64,000 nt of DNA from Pseudomonas eucalypticola (GTDB taxonomy: Bacteria; Pseudomonadota; Gammaproteobacteria; Pseudomonadales; Pseudomonadaceae): contig NZ_CP056030.1 of the NCBI RefSeq assembly GCF_013374995.1, forward strand, positions 4,868,501 through 4,932,500, written 5' to 3'. The first letter of the stretch is position 1. Each line of letters begins with the position of its first letter. Position numbers and translations under genes: made by a program. A model generated the notes under the pieces. It had not been told where the DNA came from, searched no databases, and was given only the letters and a program-made list of their open reading frames with translations. Below are positions 1 through 64,000 of this stretch, one piece after another.

Positions 1-747
1 AACCTTTCCGATGCCGAGGCCAACTTCTTCAGCACCGTGGGGCGCATGCCCGATGAACTGGAAGCGCCGCCCAGTATCCGTGGCGAAGTCCCCACCGACC
101 TGGTGGCAGCGCGCCAGGCCATGCTCACCAACAACCCGTACCTCAAGTCCGCCCAGGCCGACGTGCAGGCCGCCGAAAGCCAGTACGAGGTGGCCAAGTC
201 GCCCTTCTACCCGCGCTTCGACGCCGAGTTGGCGGTGGATGCCAACAACAACATTTCCGGCGAACAGGGCCGCGACAACGAATGGCGCGCCGGCGTGGTG
301 ATGAACTACAACCTGTTCAAGGGCGGCAGCGACAAGGCTCGCCTGCAGTCCGACGCGCACAAGATCAACCAGGCCATGGACATCCGCAACAATGCGCTGC
401 GCATGCTCAACGAGAACCTCTCGCTGGCCTGGAACGCCATGAACAACGCCCACACCCAGACCCCTTACGCCCGCGAATACGCCCAGACCACCACCAAGGT
501 GCGCGCGGCCTACCAGGACCAGTTCGGCCTGGGCCAGCGTACCTTGCTTGACCTGCTGGACAGTGAAAACGAGCTGTACACCGCCAACAGCCGCTACACC
601 GAAGTGCGCTACACCGAAGAGTTCTCCATGTACCGCGTGCTCGCGAACATGGGCGTGCTGCTGGAAAAGGAACGCGTGGTACTGCCCAACGAGGCCATCG
701 CCCAAACGGAAGTGAAGAACGAAGCTCGCCTTCCGGAAATGAAGTGA
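1..747 (+). CDS. TolC-family outer-membrane channel of a type I secretion system, 5' end cut off
   Basis: The reading frame is open from base 1, so the N-terminus lies outside the window; 248 residues remain. What is left is the second half of a TolC-type protein: a long helical stretch with regularly spaced Asn/Gln/Ala, a beta segment with N-Y-N-L-F-K-G-G near residue 105, and a second helical hairpin ending in the conserved Q-R-T-L-L-D-L-L-D-S-E-N-E-L-Y pattern. Known family members form a trimeric outer-membrane and periplasmic tunnel. The ABC transporter gene starts 28 bases downstream and an HlyD adaptor gene follows, so the three almost certainly make one exporter. The arrangement resembles LapE-LapB-LapC of Pseudomonas; the exported substrate is not in the window. 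Confidence 0.9.
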   Translation, partial: NLSDAEANFFSTVGRMPDELEAPPSIRGEVPTDLVAARQAMLTNNPYLKSAQADVQAAESQYEVAKSPFYPRFDAELAVDANNNISGEQGRDNEWRAGVVMNYNLFKGGSDKARLQSDAHKINQAMDIRNNALRMLNENLSLAWNAMNNAHTQTPYAREYAQTTTKVRAAYQDQFGLGQRTLLDLLDSENELYTANSRYTEVRYTEEFSMYRVLANMGVLLEKERVVLPNEAIAQTEVKNEARLPEMK

Positions 748-775
748 TCGCCTTTTGGCTCCTGGAGTACCGCAC

Positions 776-2935
776 GTGACCAGCATGCAACCTGCGGGGC
801 CGGCAACGGACCCGCGCCAGAGTTTTGATGACCCGCTGTTGGATGGTTTGCTGATCCTGTGCAAGCTGCACGGCTGCACGGTCAGCCGGGCCAGCCTCAG
901 CGCCGGGCTACCGTTGGCGCAGCAGCGCATGAGCCTTGAACTGCTGCCCCGCGCCGCGGCCCGCGCCAGCCTGTCGGCGCGCCTGTTGCGCCGTGAGCTG
1001 CAAGCCATATCCGGGCTGAACCTACCGGTACTGCTGCTGCTTCGCGATGGTCGCTGCGCCGTGCTGCGACGTTGGGGTGACGACGGCCGCGCGCTGATCC
1101 TGCCGAGCGAAGCCGACGGTGGCGAACAGTGGGTAAGCCGCGAGGAGCTGGCCGCCGAATACAGTGGCCAAGCCTTGTTCGCCCGCCCGCGCCATGAACT
1201 CGAGGACCTGCGCCAGCCGCTGATGCCTCGGGTGCATGCATGGTTTCGCGACACCTTGAAACTCTCGCGCTGGCTGTACAGCGACGCCATCCTGGCCAGC
1301 CTGATGATCAACCTGCTGGGCCTGATGGTGCCGCTGTTCGTCATGCAGACCTACGACCGCGTAGTGCCCAACCAAGCCACCTCCACCCTGTGGGTGTTGG
1401 CCATCGGCCTGCTGGTGGGCACGCTGTTCGAGCTGGTGCTGCGGGTGCTGCGCGCGCACCTGCTGGACACTGCCGGCAAGAAGACCGACCTGATTCTGTC
1501 CGCCACGCTGTTCGAGCGCATCACCGGCATGGCCATGAAAGCCAAACCGGCAACCATCGGCGGCTTCGCCCAGAGCATTCACGACTTTCAGGGGCTGCGT
1601 GAATTCCTCACCGCAGTCACCCTGACCAGCGTCATCGACCTGCCTTTCGCCGTGCTGATGCTGGCGGTGATCGGCCTGCTGGGGGGTTGGCTGGTGCTGG
1701 TGCCCATCGTCGCCTTTCCGCTGACCATCGCCTTTGCCTTGCTGATCCAGGTGCGCCTGCGCGACACCGTGCAGAAGAGCCTGGCCCTGGGGGCCGAACG
1801 CCAGGCGTTGCTGATCGAAACCCTCAGCGGCCTGGAAAGCATCAAGGCCTGCAGCGCCGAAAGCGAACGCCAGTACATGTGGGAGTCCACCCACGGTGCC
1901 CTCACCCGCCTGGACAGCCACGCGCGCAACCTGTCAGCGCTGGCCACCAACGGCACACTGTTCATCCAGCAATTCGCCGGCATGGCGGTGATCGTCGCCG
2001 GGGTCTACACCATCATCGCCGGCAACCTCAGCGTCGGCGCCCTGGTGGCCAGCTACATGCTCAGCAGCCGCGTACTGGCGCCCCTGGGCCAGATCGCCGG
2101 GCTGATCACCCGCTACCAGCAAGCGCAGTTGACCATGGTCAGCACCGATGCGCTGATGGCCCTGCCCCAGGAGCGCGACCCCCGCCAGCGCCCGCTAGAG
2201 CGCACGCAACTGCAAGGCGCGCTGGCGGTCAGCCAGGTGACCTTCCGCTACACCGGGCAGAACGCCCCGGCGCTGGGCAACGTCAGTTTCAGCATGCACG
2301 CTGGGGAACGCATCGGCATCATCGGTCGCAGCGGCTCGGGCAAGAGCACCTTGGCGCGGCTGGTCATGGGCTTTTATGAACCCGAGGAAGGCCAGGTGTT
2401 GCTGGACAACCTCGACCTGCGCCAACTGGATGTCGCCGACCTGCGCCAGCAAGTGGGCTACGTGGCCCACGACCTGCCCTTGCTGGCCGGTAGCCTGCGC
2501 GACAACCTGACCATGGGCGCCCGCTACGTCAGCGACTCGCGCATGCTGGAAGTGGCGGAAATGACCGGTGTCACCGAACTGGCCCGCCAGCACCCACAGG
2601 GTTTCGACCGCCCCGTGGGCGAGCGCGGCCAACTGCTCAGCGGCGGCCAGCGCCAGGCCGTGCTGCTGGCGCGCGCGCTGCTGCTGGACCCGCCCATCAT
2701 GGTACTGGACGAACCCACCAGCCACATGGACAACGCCAGCGAAGACGCCCTGCGCCTGCGCCTGCACAACTGGGTAGTAGGCAAAACCGTGCTGCTGGTG
2801 ACCCACCGTACCTCGATGCTCAGCCTGGTCGACCGCCTAGTGGTGCTGGACAACGGCCGCATCGTCGCCGACGGCCCCAAGGAAGCGGTGATCGAAGCCC
2901 TGCGCAAAGGCCGCGTCGGCCAGACACCTGTTTAG
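776..2935 (+). CDS. Type I secretion ABC transporter (LapB-like, degenerate C39 domain)
   Basis: About 719 residues, the usual length for a LapB/RtxB-type exporter with fused permease and ATPase. An N-terminal C39-like domain (about residues 15-140) lacks the Cys-His catalytic arrangement of true peptidases, so it probably binds the substrate without cutting it. Membrane helices occupy about 155-440. The nucleotide-binding domain has Walker A G-R-S-G-S-G-K-S-T near 517, L-S-G-G-Q near 620, Walker B ending L-D-E-P-T-S near 645 and an H-loop L-L-V-T-H-R. I chose GTG 776 because GGAG sits 8 bases upstream; the in-frame TTG at 755 has no ribosome-binding site. The HlyD gene follows after 11 bases. 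It should drive ATP-dependent export of a large adhesin or RTX-type protein. Confidence 0.93.
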   Translation: MTSMQPAGPATDPRQSFDDPLLDGLLILCKLHGCTVSRASLSAGLPLAQQRMSLELLPRAAARASLSARLLRRELQAISGLNLPVLLLLRDGRCAVLRRWGDDGRALILPSEADGGEQWVSREELAAEYSGQALFARPRHELEDLRQPLMPRVHAWFRDTLKLSRWLYSDAILASLMINLLGLMVPLFVMQTYDRVVPNQATSTLWVLAIGLLVGTLFELVLRVLRAHLLDTAGKKTDLILSATLFERITGMAMKAKPATIGGFAQSIHDFQGLREFLTAVTLTSVIDLPFAVLMLAVIGLLGGWLVLVPIVAFPLTIAFALLIQVRLRDTVQKSLALGAERQALLIETLSGLESIKACSAESERQYMWESTHGALTRLDSHARNLSALATNGTLFIQQFAGMAVIVAGVYTIIAGNLSVGALVASYMLSSRVLAPLGQIAGLITRYQQAQLTMVSTDALMALPQERDPRQRPLERTQLQGALAVSQVTFRYTGQNAPALGNVSFSMHAGERIGIIGRSGSGKSTLARLVMGFYEPEEGQVLLDNLDLRQLDVADLRQQVGYVAHDLPLLAGSLRDNLTMGARYVSDSRMLEVAEMTGVTELARQHPQGFDRPVGERGQLLSGGQRQAVLLARALLLDPPIMVLDEPTSHMDNASEDALRLRLHNWVVGKTVLLVTHRTSMLSLVDRLVVLDNGRIVADGPKEAVIEALRKGRVGQTPV

Positions 2936-2946
2936 GAGTGGTATCG

Positions 2947-4302
2947 ATGTCAGCTTCACAAGGCTTGCGCGGTTATTTCAGCAGTTTCGGCAAGACCGGC
3001 GAAAGTGAGTTCATGCCGGAACTGGCCAGTGCCGCGCTCCAGGATTCCCCGCGCCTGACGCGCATCACCGTATGGCTGTGCGCCGCCCTGATCGTCGCAG
3101 CATTGGTCTGGGCCAAGTTCGCGGTGCTGCAAGAAGTCACCATGGGCGAAGGCAAGGCCATTCCCTCCAGCAAGGTGCAGGTCATCCAGAACCTGGAGGG
3201 CGGTATCGTCACCGAGATCTATGTGCGCGAAGGCCAGGTGGTGAACAAGGGCGATACCCTGCTCCGCCTGGATGACACCCGCTTTCTGTCCAACAAGGGC
3301 GAGAGCGAGGCCGACCGCTATGCGTTGATGGCCCAGGTGGAACGTCTGCAGGCCGAAACCGATGGCAAGCCCTTCACGGTGTCGGACGAGGTGCGCAGCA
3401 AAGCGCCGCAGGTGGCCGAGGACGAGATGTCGCTGTACACCTCGCGCCAGCGGCGCCTGGCCAGTGAACAGCAAACGCTCAGTGAGCAATTGCGGCAGAA
3501 GACCCAGGAGTTGGCCGAGTTTCGCTCCAAGCAAGACCAATACCGTTCCAGCCTGGCGCTGCTGCAGCAAGAGTTGAACATGTCCACGCCCCTGGTGGGC
3601 ACCGGGGCGATCTCGCCCGTGGAAATTCTGCGCCTCAAGCGCAGCGCCGTGGAGGCCCGCGGGCAGATGGACGCCACCACCCTCGCCATCCCGCGGGCGG
3701 AAGCGGCGATCAATGAGATCAAGAGCAAGATGAACGAGTCGAACCAGCAGTTCCGCTCTGACGCTGCCAAGGACCTCAACGCCAAGCGTACCGACCTGTC
3801 GAAGATCACCGCCACCAGCATCGCCATCGATGACCGGGTCAGCCGCACCACCGTGGTGTCACCGGTGCACGGCATCATCAAGACCCTGAAAGTGAACACC
3901 ATTGGCGGCGTGGTTCAACCAGGCAGTGACATGGTGGAGATCGTGCCGTTGGAAGACAACTTGCTGATCGAAGCCAAGGTACGCCCCCAGGATGTCGCCT
4001 TCCTGCACCCCGGGCAGCCGGCCATGGTCAAGTTCAGTGCCTACGACTACACCATCTACGGTGGGTTGAAGGCCAAGCTGGAGCTCATCAGCGCCGATAC
4101 CATCACCGACGACAAGGGCAACAGCTTCTACCTGATCCAGGTGCGCACGGATAAGAACCACCTGGGTGGCGACACCAAGCCGCTGGTGATCATCCCGGGG
4201 ATGACCGCCACGGTGGACATCATCACGGGTGAGAAAAGCGTGCTGGACTACCTGCTCAAGCCGGTACTCAAAGCGCGTACCGAGGCCATGCGCGAACGCT
4301 GA
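2947..4302 (+). CDS. HlyD-family periplasmic adaptor of the type I secretion system (LapC-like)
   Basis: 451 residues. A short cytoplasmic N-terminus is followed by one membrane helix (about residues 39-60), then a split lipoyl-like half domain with the typical sequence V-I-Q-N-L-E-G-G-I-V, a long Gln/Glu/Arg-rich coiled coil (about 120-280), the second lipoyl half (V-V-S-P-V-H-G near 298) and a beta-barrel C-terminus. This is the standard HlyD/LapC architecture that links the inner-membrane transporter to the TolC channel. ATG 2947 is preferred over GTG 2938 because AGGAG at 2934-2938 is 8 bases upstream. The preceding ABC gene's stop codon overlaps this ribosome-binding site, so translation is probably coupled. 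Confidence 0.92.
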   Translation: MSASQGLRGYFSSFGKTGESEFMPELASAALQDSPRLTRITVWLCAALIVAALVWAKFAVLQEVTMGEGKAIPSSKVQVIQNLEGGIVTEIYVREGQVVNKGDTLLRLDDTRFLSNKGESEADRYALMAQVERLQAETDGKPFTVSDEVRSKAPQVAEDEMSLYTSRQRRLASEQQTLSEQLRQKTQELAEFRSKQDQYRSSLALLQQELNMSTPLVGTGAISPVEILRLKRSAVEARGQMDATTLAIPRAEAAINEIKSKMNESNQQFRSDAAKDLNAKRTDLSKITATSIAIDDRVSRTTVVSPVHGIIKTLKVNTIGGVVQPGSDMVEIVPLEDNLLIEAKVRPQDVAFLHPGQPAMVKFSAYDYTIYGGLKAKLELISADTITDDKGNSFYLIQVRTDKNHLGGDTKPLVIIPGMTATVDIITGEKSVLDYLLKPVLKARTEAMRER

Positions 4303-4315
4303 CCGCGCCGCGCCG

Positions 4316-4357
4316 TTCCCGAGCCTCGCCCCTGTGGAGCCAGTCGAAGCTCGGGAA
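4316..4357. terminator. Inverted repeat between convergent genes
   Basis: Arms TTCCCGAGC (4316-4324) and GCTCGGGAA (4349-4357) are perfectly complementary and lie between the convergent hlyD-like and quinone oxidoreductase genes. There is no T-run, so it would be a weak or factor-assisted terminator on either strand. The arm motif resembles part of the repeat unit found at 16690-17140. Confidence 0.4.
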
Positions 4358-4369
4358 TCGGTCGCCGCC

Positions 4370-5332
4370 TCAGACCAGGGTCGGATCAATCACCAGCACC
4401 ACCTTGCCCGACACCTGGTTGGTGGCCAGCTCGGCAAACGCCGCTTCGGCATCCTGCACAGGGAACGTGCGCGCCACTTGCGGCTTCAGCCGGGCTTCCT
4501 CGAACAACGGCCATACATGCTGGCCGAGGTCGCTGAGCAGATCGGCCTTGAACTGGTCGCTGCGGCTGCGCAGGGTCGAGCCCAGCAAGTGCACGCGCTT
4601 GCCCAGCACCTTGGCCAGGTCGATGTCGGTCTTGGTGCCGCCCATCAGGCCGATCAGCACCCAACGCGCATCCACTGCCGCCACTTTCAGGTTGACGTCC
4701 ACGTAGTTGGCGCCCACCGGATCGAGGATCACGTCGAACGGGCCGAAGTCGCTGAGGGCCTCCAGGCCATCACCGCGCACCACCCCGCCCTGGGCACCCA
4801 GGCTTTCGCAGTAGGCCAAGCGCTCGGCCGAGCCGACGCTGACCCACACAGGGTTGCCGAATGCCTTGCACAGTTGAATGGCCGCCGAACCGATGCCGCT
4901 GGCGCCGGCGTGCAGCAGTACTTTTTCCCCAGGCTTGAGGCCGGCCAGCTGGAACAGGTTCAACCACACCGTGGCATACACCTCGGGAATGGCGGCAGCT
5001 TCTACCAACGACAGCCCGGCCGGCACCGGCAACACGTGACGGCCGTCGACCACCACTTCCTCGGCCATGCCACCGCCGGCAAGCAGGGTGCACACCCGAT
5101 CGCCTACCTGCCACGCCGAGCCCGGGCCGACCTCACTGATGACGCCCGAACACTCCAGGCCCAGCACCGAACTGGCACCGGGCGGCGGCGGGTACAACCC
5201 GGCGCGCTGCAACAGGTCGGCCCGATTGAGCCCCGCGGCAGCTGTCCGAATTTTCACTTGACCCACGTCGCAAACCGCGCTCGGATGGTCTACCCACTCC
5301 ACATGTCCTTCAACGCCTTGCAATGCCTTCAC
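4370..5332 (-). CDS. NAD(P)H:quinone oxidoreductase, zinc-less alcohol dehydrogenase family
   Basis: 320 residues, matching the PIG3/QOR branch of the medium-chain dehydrogenase superfamily. Visible marks are the N-terminal A-A-G-L-N-R-A-D-L-L-Q-R-x-G-x-Y-P-P-P pattern, the NADPH-binding A-G-A-S-G-I-G-S-A-A-I-Q-L segment near the middle, and the C-terminal G-K-V-V-L. No zinc-ligand pattern is present. Family members reduce quinones with NADPH, often in stress defence, and are cytoplasmic. The gene is divergent from prc and convergent with the secretion genes, so it is probably a single-gene unit. The physiological substrate cannot be read from sequence. Confidence 0.88.
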   Translation of the reverse strand: MKALQGVEGHVEWVDHPSAVCDVGQVKIRTAAAGLNRADLLQRAGLYPPPPGASSVLGLECSGVISEVGPGSAWQVGDRVCTLLAGGGMAEEVVVDGRHVLPVPAGLSLVEAAAIPEVYATVWLNLFQLAGLKPGEKVLLHAGASGIGSAAIQLCKAFGNPVWVSVGSAERLAYCESLGAQGGVVRGDGLEALSDFGPFDVILDPVGANYVDVNLKVAAVDARWVLIGLMGGTKTDIDLAKVLGKRVHLLGSTLRSRSDQFKADLLSDLGQHVWPLFEEARLKPQVARTFPVQDAEAAFAELATNQVSGKVVLVIDPTLV

Positions 5333-5360
5333 AGTGCCTCCATAGTTGACTCAAGACTGA

Positions 5361-5388
5361 GCCCGATGCTTTAGGCAACGGGCTTTTT
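5361..5388 (+). terminator. Terminator-like hairpin in the prc leader region
   Basis: GCCCG (5361-5365) pairs with CGGGC (5379-5383) and is followed by five T (5384-5388) on the plus strand. It sits between two divergent genes, where no upstream plus-strand gene needs terminating, so it might act as an attenuator for prc. The stem is only 5 bp. Confidence 0.35.
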
Positions 5389-5399
5389 GCATTATGCGT

Positions 5400-5418
5400 C
5401 CGGTTCCCATGGAACCGG
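5400..5418. promoter_or_regulatory. Perfect palindrome upstream of prc
   Basis: CCGGTTCC (5400-5407), spacer CAT, GGAACCGG (5411-5418): a perfect 8-bp inverted repeat 55 bases before the likely prc start. It could be an operator or a leader hairpin; the sequence alone does not decide. Confidence 0.4.
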
Positions 5419-5472
5419 CGACTTCAAAGACGGCCTAATATGCGTGATCAATTGTCCCCTCGTCGAATCAGC

Positions 5473-7554
5473 ATGAAGCATCTACTCCCAAGCTCCGCCC
5501 TTGCACTGTGCATCGGCCTCGGCGCGCTGTCGATGTCCGCCACTACATTCGCAGCCAACAGCTGGGATAAACTTCAGCCTGACCGTGACGAGGTGATCGC
5601 CAGCCTCAACATCGTCGAGCTGCTCAAGCGCCATCACTACAGCAAGCCGCCGCTGGATGACAAACGCTCGGTCATCATCTACGACAGCTACCTGAAGCTG
5701 CTGGATCCGTCGCGCAGTTACTTCCTGGCCAGTGACATCAGCGAATTCGACAAGTGGAAGACGCAGTTCGACGACTTCCTCAAGAGCGGCGACCTGGACC
5801 CAGGCTTCACCATCTACAAGCGCTACCTGGACCGTGTGAAGGCGCGCCTTGATTTCGCCCTGGCCGAACTGGCCAAGGGTGTCGACAAGATGGACTTCAC
5901 CGGCCACGAGACTCTGCTGGTCGACCGCAAGGACGCCCCGTGGATCACCACCGAGGCCGACCTGGACAACCTGTGGCGCAAGCGCGTGATGGACGAGGTC
6001 CTGCGCATGAAGATCGCCGGCAAGGACAACAAGCAGATCCAGGACACCCTGACCAAGCGCTACAAGAACCAGTTGGCGCGCCTGGACCAGACCCGCAGCG
6101 AAGACATCTTCCAGGCGTACATCAACACGTTCGCCCAGTCGTATGACCCGCACACCAACTACCTGTCGCCCGACAGCGCGGAAAACTTCGATATCAACAT
6201 GAGCCTGTCGCTCGAAGGTATCGGTGCCGTGCTGCAAAGCGACAACGACCAGGTCAAGGTGGTCCGCCTGGTACCGGCCGGCCCTGCCGACAAGACCAAG
6301 CAGATCGCCCCGTCCGACAAGATCATCGGCGTCGCCCAGGGCGACAAGGAAATGGTCGACGTGGTGGGCTGGCGCCTGGACGAAGTGGTCAAGCTGATCC
6401 GCGGCGCCAAGGGCTCCGTGGTGCGCCTGGAAGTGATCCCGCACACCAATGCCCCCAACGACCAGACCAGCAAGATCGTCTCCATCACCCGTGAAGCGGT
6501 GAAACTCGAAGAGCAGGCCGCGAAGAAATCCATCCTGCACCTGACCGAGAACGGCAAGGACTACAAGCTGGGGGTCATCGACATCCCGGCCTTCTACCTG
6601 GACTTCAAGGCCTTCCGTGCCGGTGACCCGAACTACAAGTCCACCACCCGCGACGTGAAGAAACTGCTGACTGAACTGCAAGCCGAGAAAGTCGACGGCG
6701 TGGTCATCGACCTGCGCAACAACGGCGGCGGTTCCCTGCAGGAAGCCACCGAGCTGACCAGCCTGTTCATCGAAAAAGGGCCGACCGTGCTAGTGCGCAA
6801 CGCCGACGGCCGTGTCGACGTGCTGGAAGACGAAAACCCCGGCGCGTTCTACAAAGGCCCCATGGCCTTGCTGGTCAACCGCCTGTCGGCCTCGGCTTCG
6901 GAGATCTTCGCCGGTGCCATGCAGGACTACCACCGCGCGCTGATCATCGGCGGCCAGACCTTTGGCAAAGGCACCGTGCAAACCATCCAGCCGCTGAACC
7001 ATGGCGAACTGAAGCTGACCCTGGCGAAGTTCTACCGCGTTTCCGGCCAGAGCACCCAGCACCAGGGCGTATTGCCTGACGTGGCCTTCCCGTCGATCAT
7101 CGACACCAAGGAAATCGGCGAGAGCGCGCTGCCCGAGGCAATGCCGTGGGACACCATCAAGCCGTCGATCAAACCGACCACCGACCCGTTCAAGCCGTTC
7201 ATTGCCCAGCTCAAGGCTGACCATGACGCGCGCACCGACAAGGATGCTGAGTTCATCTACATCCGTGACCGCCTGGCGCTGGCCGAGAAGCTGATGAACG
7301 AGAAGACCGTCAGCCTCAACGAAGCCGAGCGCCGTGCCCAGCACGCCGACATCGAAGCCAAGCAGCTGGCGCTTGAAAACGCCCGGCGCAAGGCCAAGGG
7401 TGAAGCACCGCTCAAGGAAATGAAGAAGGAAGACGAGGACGCCCTGGCGGCCGAGCCGGACAAGACCAAACCGGAAGACGACGCCTACCTGGCCGAAACC
7501 GGCCGCATCCTGCTGGATTACCTGAAGTTGAATTCGACCGTGGCAAAGCACTGA
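5473..7554 (+). CDS. prc: Prc/Tsp periplasmic C-terminal processing protease (S41)
   Basis: 693 residues from ATG 5473. A Sec signal peptide ends around residue 27 (T-F-A). A PDZ domain spans about 245-330, and the S41 catalytic core contains R-L-S-A-S-A-S-E-I-F with the expected nucleophile Ser474, Asp485 and the general base Lys499 in F-G-K-G-T-V-Q; this spacing equals that of E. coli Tsp Ser452/Asp463/Lys477. A charged C-terminal tail follows. The enzyme degrades periplasmic proteins with unstructured C-termini; in P. aeruginosa the homologue (AlgO) takes part in envelope-stress control of alginate. An alternative ATG at 5440 would add 11 residues before the signal peptide; neither start has a strong ribosome-binding site. 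A strong terminator follows at 7608. Confidence 0.95.
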   Translation: MKHLLPSSALALCIGLGALSMSATTFAANSWDKLQPDRDEVIASLNIVELLKRHHYSKPPLDDKRSVIIYDSYLKLLDPSRSYFLASDISEFDKWKTQFDDFLKSGDLDPGFTIYKRYLDRVKARLDFALAELAKGVDKMDFTGHETLLVDRKDAPWITTEADLDNLWRKRVMDEVLRMKIAGKDNKQIQDTLTKRYKNQLARLDQTRSEDIFQAYINTFAQSYDPHTNYLSPDSAENFDINMSLSLEGIGAVLQSDNDQVKVVRLVPAGPADKTKQIAPSDKIIGVAQGDKEMVDVVGWRLDEVVKLIRGAKGSVVRLEVIPHTNAPNDQTSKIVSITREAVKLEEQAAKKSILHLTENGKDYKLGVIDIPAFYLDFKAFRAGDPNYKSTTRDVKKLLTELQAEKVDGVVIDLRNNGGGSLQEATELTSLFIEKGPTVLVRNADGRVDVLEDENPGAFYKGPMALLVNRLSASASEIFAGAMQDYHRALIIGGQTFGKGTVQTIQPLNHGELKLTLAKFYRVSGQSTQHQGVLPDVAFPSIIDTKEIGESALPEAMPWDTIKPSIKPTTDPFKPFIAQLKADHDARTDKDAEFIYIRDRLALAEKLMNEKTVSLNEAERRAQHADIEAKQLALENARRKAKGEAPLKEMKKEDEDALAAEPDKTKPEDDAYLAETGRILLDYLKLNSTVAKH

Positions 7555-7607
7555 TGAAATGATGGCCATTTGTCATCAAATGGTCATGCGACTGTCGTGA
7601 AATACGA

Positions 7608-7641
7608 GGCCGGGCACTGGTACAAGTGCCCGGCCTTTTTT
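7608..7641 (+). terminator. Rho-independent terminator after prc
   Basis: 11-bp perfect stem GGCCGGGCACT/AGTGCCCGGCC (7608-7618, 7625-7635), 6-base loop, then six T (7636-7641). Confidence 0.95.
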
Positions 7642-7711
7642 ATGACACTGTGTTCCATCGCCCTCCGCCGTTCCCAGGGTCGGCTTGAGTACACCCGAGG
7701 TTGCGATCTCC

Positions 7712-9544
7712 ATGACCATCACCGAACAGCTGGGCGCATTGGCCACCATCCTGGCCCAGGGCAGCCTGCACACCCTGTTCCAGCCCATTGTCTCGCTGTC
7801 AGAGCGGCGCATCCTGGGGTACGAGGCCTTGAGCCGCGGGCCATCCAATAGCGCGCTGCATTCGCCCATCAACTTGTTCGCCGTGGCGCGCCAAGCCGGG
7901 CGCCTGAGTGAACTGGAAATTGCCTGCCGCGACACCGCCTGCCGGCGCTTCAGCGAGCAGAAACTGCCGGGCAAGATCTTTCTCAACGTATCCCCCGAAT
8001 CCCTGCTGGAGGCCAACCACCCGCCCGGCATGACGCTCAAGGTGCTCAAGGCCCATGGCATCGCCCCCAGTGACGTGGTCATCGAACTCACCGAGCAAAC
8101 CCCCACCGACGACTTTCAGCTGCTGTACAACGCCCTGCACCACTACCGCGCCATGGGTTTCTCAATTGCCCTGGATGACCTGGGGGCCGGCTATTCCAGC
8201 CTGCGACTGTGGTCGGAATTGCGCCCGGACTATGTGAAGATCGACCGACACTTCATCGACGGCATCCACCAGGACGCCCTCAAGCGCGAGTTCGTTGGTT
8301 CCATTCTGCAGATCGCCAAGGCCTCCCGCGCCCAGGTGATCGCCGAAGGCATCGAGTTGCAGGAAGAACTGGCGGTACTGGCAGAAATGGGCGTGGACCT
8401 GGTCCAGGGCTATCTGCTGTGCCGCCCTCAGGAACAGCCACCCCATGACGCCCGCAAGCTGTTGCCTAAGCTGGACCCCACCACCCAGGCCCTGGGTGAT
8501 GAAGGCAGCGACCTCAGTGCCCTGCTGATCGAACAGGTGGCCGTGCAGCACGACGTGCCCACCGCCGCCGTCCTGGAGGCCTTCCGCAGCCAGGCCAACC
8601 TCAACTCACTGGCGGTGTTGGATGAACAGCAGCACCCCTGCGGCATCGTGCACCGGCATTCGTTGTCCGAGGTCCTGTTGAAACCGTTCGCCACCGACCT
8701 GTTCGCACGTAAACCGATCAGCCGGTTGATGAGCGAAGACTTCCTGGCGGTGGAGATGAGCCAATCGCTGCAACAGGTCAGCCGGCTGCTCACCAGCCGT
8801 GCACGGCAGCGCATGGAAGAAGATTTCATCATTACCGTCGACGGCCGTTACCTTGGCCTGGGGCGGGTGATAGACGTGCTCAAACTGATCACCGAAATGA
8901 AGATTCAGCAGGCACGGTATGCCAACCCGTTGACCCTGCTGCCCGGCAACGTGCCCATCCAGCAGTGCCTGACGCGCGTGCTGCAACAAGGGCGCGAGGC
9001 CGCCATTTGCTACGTGGACGTGGACAGCTTCAAGCCGTTCAACGATATCTACGGCTATGGCCGTGGCGATGAGGTGCTGTTGTGCCTGGCGCAATGCCTG
9101 AATGAGCGAGTGGACCCGAACCGAGACTTCGTCGGGCATATCGGCGGGGATGATTTCATGCTGGTGCTGGGCTCGGCCGACTGGCGCAAGCGCTTGACCG
9201 ACCTGCTGGAAGACTTCCAGTGCCAATGCCGACGTTTCTACCGTCGCGAACATCTGGAAGCAGGCTGCTTCGTGGCCCATAACCGCCAGGGGCAGCGGCA
9301 GGAGTTCGCGTTGCTGTCACTGTCGATCGGCGTGGTGCATTTACCCGCCCAAGACCGTGGCGCCCTGGATGCCAGCCTGCTGGCCGAACTGGCCTCCCAG
9401 GCCAAGCACCAGGCCAAGGTGGTGCCGGGCTACAGCATTCATGTACTGGACCCGCTCACCCTTGAACAGCTGCGTAATACGCCGCTCGCTCCAGGTCAGG
9501 CGCCAGCCCCGGGCCTCCCTGGCGGTACAGTTGCGCCAGCTTGA
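7712..9544 (+). CDS. EAL-CBS-GGDEF cyclic-di-GMP signalling protein
   Basis: 610 residues from ATG 7712 (GAGG 11 bases upstream; a TTG at 7685 is the alternative). The domain order is unusual: EAL phosphodiesterase first (about 1-245, with E38-A39-L40 and D155-D156-L-G-A-G), then a CBS pair (about 265-390), then a diguanylate-cyclase domain at the C-terminus. The signature of the last is GGDDF (478-482) rather than GGDEF or GGEEF, so cyclase activity is uncertain; the EAL motifs look intact. CBS pairs usually bind adenine nucleotides and could tune the activity. No membrane helix is evident, so it is cytosolic. The same neighbourhood (beside prc) exists in P. aeruginosa, where PA3258 lies next to PA3257. 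The 3' end overlaps the convergent Sel1-like gene by 89 bases. Confidence 0.92.
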   Translation: MTITEQLGALATILAQGSLHTLFQPIVSLSERRILGYEALSRGPSNSALHSPINLFAVARQAGRLSELEIACRDTACRRFSEQKLPGKIFLNVSPESLLEANHPPGMTLKVLKAHGIAPSDVVIELTEQTPTDDFQLLYNALHHYRAMGFSIALDDLGAGYSSLRLWSELRPDYVKIDRHFIDGIHQDALKREFVGSILQIAKASRAQVIAEGIELQEELAVLAEMGVDLVQGYLLCRPQEQPPHDARKLLPKLDPTTQALGDEGSDLSALLIEQVAVQHDVPTAAVLEAFRSQANLNSLAVLDEQQHPCGIVHRHSLSEVLLKPFATDLFARKPISRLMSEDFLAVEMSQSLQQVSRLLTSRARQRMEEDFIITVDGRYLGLGRVIDVLKLITEMKIQQARYANPLTLLPGNVPIQQCLTRVLQQGREAAICYVDVDSFKPFNDIYGYGRGDEVLLCLAQCLNERVDPNRDFVGHIGGDDFMLVLGSADWRKRLTDLLEDFQCQCRRFYRREHLEAGCFVAHNRQGQRQEFALLSLSIGVVHLPAQDRGALDASLLAELASQAKHQAKVVPGYSIHVLDPLTLEQLRNTPLAPGQAPAPGLPGGTVAPA

Positions 9545-9929
9545 ACGCTGCCACCGGGTGACCCGCGGCCAAGGCGGCCTCCCACCAGTGCAGTGCCGCC
9601 ACGGCATCAGGGGCACTGCGAAGGCTACCCGCCAGGCTGATGACGCCCATCTGGTATGCCGCCTTGGCATCACCCTGCTCGGCCGCCAGGCGCAGCAGCC
9701 GCAACCCTTCATCGCGAGCGGCCAGGCCGCTGCCGCGTAACAATAGAATATGACCGTAGAAGCCCATGGCATCGACATGGCCCAGGTTGGCCATGCGCGA
9801 AAATTGTCCCTGCAACCAGCGCCAGCCCCAGGGTTGACGCACCAGCCAAGGCCAGTGGAACAAGCGACGTGCCAGCCAATAGCCGATCCTGACGCGGAAC
9901 AGCCACAGCCTGGATCTCACGATATGCAT
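9456..9929 (-). CDS. Sel1-repeat protein with N-terminal hydrophobic segment
   Basis: 157 residues from ATG 9929. The C-terminal two thirds show Sel1-like (TPR-related) repeats, for example A-A-E-Q-G-D-A-K-A-A-Y-Q-M-G and A-A-L-A-A-G-H-P-V-A-A-F-K-L-A-Q-L-Y. The N-terminus is rich in Arg and Trp with a short hydrophobic stretch, so membrane association is possible. Such repeats mediate protein contacts; no specific partner can be named. The start lies inside the end of the upstream gene (13-base overlap), which supports one operon with the two genes above it on the minus strand. The 3' end overlaps the EAL-GGDEF gene on the opposite strand. Confidence 0.75.
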   Translation of the reverse strand: MHIVRSRLWLFRVRIGYWLARRLFHWPWLVRQPWGWRWLQGQFSRMANLGHVDAMGFYGHILLLRGSGLAARDEGLRLLRLAAEQGDAKAAYQMGVISLAGSLRSAPDAVAALHWWEAALAAGHPVAAFKLAQLYRQGGPGLAPDLERAAYYAAVQG

Positions 9930-10288
9930 TCTTCCGGGTAGGAAAATTCGAACACCCGCACCACTTCCGAGGCGTGCCACGACGCCGCGGCGACCCCGTC
10001 GGACGGACCGGAAAAACGCCCCAGGCGCTCGACGCACTCGAAGAAACCGGTTCGCGGCAGGCGGCTGGCGCCTTGGCTGATCACCAGGGAGCTACGCAAG
10101 GGCTGTTCGGCGCGGGCATCGATGACGGCCAGGTACTCAAGGGCCGCGGTCAGGGTTTGCATGGCCGGGGTGGGCAATTGCAGGCGTTCGAGCAGGGCGC
10201 GGTAGGTCAGCAGGTGGCGTTGGCGACGGGCAATGTCCAGCTCGTTCAGCAGGCCATCCCACTGCTGACGGCTGATGCGCACGCTCAC
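9917..10288 (-). CDS. Unrecognised protein paired with an XRE-type regulator
   Basis: 123 residues from GTG 10288. The start overlaps the stop codon of the regulator gene upstream (GTGA, 4 bases), and GGAGAGG lies just before it, so the two are translationally coupled. I do not recognise the family. The stretch L-T-Y-R-A-L-L-E-R-L followed by P-T-P-A-M-Q-T-L-T-A-A-L and a basic segment looks like a small winged-helix or helical DNA-binding fold, but this is a visual impression only. No signal peptide or membrane helix is seen. Coupling to a helix-turn-helix protein invites comparison with toxin-antitoxin or co-regulator pairs; nothing decisive supports either. Confidence 0.7.
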   Translation of the reverse strand: MSVRISRQQWDGLLNELDIARRQRHLLTYRALLERLQLPTPAMQTLTAALEYLAVIDARAEQPLRSSLVISQGASRLPRTGFFECVERLGRFSGPSDGVAAASWHASEVVRVFEFSYPEECIS

Positions 10289-10626
10289 GACGCCTCTCCC
10301 CAGCCGGGAACCCCCAGCTCCCACGCCAGGCTTCGTCGGATGGCCGCATCGGGCTCGCGCTCACCGGCCTCGATCATGGCCAGGTAGGAAGGGCTGATCC
10401 CCACGGTTCGCGCCAGCTTGTCCCGTGCCAGACCTTTGGCCTCGCGCAGTTCTGCCAGGCGCGACAGGGGCGGCAAGGCCTCACTGGCCGGCACCGGTGC
10501 CTGCACCGCAGCAACAGACGGCTGGGCGGCAGGTTGCCCTGCGGCAGCCAGCAATGCCTGGTATTGCTCCCACGGCAGCACGGCATATTCCGGCTTGCCA
10601 TCGCGACTGATGACCTGAACACCCAT
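10285..10626 (-). CDS. XRE-family helix-turn-helix regulator with antitoxin-like N-terminus
   Basis: 113 residues from ATG 10626 (AGGGGG upstream at good spacing; an ATG at 10650 would add 8 residues without a better ribosome-binding site). Residues about 58-105 form an XRE-type helix-turn-helix (A-R-D-K-L-A-R-T-V-G-I-S-P-S-Y-L-A-M-I-E-A-G-E-R split by the turn). The first 30 residues (G-V-Q-V-I-S-R-D-G-K-P-E-Y-A-V-L-P-W-E-Q-Y) resemble the short strand-strand-helix start of Phd/YefM antitoxins. A Pro/Ala-rich linker joins them. It is the first gene of a three-gene minus-strand unit with coupled or overlapping starts, and probably regulates that unit. Confidence 0.8.
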   Translation of the reverse strand: MGVQVISRDGKPEYAVLPWEQYQALLAAAGQPAAQPSVAAVQAPVPASEALPPLSRLAELREAKGLARDKLARTVGISPSYLAMIEAGEREPDAAIRRSLAWELGVPGWGEAS

Positions 10627-10730
10627 TACAACCCCCTGTAGGATCACCATATGTAATCTGTAGGCATAATCCTTATGCCGAATATAGTAACAGTAGGCGG
10701 GCCGGAACGGGATTTCCTATTTCAACTTGC

Positions 10731-11198
10731 TTACAAACCGGGCTTTTCGCCGCTGTTGTGTTCAAGTTGCAGGGCTTGGGCGCTGGCGGGCAGACGTTCC
10801 ACCTTGCGCAGATTCTCCGGCCGCAGGCGCTCGCGCCAGGCCTTGAAGGCATTGAGCTCGTTTTCCAGGCTGCGCACCACCCAGGCCAGCACCGCAATGT
10901 CATCGAGAAACCCGATGCCGGGAATCCAGTCCGGGATAGCGTCGATGGGGCTGACGAAGTACATCAGGCCTGCCACGATTATGACCAGGGCGCGCGGGTT
11001 GATCTGCCGGTATTCCCCGCGCCAGTACGCTACGCACAAGTCCTGCAGCAATTTGGCATGGGTCTTCAACTGGCTGAAACGACCGGCCTGGCCTTTGCTC
11101 TTCCGCACCACGGCGAAGATCAGCGCAGGCAGCCGGCCGCGACTGAGCACACGCTCGGCCAGGGGCAGGAAACGAGTAAAATTCCAGGGTGCTTTCAT
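10731..11198 (-). CDS. YkvA-family (DUF1232) membrane protein
   Basis: 155 residues; ATG 11198 has GGAGGG five bases upstream. The DUF1232 signature F-V-S-P-I-D-A-I-P-D-W-I-P sits at about residues 82-94, in the hydrophobic pair of helices characteristic of the family. The rest is basic and helical. The family is widespread and membrane-associated but its biochemical role is unknown. It lies alone between the XRE operon and an intergenic stretch carrying DnaA boxes. Confidence 0.85.
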   Translation of the reverse strand: MKAPWNFTRFLPLAERVLSRGRLPALIFAVVRKSKGQAGRFSQLKTHAKLLQDLCVAYWRGEYRQINPRALVIIVAGLMYFVSPIDAIPDWIPGIGFLDDIAVLAWVVRSLENELNAFKAWRERLRPENLRKVERLPASAQALQLEHNSGEKPGL

Positions 11199-11224
11199 TA
11201 ACCCTCCGCAGGGACAGGACCATG

Positions 11225-11253
11225 AGGTTATCCACAGTATTTGTGGATAACCT
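11225..11253. promoter_or_regulatory. Inverted pair of perfect DnaA boxes
   Basis: TTATCCACA (11228-11236) and its exact complement TGTGGATAA (11242-11250) face each other across GTATT; the symmetry extends to 12-bp arms (11225-11236 and 11242-11253). Both match the consensus DnaA box exactly. They sit 27 bases upstream of the DUF1232 start, in a 306-base intergenic stretch with no other gene, terminated by the fklB terminator. No AT-rich unwinding element or further boxes are seen, so this is not an obvious oriC. Confidence 0.75.
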
Positions 11254-11457
11254 TGTGAACAGCATTCGTTTTAATGGCTGAAAGCCACGCTGTGCAAGGG
11301 TCGAGGTTGGATCGGGCGTTTTTTACACACTTTGACACCGCCCAGGCCAGTGCGGCGTGAACGTTTGCGCAGCCCGAGTGGGGCCTTGGTATTAAGACTC
11401 CCTGGCAGCCCGACAGTTTCACCCAAGGGGCGGCCGCCGTGGCCGATCATGGGGGCG

Positions 11458-11485
11458 AAAAAAAACGCCCCGCAGAGCGGGGCGC
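11458..11485 (-). terminator. Rho-independent terminator of the FKBP gene
   Basis: Minus-strand stem from arms 11466-11473 and 11477-11484 (CGCCCCGC/GCGGGGCG) with a 3-base loop, followed on the minus strand by eight T (complement of 11458-11465). Confidence 0.93.
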
Positions 11486-11504
11486 TTTTCCACAGGGCTG
11501 TGAA

Positions 11505-12278
11505 TTACTTCGAGGCAGCCTTGTCAGCCTTGTCGGCTGCTTCAGCCTTGTCGGCGTCAGCAGCGGCTGGCTCCTGGTCGGCCTTGGCCGGATCCTTGAT
11601 GGCCAGCAGCTCCAGGTCGAACACCAGCACCGAGTTGGCCGGGATTTTCGGGCTTGGGCTCTGCGCGCCGTAGGCCAGGTCAGCCGGGATGAACAGCTTG
11701 ACCTTCTCACCAACGTGCATCAGTTGCAGGCCTTCGACCCAACCAGGGATCACGCCGCTGACCGGCAGGTCGATCGGGCTGCCGCGCTCGATGGAGCTGT
11801 CGAAGACGGTGCCGTCAGTCAGCTTGCCTTCGTAGTGAACAGTCACGACATCAGTCGGCTTCGGCTGCGGGCCGTCGGCCTTCTTGATGATCTGGTACTG
11901 CAGGCCGGAAGCGGTGGTGACCACGCCTTCCTTCTTGCCGTTCTCTTCCAGGAATTTCTTGCCCGAAGCTTCGGCTTCGGCGTTCATCTTGGTCATGCGC
12001 TCTTCGGCACGCTTCTGCAGCGCGGCAAAGGCTTCGACCAGTTCATCGTCCTTGAGCTTCTGAGGTTTCTTGCCGACAGCATCTTCGATGCCTTGGGCGA
12101 CGGCCTTGGAGTCCAGATCATCCATGCCTTCCTGAGCCAGGCTCTTGCCCATGTTCAGGCCGATACCGTAGGAAGCTTTCTGCGCCGGGGTTTTCAGTTC
12201 CACGCTGGAATGATTGTCGCAACCTGCGAGTACCAGAGTGACCAAGGCAACCGCCGCCGCCAACCGATGCTGTTTCAT
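11505..12278 (-). CDS. fklB: FKBP-type peptidyl-prolyl isomerase, lipoprotein
   Basis: 257 residues from ATG 12278, which has AAGGAA upstream. The N-terminus is a lipoprotein signal with lipobox L-A-G-C. An FkpA/Mip-like dimerisation region (about 25-120, starting T-P-A-Q-K-A-S-Y-G-I-G) precedes the FKBP domain (about 130-230; V-H-Y-E-G, D-G-T-V-F-D-S-S, V-I-P-G-W-V-E-G, Y-G). The tail is Ala/Lys/Asp-rich. It is expected to be membrane-anchored in the periplasm and to help fold proteins across proline bonds. The symbol follows common Pseudomonas usage; FkpA/Mip-like would be an equally fair name. Confidence 0.9.
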   Translation of the reverse strand: MKQHRLAAAVALVTLVLAGCDNHSSVELKTPAQKASYGIGLNMGKSLAQEGMDDLDSKAVAQGIEDAVGKKPQKLKDDELVEAFAALQKRAEERMTKMNAEAEASGKKFLEENGKKEGVVTTASGLQYQIIKKADGPQPKPTDVVTVHYEGKLTDGTVFDSSIERGSPIDLPVSGVIPGWVEGLQLMHVGEKVKLFIPADLAYGAQSPSPKIPANSVLVFDLELLAIKDPAKADQEPAAADADKAEAADKADKAASK

Positions 12279-12480
12279 GCTATTTCCTTGTTCATGCGCC
12301 AAATGGGCAATCGAGTAAAGCCGCGAGCTTATCAGGCGGCCACGACCAATGGCTACCGGCATGAGAGCCGGGAAATGACGATAAGTTCAGGGGTTTAAAG
12401 GGTTTCATCGAAATGGGCGCGAACCTTACCGAAACCTTACAGTTGGATCGGTCGTGTCCTGTTCCGATGCTTCACCAGGT

Positions 12481-12508
12481 CCTACAGCGGATGGAGATTT
12501 GCTGTAGG
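12481..12508. repeat. Inverted repeat downstream of the LysR gene
   Basis: CCTACAGC (12481-12488) and GCTGTAGG (12501-12508) are perfect complements 23 bases past the LysR stop. No T-run follows, so termination is uncertain. Confidence 0.35.
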
Positions 12509-12531
12509 GCCGCCAGGGACGAGACCGCCCC

Positions 12532-13455
12532 TCAGCCTTCACGGTAACTGGCCGCCACCTCGCGCACGACGTCGCACAACCACTGGGCTGGCAACGGCAG
12601 CGCCAGGGATGCATTGCTGCAGATACCCACCGAGCCGCCGGGCTCGCGCACCCCCAGGTCGAGTTCGAACAAAGCCTGCTCTCGGATATCCAGCAATACG
12701 GCGTCACGGGGCGCTACCCAGATAGCATCGCTGCTGAGCACGTAGCGGCGGCTCAGGGTGGGCGACAAGGTTTCCAGGCGCTGGAGCGCCGGCTCGATAG
12801 CGCACTGCACGAACAGGCTGTCGGCATGCTTGCGAATAGTGGTGCCGGCCAGGGGCAGTACCAACGGATACCGGCTGACGCTGGCGCGGTCTGTCGGCAC
12901 CTGGCCCAGCAGCGGGTGGCCCGGGCGCACCACCAGGGTCATGGCCTCACTGTACAGGTGCTCGAACATCAGCCCCTGGATCTGCGGGCTGTCGGTCATG
13001 CGCCCGATCACCACGTCCAGTTCACCCACGTGCAATTGCGCCAGCAAATGGGCGCCGGGGCCAGTGGCGACGCTGACCACCAGCGCCGCGTGGCGTTCGT
13101 TCAGGCGGCAGAGCACCTCGGGCATCAACAGGCTTTCGACGGTGGACAACACCCCCACCCTGACCTGGGGCGGCTCATGTTCCTCGCTGCGCAGGGAACT
13201 GACCCCATCGCGCAGGGCCTGCACGCACGGTGCAGCGTATCGCATGAAGCGCACGCCGGCGGGGGTCAGTTCCACGCCGCTCTTGTCGCGGTCGAAGAGG
13301 CGGGTCTGCAACAAGTCCTCCAGTTCCTTGAGGGTCTTGGAGATGGCGGGCTGGCTGATGGCGACCGCATCGGCGGCTTTGGCGAAGCTGCCTTGGCGGG
13401 CAATTTCGAGAAAGCACAGCAAGTGGCGGAATTTGATACGAGTGTCGAGATTCAT
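12532..13455 (-). CDS. LysR-type regulator, PcaQ-like
   Basis: 307 residues with a clear LysR winged helix at the N-terminus (about 10-65; F-L-E-I-A-R-Q-G-S-F-A-K-A-A-D then S-Q-P-A-I-S-K) and a periplasmic-binding-protein-like effector domain (about 95-300). The opening D-T-R-I-K-F-R-H-L resembles the PcaQ/GbpR subgroup, which in other bacteria controls aromatic or sugar-acid genes. No pca gene is nearby. The gene is divergent from the dihaem cytochrome gene across 179 bases, so it is the natural candidate regulator of that cytochrome-catalase pair. Effector unknown. Confidence 0.88.
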   Translation of the reverse strand: MNLDTRIKFRHLLCFLEIARQGSFAKAADAVAISQPAISKTLKELEDLLQTRLFDRDKSGVELTPAGVRFMRYAAPCVQALRDGVSSLRSEEHEPPQVRVGVLSTVESLLMPEVLCRLNERHAALVVSVATGPGAHLLAQLHVGELDVVIGRMTDSPQIQGLMFEHLYSEAMTLVVRPGHPLLGQVPTDRASVSRYPLVLPLAGTTIRKHADSLFVQCAIEPALQRLETLSPTLSRRYVLSSDAIWVAPRDAVLLDIREQALFELDLGVREPGGSVGICSNASLALPLPAQWLCDVVREVAASYREG

Positions 13456-13634
13456 GTCCTGATGTTACGTAGGTGGGCGTCGCCTTGCCAGCAACCTGTG
13501 CAGGTCATCCGAATGCGTAGGAATGTTCGCTCAAGCTTTGTCGAAAAAACTACAAAAAGTACGGAAATAGCCACTTGCCACTGTATATATAATCAGGCAT
13601 AACACGCAGTCTATTTCCAACATGGACGTTCACC

Positions 13635-15440
13635 GTGCGCCTGATTCATCGCAGCCTGCTGGTGCTGCTCGCTCTCGTCGTCACCGCCATGGCGGTGGTG
13701 CTCTACTACACCGCCCGGCCCAACCTGCCACGCTACGAGCCGGTGCAGAATTTGCGCTACCTGGACCAGTGGAGCGCTGCCGACCGCGAACTGTACTACT
13801 TCACGCCCCAGGGCACCCAGGTCAAGGGCCTGCATTACGACTGGTTCACCCAGCTGGAACTGCCCTTCTCCGAGGACCGGTTCGCCGCGCCTCCGTACAT
13901 GGCCCGCTTCGGCTTCCTGACCGAGCCCAACCAGCAGGCCAGCGCCGCCAACCCAGGCAACCTGCCGGTGGGTTTCGCTCGCCACCGCAATGAGGGGGAC
14001 CCGGCCGAGTACCTGGACATCACCTGCGCCGCGTGCCACACCGGCGAGCTGCGCTTCAACGGCCAGGCCGTACGCATCGACGGCGGCACCGCGCAGCACG
14101 TGCTGCCCTCCAGCGTGCCCACCCTGCGCGGTGGCAGCTTTGGCCAGGCACTGGTGTCGAGCCTGGCGGCCACCTACTACCTGCCCTGGAAGTGGAGCCG
14201 CTTCGCGCACCGCGTCCTGGGTGACCACTACGACCGCGACAAGGACACCCTGCGCAAGCAATTCAAGGCGACGCTCGACAGGTTTGCCCACACCGCCTGG
14301 AATGACTGGCACCGCGGCCTGTACCCCACGCAGGAAGGCCCCGGGCGCACCGATGCGTTCGGGCGCATCGCCAACGCTACCTTCGGCGACGCCCTCTCGC
14401 CCGCCAATTACCGGGTGGCCAACGCGCCGGTGGACTACCCGCAGCTGTGGGACATCTGGACATTCGACTGGGTACAGTGGACCGGTTCGGCCCAACAGCC
14501 CATGGCCCGCAATGTCGGGGAATCGCTGGGCGTGGGTACCACGCTGCAATTCTTCGACGACCATGGCCAGCCGCTGACCGGTGACGCCCGCTACCCTTCC
14601 AGCGTGCGCATCCGCGACCTGTACCGTATCGAAGAGACGCTCCAGCACCTCAAGCCGCCTGCCTGGCCGGAAGATATCCTGGGCAAGGTCGACCTGGCCA
14701 GGGCAGCCACCGGCCGCGCCCTGTTCAATGCCAATTGCGCGATGTGCCACGTGCCCCCGGTGAAACAGGAAGGCGGCCGTCCCGTGCGCACCATGGTGCT
14801 CAAACCGGTCGACGAGATCGGCACTGACCCCACCGTGGCCGCGAATATCGCCACGCACCGCTATGACGTCAGCAGCCTGAAGTGGAACCCCGATGAACTG
14901 GGCAAACTGGGTGTGACGGTCCAACCCGACCCCGGCAAGCTGGACCTCACCCAGGTGTCCGTGGCCCAGGGCCTGGCCTATGTCACCGCCTTCGTCGAAG
15001 ACCACGCCTACCGCGCGGCCGGCATCGAAGGCGCCGAGCGCGCCCGCTACGACGGCTTCGGCCTGGGTATCGGCGTGCTGGAAGTCAACGCCTACAAGGC
15101 GCGCCCGCTGGATGGCGTGTGGGCCACGCCGCCGTTCCTGCACAACGGCTCGGTCCCCAGCGTCTATCTGTTGCTGTCACCCCAGGACGAACGCCCGCGC
15201 ACTTTCTACCGCGGCAGCCTGGAATACGACCCGCAGAACCTGGGCTACCGCACCGAGCGTTTCGACGGTGCCTTCCTGTATGACACCGCCATCACTGGCA
15301 ACCACAACAGCGGCCATGAATTCCGTGACGGCCCCCGTGGCCGAGGGGTGATCGGTCGCTACCTGGCGCCACAGGATCGCCGTGACCTCATCGAATACCT
15401 GAAAGTGCTGGGCGGCCCGCTAGAGGAGCAATTGCCATGA
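13635..15440 (+). CDS. RoxA-like membrane-anchored dihaem cytochrome c
   Basis: 601 residues from GTG 13635. An N-terminal signal anchor (about 5-26) is followed by a periplasmic protein with two haem-binding sites, C-A-A-C-H (131-135) and C-A-M-C-H (368-372). Near 494-506 the sequence G-V-W-A-T-P-P-F-L-H-N-G-S matches the conserved motif of the MauG/dihaem peroxidase superfamily, and the size and layout fit the RoxA/RoxB rubber-oxygenase branch rather than the ~330-residue CcpA peroxidases. Its substrate here is unknown; an organic (lipid or terpenoid) oxygenation and a peroxidase role are both possible. The downstream catalase-fold gene overlaps by 4 bases (ATGA), so the two are co-translated. 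A TATAAT-like -10 lies at 13588-13593. Confidence 0.85.
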   Translation: MRLIHRSLLVLLALVVTAMAVVLYYTARPNLPRYEPVQNLRYLDQWSAADRELYYFTPQGTQVKGLHYDWFTQLELPFSEDRFAAPPYMARFGFLTEPNQQASAANPGNLPVGFARHRNEGDPAEYLDITCAACHTGELRFNGQAVRIDGGTAQHVLPSSVPTLRGGSFGQALVSSLAATYYLPWKWSRFAHRVLGDHYDRDKDTLRKQFKATLDRFAHTAWNDWHRGLYPTQEGPGRTDAFGRIANATFGDALSPANYRVANAPVDYPQLWDIWTFDWVQWTGSAQQPMARNVGESLGVGTTLQFFDDHGQPLTGDARYPSSVRIRDLYRIEETLQHLKPPAWPEDILGKVDLARAATGRALFNANCAMCHVPPVKQEGGRPVRTMVLKPVDEIGTDPTVAANIATHRYDVSSLKWNPDELGKLGVTVQPDPGKLDLTQVSVAQGLAYVTAFVEDHAYRAAGIEGAERARYDGFGLGIGVLEVNAYKARPLDGVWATPPFLHNGSVPSVYLLLSPQDERPRTFYRGSLEYDPQNLGYRTERFDGAFLYDTAITGNHNSGHEFRDGPRGRGVIGRYLAPQDRRDLIEYLKVLGGPLEEQLP

Positions 15441-16606
15441 TGTTCAGTGACACCACCCGCCGGCCGGGTTTGTTCTGCCGCCTGGCGCGAGCCCTGCTCA
15501 AGCTTGCCCTGTGGTTGCTGGCAGTGGCAGCGCTGGCGTTCGCCGTGGGCTACGGCTACTACGCCTGGAAATTTTCCGGGCCGGTGCCCGCCGAGGAGCA
15601 GGTACCGCCCGGCGAGGCCGCCATGACCCAGGACATCATCCAGACCGCCATCCGCATCGTGGACCAGCACCGCGAGCCCACTCGCTACCTGCGCGACGCC
15701 CATGCCAAGGCCCACGGTTGCGTCACGGCCCAGGTCAGCGTGCCGCAGAACCTGGCGCCGGAGCTGCGTCAGGGCGTGTTCGCCGAGCCGGGCAAGACCT
15801 GGCAGGCCTGGATCCGCCTGTCCAACGGCAACGCCTACCCGCAGTTCGACCAGTTGCAGGACGCCCGGGGCATGGCAATCAAGCTGTTGGATGTGCCGGG
15901 CACACCGTTGATGGCTGACCAGGCTGACCGCCACGAGCAGGACTTCGTGATGTTCAACCACCCCAACTTCTTCGTCAGCGACGTGGCCGAATACCGCCAG
16001 AACATCGGTGCCCAGGCGGACGGCAAGCAAGTGATGGCATTCTTCCCCAGCATCGACCCACGCAGTTGGCAGTTGCGGCACCTGCTGATCGCCAAGGCGA
16101 CCCTGGCCAAGGCGCCGCTGAGCCCTACCCTGGCTACCTACTATTCGGTGTCGCCGTACAAGTTCGGCAGCGCCAACGTTAAATTCCGCGTGGTGCCCGA
16201 CCCTGGCAGTTGCCCGCCTTACACCGTGGCCAAGCAGAACCAGGACCTGCCCAATTTTCTGCGCACCGCCCTGCACCAGCAATTGACCACTGACCAGCAA
16301 CCGGCGTGTTTCATGCTCCAGGTGCAGCGCCAGGACCCGAGCAAGTACATGCCCATCGAGGACACCAGCGTGCAGTGGAAGGAAAGCGACGCCCCCTTCC
16401 AGACGGTGGCCACCGTGCGCGTCCCACCCCAGGACTTCGACACCCCGGCGCAGAACCTGATGTGTGACAACCTCTCGTTCAACCCCTGGCACGGTATCGA
16501 AGCCCACCGGCCGATCGGCGGCATCAACCGATTGCGTAAAGCGGTGTACGAAGCGGTGAGTGAATACCGACATGCACGTAACGCGCGGTTCGGGACAGCC
16601 CCCTGA
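15437..16606 (+). CDS. Membrane-anchored catalase-fold protein (SrpA-like)
   Basis: 389 residues; good ribosome-binding site GAGGAG before the overlapping ATG 15437. A membrane helix (about 18-44) anchors a catalase-like haem domain. H-A-K-A-H-G-C near residues 90-96 corresponds to the distal His region of catalases, and the C-terminal G-G-I-N-R-L-R-K-A-V-Y motif is typical of the short SrpA-type catalase relatives. The chain is shorter than true catalases (~480) and lacks their C-terminal half, so peroxygenase or peroxidase activity is as likely as H2O2 dismutation. Its coupling to a RoxA-like cytochrome suggests that they act on one oxidised or peroxidised substrate at the periplasmic face. 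Confidence 0.85.
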   Translation: MMFSDTTRRPGLFCRLARALLKLALWLLAVAALAFAVGYGYYAWKFSGPVPAEEQVPPGEAAMTQDIIQTAIRIVDQHREPTRYLRDAHAKAHGCVTAQVSVPQNLAPELRQGVFAEPGKTWQAWIRLSNGNAYPQFDQLQDARGMAIKLLDVPGTPLMADQADRHEQDFVMFNHPNFFVSDVAEYRQNIGAQADGKQVMAFFPSIDPRSWQLRHLLIAKATLAKAPLSPTLATYYSVSPYKFGSANVKFRVVPDPGSCPPYTVAKQNQDLPNFLRTALHQQLTTDQQPACFMLQVQRQDPSKYMPIEDTSVQWKESDAPFQTVATVRVPPQDFDTPAQNLMCDNLSFNPWHGIEAHRPIGGINRLRKAVYEAVSEYRHARNARFGTAP

Positions 16607-17347
16607 CGGTCATGCTTCACGCTTGATGGCGCGGTGGGTCTGGGAAACCGCGGCGTCCGGTCCCATAAGGGAAGCCTCGCCATCGCATCCAACCCTGTGG
16701 GACCGGGCGCCAGCTCGGGAAGGGGCTGCGCGGTGGGGCTGGGGGACCGCAGCGCCTGCTTCCCGAGCTGCGCCCGGTCCCACAGAGTAAACCCCACCAC
16801 CGCGGCCAACCCTGTGGGACCGGGCGCCAGCTCGGGAAGGGCCTGCGCGGTGGGGCTGGGGGACCGCAGCGCCTGCTTCCCGAGCTGCGCCCGGTCCCAC
16901 AGAGTAAACCCCACCACCGCGGCCAACCCTATGGGACCGGGCGCCAGCTCGGGAGGGGGCTGCGCGGTGGGGCTGGGGGACCGCAGCGCCTGCTTCCCGA
17001 GCTGCGCCCGGTCCCACAGAGTAAACCCCACCACCGCGGCCAACCTGTGGGACCGGGCGCCAGCTCGGGAAGGGGCTGCGCGGTGGGGCTGGGGGACCAC
17101 AGCGCCTGCTTCCCGCGCTGCGCCCGGTCCCACAGGGGAAGCCTCGCCATCGCATCCAACCCTGTAAGGAGCTGCGCGGTGGGGCCGGGAGACCGGGGCG
17201 CTGTGACATCCAGTAATAACCCGCTTTTGCATTCCCCCGCGAAAAGCGCCACCCTCCCCGCCGCTGATCGGCAGCCTGCGTTCTGGCGGAACCAGGCCTG
17301 CCGCGCGCCTATCCTTATTCAACCACCTTCGCTCAAGGCCAATCGTC
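16607..17347. repeat. Intergenic block of ~117-bp tandem repeats with internal hairpins
   Basis: Four near-identical units begin at about 16696, 16813, 16930 and 17046 (spacing 117, 117, 116), flanked by degenerate part-copies (16625-16690 and 17127-17210). Each unit contains an arm TGGGACCGGGCGCCAGCTCG and a downstream arm of nearly complementary sequence (CGAGCTGCGCCCGGTCCCA), so each can fold into a long hairpin of REP/BIME type; the spacer carries G-C-rich GCGGTGGGGCTGGGGGACC. Open frames crossing the block on both strands are periodic repeats of Ala/Pro/Arg-rich sequence and are judged non-coding. It separates the catalase-fold gene from opgC. Confidence 0.9.
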
Positions 17348-18487
17348 ATGATCACCCGCCGCGACCACCGTATCGACTTCTATCGAGGGCTGGCGTTGAT
17401 CTTCATTTTCTGGGATCACATACCGCAAAACCCCCTCGCCAACTTTACCCTGCGCAATTTCGGCTTCAGCGACGCCGCCGAAATCTTCGTATTCCTGGCA
17501 GGTTACGCAGCCGTGCTGGCCTACGGCAAGATCGCCCAGCGCAGCGGCTACCTGATCGCCGGCGTGCGCATCCTGCGCCGCGCCTGGGTGCTGTACGTGG
17601 TGCACATTTTCCTGCTGGTGCTGTTGATGGGCATCATTTTCGTCGCCAACAGCCATGTCGAAACCCGCGACATGATCCAGGAAATGAACCTCAACTATTT
17701 CCTCCTCGACCCGCAACAGGCGTTGGTGGACGAACTGTTGCTGCGCTTCAAGCCCAACCTCATGGACCCCTTGCCGTTGTACATCGTGCTGCTGGCGGGC
17801 CTGCCCCTGGTATTACCGCTGCTGGTCAAGCACACCGGCCACGCGGTAGGGCTGTCGCTGGCGGTCTACGGCCTGACCCAGTGGTTTGGCTGGAACATTC
17901 CCGCCCACGGCAACGGCCTGTGGTACTTCAACCCGTACGCCTGGCAGGCCCTGTTCGTGCTGGGCGGTGCGGCGGCCTTGTACAGCCAGCAACCACGCGC
18001 CGCAGACCCGCGCCCGCTGTATCGCCAGCCGTTATTCGTGGCCTGCGCCACCGTCGCGGCGCTGAGCGTGCCCATTGCCCTGAGCTGGAAATGGCCGGCC
18101 GTGCATGACGCGTTCATGCCGCAATGGATCAGCGAAAGGCTCTATCCCATCAGCAAGACCAACCTGGCGCCGGTGCGCCTGGTGCATTTCCTGGCGCTGG
18201 CCTATTGCATGGCCAAACTGGTGCCCACCGGCGCCTGGGTTCAGCACTGGCTGGTGCAGAAGGTCGCGATGATGGGCCGCTATTCGCTGGAGATTTTCTG
18301 TTTGAGCGTGGTGCTGGCGCCTTTGGCCGACATGGCCAACGCCTTGGCGGATGACCGTTTGGCCATGCAGCTCGCCACGGCGATCGCCGGCGTGGGCCTG
18401 ATGCTGGCCTTGGGGCAGTGGCTGGAGTGGAACAAGCGCCTGACCAACCCGCTGCCAACGGCAACGGGCGTGGTCAGCAACGCCTAG
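17348..18487 (+). CDS. opgC: OpgC-family membrane acyltransferase
   Basis: 379 residues with about ten hydrophobic helices. The start R-D-H-R-I-D-F-Y-R-G-L-A-L and the following I-F-W-D-H-I-P and F-G-F-S-D-A-A-E-I-F-V-F-L-A-G-Y are hallmarks of the OpgC family, which transfers succinyl groups to periplasmic glucans at the inner membrane. The acceptor here is inferred; no opgG or opgH gene is in the window. ATG 17348 has only a weak AAGG upstream. It converges with nadA, with just four bases between the stop codons. Confidence 0.88.
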   Translation: MITRRDHRIDFYRGLALIFIFWDHIPQNPLANFTLRNFGFSDAAEIFVFLAGYAAVLAYGKIAQRSGYLIAGVRILRRAWVLYVVHIFLLVLLMGIIFVANSHVETRDMIQEMNLNYFLLDPQQALVDELLLRFKPNLMDPLPLYIVLLAGLPLVLPLLVKHTGHAVGLSLAVYGLTQWFGWNIPAHGNGLWYFNPYAWQALFVLGGAAALYSQQPRAADPRPLYRQPLFVACATVAALSVPIALSWKWPAVHDAFMPQWISERLYPISKTNLAPVRLVHFLALAYCMAKLVPTGAWVQHWLVQKVAMMGRYSLEIFCLSVVLAPLADMANALADDRLAMQLATAIAGVGLMLALGQWLEWNKRLTNPLPTATGVVSNA

Positions 18488-18502
18488 GCAATCAGGCGTT
18501 GC
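18477..18502. terminator. Hairpin spanning both stop codons of opgC and nadA
   Basis: GCAACGCCT (18477-18485) pairs perfectly with AGGCGTTGC (18494-18502). The stem covers the last codons of both convergent genes and has no T-run; it could block or slow transcription in both directions. Confidence 0.45.
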
Positions 18503-19550
18503 CAGCCGCCTTCATGCGTGCGGCCTGGGTGAAATCCAGCATGCGCTTGAGGGGGCGTACCGCGTTGGGGATCAGCGCAGGGTCGACGGAAATCTCGTTA
18601 CGGCCTTCGCGCAGTGCCGTGAGGGTGCGCTCCAGAGTATTCATGGCCATCCAGGGGCAGTGGGCGCAACTGCGGCACGCCGCGCCATTGCCGGCGGTAG
18701 GCGCCTCGACGAAGATTTTGTCCGGGCACAACTGCTGCATCTTGTAGAAGATGCCCCGGTCGGTGGCCACGATGAACGTCTTGTTCGGCAAGCGTTGGGC
18801 CGCGGCAATCAACTGGCTGGTGGAACCCACGGCGTCGGCCAGCTCGATGACCGACTCCGGCGACTCGGGGTGCACCAGAATGGCAGCGTCCGGGTACAGC
18901 GCCTTCATGTCTTCCAGCTGACGCCATTTGAACTCTTCGTGAACGATGCAAGCGCCGTCCCACAGCAGCATGTCGGCACCGGTCTGCTTCTGGATGTAAC
19001 GGCCCAGGTGTTTGTCCGGCCCCCAGATGATGGTCTCGCCGTTGTCCATCAGGCTTTCGACGATTTCCAGTGCGCAACTGGACGTCACCACCCAGTCGGC
19101 CCGGGCCTTGACCGCCGCCGAGGTATTGGCGTAAACCACCACCGTGCGTTCGGGGTGCTGGTCGCAGAATGCCGAGAACGCTTCTACTGGGCAGCCCAGG
19201 TCCAGCGAGCAGGTGGCTTCCAGGGTCGGCATCAGGATGCGCTTTTCGGGGGTGAGGATCTTGGCGGTCTCGCCCATGAACCGCACGCCCGCCACCACCA
19301 CGGTCTGGGCGGGGTGGTTCTTGCCGAAACGGGCCATTTCCAGCGAGTCGGACACGCAACCACCCGTTTCCTCGGCCAAGGCCTGGATCACCGGGTCGCA
19401 ATAGAAATGCGCCACCAGTACCGCATCCTGAGCCTTGAGCTCGGCGGCAATGGCGGCACGGTAGTCGGCTTCCTGCTCGACGGTCAGCGGTTTGGGCTGT
19501 TTGGCGTCGAGGTGGGCCTGGACCAGAAGGCGTTCGGAAATCTGCGTCAT
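18492..19550 (-). CDS. nadA: Quinolinate synthase
   Basis: 352 residues. The enzyme condenses iminoaspartate with dihydroxyacetone phosphate to make quinolinate for NAD synthesis in the cytoplasm. The [4Fe-4S] ligands are at Cys114, Cys201 and Cys298, matching the spacing of E. coli Cys113/200/297, and the C-terminal C-x2-C-x2-C motif is intact (292, 295, 298). The V-A-H-F-Y and H-P-E-S segments of the active site are present. Start ATG 19550; convergent with opgC. Confidence 0.97.
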
Positions 19551-20041
19551 GTTGGCAAGACCTGCAGGCGCTTGTGCGCGAAAGTCGAGTATACCACCCG
19601 GCTTACGCGAGCCTGGGCGTTGTTTCCCTGGTGGTACAGACCGCCAGGCCGGGGAAGGCTACAGCCATCGGAATGAATTCCAAAGATTTTTTTATGCCAG
19701 CCTGCGGCGCAGCGCCTGGAGCCCGAGAGGCGGAGATAACAGGCCCTGTGGTCAGCTGACAAATGGACGTTGCCCATTCGGCACTTTTAATCATCCAGCG
19801 GTAGCCAAGATCGTGGCGCTGCGCTAGCCTCGGTTGTAACAGGACGTTTAAAGTCAGGATACACATAGAAAACCTGGCGCCCGGCCCTCGACAGGCCAGC
19901 GGCAACCGTCCTGTTGCCTGGCGGTAGCCTGCCCGCCGTTCCGCCCTCCCTTCGCACTGCCCACCTCATCGTGTTTGCCAATGCCGCCTGGCCAGTCAGC
20001 GCCGGGCCGGTCCGTGTCCTGTCGTCTAGAGAACCGCCCCC
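19551..20041. other. Intergenic region, no gene seen
   Basis: 491 bases between divergent nadA and the glycan cluster. Composition is more mixed than the genes (for example an A/T run near 19681-19694). A poor -35-like TTGTAA is at 19834-19839 with no convincing -10. Open frames here are short, overlapping on all strands and lack ribosome-binding sites. Promoters for nadA (minus) and the cluster (plus) must lie here. Confidence 0.6.
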
Positions 20042-21067
20042 ATGGCCCACGTCCCGAGTTTTCTGTCGGTGGTGTTTGTCGTTCGCAACCATGCCGATTT
20101 TCTTGAAGCCCTGCTGCTGGACGCTACTGAAGTGGTCAGCGCCATGGTTCGCGACTACGAGTTGATCGTGGTCGACAATGCCTCCACCGATGCCAGCATT
20201 GCCGTGCTCAAGCACCTGAGCGCCGAAACGGGCATCGCCAACCTGCAGGTCTACGCGCTGACCAAGGAAGTGGACATCGACACGGCCTCCTGGGCCGGCC
20301 TGGAAAACGCCCTGGGCGACCATGTGGCGGTGATCGACCCCATGACCGATGACATCCGCTACCTGCCCAAGCTACTGGACCAAGCCCGCCAGGGCGCCGA
20401 TGTGGTCTTCGTATGCAACGAACAGCGGCCGCGCCAAGGGCCACTCTATCGCCTGGCATTCCGGGTGTTCCACTGGTGTTACCACCGCTTCAACGGCATC
20501 AACCTGGCCAGGGAGGCGCCCCCCTACCGGCTGATGTCGCGGGAAGTCATCAATTTCATCCTGCAACACCCGAAGCCCGTCATCGGCTACCGCCATTTGC
20601 CGGCGACTGGCGGTTTCGCCCGCGCCAACCTGCGCTACAGCCAGCCACCCCGGCCCCAGCCGCGCAAGCGCCTGCGGGACAACATCGACCGCGGCGTAGG
20701 CCTGCTGCTGTCCACTACCCGCGGGCCCATGCGCTTGGTTACGGCGCTATCGCTATTCGGTGCAGTCATGAACTTGATGTACTGCATTTACGTGGTTGCC
20801 ATCGGCGTTTTCAAGACCGACGTAGCGCCAGGCTGGATCAGCCTGTCGCTGCAGCAATCGGGGATGTTTTTCCTGATTTCGCTGGTACTGATGGTGCTGG
20901 GCGAATACCTGATGAACATGGCCAGCGCCGGCCAGCAGGGCCCGGGATATCACGTGGCCCAGGAGTTCACCAGCGCCCGCGTGACCCGCCGTGAGCGCCT
21001 CAACATCGAGGAAGCCGCGGCGCCCCCCCTTGAGACGGGTACCGTCGTGACCGGGCGGTTCTCCTGA
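20042..21067 (+). CDS. Glycosyltransferase family 2 with C-terminal membrane helices
   Basis: 341 residues. A GT-A fold at the N-terminus (V-V-F-V-V-R-N-H, then I-V-V-D-N-A-S-T-D near 50 and V-I-D-P-M-T-D-D near 100) is followed by two strong membrane helices (about 235-260 and 275-295). This is the layout of ArnC/GtrB/DPM1-like enzymes, which transfer a sugar from a nucleotide donor to undecaprenyl phosphate. The metal-binding D-x-D position reads D-P-M-T-D-D, so the exact site is uncertain. First gene of a seven-gene tightly packed unit; the stop overlaps the next start (TGATG). Substrate unknown. Confidence 0.82.
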   Translation: MAHVPSFLSVVFVVRNHADFLEALLLDATEVVSAMVRDYELIVVDNASTDASIAVLKHLSAETGIANLQVYALTKEVDIDTASWAGLENALGDHVAVIDPMTDDIRYLPKLLDQARQGADVVFVCNEQRPRQGPLYRLAFRVFHWCYHRFNGINLAREAPPYRLMSREVINFILQHPKPVIGYRHLPATGGFARANLRYSQPPRPQPRKRLRDNIDRGVGLLLSTTRGPMRLVTALSLFGAVMNLMYCIYVVAIGVFKTDVAPGWISLSLQQSGMFFLISLVLMVLGEYLMNMASAGQQGPGYHVAQEFTSARVTRRERLNIEEAAAPPLETGTVVTGRFS

Positions 21068-22188
21068 TGAGTACTCACGCGCCACCCTACGACGCAGTCA
21101 TCATCGGCGGCGGTTTCTACGGCGCCGCCATTGCGGTGTACCTGGCCGCCCAGCGCGGGTTCAGGCACACACTGCTGGTAGAACGCGAGCCAGCGCTGAT
21201 GCTGCGCGCGTCCTATAACAACCAGGCGCGGGTGCACAATGGCTACCACTACCCGCGCAGCTACACCACGGCGTACCGCAGCCGGGTGAACCTGCCGCGC
21301 TTTGTGCGTGACTGGCCGCTGGCGGTCAGGCAGGACTTCACCAAGCTGTATGCCATCGCGCGGCACAACTCGAAACTGACCGCCCGCCAATTCGAGCGGT
21401 TCTGCCGCGACATCGGTGCGCCGGTGCAGCAAGCGCCGGCGAGCCTGCGCGAGCTGTTCCAGGCGCGCCTGATCGAAGACGTGTTCGCCGTGCAGGAGTA
21501 TGCCTTCGACAGTACCCGCCTGGCGGAGTGGGCCTTGCGCGAGCTGGACCGTTTCGCGGTGCAGGTGCATTACCGCACCCGCGCCCTGGCTGTCGATAAA
21601 ACCCCGGATGGGCTGCGGGTGCAGCTGGAAAACGAGCGCGGCGATAAGACCCACGTGGACAGCCGCTACGTGTTCAATTGCAGCTACAGCGGCACCAACC
21701 AGCTAGCGGGTGACTTCCCCGGGGTGAGCACGCCGCTGAAGCAGGAAATCACCGAAATGGCGCTGATGGCCATGCCTGCCCCCTTGGCAGGCCTGGGCAT
21801 CACGGTGATGGACGGGCCGTTTTTTTCCCTCATGCCCTTCCCTGCCCGGGGCCTGCATACCTTGTCCCATGTGCGCTTCACCCCACACCTGAGCTGGCAG
21901 GACAAGCCAGGGCTGGACCCGTACCGCAAATTGCGCGACTACGCGCGCGTCAGCCGGGTGGACCGCATGGTGCGCGATGTGGCCCGCTACATCCCGGCGG
22001 TAGCCGATGCCCGGCACGTGGATTCGCTGTACGAAGTCAAAACCGTGCTGCAGCGCAATGAAGCCGACGATGGTCGGCCGATTCTCTTCGAACGCCACGC
22101 CACGTTGCCCGGCTGCTTTTCGGTGCTGGGCGGCAAGATCGACAACCTCTACGACGTGCTGGAGAAACTCGATGATGAAGCACTTTGA
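21067..22188 (+). CDS. FAD-dependent oxidoreductase (DAO fold) in the glycan cluster
   Basis: 373 residues. The FAD-binding G-G-G-F-Y-G-A motif is at 15-21, followed by a glutamate-ended strand (L-L-V-E-R-E), as in the D-amino-acid-oxidase superfamily. An unusual conserved-looking segment N-Q-A-R-V-H-N-G-Y-H-Y-P-R-S follows near 56-69. The C-terminal G-G-K-I-D-N-L-Y-D closes the FAD site. Such enzymes oxidise amine or hydroxyl groups. Placement among glycosyltransferases and an epimerase suggests that it acts on a sugar or lipid-linked sugar, but that is inference. The next gene starts inside its 3' end (17-base overlap). Confidence 0.82.
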   Translation: MSTHAPPYDAVIIGGGFYGAAIAVYLAAQRGFRHTLLVEREPALMLRASYNNQARVHNGYHYPRSYTTAYRSRVNLPRFVRDWPLAVRQDFTKLYAIARHNSKLTARQFERFCRDIGAPVQQAPASLRELFQARLIEDVFAVQEYAFDSTRLAEWALRELDRFAVQVHYRTRALAVDKTPDGLRVQLENERGDKTHVDSRYVFNCSYSGTNQLAGDFPGVSTPLKQEITEMALMAMPAPLAGLGITVMDGPFFSLMPFPARGLHTLSHVRFTPHLSWQDKPGLDPYRKLRDYARVSRVDRMVRDVARYIPAVADARHVDSLYEVKTVLQRNEADDGRPILFERHATLPGCFSVLGGKIDNLYDVLEKLDDEAL

Positions 22189-23656
22189 ACTGTCGAAGCT
22201 CTGCACCCTGGTAGCGCTGCTGGTACTGGCCAGCATTTTCGTGACCCTGTCGGCACGTTCGGTGTGGATGGACGAGGCGATGCTGCTCAAGAACATCATC
22301 GCCATCAGCAACCCGGCCGACTTCGCGGCGCCCCTGCCCTTCTATGACCAGGCCGAGCCGGTACTGGCGTCGGTGTTCTTCAAGCTGGTCATGACGGTGT
22401 TCCATTACGATATCCGGCCCCTGCGCCTGTCGGTGCTGGCGGTGTCATTGCTGCTGGCCATTCCCGTCGCCTTGCTGTTTCGCCCCTATCGCTGGGGCGT
22501 GTTCGTGTTCCTGCTGGCGGTGATCGGCAATTCGTTCTCCACAGCCTTCCACTTCACCGAACTCAAGTTCTACTTCCTGGAAATGAGCGGCAGCTTCATG
22601 GCTATTCTGGCCATCCGCGAAGCCGAAGACCGCGACGACATCTACTGGACGCTGCTGGTGGCCGCGCTCATCAGCCTGCTGGGCTTTTCCACGCTGATCA
22701 TCGCCGGCGGCTTGCTGGCGTATGCCTGCTGGTGGTTCGTGAGCCGCGACGACGGCAGCCAGCGCCTGTACAAGGTCGGCGGTTTCGTGGTCGCCGCTGC
22801 CTGCGTGGCGCTGTCGTATGTGTGCATGAAATACCTGACCACGTACCAGATCAGCAATTACAGCACCTACGCCAGCAGCGGCCCGGCGCAGGCGCTGGAA
22901 AGCGTGTTGCACGCGCTGCTGGGCGCCTATGGCAAGGTGCTGATGGCGGTGTCGGTCGTGTCGAGCCTGATGCTGCTGGTGTACCCGCCGCGCACCTTCA
23001 TCCATCGGGTCAACCAGTTTTTCTGCGTGCTGGTGGTGCTGGTACTGGTGGGCAAAGTCGCTGGCGTCTACCCCGCCACCTACCCGCGCCACGTGATCTG
23101 GATGGTGCCCCTGAGCCTGGTGATCGACACTTTCGCCATTCTCACCTTTACCCAGGGCATGAGCAAAAGTCTCAAGGTGCTGGGCTGGGCATTGCTGGCG
23201 TTGCTGGCGCTACAAGCCGCCAAGGCCGTGCACAACAACCTGGACGGCGACAACTTTCAGTACACCGACAACAACGCCCTTTACCAGTACATCTCGGCCA
23301 TGCCGCCGAGCGAGATTCTGGTACACCCCAACGCCCAGCCATCGCTGGAGTATTACCAACTGCTGGACCCGGGCCTTGCCCGCCAGCACTTTTTCACCCG
23401 CCTGGACGACACCACCCGGCGCCGCGACCCCAGTCAGGAAATGGCCACCATGGCCAACGACATCGACCAACTGCTCGCCCAGCGGCCCAGCGACTCGGTG
23501 TACTTCCTGACCTCGCACCTGGACCTGCAGCCAGGGGAAACCGGGGTGGGCAACCTGATGCAGGCCGCACTGGACAAATACCGTTGTGCCTACACCTCAG
23601 AACTGAGCGTGACGGATGCCGAATTGTTGCACCTCAATTGCCGAGGCCCCCTATGA
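22172..23656 (+). CDS. GT-C-like polytopic membrane glycosyltransferase
   Basis: 494 residues from ATG 22172 (GGAG 7 bases upstream). About ten membrane helices are visible. After the first helix comes S-V-W-M-D-E-A (about residues 30-36), the acidic first-loop motif expected of GT39/ArnT-type transferases that use polyprenyl-phosphate sugars on the periplasmic side. The C-terminal 120 residues form a soluble domain. With the GT2 (20042) and the small EamA-like protein (25286) it would complete a three-component glycosylation system. The acceptor is not evident. Stop overlaps the next start (ATGA). Confidence 0.75.
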   Translation: MMKHFELSKLCTLVALLVLASIFVTLSARSVWMDEAMLLKNIIAISNPADFAAPLPFYDQAEPVLASVFFKLVMTVFHYDIRPLRLSVLAVSLLLAIPVALLFRPYRWGVFVFLLAVIGNSFSTAFHFTELKFYFLEMSGSFMAILAIREAEDRDDIYWTLLVAALISLLGFSTLIIAGGLLAYACWWFVSRDDGSQRLYKVGGFVVAAACVALSYVCMKYLTTYQISNYSTYASSGPAQALESVLHALLGAYGKVLMAVSVVSSLMLLVYPPRTFIHRVNQFFCVLVVLVLVGKVAGVYPATYPRHVIWMVPLSLVIDTFAILTFTQGMSKSLKVLGWALLALLALQAAKAVHNNLDGDNFQYTDNNALYQYISAMPPSEILVHPNAQPSLEYYQLLDPGLARQHFFTRLDDTTRRRDPSQEMATMANDIDQLLAQRPSDSVYFLTSHLDLQPGETGVGNLMQAALDKYRCAYTSELSVTDAELLHLNCRGPL

Positions 23657-24456
23657 CCGCGACCCGCGATGCACTGATTGGCTACACCGGTTTCGTTGGC
23701 TCCACGCTACTTCGCCAGACTACCTTCGCCGCCCACTACCGCTCCACCACCATCGGCGAGATCGATCACCTGCCCTTCGACACCCTGGTGTGTGCCGGCG
23801 CCCCCGCGCAGAAGTGGCTCGCCAACCGCGAGCCGGAAGCCGACCTGCAGGCCATCGATTCACTGATCGAACACCTGCGCACCGTGCGCTGCAAAGTATT
23901 CGTGCTGATCAGCACGGTGGACGTCTTTTCCCACCCCATCGGGGTGGATGAATACACGACCGTGGACGAAACCGGCCTGCAGCCCTACGGCCTGCACCGT
24001 CGGCGCCTGGAAAAGTTCGTGGCCGAGCATTTTCCCTGCCACCTGATCGTGCGCCTGCCCGGCCTGGTCGGCCCTGGGCTGCGAAAAAACGTATTGTTCG
24101 ACCTGCTGCACGACAACAACCTGACCGCCGTCGACAGCCGCGGGGTGTTCCAGTTCTACCCCATGGTCAATCTCTGGTACGACATCCAGACCGCCTTGCA
24201 GGCTGGCCTGTCTCTGGTACACCTGTGCGCCGAGCCGCTCAGCGTCGCCCGCCTGGCCCGCCAGGGTTTTGGTCGGGAGCTGGAGAACCACCTGAGCGCC
24301 TCGCCCGCCCGCTATGACCTGCACAGCCGCTTCGCCAACCTGTACGGCGCCGCCGGCCGCTACCCTTACAGCGCGCGCGACACCCTGCTGGCGGTGCGCG
24401 CCTATGCCCAGTCTGAACCGCGGGGCATTGCCCTGCCTGTGGAGGTACACGCATGA
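23653..24456 (+). CDS. NAD(P)-binding epimerase/dehydratase-like protein
   Basis: 267 residues. The Rossmann start is G-Y-T-G-F-V-G-S near residues 9-16 (extended SDR pattern G-x-x-G-x-x-G). S-T-V-D-V-F occurs near 90 and a Y-x-x-x-R (Y-G-L-H-R) near 113-117, where active extended SDRs have Y-x-x-x-K; the catalytic Lys is therefore replaced by Arg. It may be a degenerate or atypical sugar epimerase/reductase. It overlaps both neighbours by 4 bases and is clearly part of the glycan operon. Confidence 0.78.
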   Translation: MTATRDALIGYTGFVGSTLLRQTTFAAHYRSTTIGEIDHLPFDTLVCAGAPAQKWLANREPEADLQAIDSLIEHLRTVRCKVFVLISTVDVFSHPIGVDEYTTVDETGLQPYGLHRRRLEKFVAEHFPCHLIVRLPGLVGPGLRKNVLFDLLHDNNLTAVDSRGVFQFYPMVNLWYDIQTALQAGLSLVHLCAEPLSVARLARQGFGRELENHLSASPARYDLHSRFANLYGAAGRYPYSARDTLLAVRAYAQSEPRGIALPVEVHA

Positions 24457-25289
24457 GGCTGGCCATTTCCAATATTGCCTGGGAGCGCGCCGAGGACATG
24501 GCCGTGAGCAAGTTGCTTCAGCAACTGCAAATCGACGCGATTGATGTCGCCCCCGGCAAATACTTTCCCAACCCCGCCCAGGCCTCCGAAGCACAGATCA
24601 GCCAGGTTCGGCGCTGGTGGCGTGCACGCGGTATCGAGATTTACGGCATGCAGGCACTGCTGTTCGGCACCCGTGGCCTGAACCTGTTCGCCGGCAGTGA
24701 CAGCCAGGCAGCCATGCTCGCCCACCTCGCCGCCGTGTGCCGTATCGCCGCCGGCCTGGGGGCCCGGCGCCTGGTGTTCGGCTCGCCGAAAAACCGTGAT
24801 CGGGCGGGCCTGGAACCTCAGCACAGCCTGGAAGTGGCGATGCGTTTTTTCCGCCGCCTGGGAGACATCGCCCATGACCACGGCGTGGTGATCTGCCTGG
24901 AGCCGAACCCCGCCTGCTACGGCGCCAACTTCATGCTCGACAGCCACGAAACCGCTCACATGGTGCGCCTGGTCGCCCACGACGCGATCCGCATGCAGCT
25001 GGACACGGGCGCCTTGACGCTCAATGCCGAGGACCCGGCCCGGGTGCTGCACGACCACGCCGACCTGATCGGCCATGTGCATGCCAGCGAGCCGCACCTG
25101 GTGCCCCTGGGCGAAGGCGGTACCGACCATGGACGGGTGCTGAGCGCCTTGCGCGGCTACCTGCCGGAACAGGTGGTGACCATCGAGATGCTCACGCCAC
25201 CTGACCAACCCACCCTCCCGGTGCTCGAACGTGCCTTGCAGGCCGCCACCCGCCATTACCGACACCATGACAGCGGAGTACGTGCATGA
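24453..25289 (+). CDS. Sugar isomerase/epimerase, xylose-isomerase-like TIM barrel
   Basis: 278 residues. The pattern of metal-binding residues of the AP-endonuclease-2 fold is visible: I-C-L-E-P-N-P near 147-153, L-D-T-G-A near 186-190, H-V-H-A-S-E-P near 207-213 and V-T-I-E-M near 242-246. Members isomerise or epimerise sugars and inositol derivatives. In this operon it probably makes or modifies the sugar that the glycosyltransferases use. Starts and ends overlap its neighbours by 4 bases. Confidence 0.82.
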   Translation: MRLAISNIAWERAEDMAVSKLLQQLQIDAIDVAPGKYFPNPAQASEAQISQVRRWWRARGIEIYGMQALLFGTRGLNLFAGSDSQAAMLAHLAAVCRIAAGLGARRLVFGSPKNRDRAGLEPQHSLEVAMRFFRRLGDIAHDHGVVICLEPNPACYGANFMLDSHETAHMVRLVAHDAIRMQLDTGALTLNAEDPARVLHDHADLIGHVHASEPHLVPLGEGGTDHGRVLSALRGYLPEQVVTIEMLTPPDQPTLPVLERALQAATRHYRHHDSGVRA

Positions 25290-25642
25290 AATGGGCAATC
25301 CTGATCCTGGGCATTCTGTCCAACGCGTCAGCCAGCGTGCTGGTGAAAATGGCGATGATGCCCCCGCGACGCTTCCCCTCGTTGGCCGAGCCCATGGCGG
25401 CATTGGCCAACTGGCCGTTCTGGCTGGGGCTGGCATTGTACGGCGGCGCTTTCCTGCTGTATGCCGCGGCGTTGGCCCGGTTGCCGCTCAACGTTGCCCA
25501 TCCGGTGCTGACCGCTGGGGCCGTGGCCACGGTCGCCCTGTCTTCGGTGCTGCTACTGCGTGAACCCTTTCACTGGACCACCGGTGCCGGGGTCTTTCTG
25601 GTTATTGCCGGCGTGGCCTTGATCACCGCCCGGGTCGCCTGA
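25286..25642 (+). CDS. Small EamA/ArnE-like membrane protein
   Basis: 118 residues with four membrane helices, the size of SMR and ArnE/ArnF proteins. G-I-L-S-N-A-S-A-S-V-L-V-K near 9-21 and the closing L-x-R-E-P-F-H-W-T pattern near 94-102 fit the EamA half-unit found in ArnE/ArnF, which flips undecaprenyl-phosphate-aminoarabinose. Its position with a GT2 and a GT-C-like gene suggests a flippase for a lipid-linked sugar. Drug export is a less likely alternative. Confidence 0.8.
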   Translation: MKWAILILGILSNASASVLVKMAMMPPRRFPSLAEPMAALANWPFWLGLALYGGAFLLYAAALARLPLNVAHPVLTAGAVATVALSSVLLLREPFHWTTGAGVFLVIAGVALITARVA

Positions 25643-25652
25643 GGTATTGCCC

Positions 25653-26471
25653 ATGACATCTGCCCAATTCGTGCCCGCCGGCCTGGCGGCACGCCAGGTT
25701 CCCAACTACGAGCTGCCCTTGTGGCTGGGCCGCCAGCGCAACTGGTGCGTAGTCATTCCGGTCATCAACGAGGGCGAACGCATCCGTCATCTGCTCGAGC
25801 GCATGGCGATCATGGCCCTGGACCATCTGGCCGATATCATCATCGTCGACGGTGGCAGCCAGGACGGCTCCCTCAATAGCGCGCTGTTGAGCAAAACCCG
25901 GGTACGCGGGTTGCTGGTCAAGACCGGCCCGGGCAAGCTCAGCGCCCAGTTGCGCTGCGCGTACGCCTTCGCCCTGGACCAGGGCTACGAAGGCGTGGTG
26001 ACCATCGACGGCAACGACAAGGATGATCCGCGGGCCATTCCCGACTTCATCCAGGCCCTGCGCCGCGGCGTCGATTTCGTTCAGGCGTCGCGGTTCATCG
26101 AAGGCGGCATAGCGGAAAACACCCCGCCTTCGCGCCACTTCGCCATCCGCTATATACACGCGCCCCTGCTGAGCTGGGCGTCGGGTTTTCGCTGGAGCGA
26201 CACCACCCAGGGGTACCGCGCCTATAGCCGGCGGCTATTGCTGGATCCTCAGGTGGCGATCTTCCGCGATGTGTTCATGACCTATGAGCTGCTGGCGTAC
26301 CTGTCGTACCGAGCGCCTCGGCTGGGGTACCGCTGCGTCGAGCTGCCCACCGTGCGGCGCTACCCCAAGGGTGAGGTGCCCACCAAGATCAGCAGCGTGC
26401 GCGGCAACCTGGCGGTGCTGGCCGTGCTGGCACGCGCTTGCCTCGGGCGCTATGACCCGCCCGCCACTTGA
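25653..26471 (+). CDS. Glycosyltransferase family 2, soluble
   Basis: 272 residues from ATG 25653 (GAGG 8 bases upstream; TTG 25647 rejected). N-terminal C-V-V-I-P-V-I-N-E-G-E-R, I-I-I-V-D-G-G-S-Q-D-G-S and V-T-I-D-G-N-D-K-D-D mark a GT-A fold of the dolichol-phosphate-mannose-synthase type. No membrane helix at the C-terminus. Last gene of the tight operon, ten bases after the EamA-like gene. Donor and acceptor unknown. Confidence 0.82.
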   Translation: MTSAQFVPAGLAARQVPNYELPLWLGRQRNWCVVIPVINEGERIRHLLERMAIMALDHLADIIIVDGGSQDGSLNSALLSKTRVRGLLVKTGPGKLSAQLRCAYAFALDQGYEGVVTIDGNDKDDPRAIPDFIQALRRGVDFVQASRFIEGGIAENTPPSRHFAIRYIHAPLLSWASGFRWSDTTQGYRAYSRRLLLDPQVAIFRDVFMTYELLAYLSYRAPRLGYRCVELPTVRRYPKGEVPTKISSVRGNLAVLAVLARACLGRYDPPAT

Positions 26472-26760
26472 GCATCATCCAGACGCTCTATCTTTCGTGT
26501 AGACATTGAAACTGTCATGATGAAAACCAAACAACTTCGTACGCAAAAATACTGAACTTTACCTACCCTGACATTACTACTGATACCCACTCTTCAAGTT
26601 ACTAATACATACATAAAAAACGTGCATCGAATGCCTGGACATGGCAGGCTTCCAGTCCCTGTTTATCCAGCGTTGAATGGCTACACGCCCCGCCGGCCCT
26701 GATTCCACACCGCCTGATATTCATCGCGCCGCCCTGTATTGGTATTTCGAAGGTAGTGCC
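26472..26760. other. AT-rich intergenic stretch
   Basis: 289 bases, of which about 26500-26630 is markedly richer in A/T than any nearby gene. It probably holds a promoter for the glycosyltransferase at 26761. A shift in composition of this kind at the edge of a cluster is common where horizontally acquired DNA has been inserted. Confidence 0.55.
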
Positions 26761-27648
26761 ATGTTTGATGTTGTTCCCGACGTACCGCTGGTCACGGTCA
26801 TCATTGCGTCTTATAACCATGCGCCTTACATCGAGGCCAGTATCAACAGTGTGCTTCGCCAGACTTACCCGCGTATTGAACTGCTGGTCATCGATGATGG
26901 TTCGTCCGACAACAGCGTGGCCCTGCTTTCGCAGCTTCAGGCCGCGCACGGTTTCGACTTGCGGGTTCAGGCCAACCAGGGCCTGTCCGCGACCCTCAAT
27001 GCTGCCATTGCCCGTGCCCGGGGCACGCTGATCGTTCCGTTTGGCTCCGACGACATCATGCTGCCCCATCGCATCGCCACCCAGGTCGAGTACCTCGAGG
27101 GCAAGCCTGAAGTGGGCGTGTGCTCGGCCAACATCGAGACGATCGACCATCAGGGCAATGTCATGGGCGCCCGGGAGCAGCGCAACCGGGACCTGCCGTT
27201 TCGACGCCTGGACTTCGACGACCTCTTCCTGGGCCGCAAGCCGGGCCCCGCGGCGGCCACCCTGATGTTCCGCCGCGAGGCGCTGGACAAGGTGGGCGGC
27301 TTCGACCCCGACATCCGCCTGGAGGACATCTACATCACCCTCTCGATCCTGCGGGCCGGCTATTGCATCGATGTATTGGGCGAGGTGCTGGCCCAATACC
27401 GGGACCACCCCACCAACACCTTCAAGAACGGTCGCTTCATGGTGGAAAACGTGCTGAAGACCTATGCCCGGTTCCGCGACCACCCCGAGTACGAAGCGGT
27501 GTGCATGCGGTTTCGCAACTCGATGTTCCTCAAGTACGCCAACCGCGACAAACCACTGGCCCGCACCACCTTGCGTGACATCCCCCTGCGCCACTGGAAT
27601 CGCAAGACCGTGCGGGGCTTGTGGCGTTTGCTGGCATCGCGACGTTAG
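26761..27648 (+). CDS. Glycosyltransferase family 2 (second transcription unit)
   Basis: 295 residues from ATG 26761, with GAAGG upstream. Classic GT-A features: V-T-V-I-I-A-S-Y-N-H near residue 12, L-V-I-D-D-G-S-S-D near 45, and the donor/metal site F-G-S-D-D-I-M near 95; a C-terminal catalytic-loop E-D near 187 (R-L-E-D-I-Y). It resembles enzymes of O-antigen and exopolysaccharide clusters. It is 289 bases from the preceding operon and may be independently expressed. Confidence 0.88.
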   Translation: MFDVVPDVPLVTVIIASYNHAPYIEASINSVLRQTYPRIELLVIDDGSSDNSVALLSQLQAAHGFDLRVQANQGLSATLNAAIARARGTLIVPFGSDDIMLPHRIATQVEYLEGKPEVGVCSANIETIDHQGNVMGAREQRNRDLPFRRLDFDDLFLGRKPGPAAATLMFRREALDKVGGFDPDIRLEDIYITLSILRAGYCIDVLGEVLAQYRDHPTNTFKNGRFMVENVLKTYARFRDHPEYEAVCMRFRNSMFLKYANRDKPLARTTLRDIPLRHWNRKTVRGLWRLLASRR

Positions 27649-27689
27649 CGATGGCGCGGAACCAGGCAACGACCAGCCATGGTGCGTGA

Positions 27690-28045
27690 TCAGCACAGGC
27701 GTCGCCTCGGGCTTGAGCGTTCACTGCCTGGATCGAACAACAGCACAGGTGCTCCACGGTCCCAGTCGATATCCAGGCAAGCCGGGTGGTCCAGCTTGCC
27801 CAGTTCGTCGCGCAGCCATCGGCACTCGTCAAAGCCGCTGGGGTCTGCGCCGAGGGTGTATTCAGCTCAGGTAATGCTGGCGGGTCAGGTGCCGCACCAC
27901 TACCCTGCCCCCGGGCGCCAACGTAGTACCGAACGCAGCCTTGGCGCCGCATGTGAGTTGAACGTTCAAGGCATACTCCAGCTGCCCAGGCTCGCGCTGG
28001 GGTAGCAGCTCGATCTGCAGGTTCGCCAGCAATACATGCAGATAT
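27690..28045 (-). pseudogene. Frameshifted gene remnant of unknown family
   Basis: Two minus-strand fragments read as ordinary protein in different frames: the first (about 28045 to the stop at 27862) contains A-N-L-Q-I-E-L-L-P-Q-R-E-P-G-Q-L-E-Y and ends R-Q-H-Y-L-S; the second, in the next frame (about 27870 to the stop at 27690), reads Y-T-L-G-A-D-P-S-G-F-D-E-C-R-W-L and L-D-I-D-W-D-R-G-A-P-V-L-L-F-D. Joined by one frameshift they make a continuous ~115-residue sequence. I see no credible start codon. Family not recognised. The rest of 27649-28262 contains no gene apart from the tRNA-Lys terminator. Confidence 0.4.
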
Positions 28046-28217
28046 ATCGCTCACTTACATATATTGCAATGTAACTACACACTGGAATATAACAAGCGAC
28101 TATCAATAAAGTGGAAAACCAGGAACACTTCAAGGTCGCGCTGGCCGCTGCTGCGGGAGGCAGGCCATACGCGGTGGCCACGAATTCAGCCAGCCCAAAA
28201 AATGCAGACACAAAAAA

Positions 28218-28254
28218 AGCCGGAGAGTGCTGTGCACTTTCCGGCTCTTTTCTT
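28218..28254 (-). terminator. Terminator after tRNA-Lys
   Basis: Stem AGCCGGAGAGTGC/GCACTTTCCGGCT (one wobble pair, 3-base loop) with a T-run on the minus strand (complement of the seven A at 28212-28218) and T-rich sequence on the plus strand, so it can act both ways. Confidence 0.85.
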
Positions 28255-28262
28255 CTTGCATA

Positions 28263-28338
28263 TGGTGGGTCGTGTGGGACTCGAACCTACGACCAATTGG
28301 TTAAAAGCCAACTGCTCTACCAACTGAGCTAACGACCC
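28263..28338 (-). tRNA. tRNA-Lys (anticodon TTT)
   Basis: 76 bases including an encoded CCA. The acceptor stem GGGTCGT pairs with ACGACCC, the D arm reads AGCTCAGTTGGTAGAGC, the anticodon loop is CTTTTAA and the T arm carries GGTTCGAATCC. Its 3' end faces the glycan cluster. Confidence 0.97.
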
Positions 28339-28391
28339 GCTGTGTTGCATCGCTGGCGACTGTGTGTCTGTGTCGCTGCGTTGTGGTGCGT

Positions 28392-28419
28392 ATAATACTG
28401 ATTTCTAAGGATTATTCAA
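28392..28419 (-). promoter_or_regulatory. Sigma-70-type promoter of tRNA-Lys
   Basis: On the minus strand TTGAAT (complement of 28414-28419) and TATTAT (complement of 28392-28397) are 16 bases apart and point towards the tRNA gene. Confidence 0.6.
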
Positions 28420-28438
28420 CACCTATTTTAAAAAAAAT

Positions 28439-29113
28439 TCAAAAATATCGCGTCGGGTCGTTCACGCCCGCTGCGGCGAAGCCTTCTGCGCGCAGGCGGC
28501 AGCTGTCGCACTTGCGGCACGCACGGCCCTGGTCATCAGCCTGGTAGCAAGAAACGGTGAGGCTGTAGTCCACCCCCCGGGCGATACCTGCTTTGACGAT
28601 GTCGGCTTTGCTGAGGTTCTGCAGCGGCGCCTTGATACTGAAGCCCTGCCCTTCCACGCCGGCCTTGGTCGCCAGGTTGGCCATGCGCTCGAAGGCTTCG
28701 ACGAACTCGGGACGGCAGTCAGGGTAGCCGGAATAATCCACGGCGTTGACGCCGATGAAGATGTCGCGGGCGCCCAATACTTCGGCCCAGCCCAGCGCCA
28801 GGGACAGGAACACGGTGTTGCGTGCTGGCACGTAGGTGACCGGGATACCTTCGGTGGGGCTTTCGGGCACGTCGATGCTGCTGTCGGTCAGGGCCGAGCC
28901 GCCGATACCGTTGAGGTTCAGGCCAATGACCTTGTGTTCCACCACGCCCAGGTCGCGAGCGACGCGGGCGGCGGCGTCCAGTTCGGCGCGATGGCGCTGG
29001 CCATAGTCGAAGCTCATGGTGTAGCAGCTGTAGCCTTCGGCTTTGGCCATGGCTACGACAGTTGCCGAGTCCAGGCCGCCGGAGAGCAGGATTACCGCTT
29101 TTTTGTCAGTCAT
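28439..29113 (-). CDS. queC: 7-cyano-7-deazaguanine synthase
   Basis: 224 residues. It converts 7-carboxy-7-deazaguanine to preQ0 with ATP and ammonia in queuosine synthesis. The PP-loop motif L-S-G-G-L-D-S-A is at 10-17, and the zinc site near the C-terminus reads C-Y-Q-A and C-R-K-C-D-S-C. queE lies upstream on the same strand, 26 bases away, giving two successive steps of the same pathway in one operon. Confidence 0.97.
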
Positions 29114-29139
29114 GTCTGGTGTCCTTCAGGAAGATGGGA

Positions 29140-29787
29140 TCAGCGGCCGGGCTCGTCGTTCCACAGCAGTTTATGCAACTGCACCTGGAAGCGTACGGGC
29201 AGGTTGTCGGCAACGATCCAGTCGGCCAGGTCAGTGGCGTTGAGTTGGCCTTTGCTTGGCGAAAACAGGACATCACTGACGCGACGGTCGAGCCCGTACT
29301 GGATAAGTTTGGAAACCGACCAGTCGTAGTCATCCCGCGAGCAGATCACGAACTTGACCTGGTCGTTGGGGGTCAGCAGCTCGATGTTCTCGTAGCGGTT
29401 GCGGTGGCTTTCCTCGGACGCTGGCGTCTTGAGGTCCAGGACACGGCTGGCACGGGTATCGACCTTGGAGATATCCAGGGCGCCGCTGGTTTCCACTGAC
29501 ACTTCGTAGCCGGCATCACACAGGCGTGCGATCAGCGGAATGGCATTGGGCTGGGCCAGCGGCTCGCCGCCGGTGACACAGACATAGCGCGGCTTGAACT
29601 GCGCCACTTGCTCCATGAGCGAGTCCAGGGTGCGGAGGGTGCCACCGGAAAAGGCGTAGGCGCTGTCGCAATACTGGCAGCGCAGCGGGCAGCCGGTCAG
29701 GCGCACGAAAACCGTGGGCAGGCCCGCGGTACGAGTCTCCCCCTGCAACGAGTAGAAGACTTCGGTAATGCGTAATGTGTCTTGCAT
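29140..29787 (-). CDS. queE: 7-carboxy-7-deazaguanine synthase (radical SAM)
   Basis: 215 residues from ATG 29787 (M-Q-D-T-L, the usual QueE start; an ATG at 29802 has no ribosome-binding site). The radical-SAM cluster motif C-P-L-R-C-Q-Y-C is at 33-40 (C-x3-C-x2-C), and T-G-G-E-P-L binds SAM. It performs the ring contraction of carboxytetrahydropterin in queuosine synthesis. Operon with queC; separated from cpoB by a terminator. Confidence 0.96.
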   Translation of the reverse strand: MQDTLRITEVFYSLQGETRTAGLPTVFVRLTGCPLRCQYCDSAYAFSGGTLRTLDSLMEQVAQFKPRYVCVTGGEPLAQPNAIPLIARLCDAGYEVSVETSGALDISKVDTRASRVLDLKTPASEESHRNRYENIELLTPNDQVKFVICSRDDYDWSVSKLIQYGLDRRVSDVLFSPSKGQLNATDLADWIVADNLPVRFQVQLHKLLWNDEPGR

Positions 29788-29903
29788 AGGGTCCACGGGC
29801 ATGACAGCTAAACAGGCTGACCGCCTCCGTTGGGCACTTCGATGAACCCGCCAACGCGCCGTTCAGGGAAGGGTATTGAAATAAAAGGGCATCAATTCTA
29901 ACG

Positions 29904-29929
29904 AAAAAACCCGCGGCAAGCGCGGGTTT
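29904..29929 (-). terminator. Terminator after cpoB
   Basis: AAACCCGCG (29907-29915) and CGCGGGTTT (29921-29929) form a 9-bp stem; the minus strand continues with T (complement of 29904-29909). It closes the tol-pal-cpoB operon. Confidence 0.92.
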
Positions 29930-29950
29930 CTTCAAATCGGCAGTGCCGAT

Positions 29951-30778
29951 TCACATTTTCTGCAGGTCACGCTGGGCCAGTTGCGCCGCTGAGGTGCCTG
30001 GGTATTGGCTGACCACCTGCTGCAGAATGCCCTTGACCCGGTCGGTATGACCCAGGCGGCGCTCCACGTCAGCCAGCTTGTACAGCGAATCCGGCACCTT
30101 GGCGTGCTTTGGGTATAGCTGGCTGACCTTGGCAAAGGCCTGACCGGCGCCTTGCAGGTCGCCCTTCGCCAGGTTCACTTCGCCCAACCAGTATTGCGCG
30201 TTGCCGGCGTACTGGCTGTTGGGGTACTTGCGCAGAAAGGCGGCGAACGCCAGGCTGGCCTTGTCGAAGTCCTTCGCCTTGATCAGGTCGAAGGCAGCAT
30301 CGTAGTACAGTTTTTCCTTGGCCGGGTCACCCGGCTCGGTGCTGGCCGCAGGCGCCTGGGCGGCTGCTGACGGAGGCACCGGAGTACCGGCGGCGTTGAT
30401 ATCGCCACCGGCAGTAGAATTCTCGGAAGGCGCGGCGGCTGCAGGTGCAGAGCCGGTTCCAATGCGACGATCGAGATCCTGGTAACGCTCCAGACTCTGC
30501 TGTTTAAGCTGCTGGATATCGTTTTGCTGGACTTCGACCTGTCCGCGCAGACGCGCGATGTCTTCCTGCATTTGCTGCAGTTGCATGAACAGCTGACCCT
30601 GCGCCGAAACCGGGGCTTGCGCCCCGGAGTCAGCGTAGGCGCCGCTCGTGCCATAACCCGAAGGCGGATAGCTGCTGGTCCCATTGGAACCATCACCATC
30701 AACCACAGGAACCTCGGCCCATGCCACGAGTGGCAGGGCGAGAGCCAGAATAGTTACAGCACGGCGGCACGTTCGCAT
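29951..30778 (-). CDS. cpoB: CpoB/YbgF, cell-division coordinator of the Tol-Pal system
   Basis: 275 residues. Signal peptide (about 1-21, A-W-A), an N-terminal trimerising coiled coil (about 60-105, Gln-rich heptads), a Pro/Ala linker and C-terminal TPR repeats (Y-D-A-A-F-D-L-I-K, Y-W-L-G-E-V-N-L-A-K, Y-K-L-A-D-V-E-R-R-L). In E. coli it links peptidoglycan synthesis to outer-membrane constriction through TolA and PBP1B. It starts six bases after oprL, so it is the last gene of the Tol-Pal operon. Confidence 0.95.
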   Translation of the reverse strand: MRTCRRAVTILALALPLVAWAEVPVVDGDGSNGTSSYPPSGYGTSGAYADSGAQAPVSAQGQLFMQLQQMQEDIARLRGQVEVQQNDIQQLKQQSLERYQDLDRRIGTGSAPAAAAPSENSTAGGDINAAGTPVPPSAAAQAPAASTEPGDPAKEKLYYDAAFDLIKAKDFDKASLAFAAFLRKYPNSQYAGNAQYWLGEVNLAKGDLQGAGQAFAKVSQLYPKHAKVPDSLYKLADVERRLGHTDRVKGILQQVVSQYPGTSAAQLAQRDLQKM

Positions 30779-30784
30779 ATCGAA

Positions 30785-31282
30785 TTACTTACGCAGTTCG
30801 ACGCGACGGTTCTGAGCCCACGACTGCTCGTCGTTGCCGGTGGCAACTGGACGCTCTTCACCGTAGGAAACGATTTCCAGCTGAGCTGGCGATACGCCTT
30901 GCAGAACCAGGTAGCGTTGAACGGCTTTCGCACGACGCTCGCCCAGAGCCATGTTGTACTCGCGGGTACCGCGTTCGTCGGTGTTACCTTCCAGTACGAC
31001 GTGAGCGCCATTGGCTTTCAGGTCTTTAGCGTGGACGTCCAGAGCGCGCATGGCTTCTGGTTTCAGGTCCGAGCTGTCGTATTCGAAGTAGAAGGTGGTG
31101 ATTGCGCGCAGAGCAGCTTCTTCGCTCAGGGAGCCATCAACGGCACCGGTGTTTGCGCCGTAACCAGCGTTAGGGTCAACAGCTGCTTGACCAGCGTTGT
31201 CGCCGCCTTTCGAAGAGCAACCTACAGCTACGGCCATGGCCAGAGCCAGCGCAGCAAATTTACCAAACTTCAGCATTTCCAT
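30785..31282 (-). CDS. oprL: Peptidoglycan-associated lipoprotein OprL (Pal)
   Basis: 165 residues from ATG 31282 (AGGAG 7 bases upstream). Lipobox A-V-G-C with lipidated Cys22; the C-terminal OmpA-like domain binds peptidoglycan ([16 protein letters not shown]). The outer-membrane anchor of the Tol-Pal complex. The sequence is the recognisable Pseudomonas OprL. Fifty-two bases separate it from tolB. Confidence 0.97.
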
Positions 31283-31334
31283 CGTGAAACTCCTAATGAA
31301 CCCCAATGTGTTAAGTAAAACGTAAAGCGCCGCG

Positions 31335-32636
31335 TCAGTTCAGGTAAGGGGACCAGGACGGTTCTCTGACTTCGCCTTGAGCGGTAGGAAGCGGGAGCCT
31401 CACGCGGCCGTTTAGCGACACGAGCATCAAGACTCCCCGGCCCTGCTGGCGGGTGGCGTAGATTACCATGGTGCCGTTGGGCGCAACAGTAGGCGACTCA
31501 TCAAGACTTGAATCTGTGAGGATTTTTACACTTCCGCGCTCAAGATCTTGCGAAGCGACCTTGAAGTTGGTGAAACCGTCCTGGCGATGGATCATGACCA
31601 GGGTCTTTTCATCGGCGGAAAGTTTAGGGTTGGCATTGTAGTTACCGATAAAGGTAACGCGCGTGGCACCGCCACCGCCCAGCGACTGCTTATAGATCTG
31701 TGGCTTGCCGCCGCGGTCGGAGGTGAAGTAGATAGTACGACCATCTTTACCCCAGAACGGCTCGGTATCAATGGACGGATCGTTGGTCAGGCGGGTCAGG
31801 CCACGGGACGCCAGGTCCATGACGTAGATTTCCGGGTTGCCGTCCTTGGACAGCACGAACGCCAGCTTGCTACCGTCCGGCGAGAACGCCGGCGCACCAT
31901 TGAGGCCTTCGAAGTTGGTGATCTGCTGACGGGCACCGGTATCGACGTTCTGCACGAAGATGCGCGGGCGCTTCTGCTCGAACGAAACGTAGGCAATGCG
32001 CTTGGCATCCGGGGCATAGCGTGGCGACAGGATCGGCTCGCGCGATTGCAGCAGGGTCACGGCGCGGGCACCGTCGTAGTCCGAACGCTGCAGGGTGTAG
32101 CGAGTGCTGTTGGTGCTGAAGCGCTCGGCCGTTACATAAAGGAGGCGAGTGGAGAACGCGCCCTTGATGCCGGTCAGTTTCTCGAACGACTGGTCCGAGA
32201 TGTAGTGCGCCATGTCGCGCAGTTGATCAACGCTACCCGAAACGCTGCCGGTCAGGACCTGCTGCTGGGTGTTGACGTTGAGCAGTGCGTACGACACCTG
32301 CAGGCGGCCGCCCGAAGGGACGATGCTGCCGACCATGATGTACTGCGCGCCCAGGGCCTGCCAGTCGCGCCATACCACTTCACCTGGCTGCGATGGGGTG
32401 CTGATCATGTTCTGCTTGTCGATCGGCGAGTAGTAACCCGAGTTGCGCAGGTCATTGCCGATGATCAGTGCCATGTCCTCGGGCAGCACGGAGCCGCCCT
32501 GGAAACCGAAGGGCACGACGGCGATCGGGGTGGCCCGATCGCTGCCGCTGGTGACCATAATGTTCTTTTCATCTGCCTGGGCAACGGCTGCGACGCAGCA
32601 CAATGCAACCAGCAGTCCTCGAAGAAGGTTAATCAC
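31335..32636 (-). CDS. tolB: Tol-Pal system protein TolB
   Basis: 433 residues from GTG 32636; signal peptide ends A-Q-A near residue 21. An N-terminal domain ([14 protein letters not shown]) is followed by a six-bladed beta-propeller with repeated A-x-S-P-D-G and S-D-R-G-G motifs. It is a periplasmic protein binding Pal and TolA. Start overlaps the tolA stop by 4 bases (GTGA), indicating coupled translation. Confidence 0.97.
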
Positions 32637-33718
32637 AAGGCAAGGTCCTCAGGGGTGAATGTCATCTTGAAATTGCGGTAAGGGTTGAAATCACTCGGTT
32701 TCAGGCCCTGCATCTCGACCAGGCGACCGATGTTCTTGACCGCAGCCACTGCTGACGCATCGAACGGGCCATCGCCACTGGACTTGGCAACGGCGACGTT
32801 GGTAATGGTGCCGTCAGGCAACATGTTGATCTGCAGTACCACTGTCATGTTCTTGCGCGCGGACGGTGGGCGAGCCCAACCTTCTGCAGCGCGGGAACGG
32901 ATCAGGTCGTCGAAGTTGCCGGCGGTCTGGTCGCCCTGCTCGTCCGCCAGTGCCTGCTGGCGCTGGGGTGTATCGGAGAGCAGATCGGCCAATGCCTGCG
33001 CCTTCTTGTCTTCAGCGGCCTTGCGGGCAGCTGCCTGTGCCTTTTTCTTGGCGTCGTCGGCCGCAGCCTTCTTCGCGTCCTCGGCGGCTTTCTTTTTCGC
33101 TTCCTGGGCAGCTTCGGCTGCCTTTTTAGCATCGTCCGCGGCTTTCTTCTTCGCGTCTTCGGCTGCCTTCTTCGCCGCTTCGGCGGCTTTCTTGGCGTCC
33201 TCCTCGGCTTTTTCCTTGGCGTCTTCCTCGGCTTTCTTCTTGGCGATATCGGCCTGCTCGGCTTTCTTCGCTTCGGCGGCCTTCTTGGCGTCGTCGGCTT
33301 TCTTCGCGGCGTCGGCCGCGGCGGCCTTGGCCTGGTCGGCGGCAGCCTTCTTGGCGTCATCGGCCTTCTTGGCTTCCTGGGCCTTTTGAGCAGCTTCTTC
33401 CTGCTTTTGTTCCGCGGCCTTCTCAGCTTGCTCCTGCTTCTCCTGCTCGACCTTCTTCTGCTCCATCTGCTCGACTTCGGTCTGCTTGGCAGCCGACTTC
33501 TTGGCCTCCCCGGCAATCTTCTGATTGGTCTGAGTGGTGGCCTGGCTCTTCGACTTCAGCTGGTACAGCGTAGCCTGGACGATGGGCTTGGCAGGGGGCA
33601 GATCCGGGGTCATGGCGAAGCTGACGAACAGCATGCCAAAAATGAGGATATGCAGGGCAATGGCCCAGACACTGGGCCAGAAATAGCTTTCCGAGGCGGA
33701 GGGCTCTCGTTGTCGCAT
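32633..33718 (-). CDS. tolA: Tol-Pal energy-transducing protein TolA
   Basis: 361 residues. One N-terminal membrane helix (about 14-34), then a very long Ala/Lys/Glu helix (about 70-250, many A-A-K-K-A and A-E-E-D-A repeats) and a compact C-terminal domain (about 265-361) with the TonB/TolA fold. It spans the periplasm and couples TolQR proton flow to outer-membrane constriction. One-base overlap with the tolR stop. Confidence 0.96.
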
Positions 33719-34170
33719 CAGGGCGCCTCGGTAATCAGGCCAACGTTACCGACACCCGCCTTCTGCAACCCGCCCATGGCGCCCATCACGGCGCCGTAGT
33801 CCACGGACTTGTCGCCACGAATGAATACCTGGGTACGTTTGCCGCCTTCGTTGCCGGCGCGGATGATCTTGGTGACGGCGTCGGTCATGGCAGGCAGGGT
33901 CATTGCCTTGTCCTGGACCTTGTCGGCGTCGACTTCGCTGCCAAGGTTCCAGTAGTAGGTCTTGTCGGCCTTGATCGAAATGGTCAGGACCTGGGTGTTG
34001 TTGTCCTGGGGCAAGGCTTCGCTGGAAACCTTGGGCAGGTCAACCTTCACGCCCTGGTTGAGCATCGGTGCGGTGACCATGAAGATAACCAGCAGTACCA
34101 ACATCACGTCGATGTAGGGCACCACGTTCATCTCGGCGACCGGCTTGCGTTTCTGGCGAACTCGGGCCAT
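33718..34170 (-). CDS. tolR: Tol-Pal proton-channel subunit TolR
   Basis: 150 residues. An N-terminal membrane helix carries the essential Asp (P-Y-I-D-V-M-L-V-L-L, near 21), as in ExbD/MotB, with a periplasmic domain after it. It forms the proton channel with TolQ. Fourteen bases after tolQ. Confidence 0.96.
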   Translation of the reverse strand: MARVRQKRKPVAEMNVVPYIDVMLVLLVIFMVTAPMLNQGVKVDLPKVSSEALPQDNNTQVLTISIKADKTYYWNLGSEVDADKVQDKAMTLPAMTDAVTKIIRAGNEGGKRTQVFIRGDKSVDYGAVMGAMGGLQKAGVGNVGLITEAP

Positions 34171-34184
34171 GGGTAATTACCTGC

Positions 34185-34880
34185 TCACTCTTCGCTGGTG
34201 TGCACTTTACGGTGCAGGATGGCCTGGAACTCGTCAGCGAACGTGTAGTAGCGGCTGATCAAGGTTTCGCTGCGGGCGGCAAAGCGGTTGTAGGCGATGA
34301 CCGCCGGGATGGCCGCGAACAGGCCGATGGCGGTGGCCACCAGGGCTTCGGAAATACCCGGGGCAACGGTGGCCAGGGTGGCCTGCTGGGCGCCGGCCAG
34401 GCCGCGGAAGGAGTTCATGATGCCCCACACGGTACCGAACAGGCCGATATACGGGCTCACCGAGCCGACGGTGGCCAGGAACGGCAGGGTCTGCTCCAGT
34501 TTTTCTTCCTCGCGGGAGATGGCCACGCGCATGGCACGGCCAACGCCGTCCATGACCGCGTCAGGGTCCACACCCGGCTGCTGGCGCAGGCGCGAGAATT
34601 CCTTGAAGCCGGCGCGGAAGACCTGCTCCACGCCCGAATCCGGGTCAGGGTTGCTGCCGGCCTGGCGGTAGAGCTTGGACAGGTCGATACCTGACCAGAA
34701 ACGCTCCTCGAAAGTGTCCAGTGCACGGCGGCCGGCACGGATCAGTGCGCTGCGCTGAAAAATCATGACCCATGAAGTGACCGAGGCGGCCACCAGAATC
34801 AGCATCACCAGCTGCACAACCACGCTGGCATTGCTGACCAAGCTCCACATGGAGGTATGGTCGACGACGTTAGCTTCCAC
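34185..34880 (-). CDS. tolQ: Tol-Pal proton-channel subunit TolQ
   Basis: 231 residues from GTG 34880 (GGAG 7 bases upstream; longer upstream in-frame starts would overlap ybgC and lack a ribosome-binding site). Three membrane helices; the conserved P-Y-I-G-L-F-G-T-V-W-G-I-M and A-I-P-A-V-I-A-Y-N-R-F motifs of the MotA/TolQ/ExbB family are present. Second gene of the ybgC-tolQRAB-oprL-cpoB operon. Confidence 0.96.
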   Translation of the reverse strand: MEANVVDHTSMWSLVSNASVVVQLVMLILVAASVTSWVMIFQRSALIRAGRRALDTFEERFWSGIDLSKLYRQAGSNPDPDSGVEQVFRAGFKEFSRLRQQPGVDPDAVMDGVGRAMRVAISREEEKLEQTLPFLATVGSVSPYIGLFGTVWGIMNSFRGLAGAQQATLATVAPGISEALVATAIGLFAAIPAVIAYNRFAARSETLISRYYTFADEFQAILHRKVHTSEE

Positions 34881-34882
34881 GC

Positions 34883-35338
34883 TTAATCTCCTGCTATTGA
34901 GTGTGTACCCGGGCCGTCTGCGGCAGCGAAGGCCGCGCGCAGAGCTTCGGGAATGGCCCGGGGTTTGAAAGTATCGGCGCGCACGCAGGCCACCAAAAAC
35001 TGCCCTTCGCAGAGCAGCGTCATATCCGCTTCGCGCCACACCTGCTGTTTGAAGCGCAGGCTGGCACGATTCAATTCAATTACTTGCGCGGTCACCAGCA
35101 GTTCGTCGTCCAGACGCGCTGGCACCCGGTAACTCGCTTCACTGGAGTGCACCACGAACAGCAGGTTCTCGCGTGCCAGAACCGACTGCACGAAACCCAG
35201 TTCACGCAGCCTTTCGGTGCGTGCCCGCTCCATGAACTTGAGATAGTTGACGTAATAAACGACGCCGCCCGCATCGGTGTCTTCGTAATAGACGCGACAG
35301 CGATGTGCGAACGACCCAACCCCATTTTGCGCGCGCAT
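34883..35338 (-). CDS. ybgC: Acyl-CoA thioesterase YbgC
   Basis: 151 residues. A hot-dog fold thioesterase with the active-site [12 protein letters not shown] (Asp near 21) and the following [11 protein letters not shown]. It hydrolyses short acyl-CoA or acyl-ACP esters and is the usual first gene of tol-pal operons, two bases from tolQ. Confidence 0.95.
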
Positions 35339-35474
35339 ACTCTAGTGCTTACTCCTCAGGTTGCCAATCCGCCCAGGCAACTGTTTTTTCTTCGTTTTCG
35401 CGCCGTTCAGGTGGTGCAAAACCTCGTCTGCACCCTAGGACCGCAAAAACCTCAATTAAATCGCCACCATCGGC

Positions 35475-36533
35475 TTATTCGTCTTCTGGATCGACGAACT
35501 GTTCCACCACTGGCAGCTCGCCGAGGCGCCCCGGCACGTTGAGGCCGAAATGCAGGTAGGCGTGGCGGGTGACCACCCTGCCCCGCGGAGTGCGCATGAT
35601 ATAGCCTTGCTGGATCAGGTAGGGTTCCAGCACATCCTCGATGGTGTGGCGCTCTTCGCTGATAGCCGCGGCCAGGCTGTCGACACCGACTGGCCCACCG
35701 TCGAACTTCTCGATCATGGTCAACAGCAGGCGCCGGTCCTGGTGGTCGAAGCCGCGCTCGTCGACGTCCAGCAGGTTCAACGCCAGGTCGGCGATGGGCT
35801 TGGTGATGTGCCCCTTGCCGCGCACTTCGGCGAAGTCGCGTACCCGGCGCAACAGCCGGTTGGCGATGCGCGGGGTGCCACGGGCACGGCGCGCGATCTC
35901 ATAGGCGCCTTCGTCCTCGACCGGCAAACCGAGAATGGTGCCGGAGCGGCTGACGATGGTGGCCAGGTCCGCGGTGCTGTAGAACTCCAGGCGCTGGACG
36001 ATGCCGAAGCGGTCACGCAGCGGGTTGGTCAGCATGCCGGCGCGGGTCGTGGCCCCCACCAGGGTGAAAGGCGGCAGGTCGAGCTTGATGGAGCGGGCGG
36101 CCGGGCCTTCACCGATCATGATGTCCAGCTGGAAGTCTTCCATGGCCGGGTACAGCACTTCCTCGACGATGGGCGACAACCGGTGGATTTCGTCGATGAA
36201 CAGCACATCATGCGGTTCGAGGTTGGTCAGCAGCGCGGCCAGGTCACCTGGGCGCTCCAGCACCGGGCCCGAGGTACTCTTGATCGACACGCCCATTTCC
36301 TGGGCAATGATGTTGGCCAGGGTGGTCTTGCCCAGCCCGGGCGGGCCGAAGATGAGGGTGTGGTCCAGGGATTCGTTGCGCCCGCGCGCGGCCTGGATGA
36401 ACAACTCCATCTGCTCGCGCACGGTCGGCTGGCCGATGTATTCGGCCAGGCTCAGGGGGCGAATGGCCCGGTCCTGTTGTTCTTCCCGATCACGGCCCGT
36501 GGTGGCGGCGATCAGGCGGTCGGCTTCGATCAC
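35475..36533 (-). CDS. ruvB: Holliday junction branch-migration ATPase RuvB
   Basis: 352 residues from GTG 36533. AAA+ ATPase with Walker [10 protein letters not shown] near 63-71, Walker B D-E-I-H near 115, sensor G-A-T-T-R-A-G and a C-terminal winged helix that contacts DNA. It forms hexameric motors on Holliday junctions with RuvA. Adjacent to ruvA with no intervening base. Confidence 0.98.
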
Positions 36534-37142
36534 TTAAATCATTCCCTTCAGGGCGTGGCGAATCAGCTCTTCGCTGCTCAGGCCTTTGGTCTTGATGGCC
36601 GATACCGCCTTGCTGGCTTCCTGGGGTTTGTAGCCCAGCGAAATCAAGGCGCTGACCGCGTCCGCCTCGGCGGTGGCCACGGGCGCCGCGGTATTGGGGC
36701 CGGTAGGCATCAGCTCGAACATCGCCGGCGCGGTTTCCCAGGCCTTGAAGCGGTCCTTGAGCTCGACCAGCAGGCGCTCGGCGGTTTTCTTGCCCACCCC
36801 TGGCACCTTGGTCAGGGCAGAGGCATCCTGGGCCTGCACGCAGCGCACCAGCTCATCCACATCCAGGCTGGACATCAGTGCCAGGGCCAGCTTCGGGCCT
36901 ACGCCGTTGAGGCGAATGAGCTCGCGGAACAGCTCGCGCTCGCGTTTTTCAAAGAAGCCGTAGAGTAACTGAGCATCCTCGCGCACCACCAGATGGGTGT
37001 GCAAAGTCACCGGCTGGCCGACCGGCGGCAGACGGTAGAGGGTGGTCATCGGCACTTCCAGCTCGTAGCCCAGGCCGTTGACGTCGAGAATCAGGTGCGG
37101 CGGCTGCTTTTCCGCCAGGGTGCCGCGCAAACGTCCAATCAC
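36534..37142 (-). CDS. ruvA: Holliday junction recognition protein RuvA
   Basis: 202 residues from GTG 37142. N-terminal OB fold (M-I-G-R-L-R-G-T-L), two helix-hairpin-helix motifs (L-N-G-V-G-P-K-L-A and V-P-G-V-G-K-K-T-A) that bind the junction, and a C-terminal RuvB-binding helix bundle. Between ruvC (98 bases upstream) and ruvB. Confidence 0.98.
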
Positions 37143-37240
37143 TGTCCAATCCTATAGTCGCGATACCGGCAGGCAATGCCCGCCATCATTGCAGGCCTTA
37201 CGCGGCATGCAAGTCAAAAATCTTCAGCAGATGATGCCAG

Positions 37241-37765
37241 TCACAACCGCAGGCGCCCGCCGCGGCTGCGCGCCGTGCTCAGGCCATGGGGAATCAGGCT
37301 TGAACGCGTGTGGGCGTGGGTCAGGGCAATGGCCAGGGCATCGGAGGCGTCCATCTGCGGCTTGGCCACCAGCTTGAGCAGGTGCATGACCATCATCTGT
37401 ACCTGCTCTTTGTTGGCACTACCGGTACCGGCGACGGCCTGCTTGATCTGGGTGGCGGAATACTCGGCCACTTCCAGGCCTTCCTCCATGGCCGCGACGA
37501 TCGCCGCGCCACGCGCCTGCCCCAGCTTCAGCGCCGAGTCGGCGTTGCGCGCCATGAATACTTTTTCAATGCCCATGGTGACCGGGCCATAGGTCTGGAC
37601 CACCTCGCGCACGCCACGAAAGATGATCTGCAAGCGCGCCTGCAGCTCACCGCCACCGGTGCGGATGCACCCCGAAGCCACGTACTCGCAGCCGCGGCCG
37701 GTGTCTCGCACCACACCATAGCCGGTGACCCGTGAACCGGGGTCGATACCAAGAATTAACGTCAT
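37241..37765 (-). CDS. ruvC: Holliday junction endonuclease RuvC
   Basis: 174 residues. RNase-H fold with the acidic active site: Asp7 (L-G-I-D-P-G-S), Glu66 region (G-I-E-K-V-F), and the C-terminal [10 protein letters not shown] pair. It cuts Holliday junctions after RuvAB branch migration. Same operon as ruvAB. Confidence 0.98.
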
Positions 37766-37783
37766 AAAGCCTGCAGCATGAAG

Positions 37784-37847
37784 GGCCGGAAAGCAGAAAC
37801 CGGAGCGGCAAAGCCGCGCCCATTGGCGCGATTCTGCTGCTCCGGCC
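37784..37847. repeat. Imperfect inverted repeat between yebC and ruvC
   Basis: GGCCGGAAAGCAGAA (37784-37798) is complementary, apart from a bulge, to TTCTGCTGCTCCGGCC (37832-37847). With no T-run it may be a processing or weak termination site after yebC, rather than a simple terminator. Confidence 0.4.
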
Positions 37848-37871
37848 TCAAGAGTAGAACGTGGCGCGGGA

Positions 37872-38618
<747 letters not shown>

Positions 38619-38660
38619 AACAACTCCGTAATTCTTCTGTAAAACAATTGCAGATGTTTC

Positions 38661-38727
38661 TGTGGGAGCGGGCTTGCCGGCGAGCTGTTCAAGTCTCCAA
38701 CACCTCGCTGGCAAGCCAGCTCCCACA
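38661..38727. repeat. Pseudomonas REP-type inverted repeat
   Basis: TGTGGGAGCGGGCTTGCC at 38661-38678 and its near-complement ending GGCAAGCCAGCTCCCACA at 38710-38727 make a long hairpin between yebC and aspS. It matches the widespread P. putida/fluorescens REP type. Only this one copy of this type is seen in the window. Confidence 0.88.
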
Positions 38728-38767
38728 AAAACAGCGTTCCCCAGGGAAATAAACCTGTCTGCCATGT

Positions 38768-38791
38768 GAAAAGCGCATCCGAAGATGCGCT
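38768..38791 (-). terminator. Terminator after aspS
   Basis: AGCGCATC (38772-38779) and GATGCGCT (38784-38791) form an 8-bp stem with a CGAA loop; four T follow on the minus strand. Confidence 0.8.
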
Positions 38792-38803
38792 CTGGTTCAG
38801 CTC

Positions 38804-40579
38804 TTACTCAGCCTTGGGCTGTTCGCGCAGGCGAATGTGCAGCTCGCGCAGTGCCTTGGCGTCCACCAGGCCTGGGGCCTGGGTCATGACACAGGCGGCG
38901 CTCTGGGTTTTCGGGAAGGCGATCACTTCGCGGATCGACTGGGCGCCGGTCATCAACATCACCAGGCGGTCGAGGCCGAAGGCCAGGCCACCGTGGGGCG
39001 GCGCGCCGTATTTCAGGGCGTCGAGCAGGAAGCCGAACTTCTCTTCCTGTTCCGCTTCGTTGATGCCCAGCAGACGGAACACCGCCTGTTGCATCTCCTT
39101 GCGGTGGATACGGATCGAACCGCCACCCAGCTCGGTGCCGTTCAACACCATGTCGTAGGCGCGCGACAGGGCGGTGGCCGGGTTGGCCTCCAGCTCTTCG
39201 GGCGAGCACTTCGGCGCGGTGAACGGGTGGTGCAGCGCGGTGAAGCTGCCGTCTTCGTTCTCCTCGAACATCGGGAAGTCGACGACCCACATCGGAGCCC
39301 ACTCGCAGGTGTGCAGGTTGAAGTCGTTGCCCACCTTCAGACGCAGCGCGCCCAGGGCCTCGCTGACGATCTTGGCCTTGTCGGCACCGAAGAACACGAT
39401 GTCGCCATCAACGGCGCCCACGCGGTCCAGGATAGTGTTGAGCGCGGCTTCCGGGATGTTCTTGACGATAGGCGACTGCAGGCCTTCGACGCCCTTGGCG
39501 CGTTCGTTGACCTTGATGTATGCCAGGCCCTTGGCACCGTAGATGCCGACGAACTTGGTGTAGTCGTCGATCTTGCTGCGCGGCATGCTGGCACCGCCGG
39601 GCACGCGCAGGGCGGCAACGCGGCATTTCGGGTCGTTGGCCGGGCCGCTGAACACCTTGAATTCCACGTCCTTGAGCTGGTCGGCAACGTCGACCAGTTC
39701 CAGTGGGTTACGCAGGTCCGGCTTGTCGGAACCGTAGCGGCGCATGGCTTCTTCGAAGGTCATGTGCGGGAACTCGCCGAATTCCAGGTCCAGCACTTCC
39801 TTGAACAGGTTGCGGATCATGCCTTCGGTCAGGCCCATGATGTCTTCCTCGTTGAGGAAGCTGGTCTCGATGTCGATCTGAGTGAACTCAGGCTGACGGT
39901 CGGCACGCAGGTCTTCGTCGCGGAAGCACTTGGCGATCTGGTAGTAGCGGTCGAAACCGGCCACCATCAGCAGCTGCTTGAACAGTTGCGGCGACTGCGG
40001 CAGGGCGAAGAAGCTGCCGGCGTGGGTGCGGCTCGGCACCAGGTAGTCGCGCGCCCCCTCGGGGGTGGCACGGGTCAGGATCGGCGTTTCGACGTCCAGG
40101 AAGCCGTTTTCGTCCAGGAAGCGACGGATGCTGGTGGTCATGCGCGAGCGCAGACGCAGCTTCTCGGCCATTTCCGGGCGGCGCAGGTCGATGAAGCGAT
40201 AGCGCAGGCGGGTTTCTTCACCGACATCGGAGAATTCGTTCAGCGGGAACGGTGGGGTTTCCGCTTCGTTCAGCACTTCCAGCTCGTAACCCAGCACTTC
40301 GATCTGGCCGGAAGCCATGTTCGGGTTGACGGCGCCGGCAGGGCGCAGGCGCACCTTGCCGGTGACCTTGACCACGTATTCGCTGCGCACGCGGTCGGCG
40401 GCGGCGAAGGTATCGGCGCGATCCGGGTCGAAGACCACCTGGGCCAGACCTTCACGATCACGGATATCGAGGAAAATCACCCCGCCATGGTCGCGACGGC
40501 GGTGGACCCAGCCGCAAAGGGTGATTTCCTGACCGTCCAGGGTCTCGTTCAGTTGGCCGCAATAATGGCTGCGCATCAT
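38804..40579 (-). CDS. aspS: Aspartyl-tRNA synthetase
   Basis: 591 residues, full bacterial length. OB-fold anticodon-binding domain (about 1-105), class II catalytic core with motif 2 [14 protein letters not shown], a bacterial insertion (GAD) domain around 290-420, and motif 3 G-L-D-R-L near 535. In Pseudomonas this enzyme is usually non-discriminating, also charging tRNA-Asn for GatCAB; the sequence alone does not show which. Confidence 0.98.
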
Positions 40580-40673
40580 GATGGTGGTTTCGCTTCTCGT
40601 ATTCGGTATTCGGAAAAAGGCTTGCTAGCCCTGGCTGGGCTAATAGTGCAAGACCCTGCGGGTGCAGTTCAAC

Positions 40674-40895
40674 TCAATCGGCCTTGTCGCCGCCCGCCAG
40701 ATTCTTTTTGCTGCCGGTCTTGAAGTCGGTCTCGTACCAGCCGGTGCCGCTCAGACGGAAGCCAGGCATGGAAAGCATCTTCTTCAGCTCGGGGGCCTCG
40801 CAGGCCGGGCAGTCGGTCAGGGGCGACGCACTGATTTTCTGGATGACTTCCATCTGGTGACCACAGGAAGCACATTGATAGTCGTACATGGGCAT
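40674..40895 (-). CDS. FmdB-family zinc-ribbon protein
   Basis: 73 residues from ATG 40895 (M-P-M-Y-D-Y-Q-C, the family's typical start; an upstream ATG at 40937 adds 14 unmatched residues). Two C-x2-C knuckles, C-A-S-C and C-P-A-C, bind zinc. Family function is poorly known, often near aspS in Pseudomonas. It lies upstream of aspS's own start on the opposite side of the gap, same strand, so may be co-transcribed with it. Confidence 0.9.
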   Translation of the reverse strand: MPMYDYQCASCGHQMEVIQKISASPLTDCPACEAPELKKMLSMPGFRLSGTGWYETDFKTGSKKNLAGGDKAD

Positions 40896-41022
40896 GGGAA
40901 TGTCTCGGCAAACAAGTACACGGCACGGCCGCGCCACGCGGCAAAGCGCGGGATTATATCCTTATACCGCGCGACTTGCAGCCGTGGCGACACCCCGAAT
41001 GTCGCGCCACCCGTGCCCTCGC

Positions 41023-41355
41023 TCAATGGGCGGTGCCTTCGCGCTGCAGCAGGTGCACCACGCAGACCACGCGAATCAGCCCGCTGAAGTTCTTGACCCC
41101 GCCGTGGCGCAGGTGCACCTCGCGATCCACGTGGGACAGTATGGCATTGACCGAGCAGCCGTTGGCCGAGGCAATGCGGTCGAGAATTTTCCAGTACACC
41201 TGTTCCAGCCGCAAGCAGGTGGCGAAGCCATTGAGCCGCACCGAGCGAGAGAGCGGCTGCGCCAGCCCCATGTTGAAATCGGCGACGAATGGGTCGTCGC
41301 AAATCTTGCCCGCCGCCGACGGCAGACGAACACTTCGAGTCATTTCTCTAGTCAT
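41023..41355 (-). CDS. Ribbon-helix-helix DNA-binding protein (RHH_4)
   Basis: 110 residues from ATG 41355. The C-terminal 70 residues carry the RHH_4 signature: S-R-S-V-R-L-N-G-F-A-T-C-L-R-L-E followed by Y-W-x-I-L-D-R-I-A and H-V-D-R-E-V-H-L-R-H-G-G-V-K-N-F. Such proteins are small transcription factors whose targets are unknown. It opens a likely RHH-FmdB-aspS minus-strand run. Confidence 0.85.
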   Translation of the reverse strand: MTREMTRSVRLPSAAGKICDDPFVADFNMGLAQPLSRSVRLNGFATCLRLEQVYWKILDRIASANGCSVNAILSHVDREVHLRHGGVKNFSGLIRVVCVVHLLQREGTAH

Positions 41356-41867
41356 GATCAGCACCACATCCTTGTGTAAAAGTGCACGTGAAAAGAACAC
41401 CTGTAGTTCATCATTTCCCTGAGCCTATGAAGCCCTAACTAAATACCCACAACTAGCGGAACCGACACTTCCCTGTGTAGGAACTCATCACCATGACCCT
41501 GTATAAGTTTACCGGGGTAACCCGGCCATGCTGCTCCAACCGCGCACCGCCGGGCGTGGGCGGCGCTATTGGCAGCGTAACGATGCACCTGCCCGGGTAA
41601 TGCCCCCCCTACCCTTTAATACGACCGCCTACAGCCGCAATGACTAGCGCAAACGTTTGTTTCGCAGGGGCACCGTGACCGTCCGGGCCGCTGATTTGAG
41701 TAGGCCCACGCTTTGCTGTTAAATAGAAGCCCTGCGCTGTACACACCTTTATTACGTGTGCCCGTGCAGGCTGTGCCTGCCCCGTGAACTGCGTCTCATT
41801 TTGTCCCGATGCGCACCGTGGCGCGCCAGCTCTTCCTCGTGATCCGTCTGAACGTGAGTTAAATAAA
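41356..41867. other. Intergenic region with a LacI-operator-like palindrome
   Basis: 512 bases between divergent genes. No credible gene: the short open frames lack ribosome-binding sites. CAAACGTTTG at 41650-41659 is a perfect 10-base palindrome resembling the core of PurR/LacI-family operators. TTTGCT-TTAAATA near 41712-41726 could be part of a promoter for the cold-shock-domain gene. CCGGG-GTAA-CCCGG near 41512-41525 can form a small hairpin. Confidence 0.45.
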
Positions 41868-42470
41868 ATGTTGAAAATTGTCCACCTCCTGACGGGCGCC
41901 GCAGCCTTGCTGCTGTCAGTCATACCGAGCCTGCGGGCCGAAGCGGTACCCTACCTGCAACAACCCGATGCCATTTACCTGGCATTCTTCGGCCTGCTCA
42001 ACCTGATCCTTGCCCCAGTGATTCCCTACTGGAACAAAGGACCACGTCATCAACTGCAAAACCTGGTCAGCGTCCTGCTGGTTCTGGCCGTGGTGCTGCA
42101 AACCGTCACCTTGCTGGCACCTTTGGGCAACATCGCCGGTTTCGCCGCTATCCTGCCAAGCCTGGCCTGCGCCCTGGTGGCCGTGCTGCTGCACCTGGCG
42201 ATCAGCTTCTATACCACCAGCCCCGCCGCCGCGGCGCCTTCGTACGACATGAGCAACCGCGATACGGGCACCGTGAAGTGGTTCAACACCTCGAAGGGCT
42301 TTGGCTTTATCTCCCGCGACTCCGGCGACGATATCTTCGTGCATTTCCGGGCCATTCGCGGTGAAGGCCATCGCGTACTGGTCGAGGGCCAACGCGTGGA
42401 ATTCTCGGTCATGAACCGTGACAAGGGCCTGCAGGCCGAGGACGTGATCGCCGCTTCTCCGCGACGCTGA
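41868..42470 (+). CDS. Membrane protein with C-terminal cold-shock domain
   Basis: 200 residues from ATG 41868. Four hydrophobic segments occupy about 1-120, followed by a complete cold-shock domain (about 132-198) with [11 protein letters not shown]1 K-G-F-G-F-I and RNP2 I-F-V-H-F. Such proteins place a nucleic-acid-binding domain at the inner face of the membrane. The role is unknown; RNA localisation or cold/envelope response are possibilities. A strong terminator follows. Confidence 0.88.
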
Positions 42471-42480
42471 TCCGCCCTGA

Positions 42481-42518
42481 AAAAAACCCGCGTTCAGCAG
42501 CAGAACGCGGGTTTTTTA
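42481..42518. terminator. Bidirectional terminator
   Basis: AACCCGCGTTC (42485-42495) and GAACGCGGGTT (42503-42513) with six T on the plus strand and six A at the start, so it serves the cold-shock-domain gene and the convergent slyX. Confidence 0.93.
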
Positions 42519-42530
42519 TTGCCCCAAACG

Positions 42531-42737
42531 TCAATAATGAGGGGGCGGTGCTTCCTGCTCGCTCAGGCCAAACTGCCCGACCATTTCCTCCTGGCGCTTG
42601 AGCAAGGCTGCCATCTGCAACTGCAGGCGCTCGACCTGGCGCTGCTGCTGCACCAGTTCGTCATTGAGGGTCTGGAGGGTGTCATCCTGGAAAGCCAGGC
42701 GACTTTCCAGCTCCATGACGCGGGCTTCAAGCGTCAT
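42531..42737 (-). CDS. slyX: SlyX-family protein
   Basis: 68 residues from ATG 42737 (GGAGG 6 bases upstream). A coiled coil ([11 protein letters not shown] then L-N-D-E-L-V-Q-Q-Q) with the tail P-P-H-Y is typical of SlyX. Function unknown. The start overlaps the HIT gene's end by 11 bases. Confidence 0.93.
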
Positions 42738-43164
42738 GGTCAGCCTCCAGAAACACGAAATCACTCGTCAGTACTTCACCCAGTTGTGCGCGGACCTTGG
42801 CCAGTTGTTCCACGTCATAAGGTTTGGCAGCAACTTTTCCCCATACCGGCGCTGGCCAGGCAGCGTCATCGGTGCGCCGTACTATTACATGCATGTGCAA
42901 CTGGGCAACCACATTGCCCAGGGTCGCCACGTTCATCTTATCGGCGGCATACACCTCTTTCAGAACTTGCGCCAGAAACGTGGTTTCCTGCCACAACTGA
43001 AACTGGTCGGTGTCATTGAGCTGAAACAGCTCGCTGATAGCCTCCCGGCGAGGCACCAGAATAAACCAGGGATAATTGGCATCATTGCTCAGCAGCAGCC
43101 GGCTCAGGGGAAAGTCGCCAATGACGTGAGTGTCCTGGTGCAGGCGCGAATCTAAAGAAAACAC
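42727..43164 (-). CDS. HIT-family protein
   Basis: 145 residues from GTG 43164 (GGAG 8 bases upstream). The histidine-triad motif appears as Q-L-H-M-H-V-I-V-R; the first His of the usual H-x-H-x-H is Gln here, as in many proteobacterial HIT proteins. They are nucleotide hydrolases or transferases; substrate unknown. Pairs with slyX in one operon, as in other Pseudomonas. Confidence 0.9.
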
Positions 43165-44075
43165 CGCGAGATCTCCGGCAAGGTGAAAATTTTTTTAGCA
43201 CGACCAGCCAGGAGGCTGCATGCACATACAGGATACCCGCGATTGGTCGGCGCTTCACGGACTACCGCTGCACTGTGTCCCACAACGATGTGGTACGGGG
43301 CATCGCGACGCACCAGGATGGAGCGCGCCGCACCAAAAACAGCCGATCGCCTCGTCCTCTTCCCACCCCTGGCGCGGTCGCTTGAGCGCGGGCGGAGTGC
43401 ACCGTTCGACGGGCGGATTCCCCACGGCTTCACTCAGGTTTGCCAATGTTCGACGCTCGACTAGGCTGCGAGGGGCAACCGCTACTTTTCGCACCAAAAC
43501 GGCCCAGAGTGAGTAATGCCAGTGCGCCATTCATCCGCCAAGTTCCCACCTGCCCCTGCCATCGGTAACGTTCCAGCACAGCGCCAGCGAGCCACACGAT
43601 CATTTTCGCAACGTCAAGTTCCCTGGCCCACCCCCATTTTCATTAGCCGCGGCCGCCCTCAGGAAAAAAAAGTGAAAACTTTGTCATGGCCTGGCACGTT
43701 TGAGCACGCTTGTTGCATTCGTACCCATCCAAGTCAGCAGGCGCCCCGGGATGGGGTGACTCACGACATATAACAGCAGCTGCACGGACGCCCGAGGTGT
43801 TTCGTCAGGCAGGAGGCTAGAACTTTTTTATCTATGCCATGCCCTTGAAAACAGCGCTGTAGTTGTGCAGCTTGTTGCACCCAAGCTGTGGTTTGCGACA
43901 GGGATGGAAGTTTTTGCGACGGGCACGTAAAGAAACTGCAAGATTGAGCTGAGAAGTATCGCCCTAAAGCGTCAGCGTGATATAAGTTGCGCCGACACAA
44001 AAAGAAAGAGCCGCCCAGATAATAATTCAGGTGGGACGGCAGTACTCTTCCTAAAAACCAAAGGAGCAAATCACG
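43165..44075. other. 911-base intergenic region, no gene accepted
   Basis: Both strands of 43183-43530 carry overlapping open frames (for example plus-strand ATG 43220 after AGGAGG), but codon use and composition are not convincing. The region before the porin contains its leader: a hairpin from 44010-44017 and 44032-44040 (one bulge) and the ribosome-binding site AAGGAG at 44061-44066. Possible non-coding RNA or mobile-element relic; see the findings. Confidence 0.5.
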
Positions 44076-45431
44076 ATGAAAGTGATTAAGTGGAGCGCAA
44101 TCGCACTGGCAGTTACCGCGGCTAGCACGCAGCTGGCCAGCGCCGCAGCATTCGTTAGCGATCAAGCGGACTCCAAGGGCTTTGTCGAAGACAGCACCCT
44201 GAACCTGCTGCTTCGCAACTACTACTTCAACCGTAACAAAACCGGCGGCGCGGTGGATGACAAAGACTGGTCCCAGGGGATTCAGGGCGTGTTCACCTCA
44301 GGCTTTACCCAAGGCACCATCGGTGTCGGTTTTGATGCCTTTGGCTACCTGGGCCTGAAACTGGATGGTGGCGCAGGCCACTCGGGTTCCGGCAACCTGA
44401 CCTACGATACGTTCGTCGATGCCGACGGCGACACCGTCCCGGGCAAGAACCATGACAGCTACGGCAAAGTCGGCGCCGCGATCAAATTCCGCGTGTCCAA
44501 GACCATGCTGAAGATTGGTGACCAGCAGCCGTCCACCGCCCCCGTATTCGCCGCAGGCGGTTCGCGCCTGACGCCGCAGACCACCAGCGGTTTCTCCCTG
44601 ATGAGCAGCGAGATCAAAGGCCTGGATCTGGAAGGCGGCCACTTCTATTCGGGCACCAGCCCGAACACCACCAACCGTGACGGCGAACTGTGGGCCACCT
44701 ACGCCGGTGTTGCCGCGAAATCCGCTGATTACGCCGGTGGCAAGTACGCGATCAACGATAACTTCACCGCCTCGCTGTATGGCGCGAAGCTGGAAGATAT
44801 CTGGAACCAGTACTACACCAACCTGAACTACGTATTGCCGCTGACCGATACCCAGGCAGTGACATTCGACTTCAACTACTACCGCACCACCGACACGGGC
44901 AGCGCGAACGCCGGCACCATCGACAACAACACGTTCTCGCTGTCCGCCGCCTACTCGTTCCTGTCGGCGCACACCGTTACCCTGGGCTTCCAGAAAGTCA
45001 ACGGCGACACCCCGTTCGACTACATCGGGTTTGGTGACAAGAACAGCGGTGGCGACTCGATCTTCCTCGCCAACTCCGTTCAGTACTCTGACTTCAACGG
45101 CCCAGGCGAGAAATCGTTCCAGGCGCGTTACGACCTGAACATGGCCACCTTCGGCGTACCTGGCCTGAGCTTCATGGCCCGTTACATCCACGGTGACGAC
45201 ATCGACGGCACCAAAATGGCCGCTGATAGCCCGTACGCCGCCTACGGCTACGGCGCCGACGGCAAGCACCACGAAACCAACGTCGAAGCCAAGTACGTGG
45301 TACAGGAAGGCCCAGCCAAAGACCTGTCCTTCCGTATTCGCCAAGCGTGGCACCGTGGCAACGCCGACCAGGCCGAAGGCAACATCGACGAGTTCCGCCT
45401 GATCGTCGACTACCCACTGTCGATCCTGTAA
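44076..45431 (+). CDS. OprE/OprD-family outer-membrane porin
   Basis: 451 residues. Signal peptide ends A-S-A near residue 23; the mature protein begins A-A-F-V-S-D-Q-A-D-S-K-G-F-V-E-D-S, the recognisable start of OprD/OprE porins, and alternates strands ending with aromatic residues through an 18-stranded barrel, closing R-L-I-V-D-Y-P-L-S-I-L. AAGGAG precedes ATG 44076. These channels admit amino acids, peptides or aromatic acids; the specific substrate cannot be told. A long leader with a hairpin suggests regulation at RNA level. Upstream of proS. Confidence 0.94.
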   Translation: MKVIKWSAIALAVTAASTQLASAAAFVSDQADSKGFVEDSTLNLLLRNYYFNRNKTGGAVDDKDWSQGIQGVFTSGFTQGTIGVGFDAFGYLGLKLDGGAGHSGSGNLTYDTFVDADGDTVPGKNHDSYGKVGAAIKFRVSKTMLKIGDQQPSTAPVFAAGGSRLTPQTTSGFSLMSSEIKGLDLEGGHFYSGTSPNTTNRDGELWATYAGVAAKSADYAGGKYAINDNFTASLYGAKLEDIWNQYYTNLNYVLPLTDTQAVTFDFNYYRTTDTGSANAGTIDNNTFSLSAAYSFLSAHTVTLGFQKVNGDTPFDYIGFGDKNSGGDSIFLANSVQYSDFNGPGEKSFQARYDLNMATFGVPGLSFMARYIHGDDIDGTKMAADSPYAAYGYGADGKHHETNVEAKYVVQEGPAKDLSFRIRQAWHRGNADQAEGNIDEFRLIVDYPLSIL

Positions 45432-45457
45432 CCCCAGGGTCTGCTCAGCGGTATATA

Positions 45458-45490
45458 AAGAAGCCCGGCCCGTGCCGGGCTTCTTCATTT
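45458..45490 (+). terminator. Terminator after the porin gene
   Basis: GAAGCCCGGC (45460-45469) and GCCGGGCTTC (45474-45483), 4-base loop, followed by a T-rich tail. Confidence 0.92.
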
Positions 45491-45587
45491 CAGGGACAAG
45501 GCCCTGGCCCACATGCCCTGTACGTCGCAAGGCGTGCACCGTACAATGCCCAGCCTCTATAAAATTCAGCAACAGACACGGCCTATC

Positions 45588-47303
45588 ATGCGCACCAGTC
45601 AATATTTGCTCGCCACTCAGAAAGAAGTCCCCAACGACGCGGTCGTCATCAGCCATCAGCTGATGCTGCGCGCCGGCATGATCCGCAAGCTTGCCTCGGG
45701 CCTGTACACCTGGCTGCCGATGGGCCTGCGCGTGATGCGCAAGGTGGAAAACATCGTGCGCGAGGAAATGAACGCCGCCGGCGCCCTGGAAGTGCTGATG
45801 CCTGGCATCCAGCCTGCCGAGCTGTGGCAGGAATCCGGCCGCTGGGAACAGTACGGCCCTGAGTTGCTGCGCCTGAAAGACCGCCACAACCGCGACTTCT
45901 GCGCGGGGCCTACCCATGAAGAAGTGATCACGGACCTGGCCCGCAATGAGTTGAACAGCTACAAACAGCTGCCCATCAACCTGTACCAGATCCAGACCAA
46001 ATTCCGTGATGAGATCCGCCCACGCTTCGGCCTGATGCGTGGTCGCGAATTCATCATGAAGGACGCCTACTCCTTCCACGCCGACCAGGCCTCGCTGCAG
46101 CAGACCTACGACCGCATGCACCAGGCGTACTGCAACGTGTTCACCCGCCTGGGCCTGAAGTTCCGCCCGGTGGAAGCCGACAACGGCTCGATCGGCGGCG
46201 CTGGTTCCCACGAGTTCCATGTGCTGGCCGAGTCCGGTGAAGACGACATCGTTTTCAGCGACACCTCCGACTACGCCGCCAACATCGAGAAGGCCGAGGC
46301 CATCGCGCGCGAGAAAACCCGTGGCGCCGCCACCGAGGAACTGCGCCTGGTGGACACGCCGAACGCCAAGACCATCGCCGAGCTGGTGGAAAACTTCGGC
46401 CTGGCCATCGAAAAAACCGTCAAGACCCTGATCGTTCACGCGGCCGAAGAAGGCAAGCTGATCGCCCTGGTGATCCGCGGTGACCACGAACTGAACGAAA
46501 TCAAGGCCAGCAACCACCCGCTGGTGGCCAGCCCGCTGGTCATGGCCAGCGACGCCGAGCTGCGCGACGCCATCGGCGCCGGTGCCGGTTCCCTGGGCCC
46601 GCTGAACCTGCCGCTGCCTTGCATCATCGACCGCTCGGTGGAAATGATGAGCGACTTCGGCGTGGGCGCGAACATCGACGACAAGCACTATTTCGGCGTG
46701 AACTGGGAGCGCGACCTGCCGGTACCGGAAGTCGCCGACTTGCGCAACGTGGTCGAGGGCGACCCGAGCCCCGACGGCCAAGGCACCCTGGTGATCAAGC
46801 GCGGTATCGAAGTGGGCCACATCTTCCAACTGGGCACCAAGTACAGCGAAGCGATGAAGTGCCAGGTGCTGGGCGAGAACGGCAAGCCGGTGACACTGAC
46901 CATGGGCTGCTACGGCATTGGCGTGTCCCGCGTGGTAGCCGCGGCCATCGAGCAGAACAACGACGCTGGCGGCATTATCTGGAATGACACCCTGGCGCCC
47001 TTCCAGATCGCCCTGGTACCGCTGCGCTACGAAACCGAGCAAGTGCGCGAGGCCACTGACAAGCTCTATGCCGAATTGACCGCCGCCGGTTATGAAGTGT
47101 TGCTGGACGACCGCGACAAGAAGACCAGCCCGGGCATCAAGTTCGCCGACATGGAACTAATCGGTATTCCGCACCGCATCGTGGTCAGCGACCGTGGCCT
47201 GGCCGAAGGCAACCTGGAATACAAGAGCCGTACCGAAGGCGAGGCCCAGGCCATCGCCGTCGCCGACGTGCTGTCGTTCATCCAGGCACGCGTGCGTCGC
47301 TGA
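45588..47303 (+). CDS. proS: Prolyl-tRNA synthetase
   Basis: 571 residues from ATG 45588 ([10 protein letters not shown], the family's start; an upstream in-frame ATG is ignored). Class II synthetase with motif 1 G-L-Y-T-W-L-P-M-G, motif 2 [16 protein letters not shown], an inserted editing domain (about 225-395) and motif 3 G-C-Y-G-I-G-V-S-R, then an anticodon-binding C-terminus. Bacterial-type enzyme. Confidence 0.98.
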
Positions 47304-47319
47304 TCAGACGCGAGAAACC

Positions 47320-48270
47320 ATGGCCAAGCGAAGTAGCGTAAAACTGAAGGGCACCGTGCTATGCGGCGCCCTGTTGCTGGGTGGTTGCGCCAACCACATG
47401 TCCCAGCGCAGCGAGCATGACGAGCGGGTCGAGCGCAAGCTGCTCGACCACAGCCTGCAAATCGACGCGGGCACTCCGGCTTCCCTGGAGCTGCCTCAGC
47501 GGCGGGTACGCATCCACGAACAGAAGACCTTCGAGGTCACCGAGTTCGAGGTTACCCGCCGTTACGACCGTTTCACGCCCTATCAACCCTGGCGGGAGGT
47601 CTACGAGATTCCGCTGGGCGCGGTGGCGGTGGTGGCCGGCGTCGGCGCCAATGTGCTGAATGTGTTCATGTTCGGGCAGCTGCCCGACAGCGTCACCAAG
47701 GACTGGATCAGTTACGGCTTCGCCGGCCTCAACCCCTTCATGAATGTGCAATCCAACGGCCGCGCCCAGCAGAACCTTGCGGGCGTGGACCAGGCGCAGA
47801 AAGACAAGCGCGTGGAAACCACGAGCCTGCCCTGGAGCGAACAGCCTGTGGAAGTCCAGTCCGGGAAGCAGACTTACGAGCTGACCACCGACAGGAATGG
47901 CGTGCTCAAGGTCAACTTGCTGGACAGCCCGTTTGCCGACCAGGACCTGAAGAACGTCAACCAGCTGAAGATCAGCGTGGAGGATGCCGACGACAACGTT
48001 CGGGCCGATGCCACCCTGGGGGTGAGCAGCGACCTGCGCGGAAAGCTGGCGCAAGCGCGGGCCTTGATCTACGACGACCTCGAAGGTGAGGACGTGAGCC
48101 AGTGGGTGCACCGGGTCAAGCGCTTGTCGGACCTGGGCATGGAGGAAGAAGCCAGCGAGCTGGAGCAAAGCCTGATCGAGCTGACCCGCAACGACCCGGA
48201 ACTGCAACAGCAATTCCTGCGCTCGCTGACCCGCGACGCTGGGCGGCTAGTGGCTGACCCGGGTATGTGA
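47320..48270 (+). CDS. Predicted lipoprotein of unknown function
   Basis: 316 residues from ATG 47320, 16 bases after proS. Lipobox L-L-G-G-C at about 19-23; the Asn after the Cys does not suggest inner-membrane retention, so an outer-membrane or periplasmic position is likely. Includes a hydrophobic stretch G-A-V-A-V-V-A-G-V-G-A-N near 100 and an acidic C-terminal half. I do not recognise a defined domain; the position after proS is conserved in Pseudomonas as far as I know. Confidence 0.8.
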   Translation: MAKRSSVKLKGTVLCGALLLGGCANHMSQRSEHDERVERKLLDHSLQIDAGTPASLELPQRRVRIHEQKTFEVTEFEVTRRYDRFTPYQPWREVYEIPLGAVAVVAGVGANVLNVFMFGQLPDSVTKDWISYGFAGLNPFMNVQSNGRAQQNLAGVDQAQKDKRVETTSLPWSEQPVEVQSGKQTYELTTDRNGVLKVNLLDSPFADQDLKNVNQLKISVEDADDNVRADATLGVSSDLRGKLAQARALIYDDLEGEDVSQWVHRVKRLSDLGMEEEASELEQSLIELTRNDPELQQQFLRSLTRDAGRLVADPGM

Positions 48271-48275
48271 CCGAA

Positions 48276-48304
48276 GGTTGGGCGCCTTCGCTGAAGGCCC
48301 GACC
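48276..48304. terminator. Hairpin between the convergent lipoprotein and dinB genes
   Basis: GGTTGGGC-GCCTTC (48276-48289) pairs with GAAGGC-CCGACC (48293-48304) with a small bulge and a GCT loop. A run of A/T is weak; termination in either direction is plausible. Confidence 0.5.
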
Positions 48305-48337
48305 GAAGCTTCCAAAAAGGCGCTGCGTGACGCCGGG

Positions 48338-49402
48338 CTACGTTGTACTGAACAGCTCCAGCTGCTCATGTGCACCGCGCAGATCCTGCAAGCGCACGCC
48401 TATCCCCAACAGCCGAACCGGCTTGCCACCCCGAGCCACGGCCTGGCTCAGCAGCTGTTTGTAGCTGTCCAGATCCCGCCCCGCCCCGGCCTGCTCCAGG
48501 GTGGTCTGGCTGAAGTCGTGGAACTTGACCTTTACGAACGGCTTGCCCGGCCGGTAGCTGCTATCGATGCGGGCCATCCGGCTGGCGAGGGTCTCCATCA
48601 GCTCAGGCAGTTTAGCCAGGCAGGCAGCGATGTCCGGCAAATCGGTGTCGTAGGTGTTTTCCACACTGATGGACTGGCGGCGGCTGTCGTTGTGCACCGC
48701 CCGCTCGTCAATGCCGCGCGCCAGGCTCCACAGCCGTTCGCCGAAACTACCGAATTCCCGCACCAGCGCCAGCTTGCTCCAGTCCCGTAATTCCAGGCAG
48801 GTGCCGATGCCCAGGCGTCCCAACTTGTCGGCGGTGACCTTGCCTACCCCGTGCAGTTTGCTGACCGGCAACGCCGCGACAAATGCCTCTACCTGAGGCG
48901 GCGTGACCACGAACAAGCCATTGGGCTTGCGCCAGTCGCTGGCGATCTTGGCCAGGAACTTGTTAGGCGCTACCCCCGCCGACACCGTAATGTGCAAACG
49001 CCGCGACACCTTGCGCCGAATGTCTTCGGCAATGCGCGTGGCGCTGCCGGAAAAATGCGGGCACTCGGAGACGTCCAGATAGGCTTCGTCCAATGACAAC
49101 GGTTCGATCAGGTCGGTGTATTCACGGAAGATGTTGTGAATCTCCCGTGACGCTTCTTTATAAGCGTCCATCCGAGGCTTGACGATGGTCAGGTCCGGGC
49201 ACAGCTTCAAGGCATGGCGCGACGACATGGCTGAGCGCACGCCGTAGGCACGCGCTTCGTAATTGCACGTGGCAATCACGCCACGACGCTCTGCGGAGCC
49301 GCCCACTGCCAACGGCTTACCGGCGAGACTGGGGTCGTCACGCATTTCGATGGCGGCATAGAAGCAGTCACAGTCGATGTGGATGATTTTGCGCTGCGTC
49401 AT
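48338..49402 (-). CDS. dinB: DNA polymerase IV
   Basis: 354 residues from ATG 49402 (M-T-Q-R-K-I-I-H-I-D-C-D-C-F). Y-family polymerase: D-C-D-C-F-Y-A-A-I-E metal site near the start, S-L-D-E-A-Y-L-D-V second site near 102-110, helix-hairpin-helix thumb (H-G-V-G-K-V-T-A) and a C-terminal little finger. Translesion synthesis. No clear SOS (LexA) box was identified upstream by eye. A longer in-frame opening lacks a start signal. Confidence 0.97.
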   Translation of the reverse strand: MTQRKIIHIDCDCFYAAIEMRDDPSLAGKPLAVGGSAERRGVIATCNYEARAYGVRSAMSSRHALKLCPDLTIVKPRMDAYKEASREIHNIFREYTDLIEPLSLDEAYLDVSECPHFSGSATRIAEDIRRKVSRRLHITVSAGVAPNKFLAKIASDWRKPNGLFVVTPPQVEAFVAALPVSKLHGVGKVTADKLGRLGIGTCLELRDWSKLALVREFGSFGERLWSLARGIDERAVHNDSRRQSISVENTYDTDLPDIAACLAKLPELMETLASRMARIDSSYRPGKPFVKVKFHDFSQTTLEQAGAGRDLDSYKQLLSQAVARGGKPVRLLGIGVRLQDLRGAHEQLELFSTT

Positions 49403-49623
49403 GACCCTGCGGTTTCTGTCTATATAAAGAGGCGATTCGTACAAGCTCCTCGCTAGTATCGCACCCGACTGGCGAGGATGGCAGGCTTGGCGCACGCCAC
49501 ACATTTATTTTCTCAATCGCCGAGCAGTGGTCGATAGGGCTGAAACCCACGGCCCGCCTGCCTCGCAGCCCTTTTCACGCTCGCTAACCGCTTGAACGGC
49601 AAGACTTTTCTTGAAATTAACGT

Positions 49624-49651
49624 TTGACAGCCTGCGGGAATTCGGTAGAAT
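49624..49651 (+). promoter_or_regulatory. Promoter of tRNA-fMet copy 1
   Basis: TTGACA (49624-49629), 16-base spacer, TAGAAT (49646-49651): near-consensus sigma-70 promoter 12 bases before the tRNA. Confidence 0.85.
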
Positions 49652-49663
49652 CAACCCCACAGA

Positions 49664-49740
<77 letters not shown>

Positions 49741-49746
49741 AACATC

Positions 49747-49778
49747 AAAAAAGGCCAATCGAAAGATTGGCCTTTTTT
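49747..49778 (+). terminator. Terminator after tRNA-fMet copy 1
   Basis: GGCCAATC/GATTGGCC stem (49753-49760, 49765-49772), GAAA loop, six T. Confidence 0.95.
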
Positions 49779-49897
49779 GTTTCTGCCTGTATCACCTTGG
49801 CGCTTCCGCCCAGGCCGCCCTGGCCGAAATGAAAATGTTCAACGGCTTCAAACACTTGCCGCACCTGCGACAAGTCGCCACAGCAAGAAAACAAGTG

Positions 49898-49925
49898 TTG
49901 ACACACTCAGCATCTGCTGTAGAAT
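49898..49925 (+). promoter_or_regulatory. Promoter of tRNA-fMet copy 2
   Basis: TTGACA (49898-49903), 16-base spacer, TAGAAT (49920-49925). Same geometry as copy 1, so the duplication includes the promoter or both were fixed to the same form. Confidence 0.85.
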
Positions 49926-49939
49926 CCGCCCCACACAGA

Positions 49940-50016
<77 letters not shown>

Positions 50017-50026
50017 TATACGAAAG

Positions 50027-50053
50027 AGGCCACTCGCAAGAGTGGCCTTTTTT
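50027..50053 (+). terminator. Terminator after tRNA-fMet copy 2
   Basis: AGGCCACTC/GAGTGGCCT stem (50027-50035, 50040-50048), GCAA loop, T-run. Sequence differs from the first terminator, so the duplication is old. Confidence 0.94.
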
Positions 50054-50269
50054 CGTTTGGCCGCAGAAATAATTCGGGCACAAAGCTGCCGTATCGTGGT
50101 CCACCCTTGCGTGGCCAGGTGGAAGAAACATGAAACTTCCCCTATAGATAAAGCGTCCGAGCCCGATAAATGGTCAAACGGGTTAATATATTCCGAATTA
50201 TTTTTGTATAGGGATTGGTAACTTGACTGGATACCTTCATCCTGTTGCGCACAATCCACGAGGTGATTG

Positions 50270-52912
50270 ATGCGCCCCGACTCGCCAGAACTGCCTGATA
50301 CCGTGACTGCCCCACATCCGTTGAATCCCAGCAAATTGCGCTGGCTGGAACTGCTGAGCAAGTACCGCCAACCCATCGGCCTGGTCGTGACCCTGTTGCT
50401 GTTTGGCATCGCCCTGATCGCCTGCCGCCACCTGCTCAGCGAACTGGACATCTACGCGCTGCATGACTCGGTCATGAGCACCCCCACCGCTTCACTGCTG
50501 GGCGCGCTCGCCGCCGCGGCCGCCGGTTTCGTCATATTGCTGGGTTACGAATGGTCGGCCAGCCGCTATGCCGCCGTCGACCTGCCGCGCAGAACGTTGA
50601 TCCTCGGCGGTTTCACCGCCTTCGCCATTGGCAATGCCATTGGCCTGTCCCTGCTGTCCGGCGGCTCGGTGCGCTACCGCCTGTATGCCCGCCATGGCAT
50701 CGGTGCCGCGGAAGTGGCACGCATGACCCTGTTTGCCAGCCTGTCCCTGGGTTGCGCGCTGCCGCCGCTCGCGGCCCTGGCTACCCTCAGCAACCTGCCT
50801 GCCGCCTCCACTGCCCTGCACATGGCACCCGGGCTGCTGGGCACCATTGCCGGCACAGTCATCGCGCTGACCGTGCTGCTGGCAGCGGGCATCTATCGGC
50901 GCCGCCTGGGGGAACAGCCCATTGCCGATAACCTGCTGGTGAAGGTCGGCCGCCGCACCTTGCGCCTGCCAGGCGTGCGCCTGACCCTGCTGCAACTGGT
51001 GATCACGGCCCTGGACGTACTGGCCGCGGCCACGGTGCTGTACCTGCTGCTGCCGGAAGCCCCACCGTTCGGCGCATTTGTCTTGGTGTACCTGCTCGCC
51101 CTGGCGGCCGGCGTACTCAGCCATGTGCCCGGCGGCGTCGGCGTGTTCGAGGCTATCCTGCTGGCGGCGTTCGCCAACGAACTGGGCGCCGCCCCCCTGG
51201 CCGCCGCGTTACTGCTGTACCGCTTGATCTACGTGATGCTGCCGCTGCTGCTGGCCTGCGTGGTGCTGCTGGCCACTGAAGCCAAGCGCTTCTTCTTTGC
51301 CCAGCAGGCCATTCGAGTGGCCTCGGGCATGGCCGCCCCGATCCTGGCGTTGCTGGTGTTCCTGTCGGGCGTGGTGCTGCTGTTCTCCGGCGCGACCCCG
51401 GAAATCGATACCCGTCTGGAGCACCTCGGCTTCCTGATTCCTCACCGCCTGATCGACGCCTCGCACTTCGGTGCCAGTCTGATCGGCGTGTTGTGCCTGC
51501 TGCTTGCCCAGGGCCTGCGTCGGCGGTTGTCCGCCGCCTGGATGCTGACCACTACCCTGCTGCTGGTGGGTGCGCTGCTGTCACTGCTCAAGGGCTTCGA
51601 CTGGGAAGAGGCCAGCCTGCTGATTCTCACCGCCGCCCTGCTGGCGATCTTTCGCCGCTCGTTCTACCGCCCCAGCCGCTTGCTGGAGTTGCCCTTCTCG
51701 CCGTTCTACCTGATGGCCAGCGCTTGCGTCGTGGGGGCCTCCATCTGGTTGCTGCTGTTTGCCTACCAGGACATTCCCTACAAGCATCAGTTGTGGTGGC
51801 AGTTCACCCTCGACGCCGATGCCCCGCGGGGCCTGCGCTCGGCGCTGGGCAGCGCGGTGCTGCTGGTGATCGTCGCGCTGACCTGGCTGCTGCGCACCGC
51901 TCGCCCGGTCATCCACCTGCCCGACAGCGAAGAGCTGAGCAAGGCGGCGAAGATCCTCATGACCTCCGACCAGCCGGACGGTGGCCTGGCGCTGACGGGT
52001 GACAAGGCCCTGCTCTTCCATCCCAATGACAACGCCTTCATGATGTACGCCCGCCGCGGGCGCAGCCTGGTGGCGCTGTACGACCCCATCGGCTCTACCC
52101 AGCAGCGCGCGGAAATGATCTGGCAGTTCCGCGATCTGTGCGACTTCCACCACGCGCGCCCAGTGTTCTACCAGGTACGCGCGGAGAACCTGCCGTTCTA
52201 CATGGACATCGGCCTGACGGCGATCAAGCTGGGGGAGGAAGCCCGCGTCGACCTGGTGAAGTTCGACCTGGAAGCCAAGGGCAAGGAGATGAAAGACCTG
52301 CGCTACACCTGGAACCGCGGTAGCCGCGACGGCCTGTCGCTGGAGATCTACGAAGCCGGGCAAGCGCCGCTGGAAGAGCTGAAGGTGATTTCCGATGCCT
52401 GGCTGACCGGCAAGAACGTGCGGGAAAAAGGCTTCTCCCTGGGCCGGTTCAGCCCGGAGTACCTGCAGCATTTTCGTATCGCGATCATCCATTTCGAGGG
52501 ACGCCCCGTGGCGTTCGCCAACCTGCTCGAGACCCACAGCCACGAGCTGGCCAGTCTCGACCTGATGCGCGCGCACCCCGAGGCACCCAAGCTGACCATG
52601 GAGTTCATGATGGTCGGCTTGATACAACATTATAAGAGTCATGGTTACGCACGCTTCAGCCTGGGCATGGTGCCGTTGTCGGGCCTGCAGCCGCGCAAGG
52701 GCGCACCGCTGACCCAGCGCCTGGGTTCGATGGTGTTCCGCCGCGGCGAGCAGCTCTACAACTTCCAGGGCCTGAGGCGCTTCAAGGATAAATTCCAGCC
52801 CGACTGGGAACCCCGTTACATGGCCGTGCCAGCCGGACTCGATCCGCTGGTGGCACTGGCTGACACTGCCGCCCTGATCGCGGGCGGCCTGACAGGATTG
52901 GTGAAACGCTGA
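50270..52912 (+). CDS. mprF: MprF-type phosphatidylglycerol aminoacyltransferase/flippase
   Basis: 880 residues from ATG 50270 (GAGGTG just upstream). About 14 membrane helices fill the first 540 residues (flippase domain), followed by a cytosolic DUF2156 synthase domain (about 550-870; G-D-K-A-L-L-F-H, R-G-R-S-L-V-A-L, P-E-A-P-K-L-T-M-E-F). In P. aeruginosa the homologue makes alanyl-phosphatidylglycerol from charged tRNA, lowering membrane charge towards cationic peptides. Whether this one transfers Ala or Lys cannot be read. acvB follows with a 1-base overlap. Confidence 0.94.
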   Translation: MRPDSPELPDTVTAPHPLNPSKLRWLELLSKYRQPIGLVVTLLLFGIALIACRHLLSELDIYALHDSVMSTPTASLLGALAAAAAGFVILLGYEWSASRYAAVDLPRRTLILGGFTAFAIGNAIGLSLLSGGSVRYRLYARHGIGAAEVARMTLFASLSLGCALPPLAALATLSNLPAASTALHMAPGLLGTIAGTVIALTVLLAAGIYRRRLGEQPIADNLLVKVGRRTLRLPGVRLTLLQLVITALDVLAAATVLYLLLPEAPPFGAFVLVYLLALAAGVLSHVPGGVGVFEAILLAAFANELGAAPLAAALLLYRLIYVMLPLLLACVVLLATEAKRFFFAQQAIRVASGMAAPILALLVFLSGVVLLFSGATPEIDTRLEHLGFLIPHRLIDASHFGASLIGVLCLLLAQGLRRRLSAAWMLTTTLLLVGALLSLLKGFDWEEASLLILTAALLAIFRRSFYRPSRLLELPFSPFYLMASACVVGASIWLLLFAYQDIPYKHQLWWQFTLDADAPRGLRSALGSAVLLVIVALTWLLRTARPVIHLPDSEELSKAAKILMTSDQPDGGLALTGDKALLFHPNDNAFMMYARRGRSLVALYDPIGSTQQRAEMIWQFRDLCDFHHARPVFYQVRAENLPFYMDIGLTAIKLGEEARVDLVKFDLEAKGKEMKDLRYTWNRGSRDGLSLEIYEAGQAPLEELKVISDAWLTGKNVREKGFSLGRFSPEYLQHFRIAIIHFEGRPVAFANLLETHSHELASLDLMRAHPEAPKLTMEFMMVGLIQHYKSHGYARFSLGMVPLSGLQPRKGAPLTQRLGSMVFRRGEQLYNFQGLRRFKDKFQPDWEPRYMAVPAGLDPLVALADTAALIAGGLTGLVKR

Positions 52913-54210
52913 TGATTCGACGCAACTGGCGTAAATGGCTGGCGGTCGTGGTGGTAGTGATCGCTGGCGCCGCGGCGGTCTACTGGTACATGAACCGCCC
53001 CGCCCCCGCGCCCCTTCTGGAACAAGTGAAACTGGACGACGGCAATACCGCGACCCTGGTAACGCCGGGTACGCGCATCAAGGCCCGCGTGGTGCTGTCG
53101 GTGCCGGCCGAACAGGCCCTGAGCGACAAGCAACTGACCGACCTCAGCAAGGACGGCTCGGCGCAGCTGGTGCAGGTGCTGCTGGCCAAGTCCGACTGCG
53201 ACGAGCAGGAGAACGACATCAAGGCCGCGACCCAACATCTGGACGGCCCTGTCACGCTCTTCAGCGGCATCGGCTCCGGTGCTGCCGAGGCCTGGGCCTG
53301 GCTGGCCAAGCAGACCGACGACAAGGCCACGGCCGTGTCGGTGGGCTTCAGCCTGGAACAGCCCGGCTGCGCTACCCCACTGCCGAAGAAAGCCGAGCAC
53401 GGCCACTGGGTCGTGGCCTGGAACGACAACCCGGATGACGCCAGCGCCTCGTTCGTGCGCGACACCCCCAATGCCGAGACAAGCATCAGCGACTACGACA
53501 TCCACCTGCCTCAGGTGCTGAAGAACGAGCTGACCAAACTGCTGGTAGGCGACAGCAAGGACGCCCTGAGCATGCCCGTGGTGGAAGTGCCGGCAGGCCA
53601 GGCCACCGATACCGTGACCCTGTTCCTGTCCGGTGACGGCGGCTGGCGTGACCTGGACCGCGACGTGGCGGGCGAGATGGCGAAGATGGGCTACCCGGTG
53701 GTGGGCATCGACATGCTGCGCTACTACTGGCAGCACAAGACCCCGGAGCAGAGCGCCGAAGACCTGTCGGCCCTGATGCTGCATTACCGCCAGAAGTGGG
53801 GCACCAAGCGCTTCATCCTGGCCGGTTACTCATTTGGCGCCGACGTGCTGCCGGCGACCTACAACCGCCTGCCGGCCGATGACCAGAAACGCATCGACGG
53901 CGTCCTGCTGCTGGCCTTCGCCCGCAGTGGCAGCTTCGAGATCGAAGTGGAAGGCTGGCTCGGCAACGCCGGCAAGGAAGCGCCTACCGGCCCCGAGATC
54001 GCCAAAATGCCGCAGAACAAGATTCTGTGCGTGTATGGCGTGGAAGAGGCCGACGAGACCGGTTGCACCGACGCCAAGACCTACACCGGCGAGACCTTGA
54101 AACTGCCAGGGGGCCATCACTTCGATGAAGACTACCCGGCACTGGCCAAGAAGCTGATCGATGCCATCGAGAAGCTGCAGGGCAAGCCAGCGGTGGCCAA
54201 GGCCGACTGA
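52912..54210 (+). CDS. acvB: AcvB/VirJ-family lipid hydrolase
   Basis: 432 residues with an N-terminal membrane helix (about 10-28) and two VirJ-type alpha/beta-hydrolase regions. The second has the nucleophile elbow A-G-Y-S-F-G-A (G-x-S-x-G) near 304-310, with H-H-F-D-E near 403 as a likely catalytic His. The P. aeruginosa homologue (PA0919) hydrolyses alanyl-phosphatidylglycerol in the periplasm, so the pair can make and remove the same lipid. Translationally coupled to mprF (TGATG). Strong terminator follows. Confidence 0.92.
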   Translation: MIRRNWRKWLAVVVVVIAGAAAVYWYMNRPAPAPLLEQVKLDDGNTATLVTPGTRIKARVVLSVPAEQALSDKQLTDLSKDGSAQLVQVLLAKSDCDEQENDIKAATQHLDGPVTLFSGIGSGAAEAWAWLAKQTDDKATAVSVGFSLEQPGCATPLPKKAEHGHWVVAWNDNPDDASASFVRDTPNAETSISDYDIHLPQVLKNELTKLLVGDSKDALSMPVVEVPAGQATDTVTLFLSGDGGWRDLDRDVAGEMAKMGYPVVGIDMLRYYWQHKTPEQSAEDLSALMLHYRQKWGTKRFILAGYSFGADVLPATYNRLPADDQKRIDGVLLLAFARSGSFEIEVEGWLGNAGKEAPTGPEIAKMPQNKILCVYGVEEADETGCTDAKTYTGETLKLPGGHHFDEDYPALAKKLIDAIEKLQGKPAVAKAD

Positions 54211-54230
54211 GCTCAACCTGGGCAATGAAA

Positions 54231-54265
54231 AGCCCCCGCACCGGTGAAGGTGCGGGGGCTTTTTT
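54231..54265. terminator. Bidirectional terminator
   Basis: 12-bp stem AGCCCCCGCACC/GGTGCGGGGGCT (54231-54242, 54249-54260), GGTGAA loop, T-run on the plus strand and A-run at 54228-54230. Serves acvB and kup. Confidence 0.94.
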
Positions 54266-54307
54266 GTGCCTGCCGGGATCTGCTCGGGAAAAGAGCGATG
54301 CGCAGTC

Positions 54308-56206
54308 TTACATCTCTACCTGGGTACCCAACTCGATCACCCGGTTCACCGGCAGCTTGAAGAACCGCAGGTTGCCGTTGGCGTTCTTGAGCATGAAGGC
54401 GAACAACCCCTCGCGCCAGCGCGCCATGCCCACCAGCTTGGACGGGATGACCGTCTCGCGGCTGAGGAAGTAGGTGGTGCGCATAGGGCTGAAGTCCAGG
54501 TCGTCCAGGTGGCACAGTTTCAGCGCCGCCGGTACGTCCGGCTCGTCCATGAAACCGTAGTGCAGGATGACGCGGAAGAAGCCCTCGCCATAGGACTCCA
54601 CCTCGAACCGGCGGTTGGCCGGTACCCGCGGGTCGTCTTCGTTGACCACGGTCAGCAACACCACCTGCTCGTGCAGCACCTGGTTATGCAGCATGTTGTG
54701 CAACAACGCGTGGGGCACGGCGTCGGAGCGTGCGGTGAGGAACACCGCGGTGCCCTGCACCCGGTGCGGCGGTTGCACGCGGATACTGCTGATGAAGATC
54801 GGCAACGGCAACGCGCCCTCGTCGATGCGGTCCACCAGCAGCTGCTTGCCGCGTTTCCACGTGGTCATCAGGATGAATAGCGCACTGCCGGCCAGTACCG
54901 GAAACGCGCCGCCCTGGACGATCTTGGGCACGTTGGCTGCGAAGAACATACCGTCCACCAGCAGGCACACACTCATCACCGGCACCGCGAAGAAGGGCGG
55001 CCACTTCCACATCAGCAACATCACCGCCGACACCAGGAAGGTGGTCATCAGCATGGTGCCGGTCACGGCCACGCCGTAGGCCGAGGCCAACGCGCCCGAA
55101 GACTCGAAGCCCAGCACCAGCAGGATCACGCCACACATCAATGTCCAGTTCACCGCGCCGATGTAGATCTGCCCCTGCTCGTCGCTGGAGGTATGCTGGA
55201 TATGCATGCGCGGAATGTAGCCCAACTGAATGGCTTGCTGGGTCAACGAGAAGGCGCCCGAGATCACCGCTTGCGAGGCGATGACCGTCGCCACCGTGGA
55301 CAAGCCGATCAGCGGCAACAACGCCCAGCTGGGCGCCAGCAGGTAGAACGGGTTGCGGGCGGCTTCCGGGTCGGCCAGGATCAGCGCCCCCTGACCGAAG
55401 TAGTTCAGCACCAGCGCCGGCAGCACCAGGATGAACCAGGCGCGGGCGATGGGCTTGCGGCCGAAATGGCCCATGTCGGCATACAGCGCTTCGGCACCGG
55501 TCAGTGCCAGTACGACCGCGCCCAGCACCGCCACGGAAATACCGAAGTGGCTGGCGAAAAAGCGCACGCCCCACAGGGGGTTGATGGCCTTGAGCACTTC
55601 AGGCTGATGGGAAATGCCATAGGCCCCCAGGATGCCCAGCACCACGAACCAGGTCACCATCACCGGGCCGAACAGTTTGCCGATACGTGCCGTGCCGTGG
55701 CGCTGGATCAGGAACAGGCCGATCAGCACCACCAGGGCCACCGGCACCACCCAATGGCTGATGCCATCGAAGGCCAGCTCCAGGCCTTCCACCGCCGACA
55801 ACACCGAGACCGCCGGGGTGATCATGCTATCGCCGTAGAACAGCGCCGCGCCGATCAGGCCGCACACCACCAGCATGCCGCTCAAGCGCGGGTAGCCCGC
55901 CGATGCCCGCCGCGCCAGGGCGGTGAGCGCCATGATACCGCCCTCCCCCTGGTTGTCGGCGCGCAGCACGAACAGCATGTATTTGATCGAGACCACCCAG
56001 ATCAGCGACCAGAAGATCAGGGATAGAATGCCCAGGACGCCATCATGATTGCTGGGAATCCCATAGCCACCGGAGAACACCTCCTTGAGGGTATACAACG
56101 GGCTGGTACCGATATCGCCGTAGACTACCCCGACGGCCGCCACCAGCATCGCGATCGGCTTTGCCGCCGAATGCCCTGTGCCTGCCTGACTACTTGCCTG
56201 AACCAT
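54308..56206 (-). CDS. kup: Kup-type low-affinity potassium transporter
   Basis: 632 residues from ATG 56206 (GGAG 6 bases upstream). The family start [16 protein letters not shown] is at 28-43; about 12 membrane helices occupy the first 440 residues, then a cytosolic domain with G-x-A-V-F-L-T (about 500) as usual. A proton-coupled K+ importer. Monocistronic between acvB and rimO. Confidence 0.96.
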
Positions 56207-56415
56207 CAACCACTCCTACAACCTTGGACTTTGGGTGTTTCAAAATGCTGCGAGACTCAACGCGGCGAAGCATAGCGCAGCACTCGTCGTATTTCCCTCC
56301 ATAAAGCTGGTCAAGTGGCTTTCTCATCGCTAGAATTGCGCACTTTTTGATCAGAGGCGCGTAAAGTGCCCGTCAGGGTTGCCACGAGCAGCTCTAATTA
56401 ACACCGAGGTTAGTC

Positions 56416-57753
56416 ATGTCCACCACTCCCGCGCCGTCCGCCCCCAAGGTAGGATTTGTGTCACTCGGGTGCCCCAAGGCCCTAGTCGACTCCGAACGCA
56501 TCCTCACCCAGCTGCGCATGGAAGGCTATGAAGTCGTTCCGACCTACCAGGACGCCGACGTCGTGGTCGTCAATACGTGCGGCTTCATCGACACCGCCAA
56601 GGCCGAGTCCCTGGAAGTGATCGGCGAAGCCCTGGCCGAAAACGGCAAGGTCATCGTCACCGGCTGCATGGGCGTGGAAGAAAGCGCGATCCGCAACGTG
56701 CACCCCAGCGTGCTGGCCGTGACTGGCCCGCAGCAGTACGAGCAGGTCGTGACGGCCGTGCACGAGGTGGTTCCGCCGCGCCAGGACCACAACCCGCTGA
56801 TCGACCTGGTGCCGCCACAGGGCATCAAGCTCACCCCGCGCCATTACGCCTACCTGAAGATTTCCGAAGGCTGCAACCACAGCTGCAGCTTCTGCATCAT
56901 CCCCTCGATGCGCGGCAAGCTGGTCAGCCGCCCGGTGGGCGACGTGCTGAGCGAGGCCGAGCGCCTGGTCAAGGCGGGCGTCAAAGAGATTCTGGTGATT
57001 TCCCAGGACACCAGCGCCTATGGTGTCGACGTCAAGTACAAGACCGACTTCTGGAACGGCCGCCCGGTCAAGACCCGCATGCTGGAACTGTGCGAGGCCC
57101 TGAGCAGCCTGGGCGTGTGGGTGCGCCTGCACTACGTGTACCCGTACCCGAACGTCGACGACATCATTCCGCTGATGGCCGCTGGCAAACTGCTGCCGTA
57201 CCTGGACATTCCGTTCCAGCACGCCAGCCCCAAAGTGCTGAAGCTGATGAAGCGTCCGGCCTTCGAAGACAAGACCCTGGCGCGCATCAAGAAATGGCGC
57301 GAGCAGTGCCCGGACCTGATCATCCGCTCCACGTTCATCGTCGGCTTCCCCGGCGAAACCGAAGAAGACTTCCAGTACCTGCTGGACTGGCTCACCGAAG
57401 CTCAGCTGGACCGCGTCGGCTGCTTCCAGTACTCGCCTGTCGAAGGCGCCCCGGCCAACGACCTGGACGCCGAAGTGGTGCCCGATGACGTCAAGCAGGA
57501 CCGCTGGGACCGCTTCATGGCTCACCAGCAGGCCATCAGCGCCGCGCGCCTGCAGATGAAGATCGGTAAAGAGATCGAAGTGCTGATCGACGAAGTGGAC
57601 GAACAAGGCGCCGTGGGCCGCTGCTTCTTCGACGCCCCGGAAATCGACGGCAGTGTGTTCATCGAAGGCGCCGAAGGCCTGAACCCTGGCGACAAGGTCA
57701 TGTGCCGCGTGGTGGATGCCGACGAGTACGACCTGTGGGCCGAACGCCTCTAA
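56416..57753 (+). CDS. rimO: Ribosomal protein S12 methylthiotransferase
   Basis: 445 residues. N-terminal UPF0004 domain with cluster ligands Cys19, Cys55 and Cys84; radical-SAM motif C-N-H-S-C-S-F-C (Cys153, 157, 160); C-terminal TRAM domain. It methylthiolates an Asp of S12. GAGG lies before ATG 56416. Confidence 0.97.
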
Positions 57754-57770
57754 GCGCCTTGCTGCGCTGA

Positions 57771-57798
57771 AAAACCTGCCCCTGCGGCAGGTTTTTTT
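57771..57798 (+). terminator. Terminator after rimO
   Basis: AACCTGCC/GGCAGGTT stem (57773-57780, 57786-57793), CCTGC loop, seven T. Confidence 0.94.
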
Positions 57799-57906
57799 AT
57801 GCCTGCACGTTGCCCGGCGGCCGCGCCCGGTGCCTGCACCGTGCAGCCTGCTGACGCGGCCTGAGGGCCACTGCTACAGTTAAGGGAGGATCAAGGAGCG
57901 ACCGAC

Positions 57907-58374
57907 ATGGGCAAACATTTGCTGGTACACACCCCCCGCGCGAACGACTACCCGGAGCTGACGCAGGTCTGGGAAGCCTCGGTGCGGGCCACGCACCATT
58001 TCCTTCCTGACAGCTACATCACCCTGCTGCGCGGCCTGGTAGAGAAACACTACCTGGATGCGGTGATGCTGATCTGCTGCAAGGACGCGCGCCAGCGCAT
58101 CACCGGCTTCGCCGGGGTGGCGGCGGGCAAGGTCGAGATGTTGTTCATTCACCCCGACTTCCGCGGCCAAGGCATTGGCACGCGCCTTCTGGACTTTGCC
58201 TTCGACCACCTCAACGCCGACCAGTTGGACGTCAACGAACAGAATGAACAGGCCTTCGGCTTCTACCTCAAGCAAGGCTTTGAAGTGATAGGCCGCTCCG
58301 AAGTCGATGGCATGGGCCAGCCCTACCCGCTGCTGCACCTGCGCCGTGCCCAGCGACAATCTGCACGGGCTTAA
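57907..58374 (+). CDS. GNAT-family N-acetyltransferase
   Basis: 155 residues; AAGGAG before ATG 57907. GNAT motif A is V-E-M-L-F-I-H-P-D-F-R-G-Q-G-I-G (about 78-93), followed by the F-Y-L-K-Q-G-F-E-V motif near 120-128. Substrate unknown; close relatives are annotated PhnO/YjaB-like. Confidence 0.87.
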   Translation: MGKHLLVHTPRANDYPELTQVWEASVRATHHFLPDSYITLLRGLVEKHYLDAVMLICCKDARQRITGFAGVAAGKVEMLFIHPDFRGQGIGTRLLDFAFDHLNADQLDVNEQNEQAFGFYLKQGFEVIGRSEVDGMGQPYPLLHLRRAQRQSARA

Positions 58375-58424
58375 CGGGCGCAGGGCGGTTACACTAGCGC
58401 CCTTCTTTTGTCACGGCCCCTGTC

Positions 58425-59135
58425 ATGTCTGATCCCATTCGCCTGTCCAAACGCCTCATCGAACTGGTGGGTTGCTCCCGCCGCGAGGCCGAACTGTTTA
58501 TCGAAGGGGGCTGGGTGACGGTGGACGGTGAAGTCGTCGACGAACCGCAGTTCAAGGTCGACACCCAGGTGGTGGCCCTGAGCCCCGACGCCAAGGCTGA
58601 ACAGCCAGAGCCAGTGACGCTGTTGCTGCACCAGCAAGCCGGCCAATCGCTGGAACAGGCCCAGGCCGACCTGGTGGCTGCCAACCTGTCGCCGGAGCAC
58701 AGCTACAGCAAGCGCCCGCTCAAGGGCCACTTCCTGCGCCTGACCTGTGGTGCCGAGCTGCAGCCGGGCGCCAGTGGCCTGCAGGTATTCACCCAGGACT
58801 GGAAGATACTGCGCAAGCTGACCGCCGACGCCGCCAAGATCGAACAGGAATACGTGGTTGAAGTCAGCGGGCAAATGTCCGAGCACGGCCTCAACCGCCT
58901 GGCCCACGGCGCAACCTACAAAGGCAAGCCGCTGCCGGCGGTCAAGGCCAGCTGGCAGAACGAAACGCGCCTGCGCATCGCCATGAAGAACCCGCAGCCG
59001 GGCATCATCGCGCTACTGTGTACCAGTGTCGGCCTCACCGTGGTAGGCATGCGCCGCATCCGCGTGGGCGGCGTGTCCCTGGGCAAAGTCCCGGCGGGCC
59101 AGTGGCGCTATCTGGCCGGCAACGAAAAGTTCTGA
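58425..59135 (+). CDS. RluF-like protein with S4 domain, catalytic site apparently lost
   Basis: 236 residues. An S4 RNA-binding domain (about 4-50; R-L-S-K-R-L-I-E-L-V-G-C-S-R-R-E-A) precedes a RsuA/RluF-fold domain. Where active enzymes have G-R-L-D-x-x-T-S-G-L, this reads E-L-Q-P-G-A-S-G-L (111-119): the catalytic Asp position is Gln. Where they have R-Q-I-R-R-M, this reads G-I-I-A-L-L-C (193-199). The fold marks around these sites remain. Probably an RNA-binding protein derived from a pseudouridine synthase rather than an active enzyme. Fifty bases after the acetyltransferase; may be co-transcribed. Confidence 0.85.
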   Translation: MSDPIRLSKRLIELVGCSRREAELFIEGGWVTVDGEVVDEPQFKVDTQVVALSPDAKAEQPEPVTLLLHQQAGQSLEQAQADLVAANLSPEHSYSKRPLKGHFLRLTCGAELQPGASGLQVFTQDWKILRKLTADAAKIEQEYVVEVSGQMSEHGLNRLAHGATYKGKPLPAVKASWQNETRLRIAMKNPQPGIIALLCTSVGLTVVGMRRIRVGGVSLGKVPAGQWRYLAGNEKF

Positions 59136-59169
59136 CCCTCTTATTTACGCAACACTCGGGATTTACACC

Positions 59170-59631
59170 ATGATTCACAACGATGTACTGCGCAGCGTGC
59201 GCTACATGCTCGACATCAGCGACGCCAAAGTGGTCGACATCATCAAGCTCTCCGGCCTGGAGGTCAGCAAGGCCGATGTCATCAATTACCTGAAGAAAGA
59301 TGAAGAAGAAGGCTTCGTGCACTGCCCTGACGTGGTGATGGCGCACTTCCTCGACGGCCTGGTGTTCTTCAAGCGCGGCAAGGACGACACTCGTCCGGCC
59401 CAGCCGATCGAAACGCCGGTAACCAACAACATCATCCTGAAGAAACTTCGCGTAGCGTTCGAGCTCAAGGAAGATGACATGCACGCGGTGCTCAAGGCGG
59501 CCGATTTCCCGGTCTTCAAGCCAGAGCTGAGCGCCCTGTTTCGCAAGGTCGGGCACAACAACTACCGCCCGTGCGGCGACCAGTTGCTGCGCAACTTCCT
59601 CAAGGGCTTGACCCTGCGCGTGCGCGGCTGA
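59170..59631 (+). CDS. yehS: YehS-family (DUF1456) protein
   Basis: 153 residues comprising two copies of DUF1456 (about 1-70 and 85-150), each with a pattern like N-D-V-L-R-S-V-R-Y-M-L and N-N-I-I-L-K-K-L-R-V-A. The family is small and uncharacterised; a DNA-binding role has been suggested from the fold. Start ATG 59170. Confidence 0.92.
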   Translation: MIHNDVLRSVRYMLDISDAKVVDIIKLSGLEVSKADVINYLKKDEEEGFVHCPDVVMAHFLDGLVFFKRGKDDTRPAQPIETPVTNNIILKKLRVAFELKEDDMHAVLKAADFPVFKPELSALFRKVGHNNYRPCGDQLLRNFLKGLTLRVRG

Positions 59632-59715
59632 ATCATTAAGGCCCCCTCGCCCCTGTTGTGCGACTGAGCCCATCAGGGCGAGCCCCCCCTATTTTGTCGT
59701 GTTCCGGAGTTCGAC

Positions 59716-59898
59716 ATGTTCAAGCGTCTATTGCTTATCGTTGCAGTGGCGTTCCCGCTGATTGCCACTGCCGGCCAGGCCCCCTGGTACAAATGGCAGA
59801 GCATCACCCAGAACGGCGCCATGGTCTGCTCGCAAACCAACCCTGGCGCTGGCTGGCAGCGCATGTCGGGCCCCTATGACAATGCCGGTTGCCGCTGA
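59716..59898 (+). CDS. Small secreted peptide, unknown
   Basis: 60 residues; GGAG 6 bases before ATG 59716. A signal peptide ends I-A-T-A near residue 18. The mature part (about 42 residues, Q-A-P-W-Y-K-W-Q-S) has two cysteines (C-S-Q and G-C-R at the end) that could form a disulfide. Ends 8 bases before trmO. Family unknown. Confidence 0.7.
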   Translation: MFKRLLLIVAVAFPLIATAGQAPWYKWQSITQNGAMVCSQTNPGAGWQRMSGPYDNAGCR

Positions 59899-59906
59899 CA
59901 CCCCCC

Positions 59907-60605
59907 ATGACTTATAGCGTTGAGCCCATCGGCTTCGTCCGTTCCTGCTTCAAGGAAAAGTTCGCCATCCCCCGCCAGCCGCAATTGGCACCCACTGCCC
60001 GGGGGGTACTGGAGCTGGTACCGCCCTTTGACCAGGGCGACGCAGTACAGGGCCTGGAGCAGGTCAGCCATGTATGGCTGCTGTTTGTGTTCCACCAGGC
60101 ACTGGAAGACAAACCGCGCCTGAAGGTGCGGCCGCCACGCCTGGGTGGTAACAAAAGCATGGGGGTGTTCGCTACCCGCGCTACCCACCGGCCCAATGGC
60201 ATCGGCCAGTCGGTGGTACGCCTGGAGAAGGTCGAGGCTGGCAAGTTGTGGCTGTCGGGTATCGATCTGCTGGACGGCACGCCTGTGCTGGACATCAAAC
60301 CCTACGTGCCCTACGCCGACAGCCTGCCCCATGCCCGCAACGACATGGCCAGCAGTGCGCCTGTGGCGATTGCGGTCGAATGGGCGGACGCAGCCCTGGT
60401 GCAGGCCCATAGCCACGCCACGCGCCTTGCAGAACCTCTGGTGGCATTGATCGAACAGTGCCTGGCTCAAGATCCGCGCCCTGCGTATCAGGTGCCTACG
60501 CCTGCGCGGGAATATGGAGTGCGGTTCTGGGACGTGGACGTGCGCTGGCATTATCCGCGGCCCGACACCCTCCGCGTGCTGGAAGTGGTTGCCGCTGAGC
60601 CGTAG
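59907..60605 (+). CDS. trmO: tRNA t6A37 methyltransferase TrmO (TsaA)
   Basis: 232 residues from ATG 59907. Family marks: P-I-G-F-V-R-S-C-F-K-E-K-F near the start, F-A-T-R-A-T-H-R-P-N-G-I-G-Q-S-V near 88-104, D-I-K-P-Y-V-P-Y-A-D near 129-138. It methylates t6A at position 37 of tRNA-Thr using SAM. A terminator follows. Confidence 0.95.
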   Translation: MTYSVEPIGFVRSCFKEKFAIPRQPQLAPTARGVLELVPPFDQGDAVQGLEQVSHVWLLFVFHQALEDKPRLKVRPPRLGGNKSMGVFATRATHRPNGIGQSVVRLEKVEAGKLWLSGIDLLDGTPVLDIKPYVPYADSLPHARNDMASSAPVAIAVEWADAALVQAHSHATRLAEPLVALIEQCLAQDPRPAYQVPTPAREYGVRFWDVDVRWHYPRPDTLRVLEVVAAEP

Positions 60606-60618
60606 CAGCGTACCGATA

Positions 60619-60649
60619 CAAAAAAACCGCCACGAAGGCGGTTTTTTTT
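60619..60649. terminator. Bidirectional terminator between trmO and fpr
   Basis: AAACCGCC/GGCGGTTT stem (60624-60631, 60637-60644) with ACGAA loop; T-run on the plus side and A-run (60620-60626) giving T on the minus side. Confidence 0.92.
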
Positions 60650-60661
60650 ATTGAGCAGCGC

Positions 60662-61441
60662 TTACTTCTCGACGAAGGCGCGCTCGATCAGGTAGTCACC
60701 TGGCTCACGCATGCGCGGCGAAACGGTCAGGCCGAAGCTGTTGAGCACTTCGCTGGTCTCGTCGAGCATGCTTGGGCTGCCGCACAGCATGGCGCGGTCG
60801 TCCTGCGGGTTGATCGGCGGCAGGCCGATGTCGCTGAACAGTTTGCCGCTGCGCATCAGGTCGGTCAGGCGGCCTTCGTTTTCGAACGGCTCGCGGGTCA
60901 CGGTTGGGTAGTAGATCAGCTTGTCGCGCAGCGCTTCACCGAAGAACTCATTCTGCGGCAGGTGCTCGGTGATGAACTCGCGGTAGGCGACTTCGTTCAC
61001 GTAACGCACGCCGTGGCACAGGATGACCTTCTCGAAACGCTCGTAGGTTTCCGGGTCCTGGATGACGCTCATGAACGGCGCCAGGCCGGTGCCGGTGCTC
61101 AGCAGATACAGGTGCTTGCCCGGCTTGAGGTCATCGAGTACCAGTGTGCCGGTGGGCTTCTTGCTGATGATGATCTCGTCGCCTTCCTTCAGGTGCTGCA
61201 ACTGGGACGTCAGCGGGCCATCGGGCACCTTGATGCTGAAGAATTCCAGATGCTCTTCCCAGTTCGGGCTGGCGATGGAGTACGCGCGCATCAGCGGGCG
61301 GCCGTTGGGCTGCTGCAGGCCGATCATCACGAACTGACCGTTCTCGAAGCGCAGGCCCGGGTCGCGGGTGCACTTGAAGCTGAACAGGGTGTCATTCCAG
61401 TGGTGGACACTGAGTACACGTTCGTGGTTCATGTTGCTCAT
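60662..61441 (-). CDS. fpr: Ferredoxin/flavodoxin--NADP+ reductase
   Basis: 259 residues from ATG 61441 (GGAG 9 bases upstream). FAD-binding R-A-Y-S-I-A-S near 52-58 and NADPH-binding S-T-G-T-G-L-A-P-F near 110-118; C-terminal aromatic region ends A-F-V-E-K. It supplies or takes electrons from ferredoxin/flavodoxin under oxidative stress. In P. putida KT2440 fpr is divergent from and regulated by finR, the arrangement seen here. Confidence 0.96.
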   Translation of the reverse strand: MSNMNHERVLSVHHWNDTLFSFKCTRDPGLRFENGQFVMIGLQQPNGRPLMRAYSIASPNWEEHLEFFSIKVPDGPLTSQLQHLKEGDEIIISKKPTGTLVLDDLKPGKHLYLLSTGTGLAPFMSVIQDPETYERFEKVILCHGVRYVNEVAYREFITEHLPQNEFFGEALRDKLIYYPTVTREPFENEGRLTDLMRSGKLFSDIGLPPINPQDDRAMLCGSPSMLDETSEVLNSFGLTVSPRMREPGDYLIERAFVEK

Positions 61442-61513
61442 GTACGGGGGCTCCTCAGAAAACGCGTGCGCCGAACGAGAGCGCGATTGCGCAATATTCT
61501 AGCGGCAGCGACA

Positions 61514-61558
61514 ATATCTGTTAATTGAATTATCAAGATATGGGTTATCGGTTATATC
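61514..61558. promoter_or_regulatory. Candidate FinR binding region
   Basis: ATATC (61514-61518), GATAT (61537-61541) and ATATC (61554-61558) give overlapping inverted repeats, including GATAT-N12-ATATC, typical of LysR sites, immediately before finR and 73 bases from the fpr start. Confidence 0.6.
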
Positions 61559-61561
61559 GAT

Positions 61562-62488
61562 ATGCGATTTACTCTACGTCAGCTCCAGGTTTTCGTCGCC
61601 GTGGCCCAGCAGGAGAGTGTCTCCCGTGCCGCCAGCCTGCTGGCGCTGTCGCAGTCCGCCGCCAGTACCTCCATCACCGAGCTCGAGCGCCAGTCCAGTT
61701 GCCAGCTGTTCGACCGCGCCGGCAAGCGCCTGAGCCTTAACGCCCTGGGCCATCAGTTGCTGCCCCAGGCCGTCGCGCTGCTGGACCAGGCCAAGGAAAT
61801 CGAGGACCTGCTCAACGGCAAGTCCGGCTTTGGCTCGCTGGCCGTGGGTGCCACCCTGACCATCGGCAACTACCTGGCCACGTTGCTGATCGGCAGCTTC
61901 ATGCAGGTGCACCCTGAAAGCCAGGTCAAGCTGCATGTCCAGAACACCGCCAACATCGTGCACCAGGTGGCCCATTACGAAATCGACCTGGGCCTGATCG
62001 AAGGCGATTGCAGCCACCCTGACATTGAAGTACAGCCATGGGTGGCCGACGAACTGGTGGTGTTCTGCGCCCCCCGGCACCCCTTGGCCACGCGCGGCCG
62101 GGCAACGCTGGAAGAACTGACCCGCGAAGCCTGGATCCTGCGCGAGCAGGGGTCCGGCACACGGCTGACGTTCGACCAGGCCATGCGCCACCATCGCTCG
62201 TCATTGAACGTGCGACTCGAACTGGAACACACCGAAGCCATCAAGCGAGCCGTGGAGTCCGGCTTGGGCATTGGCTGCATCTCACGGCTGGCGCTGCGCG
62301 ATGCTTTCCGCCGCGGCAGCCTGGTCGCGGTGGAGACCCCGGACCTGGACCTGACCCGGGAGTTCTTCTTCATTTGGCACAAGCAGAAATACCAGACCCA
62401 GGCCATGCGCGAATTCCTGGAACTGTGCCGCGCGTTCACGGCAGGGGTGAAACGCAGCGACGAGATCGTGCTGCCCGCCATCCCCTGA
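61562..62488 (+). CDS. finR: LysR-type regulator FinR
   Basis: 308 residues. Winged helix (about 1-60; L-R-Q-L-Q-V-F-V-A-V-A-Q and S-Q-S-A-A-S-T-S-I-T-E-L-E) and effector domain. In P. putida FinR activates fpr under oxidative stress. No ribosome-binding site is evident before ATG 61562; translation may start here with a short leader. Ends on the base before the convergent dgkA stop. Confidence 0.93.
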   Translation: MRFTLRQLQVFVAVAQQESVSRAASLLALSQSAASTSITELERQSSCQLFDRAGKRLSLNALGHQLLPQAVALLDQAKEIEDLLNGKSGFGSLAVGATLTIGNYLATLLIGSFMQVHPESQVKLHVQNTANIVHQVAHYEIDLGLIEGDCSHPDIEVQPWVADELVVFCAPRHPLATRGRATLEELTREAWILREQGSGTRLTFDQAMRHHRSSLNVRLELEHTEAIKRAVESGLGIGCISRLALRDAFRRGSLVAVETPDLDLTREFFFIWHKQKYQTQAMREFLELCRAFTAGVKRSDEIVLPAIP

Positions 62489-62851
62489 TCAGAGCAGAAT
62501 AACGCCCCACACCACGGCGATCATGCACAGCACCACGAACTGGGCAGCGCTACCCATGTCCTTGGCATTCTTGGACAAGGGGTGGCGGTCCAGGGAAATA
62601 CGGTCGATGGCCGCTTCCACTGCCGAGTTGAACAGTTCCACGATCAGCGCCAGCAGGCACACCGCGATCAGAATGGCGCGCTCGGCGCGGCTGACATGCA
62701 CCATGAAGGCGATGGGCACCAGCACCACGTTGAGCAGCACCAGTTGGCGGAACGCTGCCTCGCCTACGAACGCGGCGCGCAGGCCGTCAAGCGAGTAGCC
62801 AGTGGCGTTGAAGATACGTTTCAGGCCGGTCTGGCCTTTATATGGGGACAT
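62489..62851 (-). CDS. dgkA: Diacylglycerol kinase
   Basis: 120 residues with three membrane helices. N-S-A-V-E-A-A-I-D-R-I near 70-80 contains the catalytic Glu of the DgkA family, and E-A-A-F-R-Q is in the first amphipathic part. It recycles diacylglycerol to phosphatidic acid. The stop abuts that of finR. Confidence 0.96.
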   Translation of the reverse strand: MSPYKGQTGLKRIFNATGYSLDGLRAAFVGEAAFRQLVLLNVVLVPIAFMVHVSRAERAILIAVCLLALIVELFNSAVEAAIDRISLDRHPLSKNAKDMGSAAQFVVLCMIAVVWGVILL

Positions 62852-62926
62852 GAAGAGTCAACTGTCGCAAAGTAAAAAAGGGACGCTAATGGAGTCTGGG
62901 TCAAAAAAGCGTGAAGGCACTATGCC

Positions 62927-63577
62927 TCAAGTCGACGAAATTGACTCAAGTTGTTGCAACAACAACGCCGCCTGTGTCCGGGTGCGTACGTTGAGCTTGC
63001 GGAAGATGGCGGTGACATGGGCCTTGATCGTGGCCTCCGACACGCTCAGCTCGTAGGCGATCTGCTTGTTCAACAAGCCCTCGCAGACCATGGTCAACAC
63101 CCGGAACTGCTGCGGCGTGAGGCTGGCGAGGCCCTCGCTGGCGGCCTTGGCTTCAGCCGAAACACTGACCGCTTCGAACGCCTGCGGCGGCCACCATACC
63201 TCCCCTTCCAGCACAGTGCGTACCGCCTCCTGAATGACTTCCAGGGGGCTGGATTTGGGAATGAAACCGCTGGCGCCAAACTCGCGGGCGCGCACTACCA
63301 CCGCGGCTTCTTCCTGGGCAGACACCATGACCACCGGCACCTGGGGGTATTGGCCGCGCAACAGCACCAGGCCGGAGAAGCCATAGGCACCGGGCATGTT
63401 CAGGTCCAGCAGCACCAGGTCCCAGTCGGCCTTGGTCGCCAATTGGGCTTCCAGCTCGGCGATGGTCGCCACTTCCACCAGGCGGGTATCGGGACCCAGT
63501 CCCAGGGTCACGGCCTGGCGCAAGGCGCCGCGAAAAAGAGGGTGGTCATCGGCTATCAGGATGTCGTATGTGGCCAT
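62927..63577 (-). CDS. erdR: LuxR-family response regulator ErdR
   Basis: 216 residues. Receiver domain with Asp10/Asp11 (A-D-D-H-P-L-F-R), phospho-acceptor Asp58 (L-L-D-L-N-M-P-G) and conserved Lys near 108 (I-P-K-S-S); C-terminal LuxR-type helix-turn-helix (L-T-P-Q-Q-F-R-V-L, L-L-N-K-Q-I-A-Y-E-L). In Pseudomonas ErdR lies beside dgkA and controls ethanol/acetate-related metabolism. Confidence 0.92.
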   Translation of the reverse strand: MATYDILIADDHPLFRGALRQAVTLGLGPDTRLVEVATIAELEAQLATKADWDLVLLDLNMPGAYGFSGLVLLRGQYPQVPVVMVSAQEEAAVVVRAREFGASGFIPKSSPLEVIQEAVRTVLEGEVWWPPQAFEAVSVSAEAKAASEGLASLTPQQFRVLTMVCEGLLNKQIAYELSVSEATIKAHVTAIFRKLNVRTRTQAALLLQQLESISST

Positions 63578-63840
63578 CGATCTAATGATCCTGTTCTGTG
63601 CAGGCGCGCAGGAGTCGGCGCCTGCCGAGGCAACTCGGGCTTATTTTAACGCCAACTCACGGAAAGATTGGCGGTTGTGACCTATGGGGTGCCCGAATCG
63701 GCGCCAAGGATGCCGGGGCCTGACAGGGTGGTCAAGTTCGATGCTTTACGGCTAAAGTCGCACCCCTCGTTTCACACCGCGCCTGGCCGCCGGTTCATTG
63801 CCGTGGCCGGGCCACGCTCGTCCATTACAAGAGACCCCCC

Positions 63841-64000
63841 ATGCGTCGCCAAGCCTTGCGTGCAGACCTGCTGATGTTGTTGACCGCCATGATCTGGGGC
63901 TCGGGCTTTGTCGCCCAGACCGCGGGCATGCACCACATCGGCCCCTTCCTTTATTCGGGCCTGCGCTTTGCGCTGGGCTCGTTGTGCCTGCTGCCACTGG
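63841..64000 (+). CDS. EamA-family transporter, 3' end cut off
   Basis: 53 residues remain. M-R-R-Q-A-L-R-A-D then helices with M-I-W-G-S-G-F-V-A-Q and L-R-F-A-L-G-S-L-C-L, typical of the first half of an EamA/DMT permease. Substrate unknown; the gene continues beyond the window. Confidence 0.85.
   Translation, partial: MRRQALRADLLMLLTAMIWGSGFVAQTAGMHHIGPFLYSGLRFALGSLCLLPL

Follow-up and report, generated by a model that had tools for sequence, protein, structure and literature searches.

The described systems that most resemble the locus reported here are Gtr three-component glucosylation (GtrA, GtrB and a type-specific GT-C protein), Arn (L-Ara4N) modification of lipid A (ArnC, ArnE/F and ArnT), the pentofuranose and DprE1/DprE2 systems, and YcjQRS-type glycoside conversion, which includes a 3-keto-glucoside 4-epimerase. 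The YcjQRS-type pathway is catabolic and uses other dehydrogenase families, and DprE1 belongs to a different FAD family from the DAO enzymes. The three-component pentofuranose systems derive their donor from PRPP and use sugars in the pentofuranose form; the authors of the article on them state that they were aware of no further epimerases among O-polysaccharide side-chain systems (Kelly et al. 2024, PMC11127046).

The window (the whole 64,000-nucleotide stretch of Pseudomonas eucalypticola DNA analyzed here) contains seven tightly packed reading frames, found where a previous sequence-only reading had placed them:

20042 to 21067, + strand: GT2A, GtrB/ArnC-like GT2 protein with two C-terminal membrane helices (profile and motif comparison)
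21067 to 22188, + strand: FAD oxidoreductase, DAO superfamily (PF01266)
22172 to 23656, + strand: predicted GT-C membrane glycosyltransferase, the variable member of the set, on the acceptor side (predicted structure)
23653 to 24456, + strand: SDR-like protein with YxxxR replacing YxxxK (weak Epimerase/RmlD matches)
24453 to 25289, + strand: TIM-barrel (AP_endonuc_2) protein (PF01261)
25286 to 25642, + strand: EamA, four-helix EamA/ArnE/ArnF-like protein (TMEM234 and EamA matches)
25647 to 26471, + strand: GT2B, DPM1/ArnC-like GT2 protein without predicted membrane helices (profile matches)

The genes had been described as overlapping by 1 to 17 bases from 20042 to 26471, which is correct for five of the six junctions (GT2A/FAD, 1 nt; FAD/GT-C, 17 nt; GT-C/SDR, SDR/TIM and TIM/EamA, 4 nt each) but not for EamA/GT2B, where the stop at 25642 is followed by a gap of 4 nt if GT2B starts at the TTG at 25647 or of 10 nt if it starts at the ATG at 25653. 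Pfam matches agreed with the domain calls for the first GT2 (PF00535), DAO, AP_endonuc_2, EamA and the second GT2, so that the FAD oxidoreductase, the TIM-barrel protein and the second GT2 of the original description all stand. The same description extended the system to 27648. However, the gene at 26677 to 27648, which starts 205 bases past the preceding one, is placed outside the conserved set because a close relative was found at only one of 80 loci (L021, 600 bits; at most 101 bits in the rest). Another gene of the same genome, at locus L109, has by eye a similar stretch at its end. The cluster is not a compositional island, its GC content (ca. 0.61 to 0.66 in windows of 1000) being like that of its surroundings, and a phage origin was also discarded, phage records having given a single partial match to the FAD protein (36%) at 1e-20.

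With Gtr, the locus shares a GtrB-like GT2, a small flippase-like protein and an exchangeable GT-C, and several cassettes elsewhere carry GtrA itself in place of EamA; it differs in the addition of the FAD, SDR and TIM proteins and a second GT2, and in a GtrB-like protein without the DxD motif. The likeness to Arn lies in an ArnC-like GT2, a weakly ArnE/F-like four-helix protein and a GT-C with a predicted ArnT-like fold, whereas matches to ArnA, ArnB and ArnD were missing from Pfam and NCBIfam searches with the eight proteins encoded between 20042 and 27648. A separate ArnC-like gene, adjoining an ArnB-like gene (named by eye), is located elsewhere in the genome. As in the pentofuranose and DprE1/DprE2 systems (PMC11127046), epimerization would be tied to a polyprenyl-phosphate sugar and followed by a flippase and a GT-C; unlike them, the cassette has no visible PRPP-type synthase, its FAD protein is of the DAO type (PF01266) and not of the DprE1 family, and a putative TIM-barrel epimerase is added. 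The order oxidize, epimerize in a TIM barrel and reduce would be that of YcjQRS-type conversion, and the TIM profile matches the 3-keto-D-glucoside 4-epimerase 6wn6. No described pathway with this gene set appeared in the literature searched (title and start of abstract), neither one identical to it nor a known polysaccharide pathway to which its homologs had been assigned. The best reading is that a Gtr/Arn-like type of system carries an additional oxidize-epimerize-reduce module.

To what extent the genes travel together was evaluated at 80 loci found by means of the FAD protein. A six-gene core (GT2A, FAD, SDR, TIM, EamA and GT2B) was complete in 62 of them and in identical order in 61 of these 62. 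GT2A was present at 79 of the 80 loci, within 60 nt of the FAD gene in 78 of the 79, and among 149 genomes of the genus both genes occurred in the same 10. The set recurs far more often than chance would give, although related genomes are not independent of one another. The cassette is conserved well beyond close relatives, the co-occurrence that the sequence-only reading had proposed to look for. No further recurring enzyme gene was seen inside the six-gene order in neighbors partly scanned for families. At the margins of this distribution, the GT2A match was weak in four alphaproteobacterial plasmids (23 to 35 bits), and locus L124 had the TIM gene alone. Another genome of the genus (G107, locus L102) has TIM without FAD, adjoining a GT-C-like ORF and next to queC and nadA (by eye), and this gene is a probable remnant. 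Locus L132, with a weak FAD match and with SDR and TIM not beside it, was left out of the cassette count. Strain T1-3-2 has additional copies of TIM and EamA.

The three additional proteins may carry out keto-sugar chemistry. The FAD protein (PF01266, 3.2e-21) gave zero matches in a single-sequence search of the PDB, and its profile reached L-alpha-glycerophosphate oxidase (4x9m, 2.9e-5), with weak similarity to glycerophosphate, sarcosine and glycine oxidases. It is strongly conserved and has many relatives (7907 matches among 7999 scored, the best 120 being 68 to 93% identical), some of them currently named glycine/D-amino-acid-oxidase-like; we propose it as a putative sugar oxidase. The TIM-barrel protein (PF01261, 1.4e-21) had 6wn6 as its best single-sequence PDB match (1.2e-4), while in the profile search D-psicose 3-epimerase (7e9w, 7e-10) and D-tagatose 3-epimerases outscored 6wn6 (3.4e-5). 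Sugar epimerases and isomerases of the AP_endonuc_2 family have a metal site of conserved Glu, Asp, His and Glu. E150, D184, H210 and E245 were present in 72 of 72 aligned TIM sequences and in 16 of 16 further ones, and a role as keto-sugar epimerase is proposed. The third protein had been said to lack the usual catalytic Lys of SDRs, and this was borne out: GxxGxxG, S87, Y112 and R116 are invariant in 72/72 sequences (the window and 71 loci), the first of these also in 15/15 further ones, so that YxxxK reads YxxxR. Given this replacement of Lys by an invariant Arg, and with a PF01370 match below threshold, we consider it a divergent SDR-like protein and a putative keto-sugar reductase.

The putative flippase and GT-C genes are exchanged among cassettes. 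The four-helix protein, described as ArnE-like, is of the EamA type (TMEM234, 4e-7; EamA, 2.1e-6), its ArnF (5.1e-6) and ArnE matches both falling below the NCBI cutoffs, and GtrA takes its place in other cassettes; we propose it as a putative flippase for a polyprenyl-phosphate sugar. EamA matches above 90 bits were missing from five loci uncut by a contig end (L049, L059, L065, L077 and L099), and no annotated flippase was seen in the Azospirillum plasmid cassette. The protein encoded at 22172 had no convincing match in Pfam, and its family profile gave only chance-level matches to PDB sequences. Its structure model, by contrast, had ALG12, Pmt4 (PMT) and ArnT as best matches, so that the suggested comparison with ArnT ended in a modeled GT-C fold, and by this model the gene encodes a putative GT-C-fold glycosyltransferase. 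Candidates at the other loci were 78 ORFs picked by length, nearness and at least five predicted helices (simple hydropathy count). Sixty-five sequences were aligned (59 of the 78, the shorter ORF of L060, the protein of the window and four GT-C hits) and fell into 15 unlinked groups; in the tree that was built, each locus with two candidates bears a single label, L021, L022 and L098 are labeled after a close relative, and several branches are long. The 19 omitted ORFs, which include those at L027, L031 and L043, were set aside by eye because they resembled acyltransferases or transporters, were dissimilar in other ways, nearly duplicated another candidate or lay too far away. A GT-C was absent from the candidate list at 10 of the 62 full-core loci, several of which have omitted multihelix ORFs (these three among others).

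Taken together, the genes probably encode a polyprenyl-phosphate periplasmic glycosylation system of the Gtr/Arn type with a built-in redox epimerization module. With the probable pseudoglycosyltransferase GT2A keeping it at the membrane, GT2B would load a hexose, at first guess glucose, onto undecaprenyl phosphate. The FAD enzyme would oxidize a secondary hydroxyl of the hexose, the TIM-barrel protein would invert the carbon next to the one bearing the ketone, and the SDR would reduce the ketone, steps most likely occurring on the lipid-linked sugar, by analogy with DprE1/DprE2 acting on decaprenyl-phosphoryl ribose. EamA, or GtrA elsewhere, would flip the product, and the GT-C would transfer the sugar to an envelope glycan or another acceptor varying between strains. 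As substrate of the trio we lean slightly toward the lipid-linked sugar and regard a nucleotide sugar as rather doubtful. The idea of an Arn/Gtr-like set with its own sugar-modifying enzymes persists as to gene architecture; as to order, the trio might modify the sugar once it is on its carrier rather than beforehand.

The assignment of the two GT2 proteins departs from the original description. Although GT2A is indeed ArnC/GtrB-like, with a near-full-length profile match to GtrB sll0501 (7e-25) and ArnC (5.4e-17), a synthase role does not follow. When it is compared with the ArnC-like protein encoded elsewhere in the genome, both the second aspartate of DxD and the G-x-SKY motif prove to be missing, and for this reason it is probably a noncatalytic membrane partner. 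GT2B matches dolichol-phosphate mannose synthase (1.6e-12) and ArnC (4.7e-9), has D68, D73 and D121-G-N123 (a D-G-N motif, not DxD) in 68/68 sequences and 12/12 further ones, is fused to multihelix domains at other loci, and is the likelier candidate for polyprenyl-phosphate sugar synthase. Catalysis by GT2A through an altered metal site is nevertheless conceivable, given its alignment and the retention of D103 in 79/79 and D99 in 73/79 sequences; GT2B would then add a second sugar, and a lipid-linked disaccharide would be transferred. We consider this improbable, as DxD was found at that site in 0 of 11 further GT2A sequences, three alphaproteobacterial ones having no aspartate there, and in L116 and P0146 the two GT2 proteins form a fusion.

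Where the trio acts could also be read differently, since it occurs without polyprenyl machinery in two viral contigs and in the bacterial locus L126, and nucleotide sugars or free glycosides are therefore possible substrates. The trio could convert a cytoplasmic nucleotide sugar such as UDP-glucose into a rare UDP-hexose; loading of this product onto undecaprenyl phosphate would then fall to GT2B (or GT2A), the remainder being as proposed above. Nucleotide sugars are substrates of many SDR epimerases and reductases, and this route would unify the bacterial cassettes with the viral contig L111, in which a gene for a T4-type beta-glucosyltransferase overlaps with those of the trio and no polyprenyl machinery was found among the neighbors scanned. 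We nevertheless judge it unlikely. The constant neighbor of the FAD gene is a membrane protein, GT2A; the top-scoring TIM relatives use, we presume from entry names, ketoses and keto-glycosides rather than nucleotide sugars; and the trio of L126 adjoins genes resembling, by eye, a sugar ABC importer, a poor fit. Amines and hydroxy acids are frequent substrates of DAO enzymes, so the PF01266 assignment and the oxidase-like profile would also suit a trio that builds a nonsugar group (e.g., an amino or hydroxy acid) decorating the sugar. This is very improbable considering that the TIM relatives are sugar epimerases, that the neighbors scanned showed no additional recurring enzyme gene inside the six-gene order and that the trio of L111 lies beside a DNA-glucosyltransferase-like gene. 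When closer relatives were sought, the two viral FAD proteins retrieved only themselves from viral contigs, and in phage records the L111 FAD protein had one partial match and its TIM protein none.

Returning to action on a carrier-linked sugar, a broader version can be put forward tentatively: a portable trio might remodel hexosyl groups already attached to a carrier. In a large virus (presumably a phage) this carrier would be glucosylated DNA; in proteobacteria it would be undecaprenyl phosphate, with the pseudoglycosyltransferase GT2A presenting the lipid-linked sugar so that one core would feed a rare hexose to many unrelated GT-Cs. If the proposed reading is right, epimerization of carrier-linked sugars would extend beyond pentofuranoses, and there would be a widespread route to rare surface hexoses that requires no new nucleotide sugars. 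A large FAD protein family, in part named for glycine and D-amino acid oxidases, would gain a function, and viral DNA would be predicted to carry a sugar of a new type.

In the window, the seven cassette genes are encoded in tight succession on one strand, in the order GtrB/ArnC-like glycosyltransferase (GT2A), FAD oxidoreductase (FAD), GT-C-like transferase (GTC), SDR-like protein (SDR), TIM barrel protein (TIM), EamA-like protein (EamA) and DPM1/ArnC-like glycosyltransferase (GT2B). The identities of nadA and of the queC, ArnC, ArnB and importer genes were assigned by eye, and helices were counted from simple hydropathy.

18492 to 19550, minus strand: nadA (identified by eye), flanking the cluster
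20042 to 26471, plus strand: the seven tightly packed cassette genes
26677 to 27648, plus strand: a loose GT2 gene after the seven-gene cluster
28263 to 28338: tRNA-Lys, flanking the cluster on the far side

Five of the six junctions overlap (by 1, 17, 4, 4 and 4 nt in gene order), the only exception being a short gap between EamA and GT2B. Domain searches returned, in cluster order, GT2, a DAO-type FAD oxidoreductase, nothing convincing for GTC, a weak epimerase match, AP_endonuc_2, an EamA-like domain and GT2. A tandem array (positions 16689 to 17165; period of 117 bp, 4.1 copies, 95% matches) was also found between a catalase-like gene and an OpgC gene.

To evaluate conservation, an alignment built from 14 FAD proteins was used to scan genome contigs; of the 335 stretches confirmed, the top-scoring 80 were retained. 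Most of their record titles are those of gamma- and betaproteobacteria, and one is that of a Candidatus Roseilinea. At the set score limits, GT2A was present in 79 of these 80 loci, SDR in 72, TIM in 71, GT2B in 67 and EamA in 66, related genomes among them not being independent samples. The complete six-gene core (the cassette minus the variable GTC) was found in 62, with a single shared order in 61; in the exception, L056, the SDR-to-GT2B block comes first. Spacing was 60 nt or less for GT2A-FAD in 78/79 loci, SDR-TIM in 71/71 and TIM-EamA in 65/66. The 18 loci lacking the full core comprise five of a second type (below), six cut by contig ends (L036, L060, L062, L083, L094 and, probably, L028), four missing only EamA at the score limits (L049, L065, L077 and L099), one missing both EamA and GT2B at those limits (L059) and two with only weak GT2B matches (L042 and L045). 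Among 149 genomes of the genus, which partly overlap the 80 loci so that the two counts are not independent, FAD and GT2A matched the same ten genomes (two of them carrying type 2), SDR eight and TIM nine, the odd TIM probably being a remnant. Across 398 genomes of the phylum, FAD was detected in seven (limit 1e-35) and TIM in eight (limit 1e-25), with six in common; the remaining matches were SDR-TIM-EamA-GT2B on a 3.5-kb contig (L125), TIM by itself (L124) and a weak FAD match lacking SDR and TIM (L132).

TIM residues E150, D184, H210 and E245 were invariant in 72 sequences and 16 more, SDR Y112 and R116 in 72 and 15 more, and D68, D73 and D121-G-N123 of GT2B were kept in 68 and 12 more. GT2A has D-P-x-x-D-D at the position of D-A-D-L-Q in the ArnC-like protein and lacks the G-D-S-K-Y stretch of the latter. 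None of 11 further GT2A sequences had DxD at that position; in weak alignments, L114, L115 and L118 had no aspartate there past the first residue of the stretch, and L117 had a shifted D-D. GT2A is read as a putative pseudo-glycosyltransferase partner. The TIM profile matched ketose 3-epimerases (best row 5.9e-10, named only xylose-isomerase-domain protein; D-psicose 3-epimerase, 7e-10) and, at 3.4e-5, 3-keto-glucoside 4-epimerase. The top match of the FAD profile, glycerophosphate oxidase, was weak (2.9e-5); this enzyme targets an alcohol next to a phosphoester carbon, which would be the same relation as that of C2 in a sugar-1-phosphate.

Parts of the cassette are exchanged between loci. EamA/SMR- and GtrA-type proteins are considered flippases of polyprenyl-phosphate sugars. 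In type 2 loci (L037, L046, L052, L055 and L058), GT2A and FAD are followed by a different GT2, an aldo/keto reductase and GtrA, standing where SDR, TIM, EamA and GT2B would be; single-sequence models of the type 2 reductase or GtrA gave no score above 40 bits in the other 75 of the 80 loci. This other GT2 has a canonical DxD in the three loci inspected (L052, L055 and L058). Of the five type 2 loci, L046, L052 and L058 share a conserved protein of ca. 165 amino acids with one predicted helix (at about 13230 to 13730), and the L058 copy had no Pfam match. Twelve plasmid records had a match, and six were inspected. Those of Sphingomonas, Cereibacter, Roseobacter and Sagittula encode SDR, TIM, a weakly GT2A-like protein, FAD, GtrA and GT2B, that of Azospirillum encodes SDR, TIM, GT2B, FAD and GT2A with no flippase annotated, and Psychrobacter plasmid pA22P4 (L116; 10,782 bp) carries the cassette with an SMR protein. 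Apart from replication and mobilization genes, the cassette is the whole cargo of pA22P4.

Fusions and additional copies were also detected. GT2A and GT2B share a single reading frame in pA22P4 and in a 94% identical protein that is listed for six contigs. Among the 120 GT2B matches listed, 25 carry five or more helices after the GT2B part, and in Cereibacter GT2B is extended by a helical part with a GTC match. In Pseudomonas sp. T1-3-2, the nearest relative of the window (L021 contig), a partial second SDR-TIM-EamA-GT2B copy (L106, 12963 to 15835) adjoins the full cassette, its SDR and GT2B appearing truncated. The P. viridiflava contig of L086 has an additional GT2A gene (L105, 2958 to 3920) with a stop reported within the match, two multihelix proteins following it and no adjoining FAD.

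The available part of Kelly et al. (2024; PMC11127046) describes three-component systems for pentofuranoses in which an SDR epimerase or DprE1/E2 homologues are expected to act once the sugar is loaded on the lipid, and there the authors state that they are aware of no other epimerases among such side-chain systems. Compared with the systems in that part, the cassette is alike in its proposed way of working but differs in donor, in oxidase family and in having a TIM epimerase of its own. We infer the sugar of the cassette, its stereochemistry, its acceptor and the order of steps.

The FAD-SDR-TIM trio was also found in other settings. At L126 (6994 to 9718, genome G508), a divergent trio adjoins genes that by eye resemble a sugar ABC importer, with no GT2 match in that stretch, possibly indicating catabolic use. 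In the 70-kb viral contig IMGVR_UViG_3300011113_000736 (L112), SDR and TIM are fused, and a GT2 gene, this fusion and an FAD protein are grouped at 5698 to 9035. In a second viral contig, IMGVR_UViG_3300028591_000070 (L111, 6126 to 11767; 386 kb), FAD, SDR and TIM are followed by a T4-type beta-glucosyltransferase (phrog_7922, 4.5e-39; PF09198, 5.7e-15), with successive overlaps of 1, 17 and 4 nt if first start codons are assumed, and thymidylate-synthase-like and thymidylate-kinase-like genes lie upstream; this arrangement comes from one contig. The gene set resembles a DNA hypermodification set, making glucose a plausible starting sugar, and the substrate of the trio may be either a nucleotide sugar or glucose already attached. 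The closest published parallels found, in the portions of the sources available, are the arabinosyl-DNA of RB69 (PMC6024577) and arabinosylating phages that have predicted isomerase and epimerase genes (PMC13390438). Judging from its gene content, L111 possibly encodes a new DNA sugar modification.
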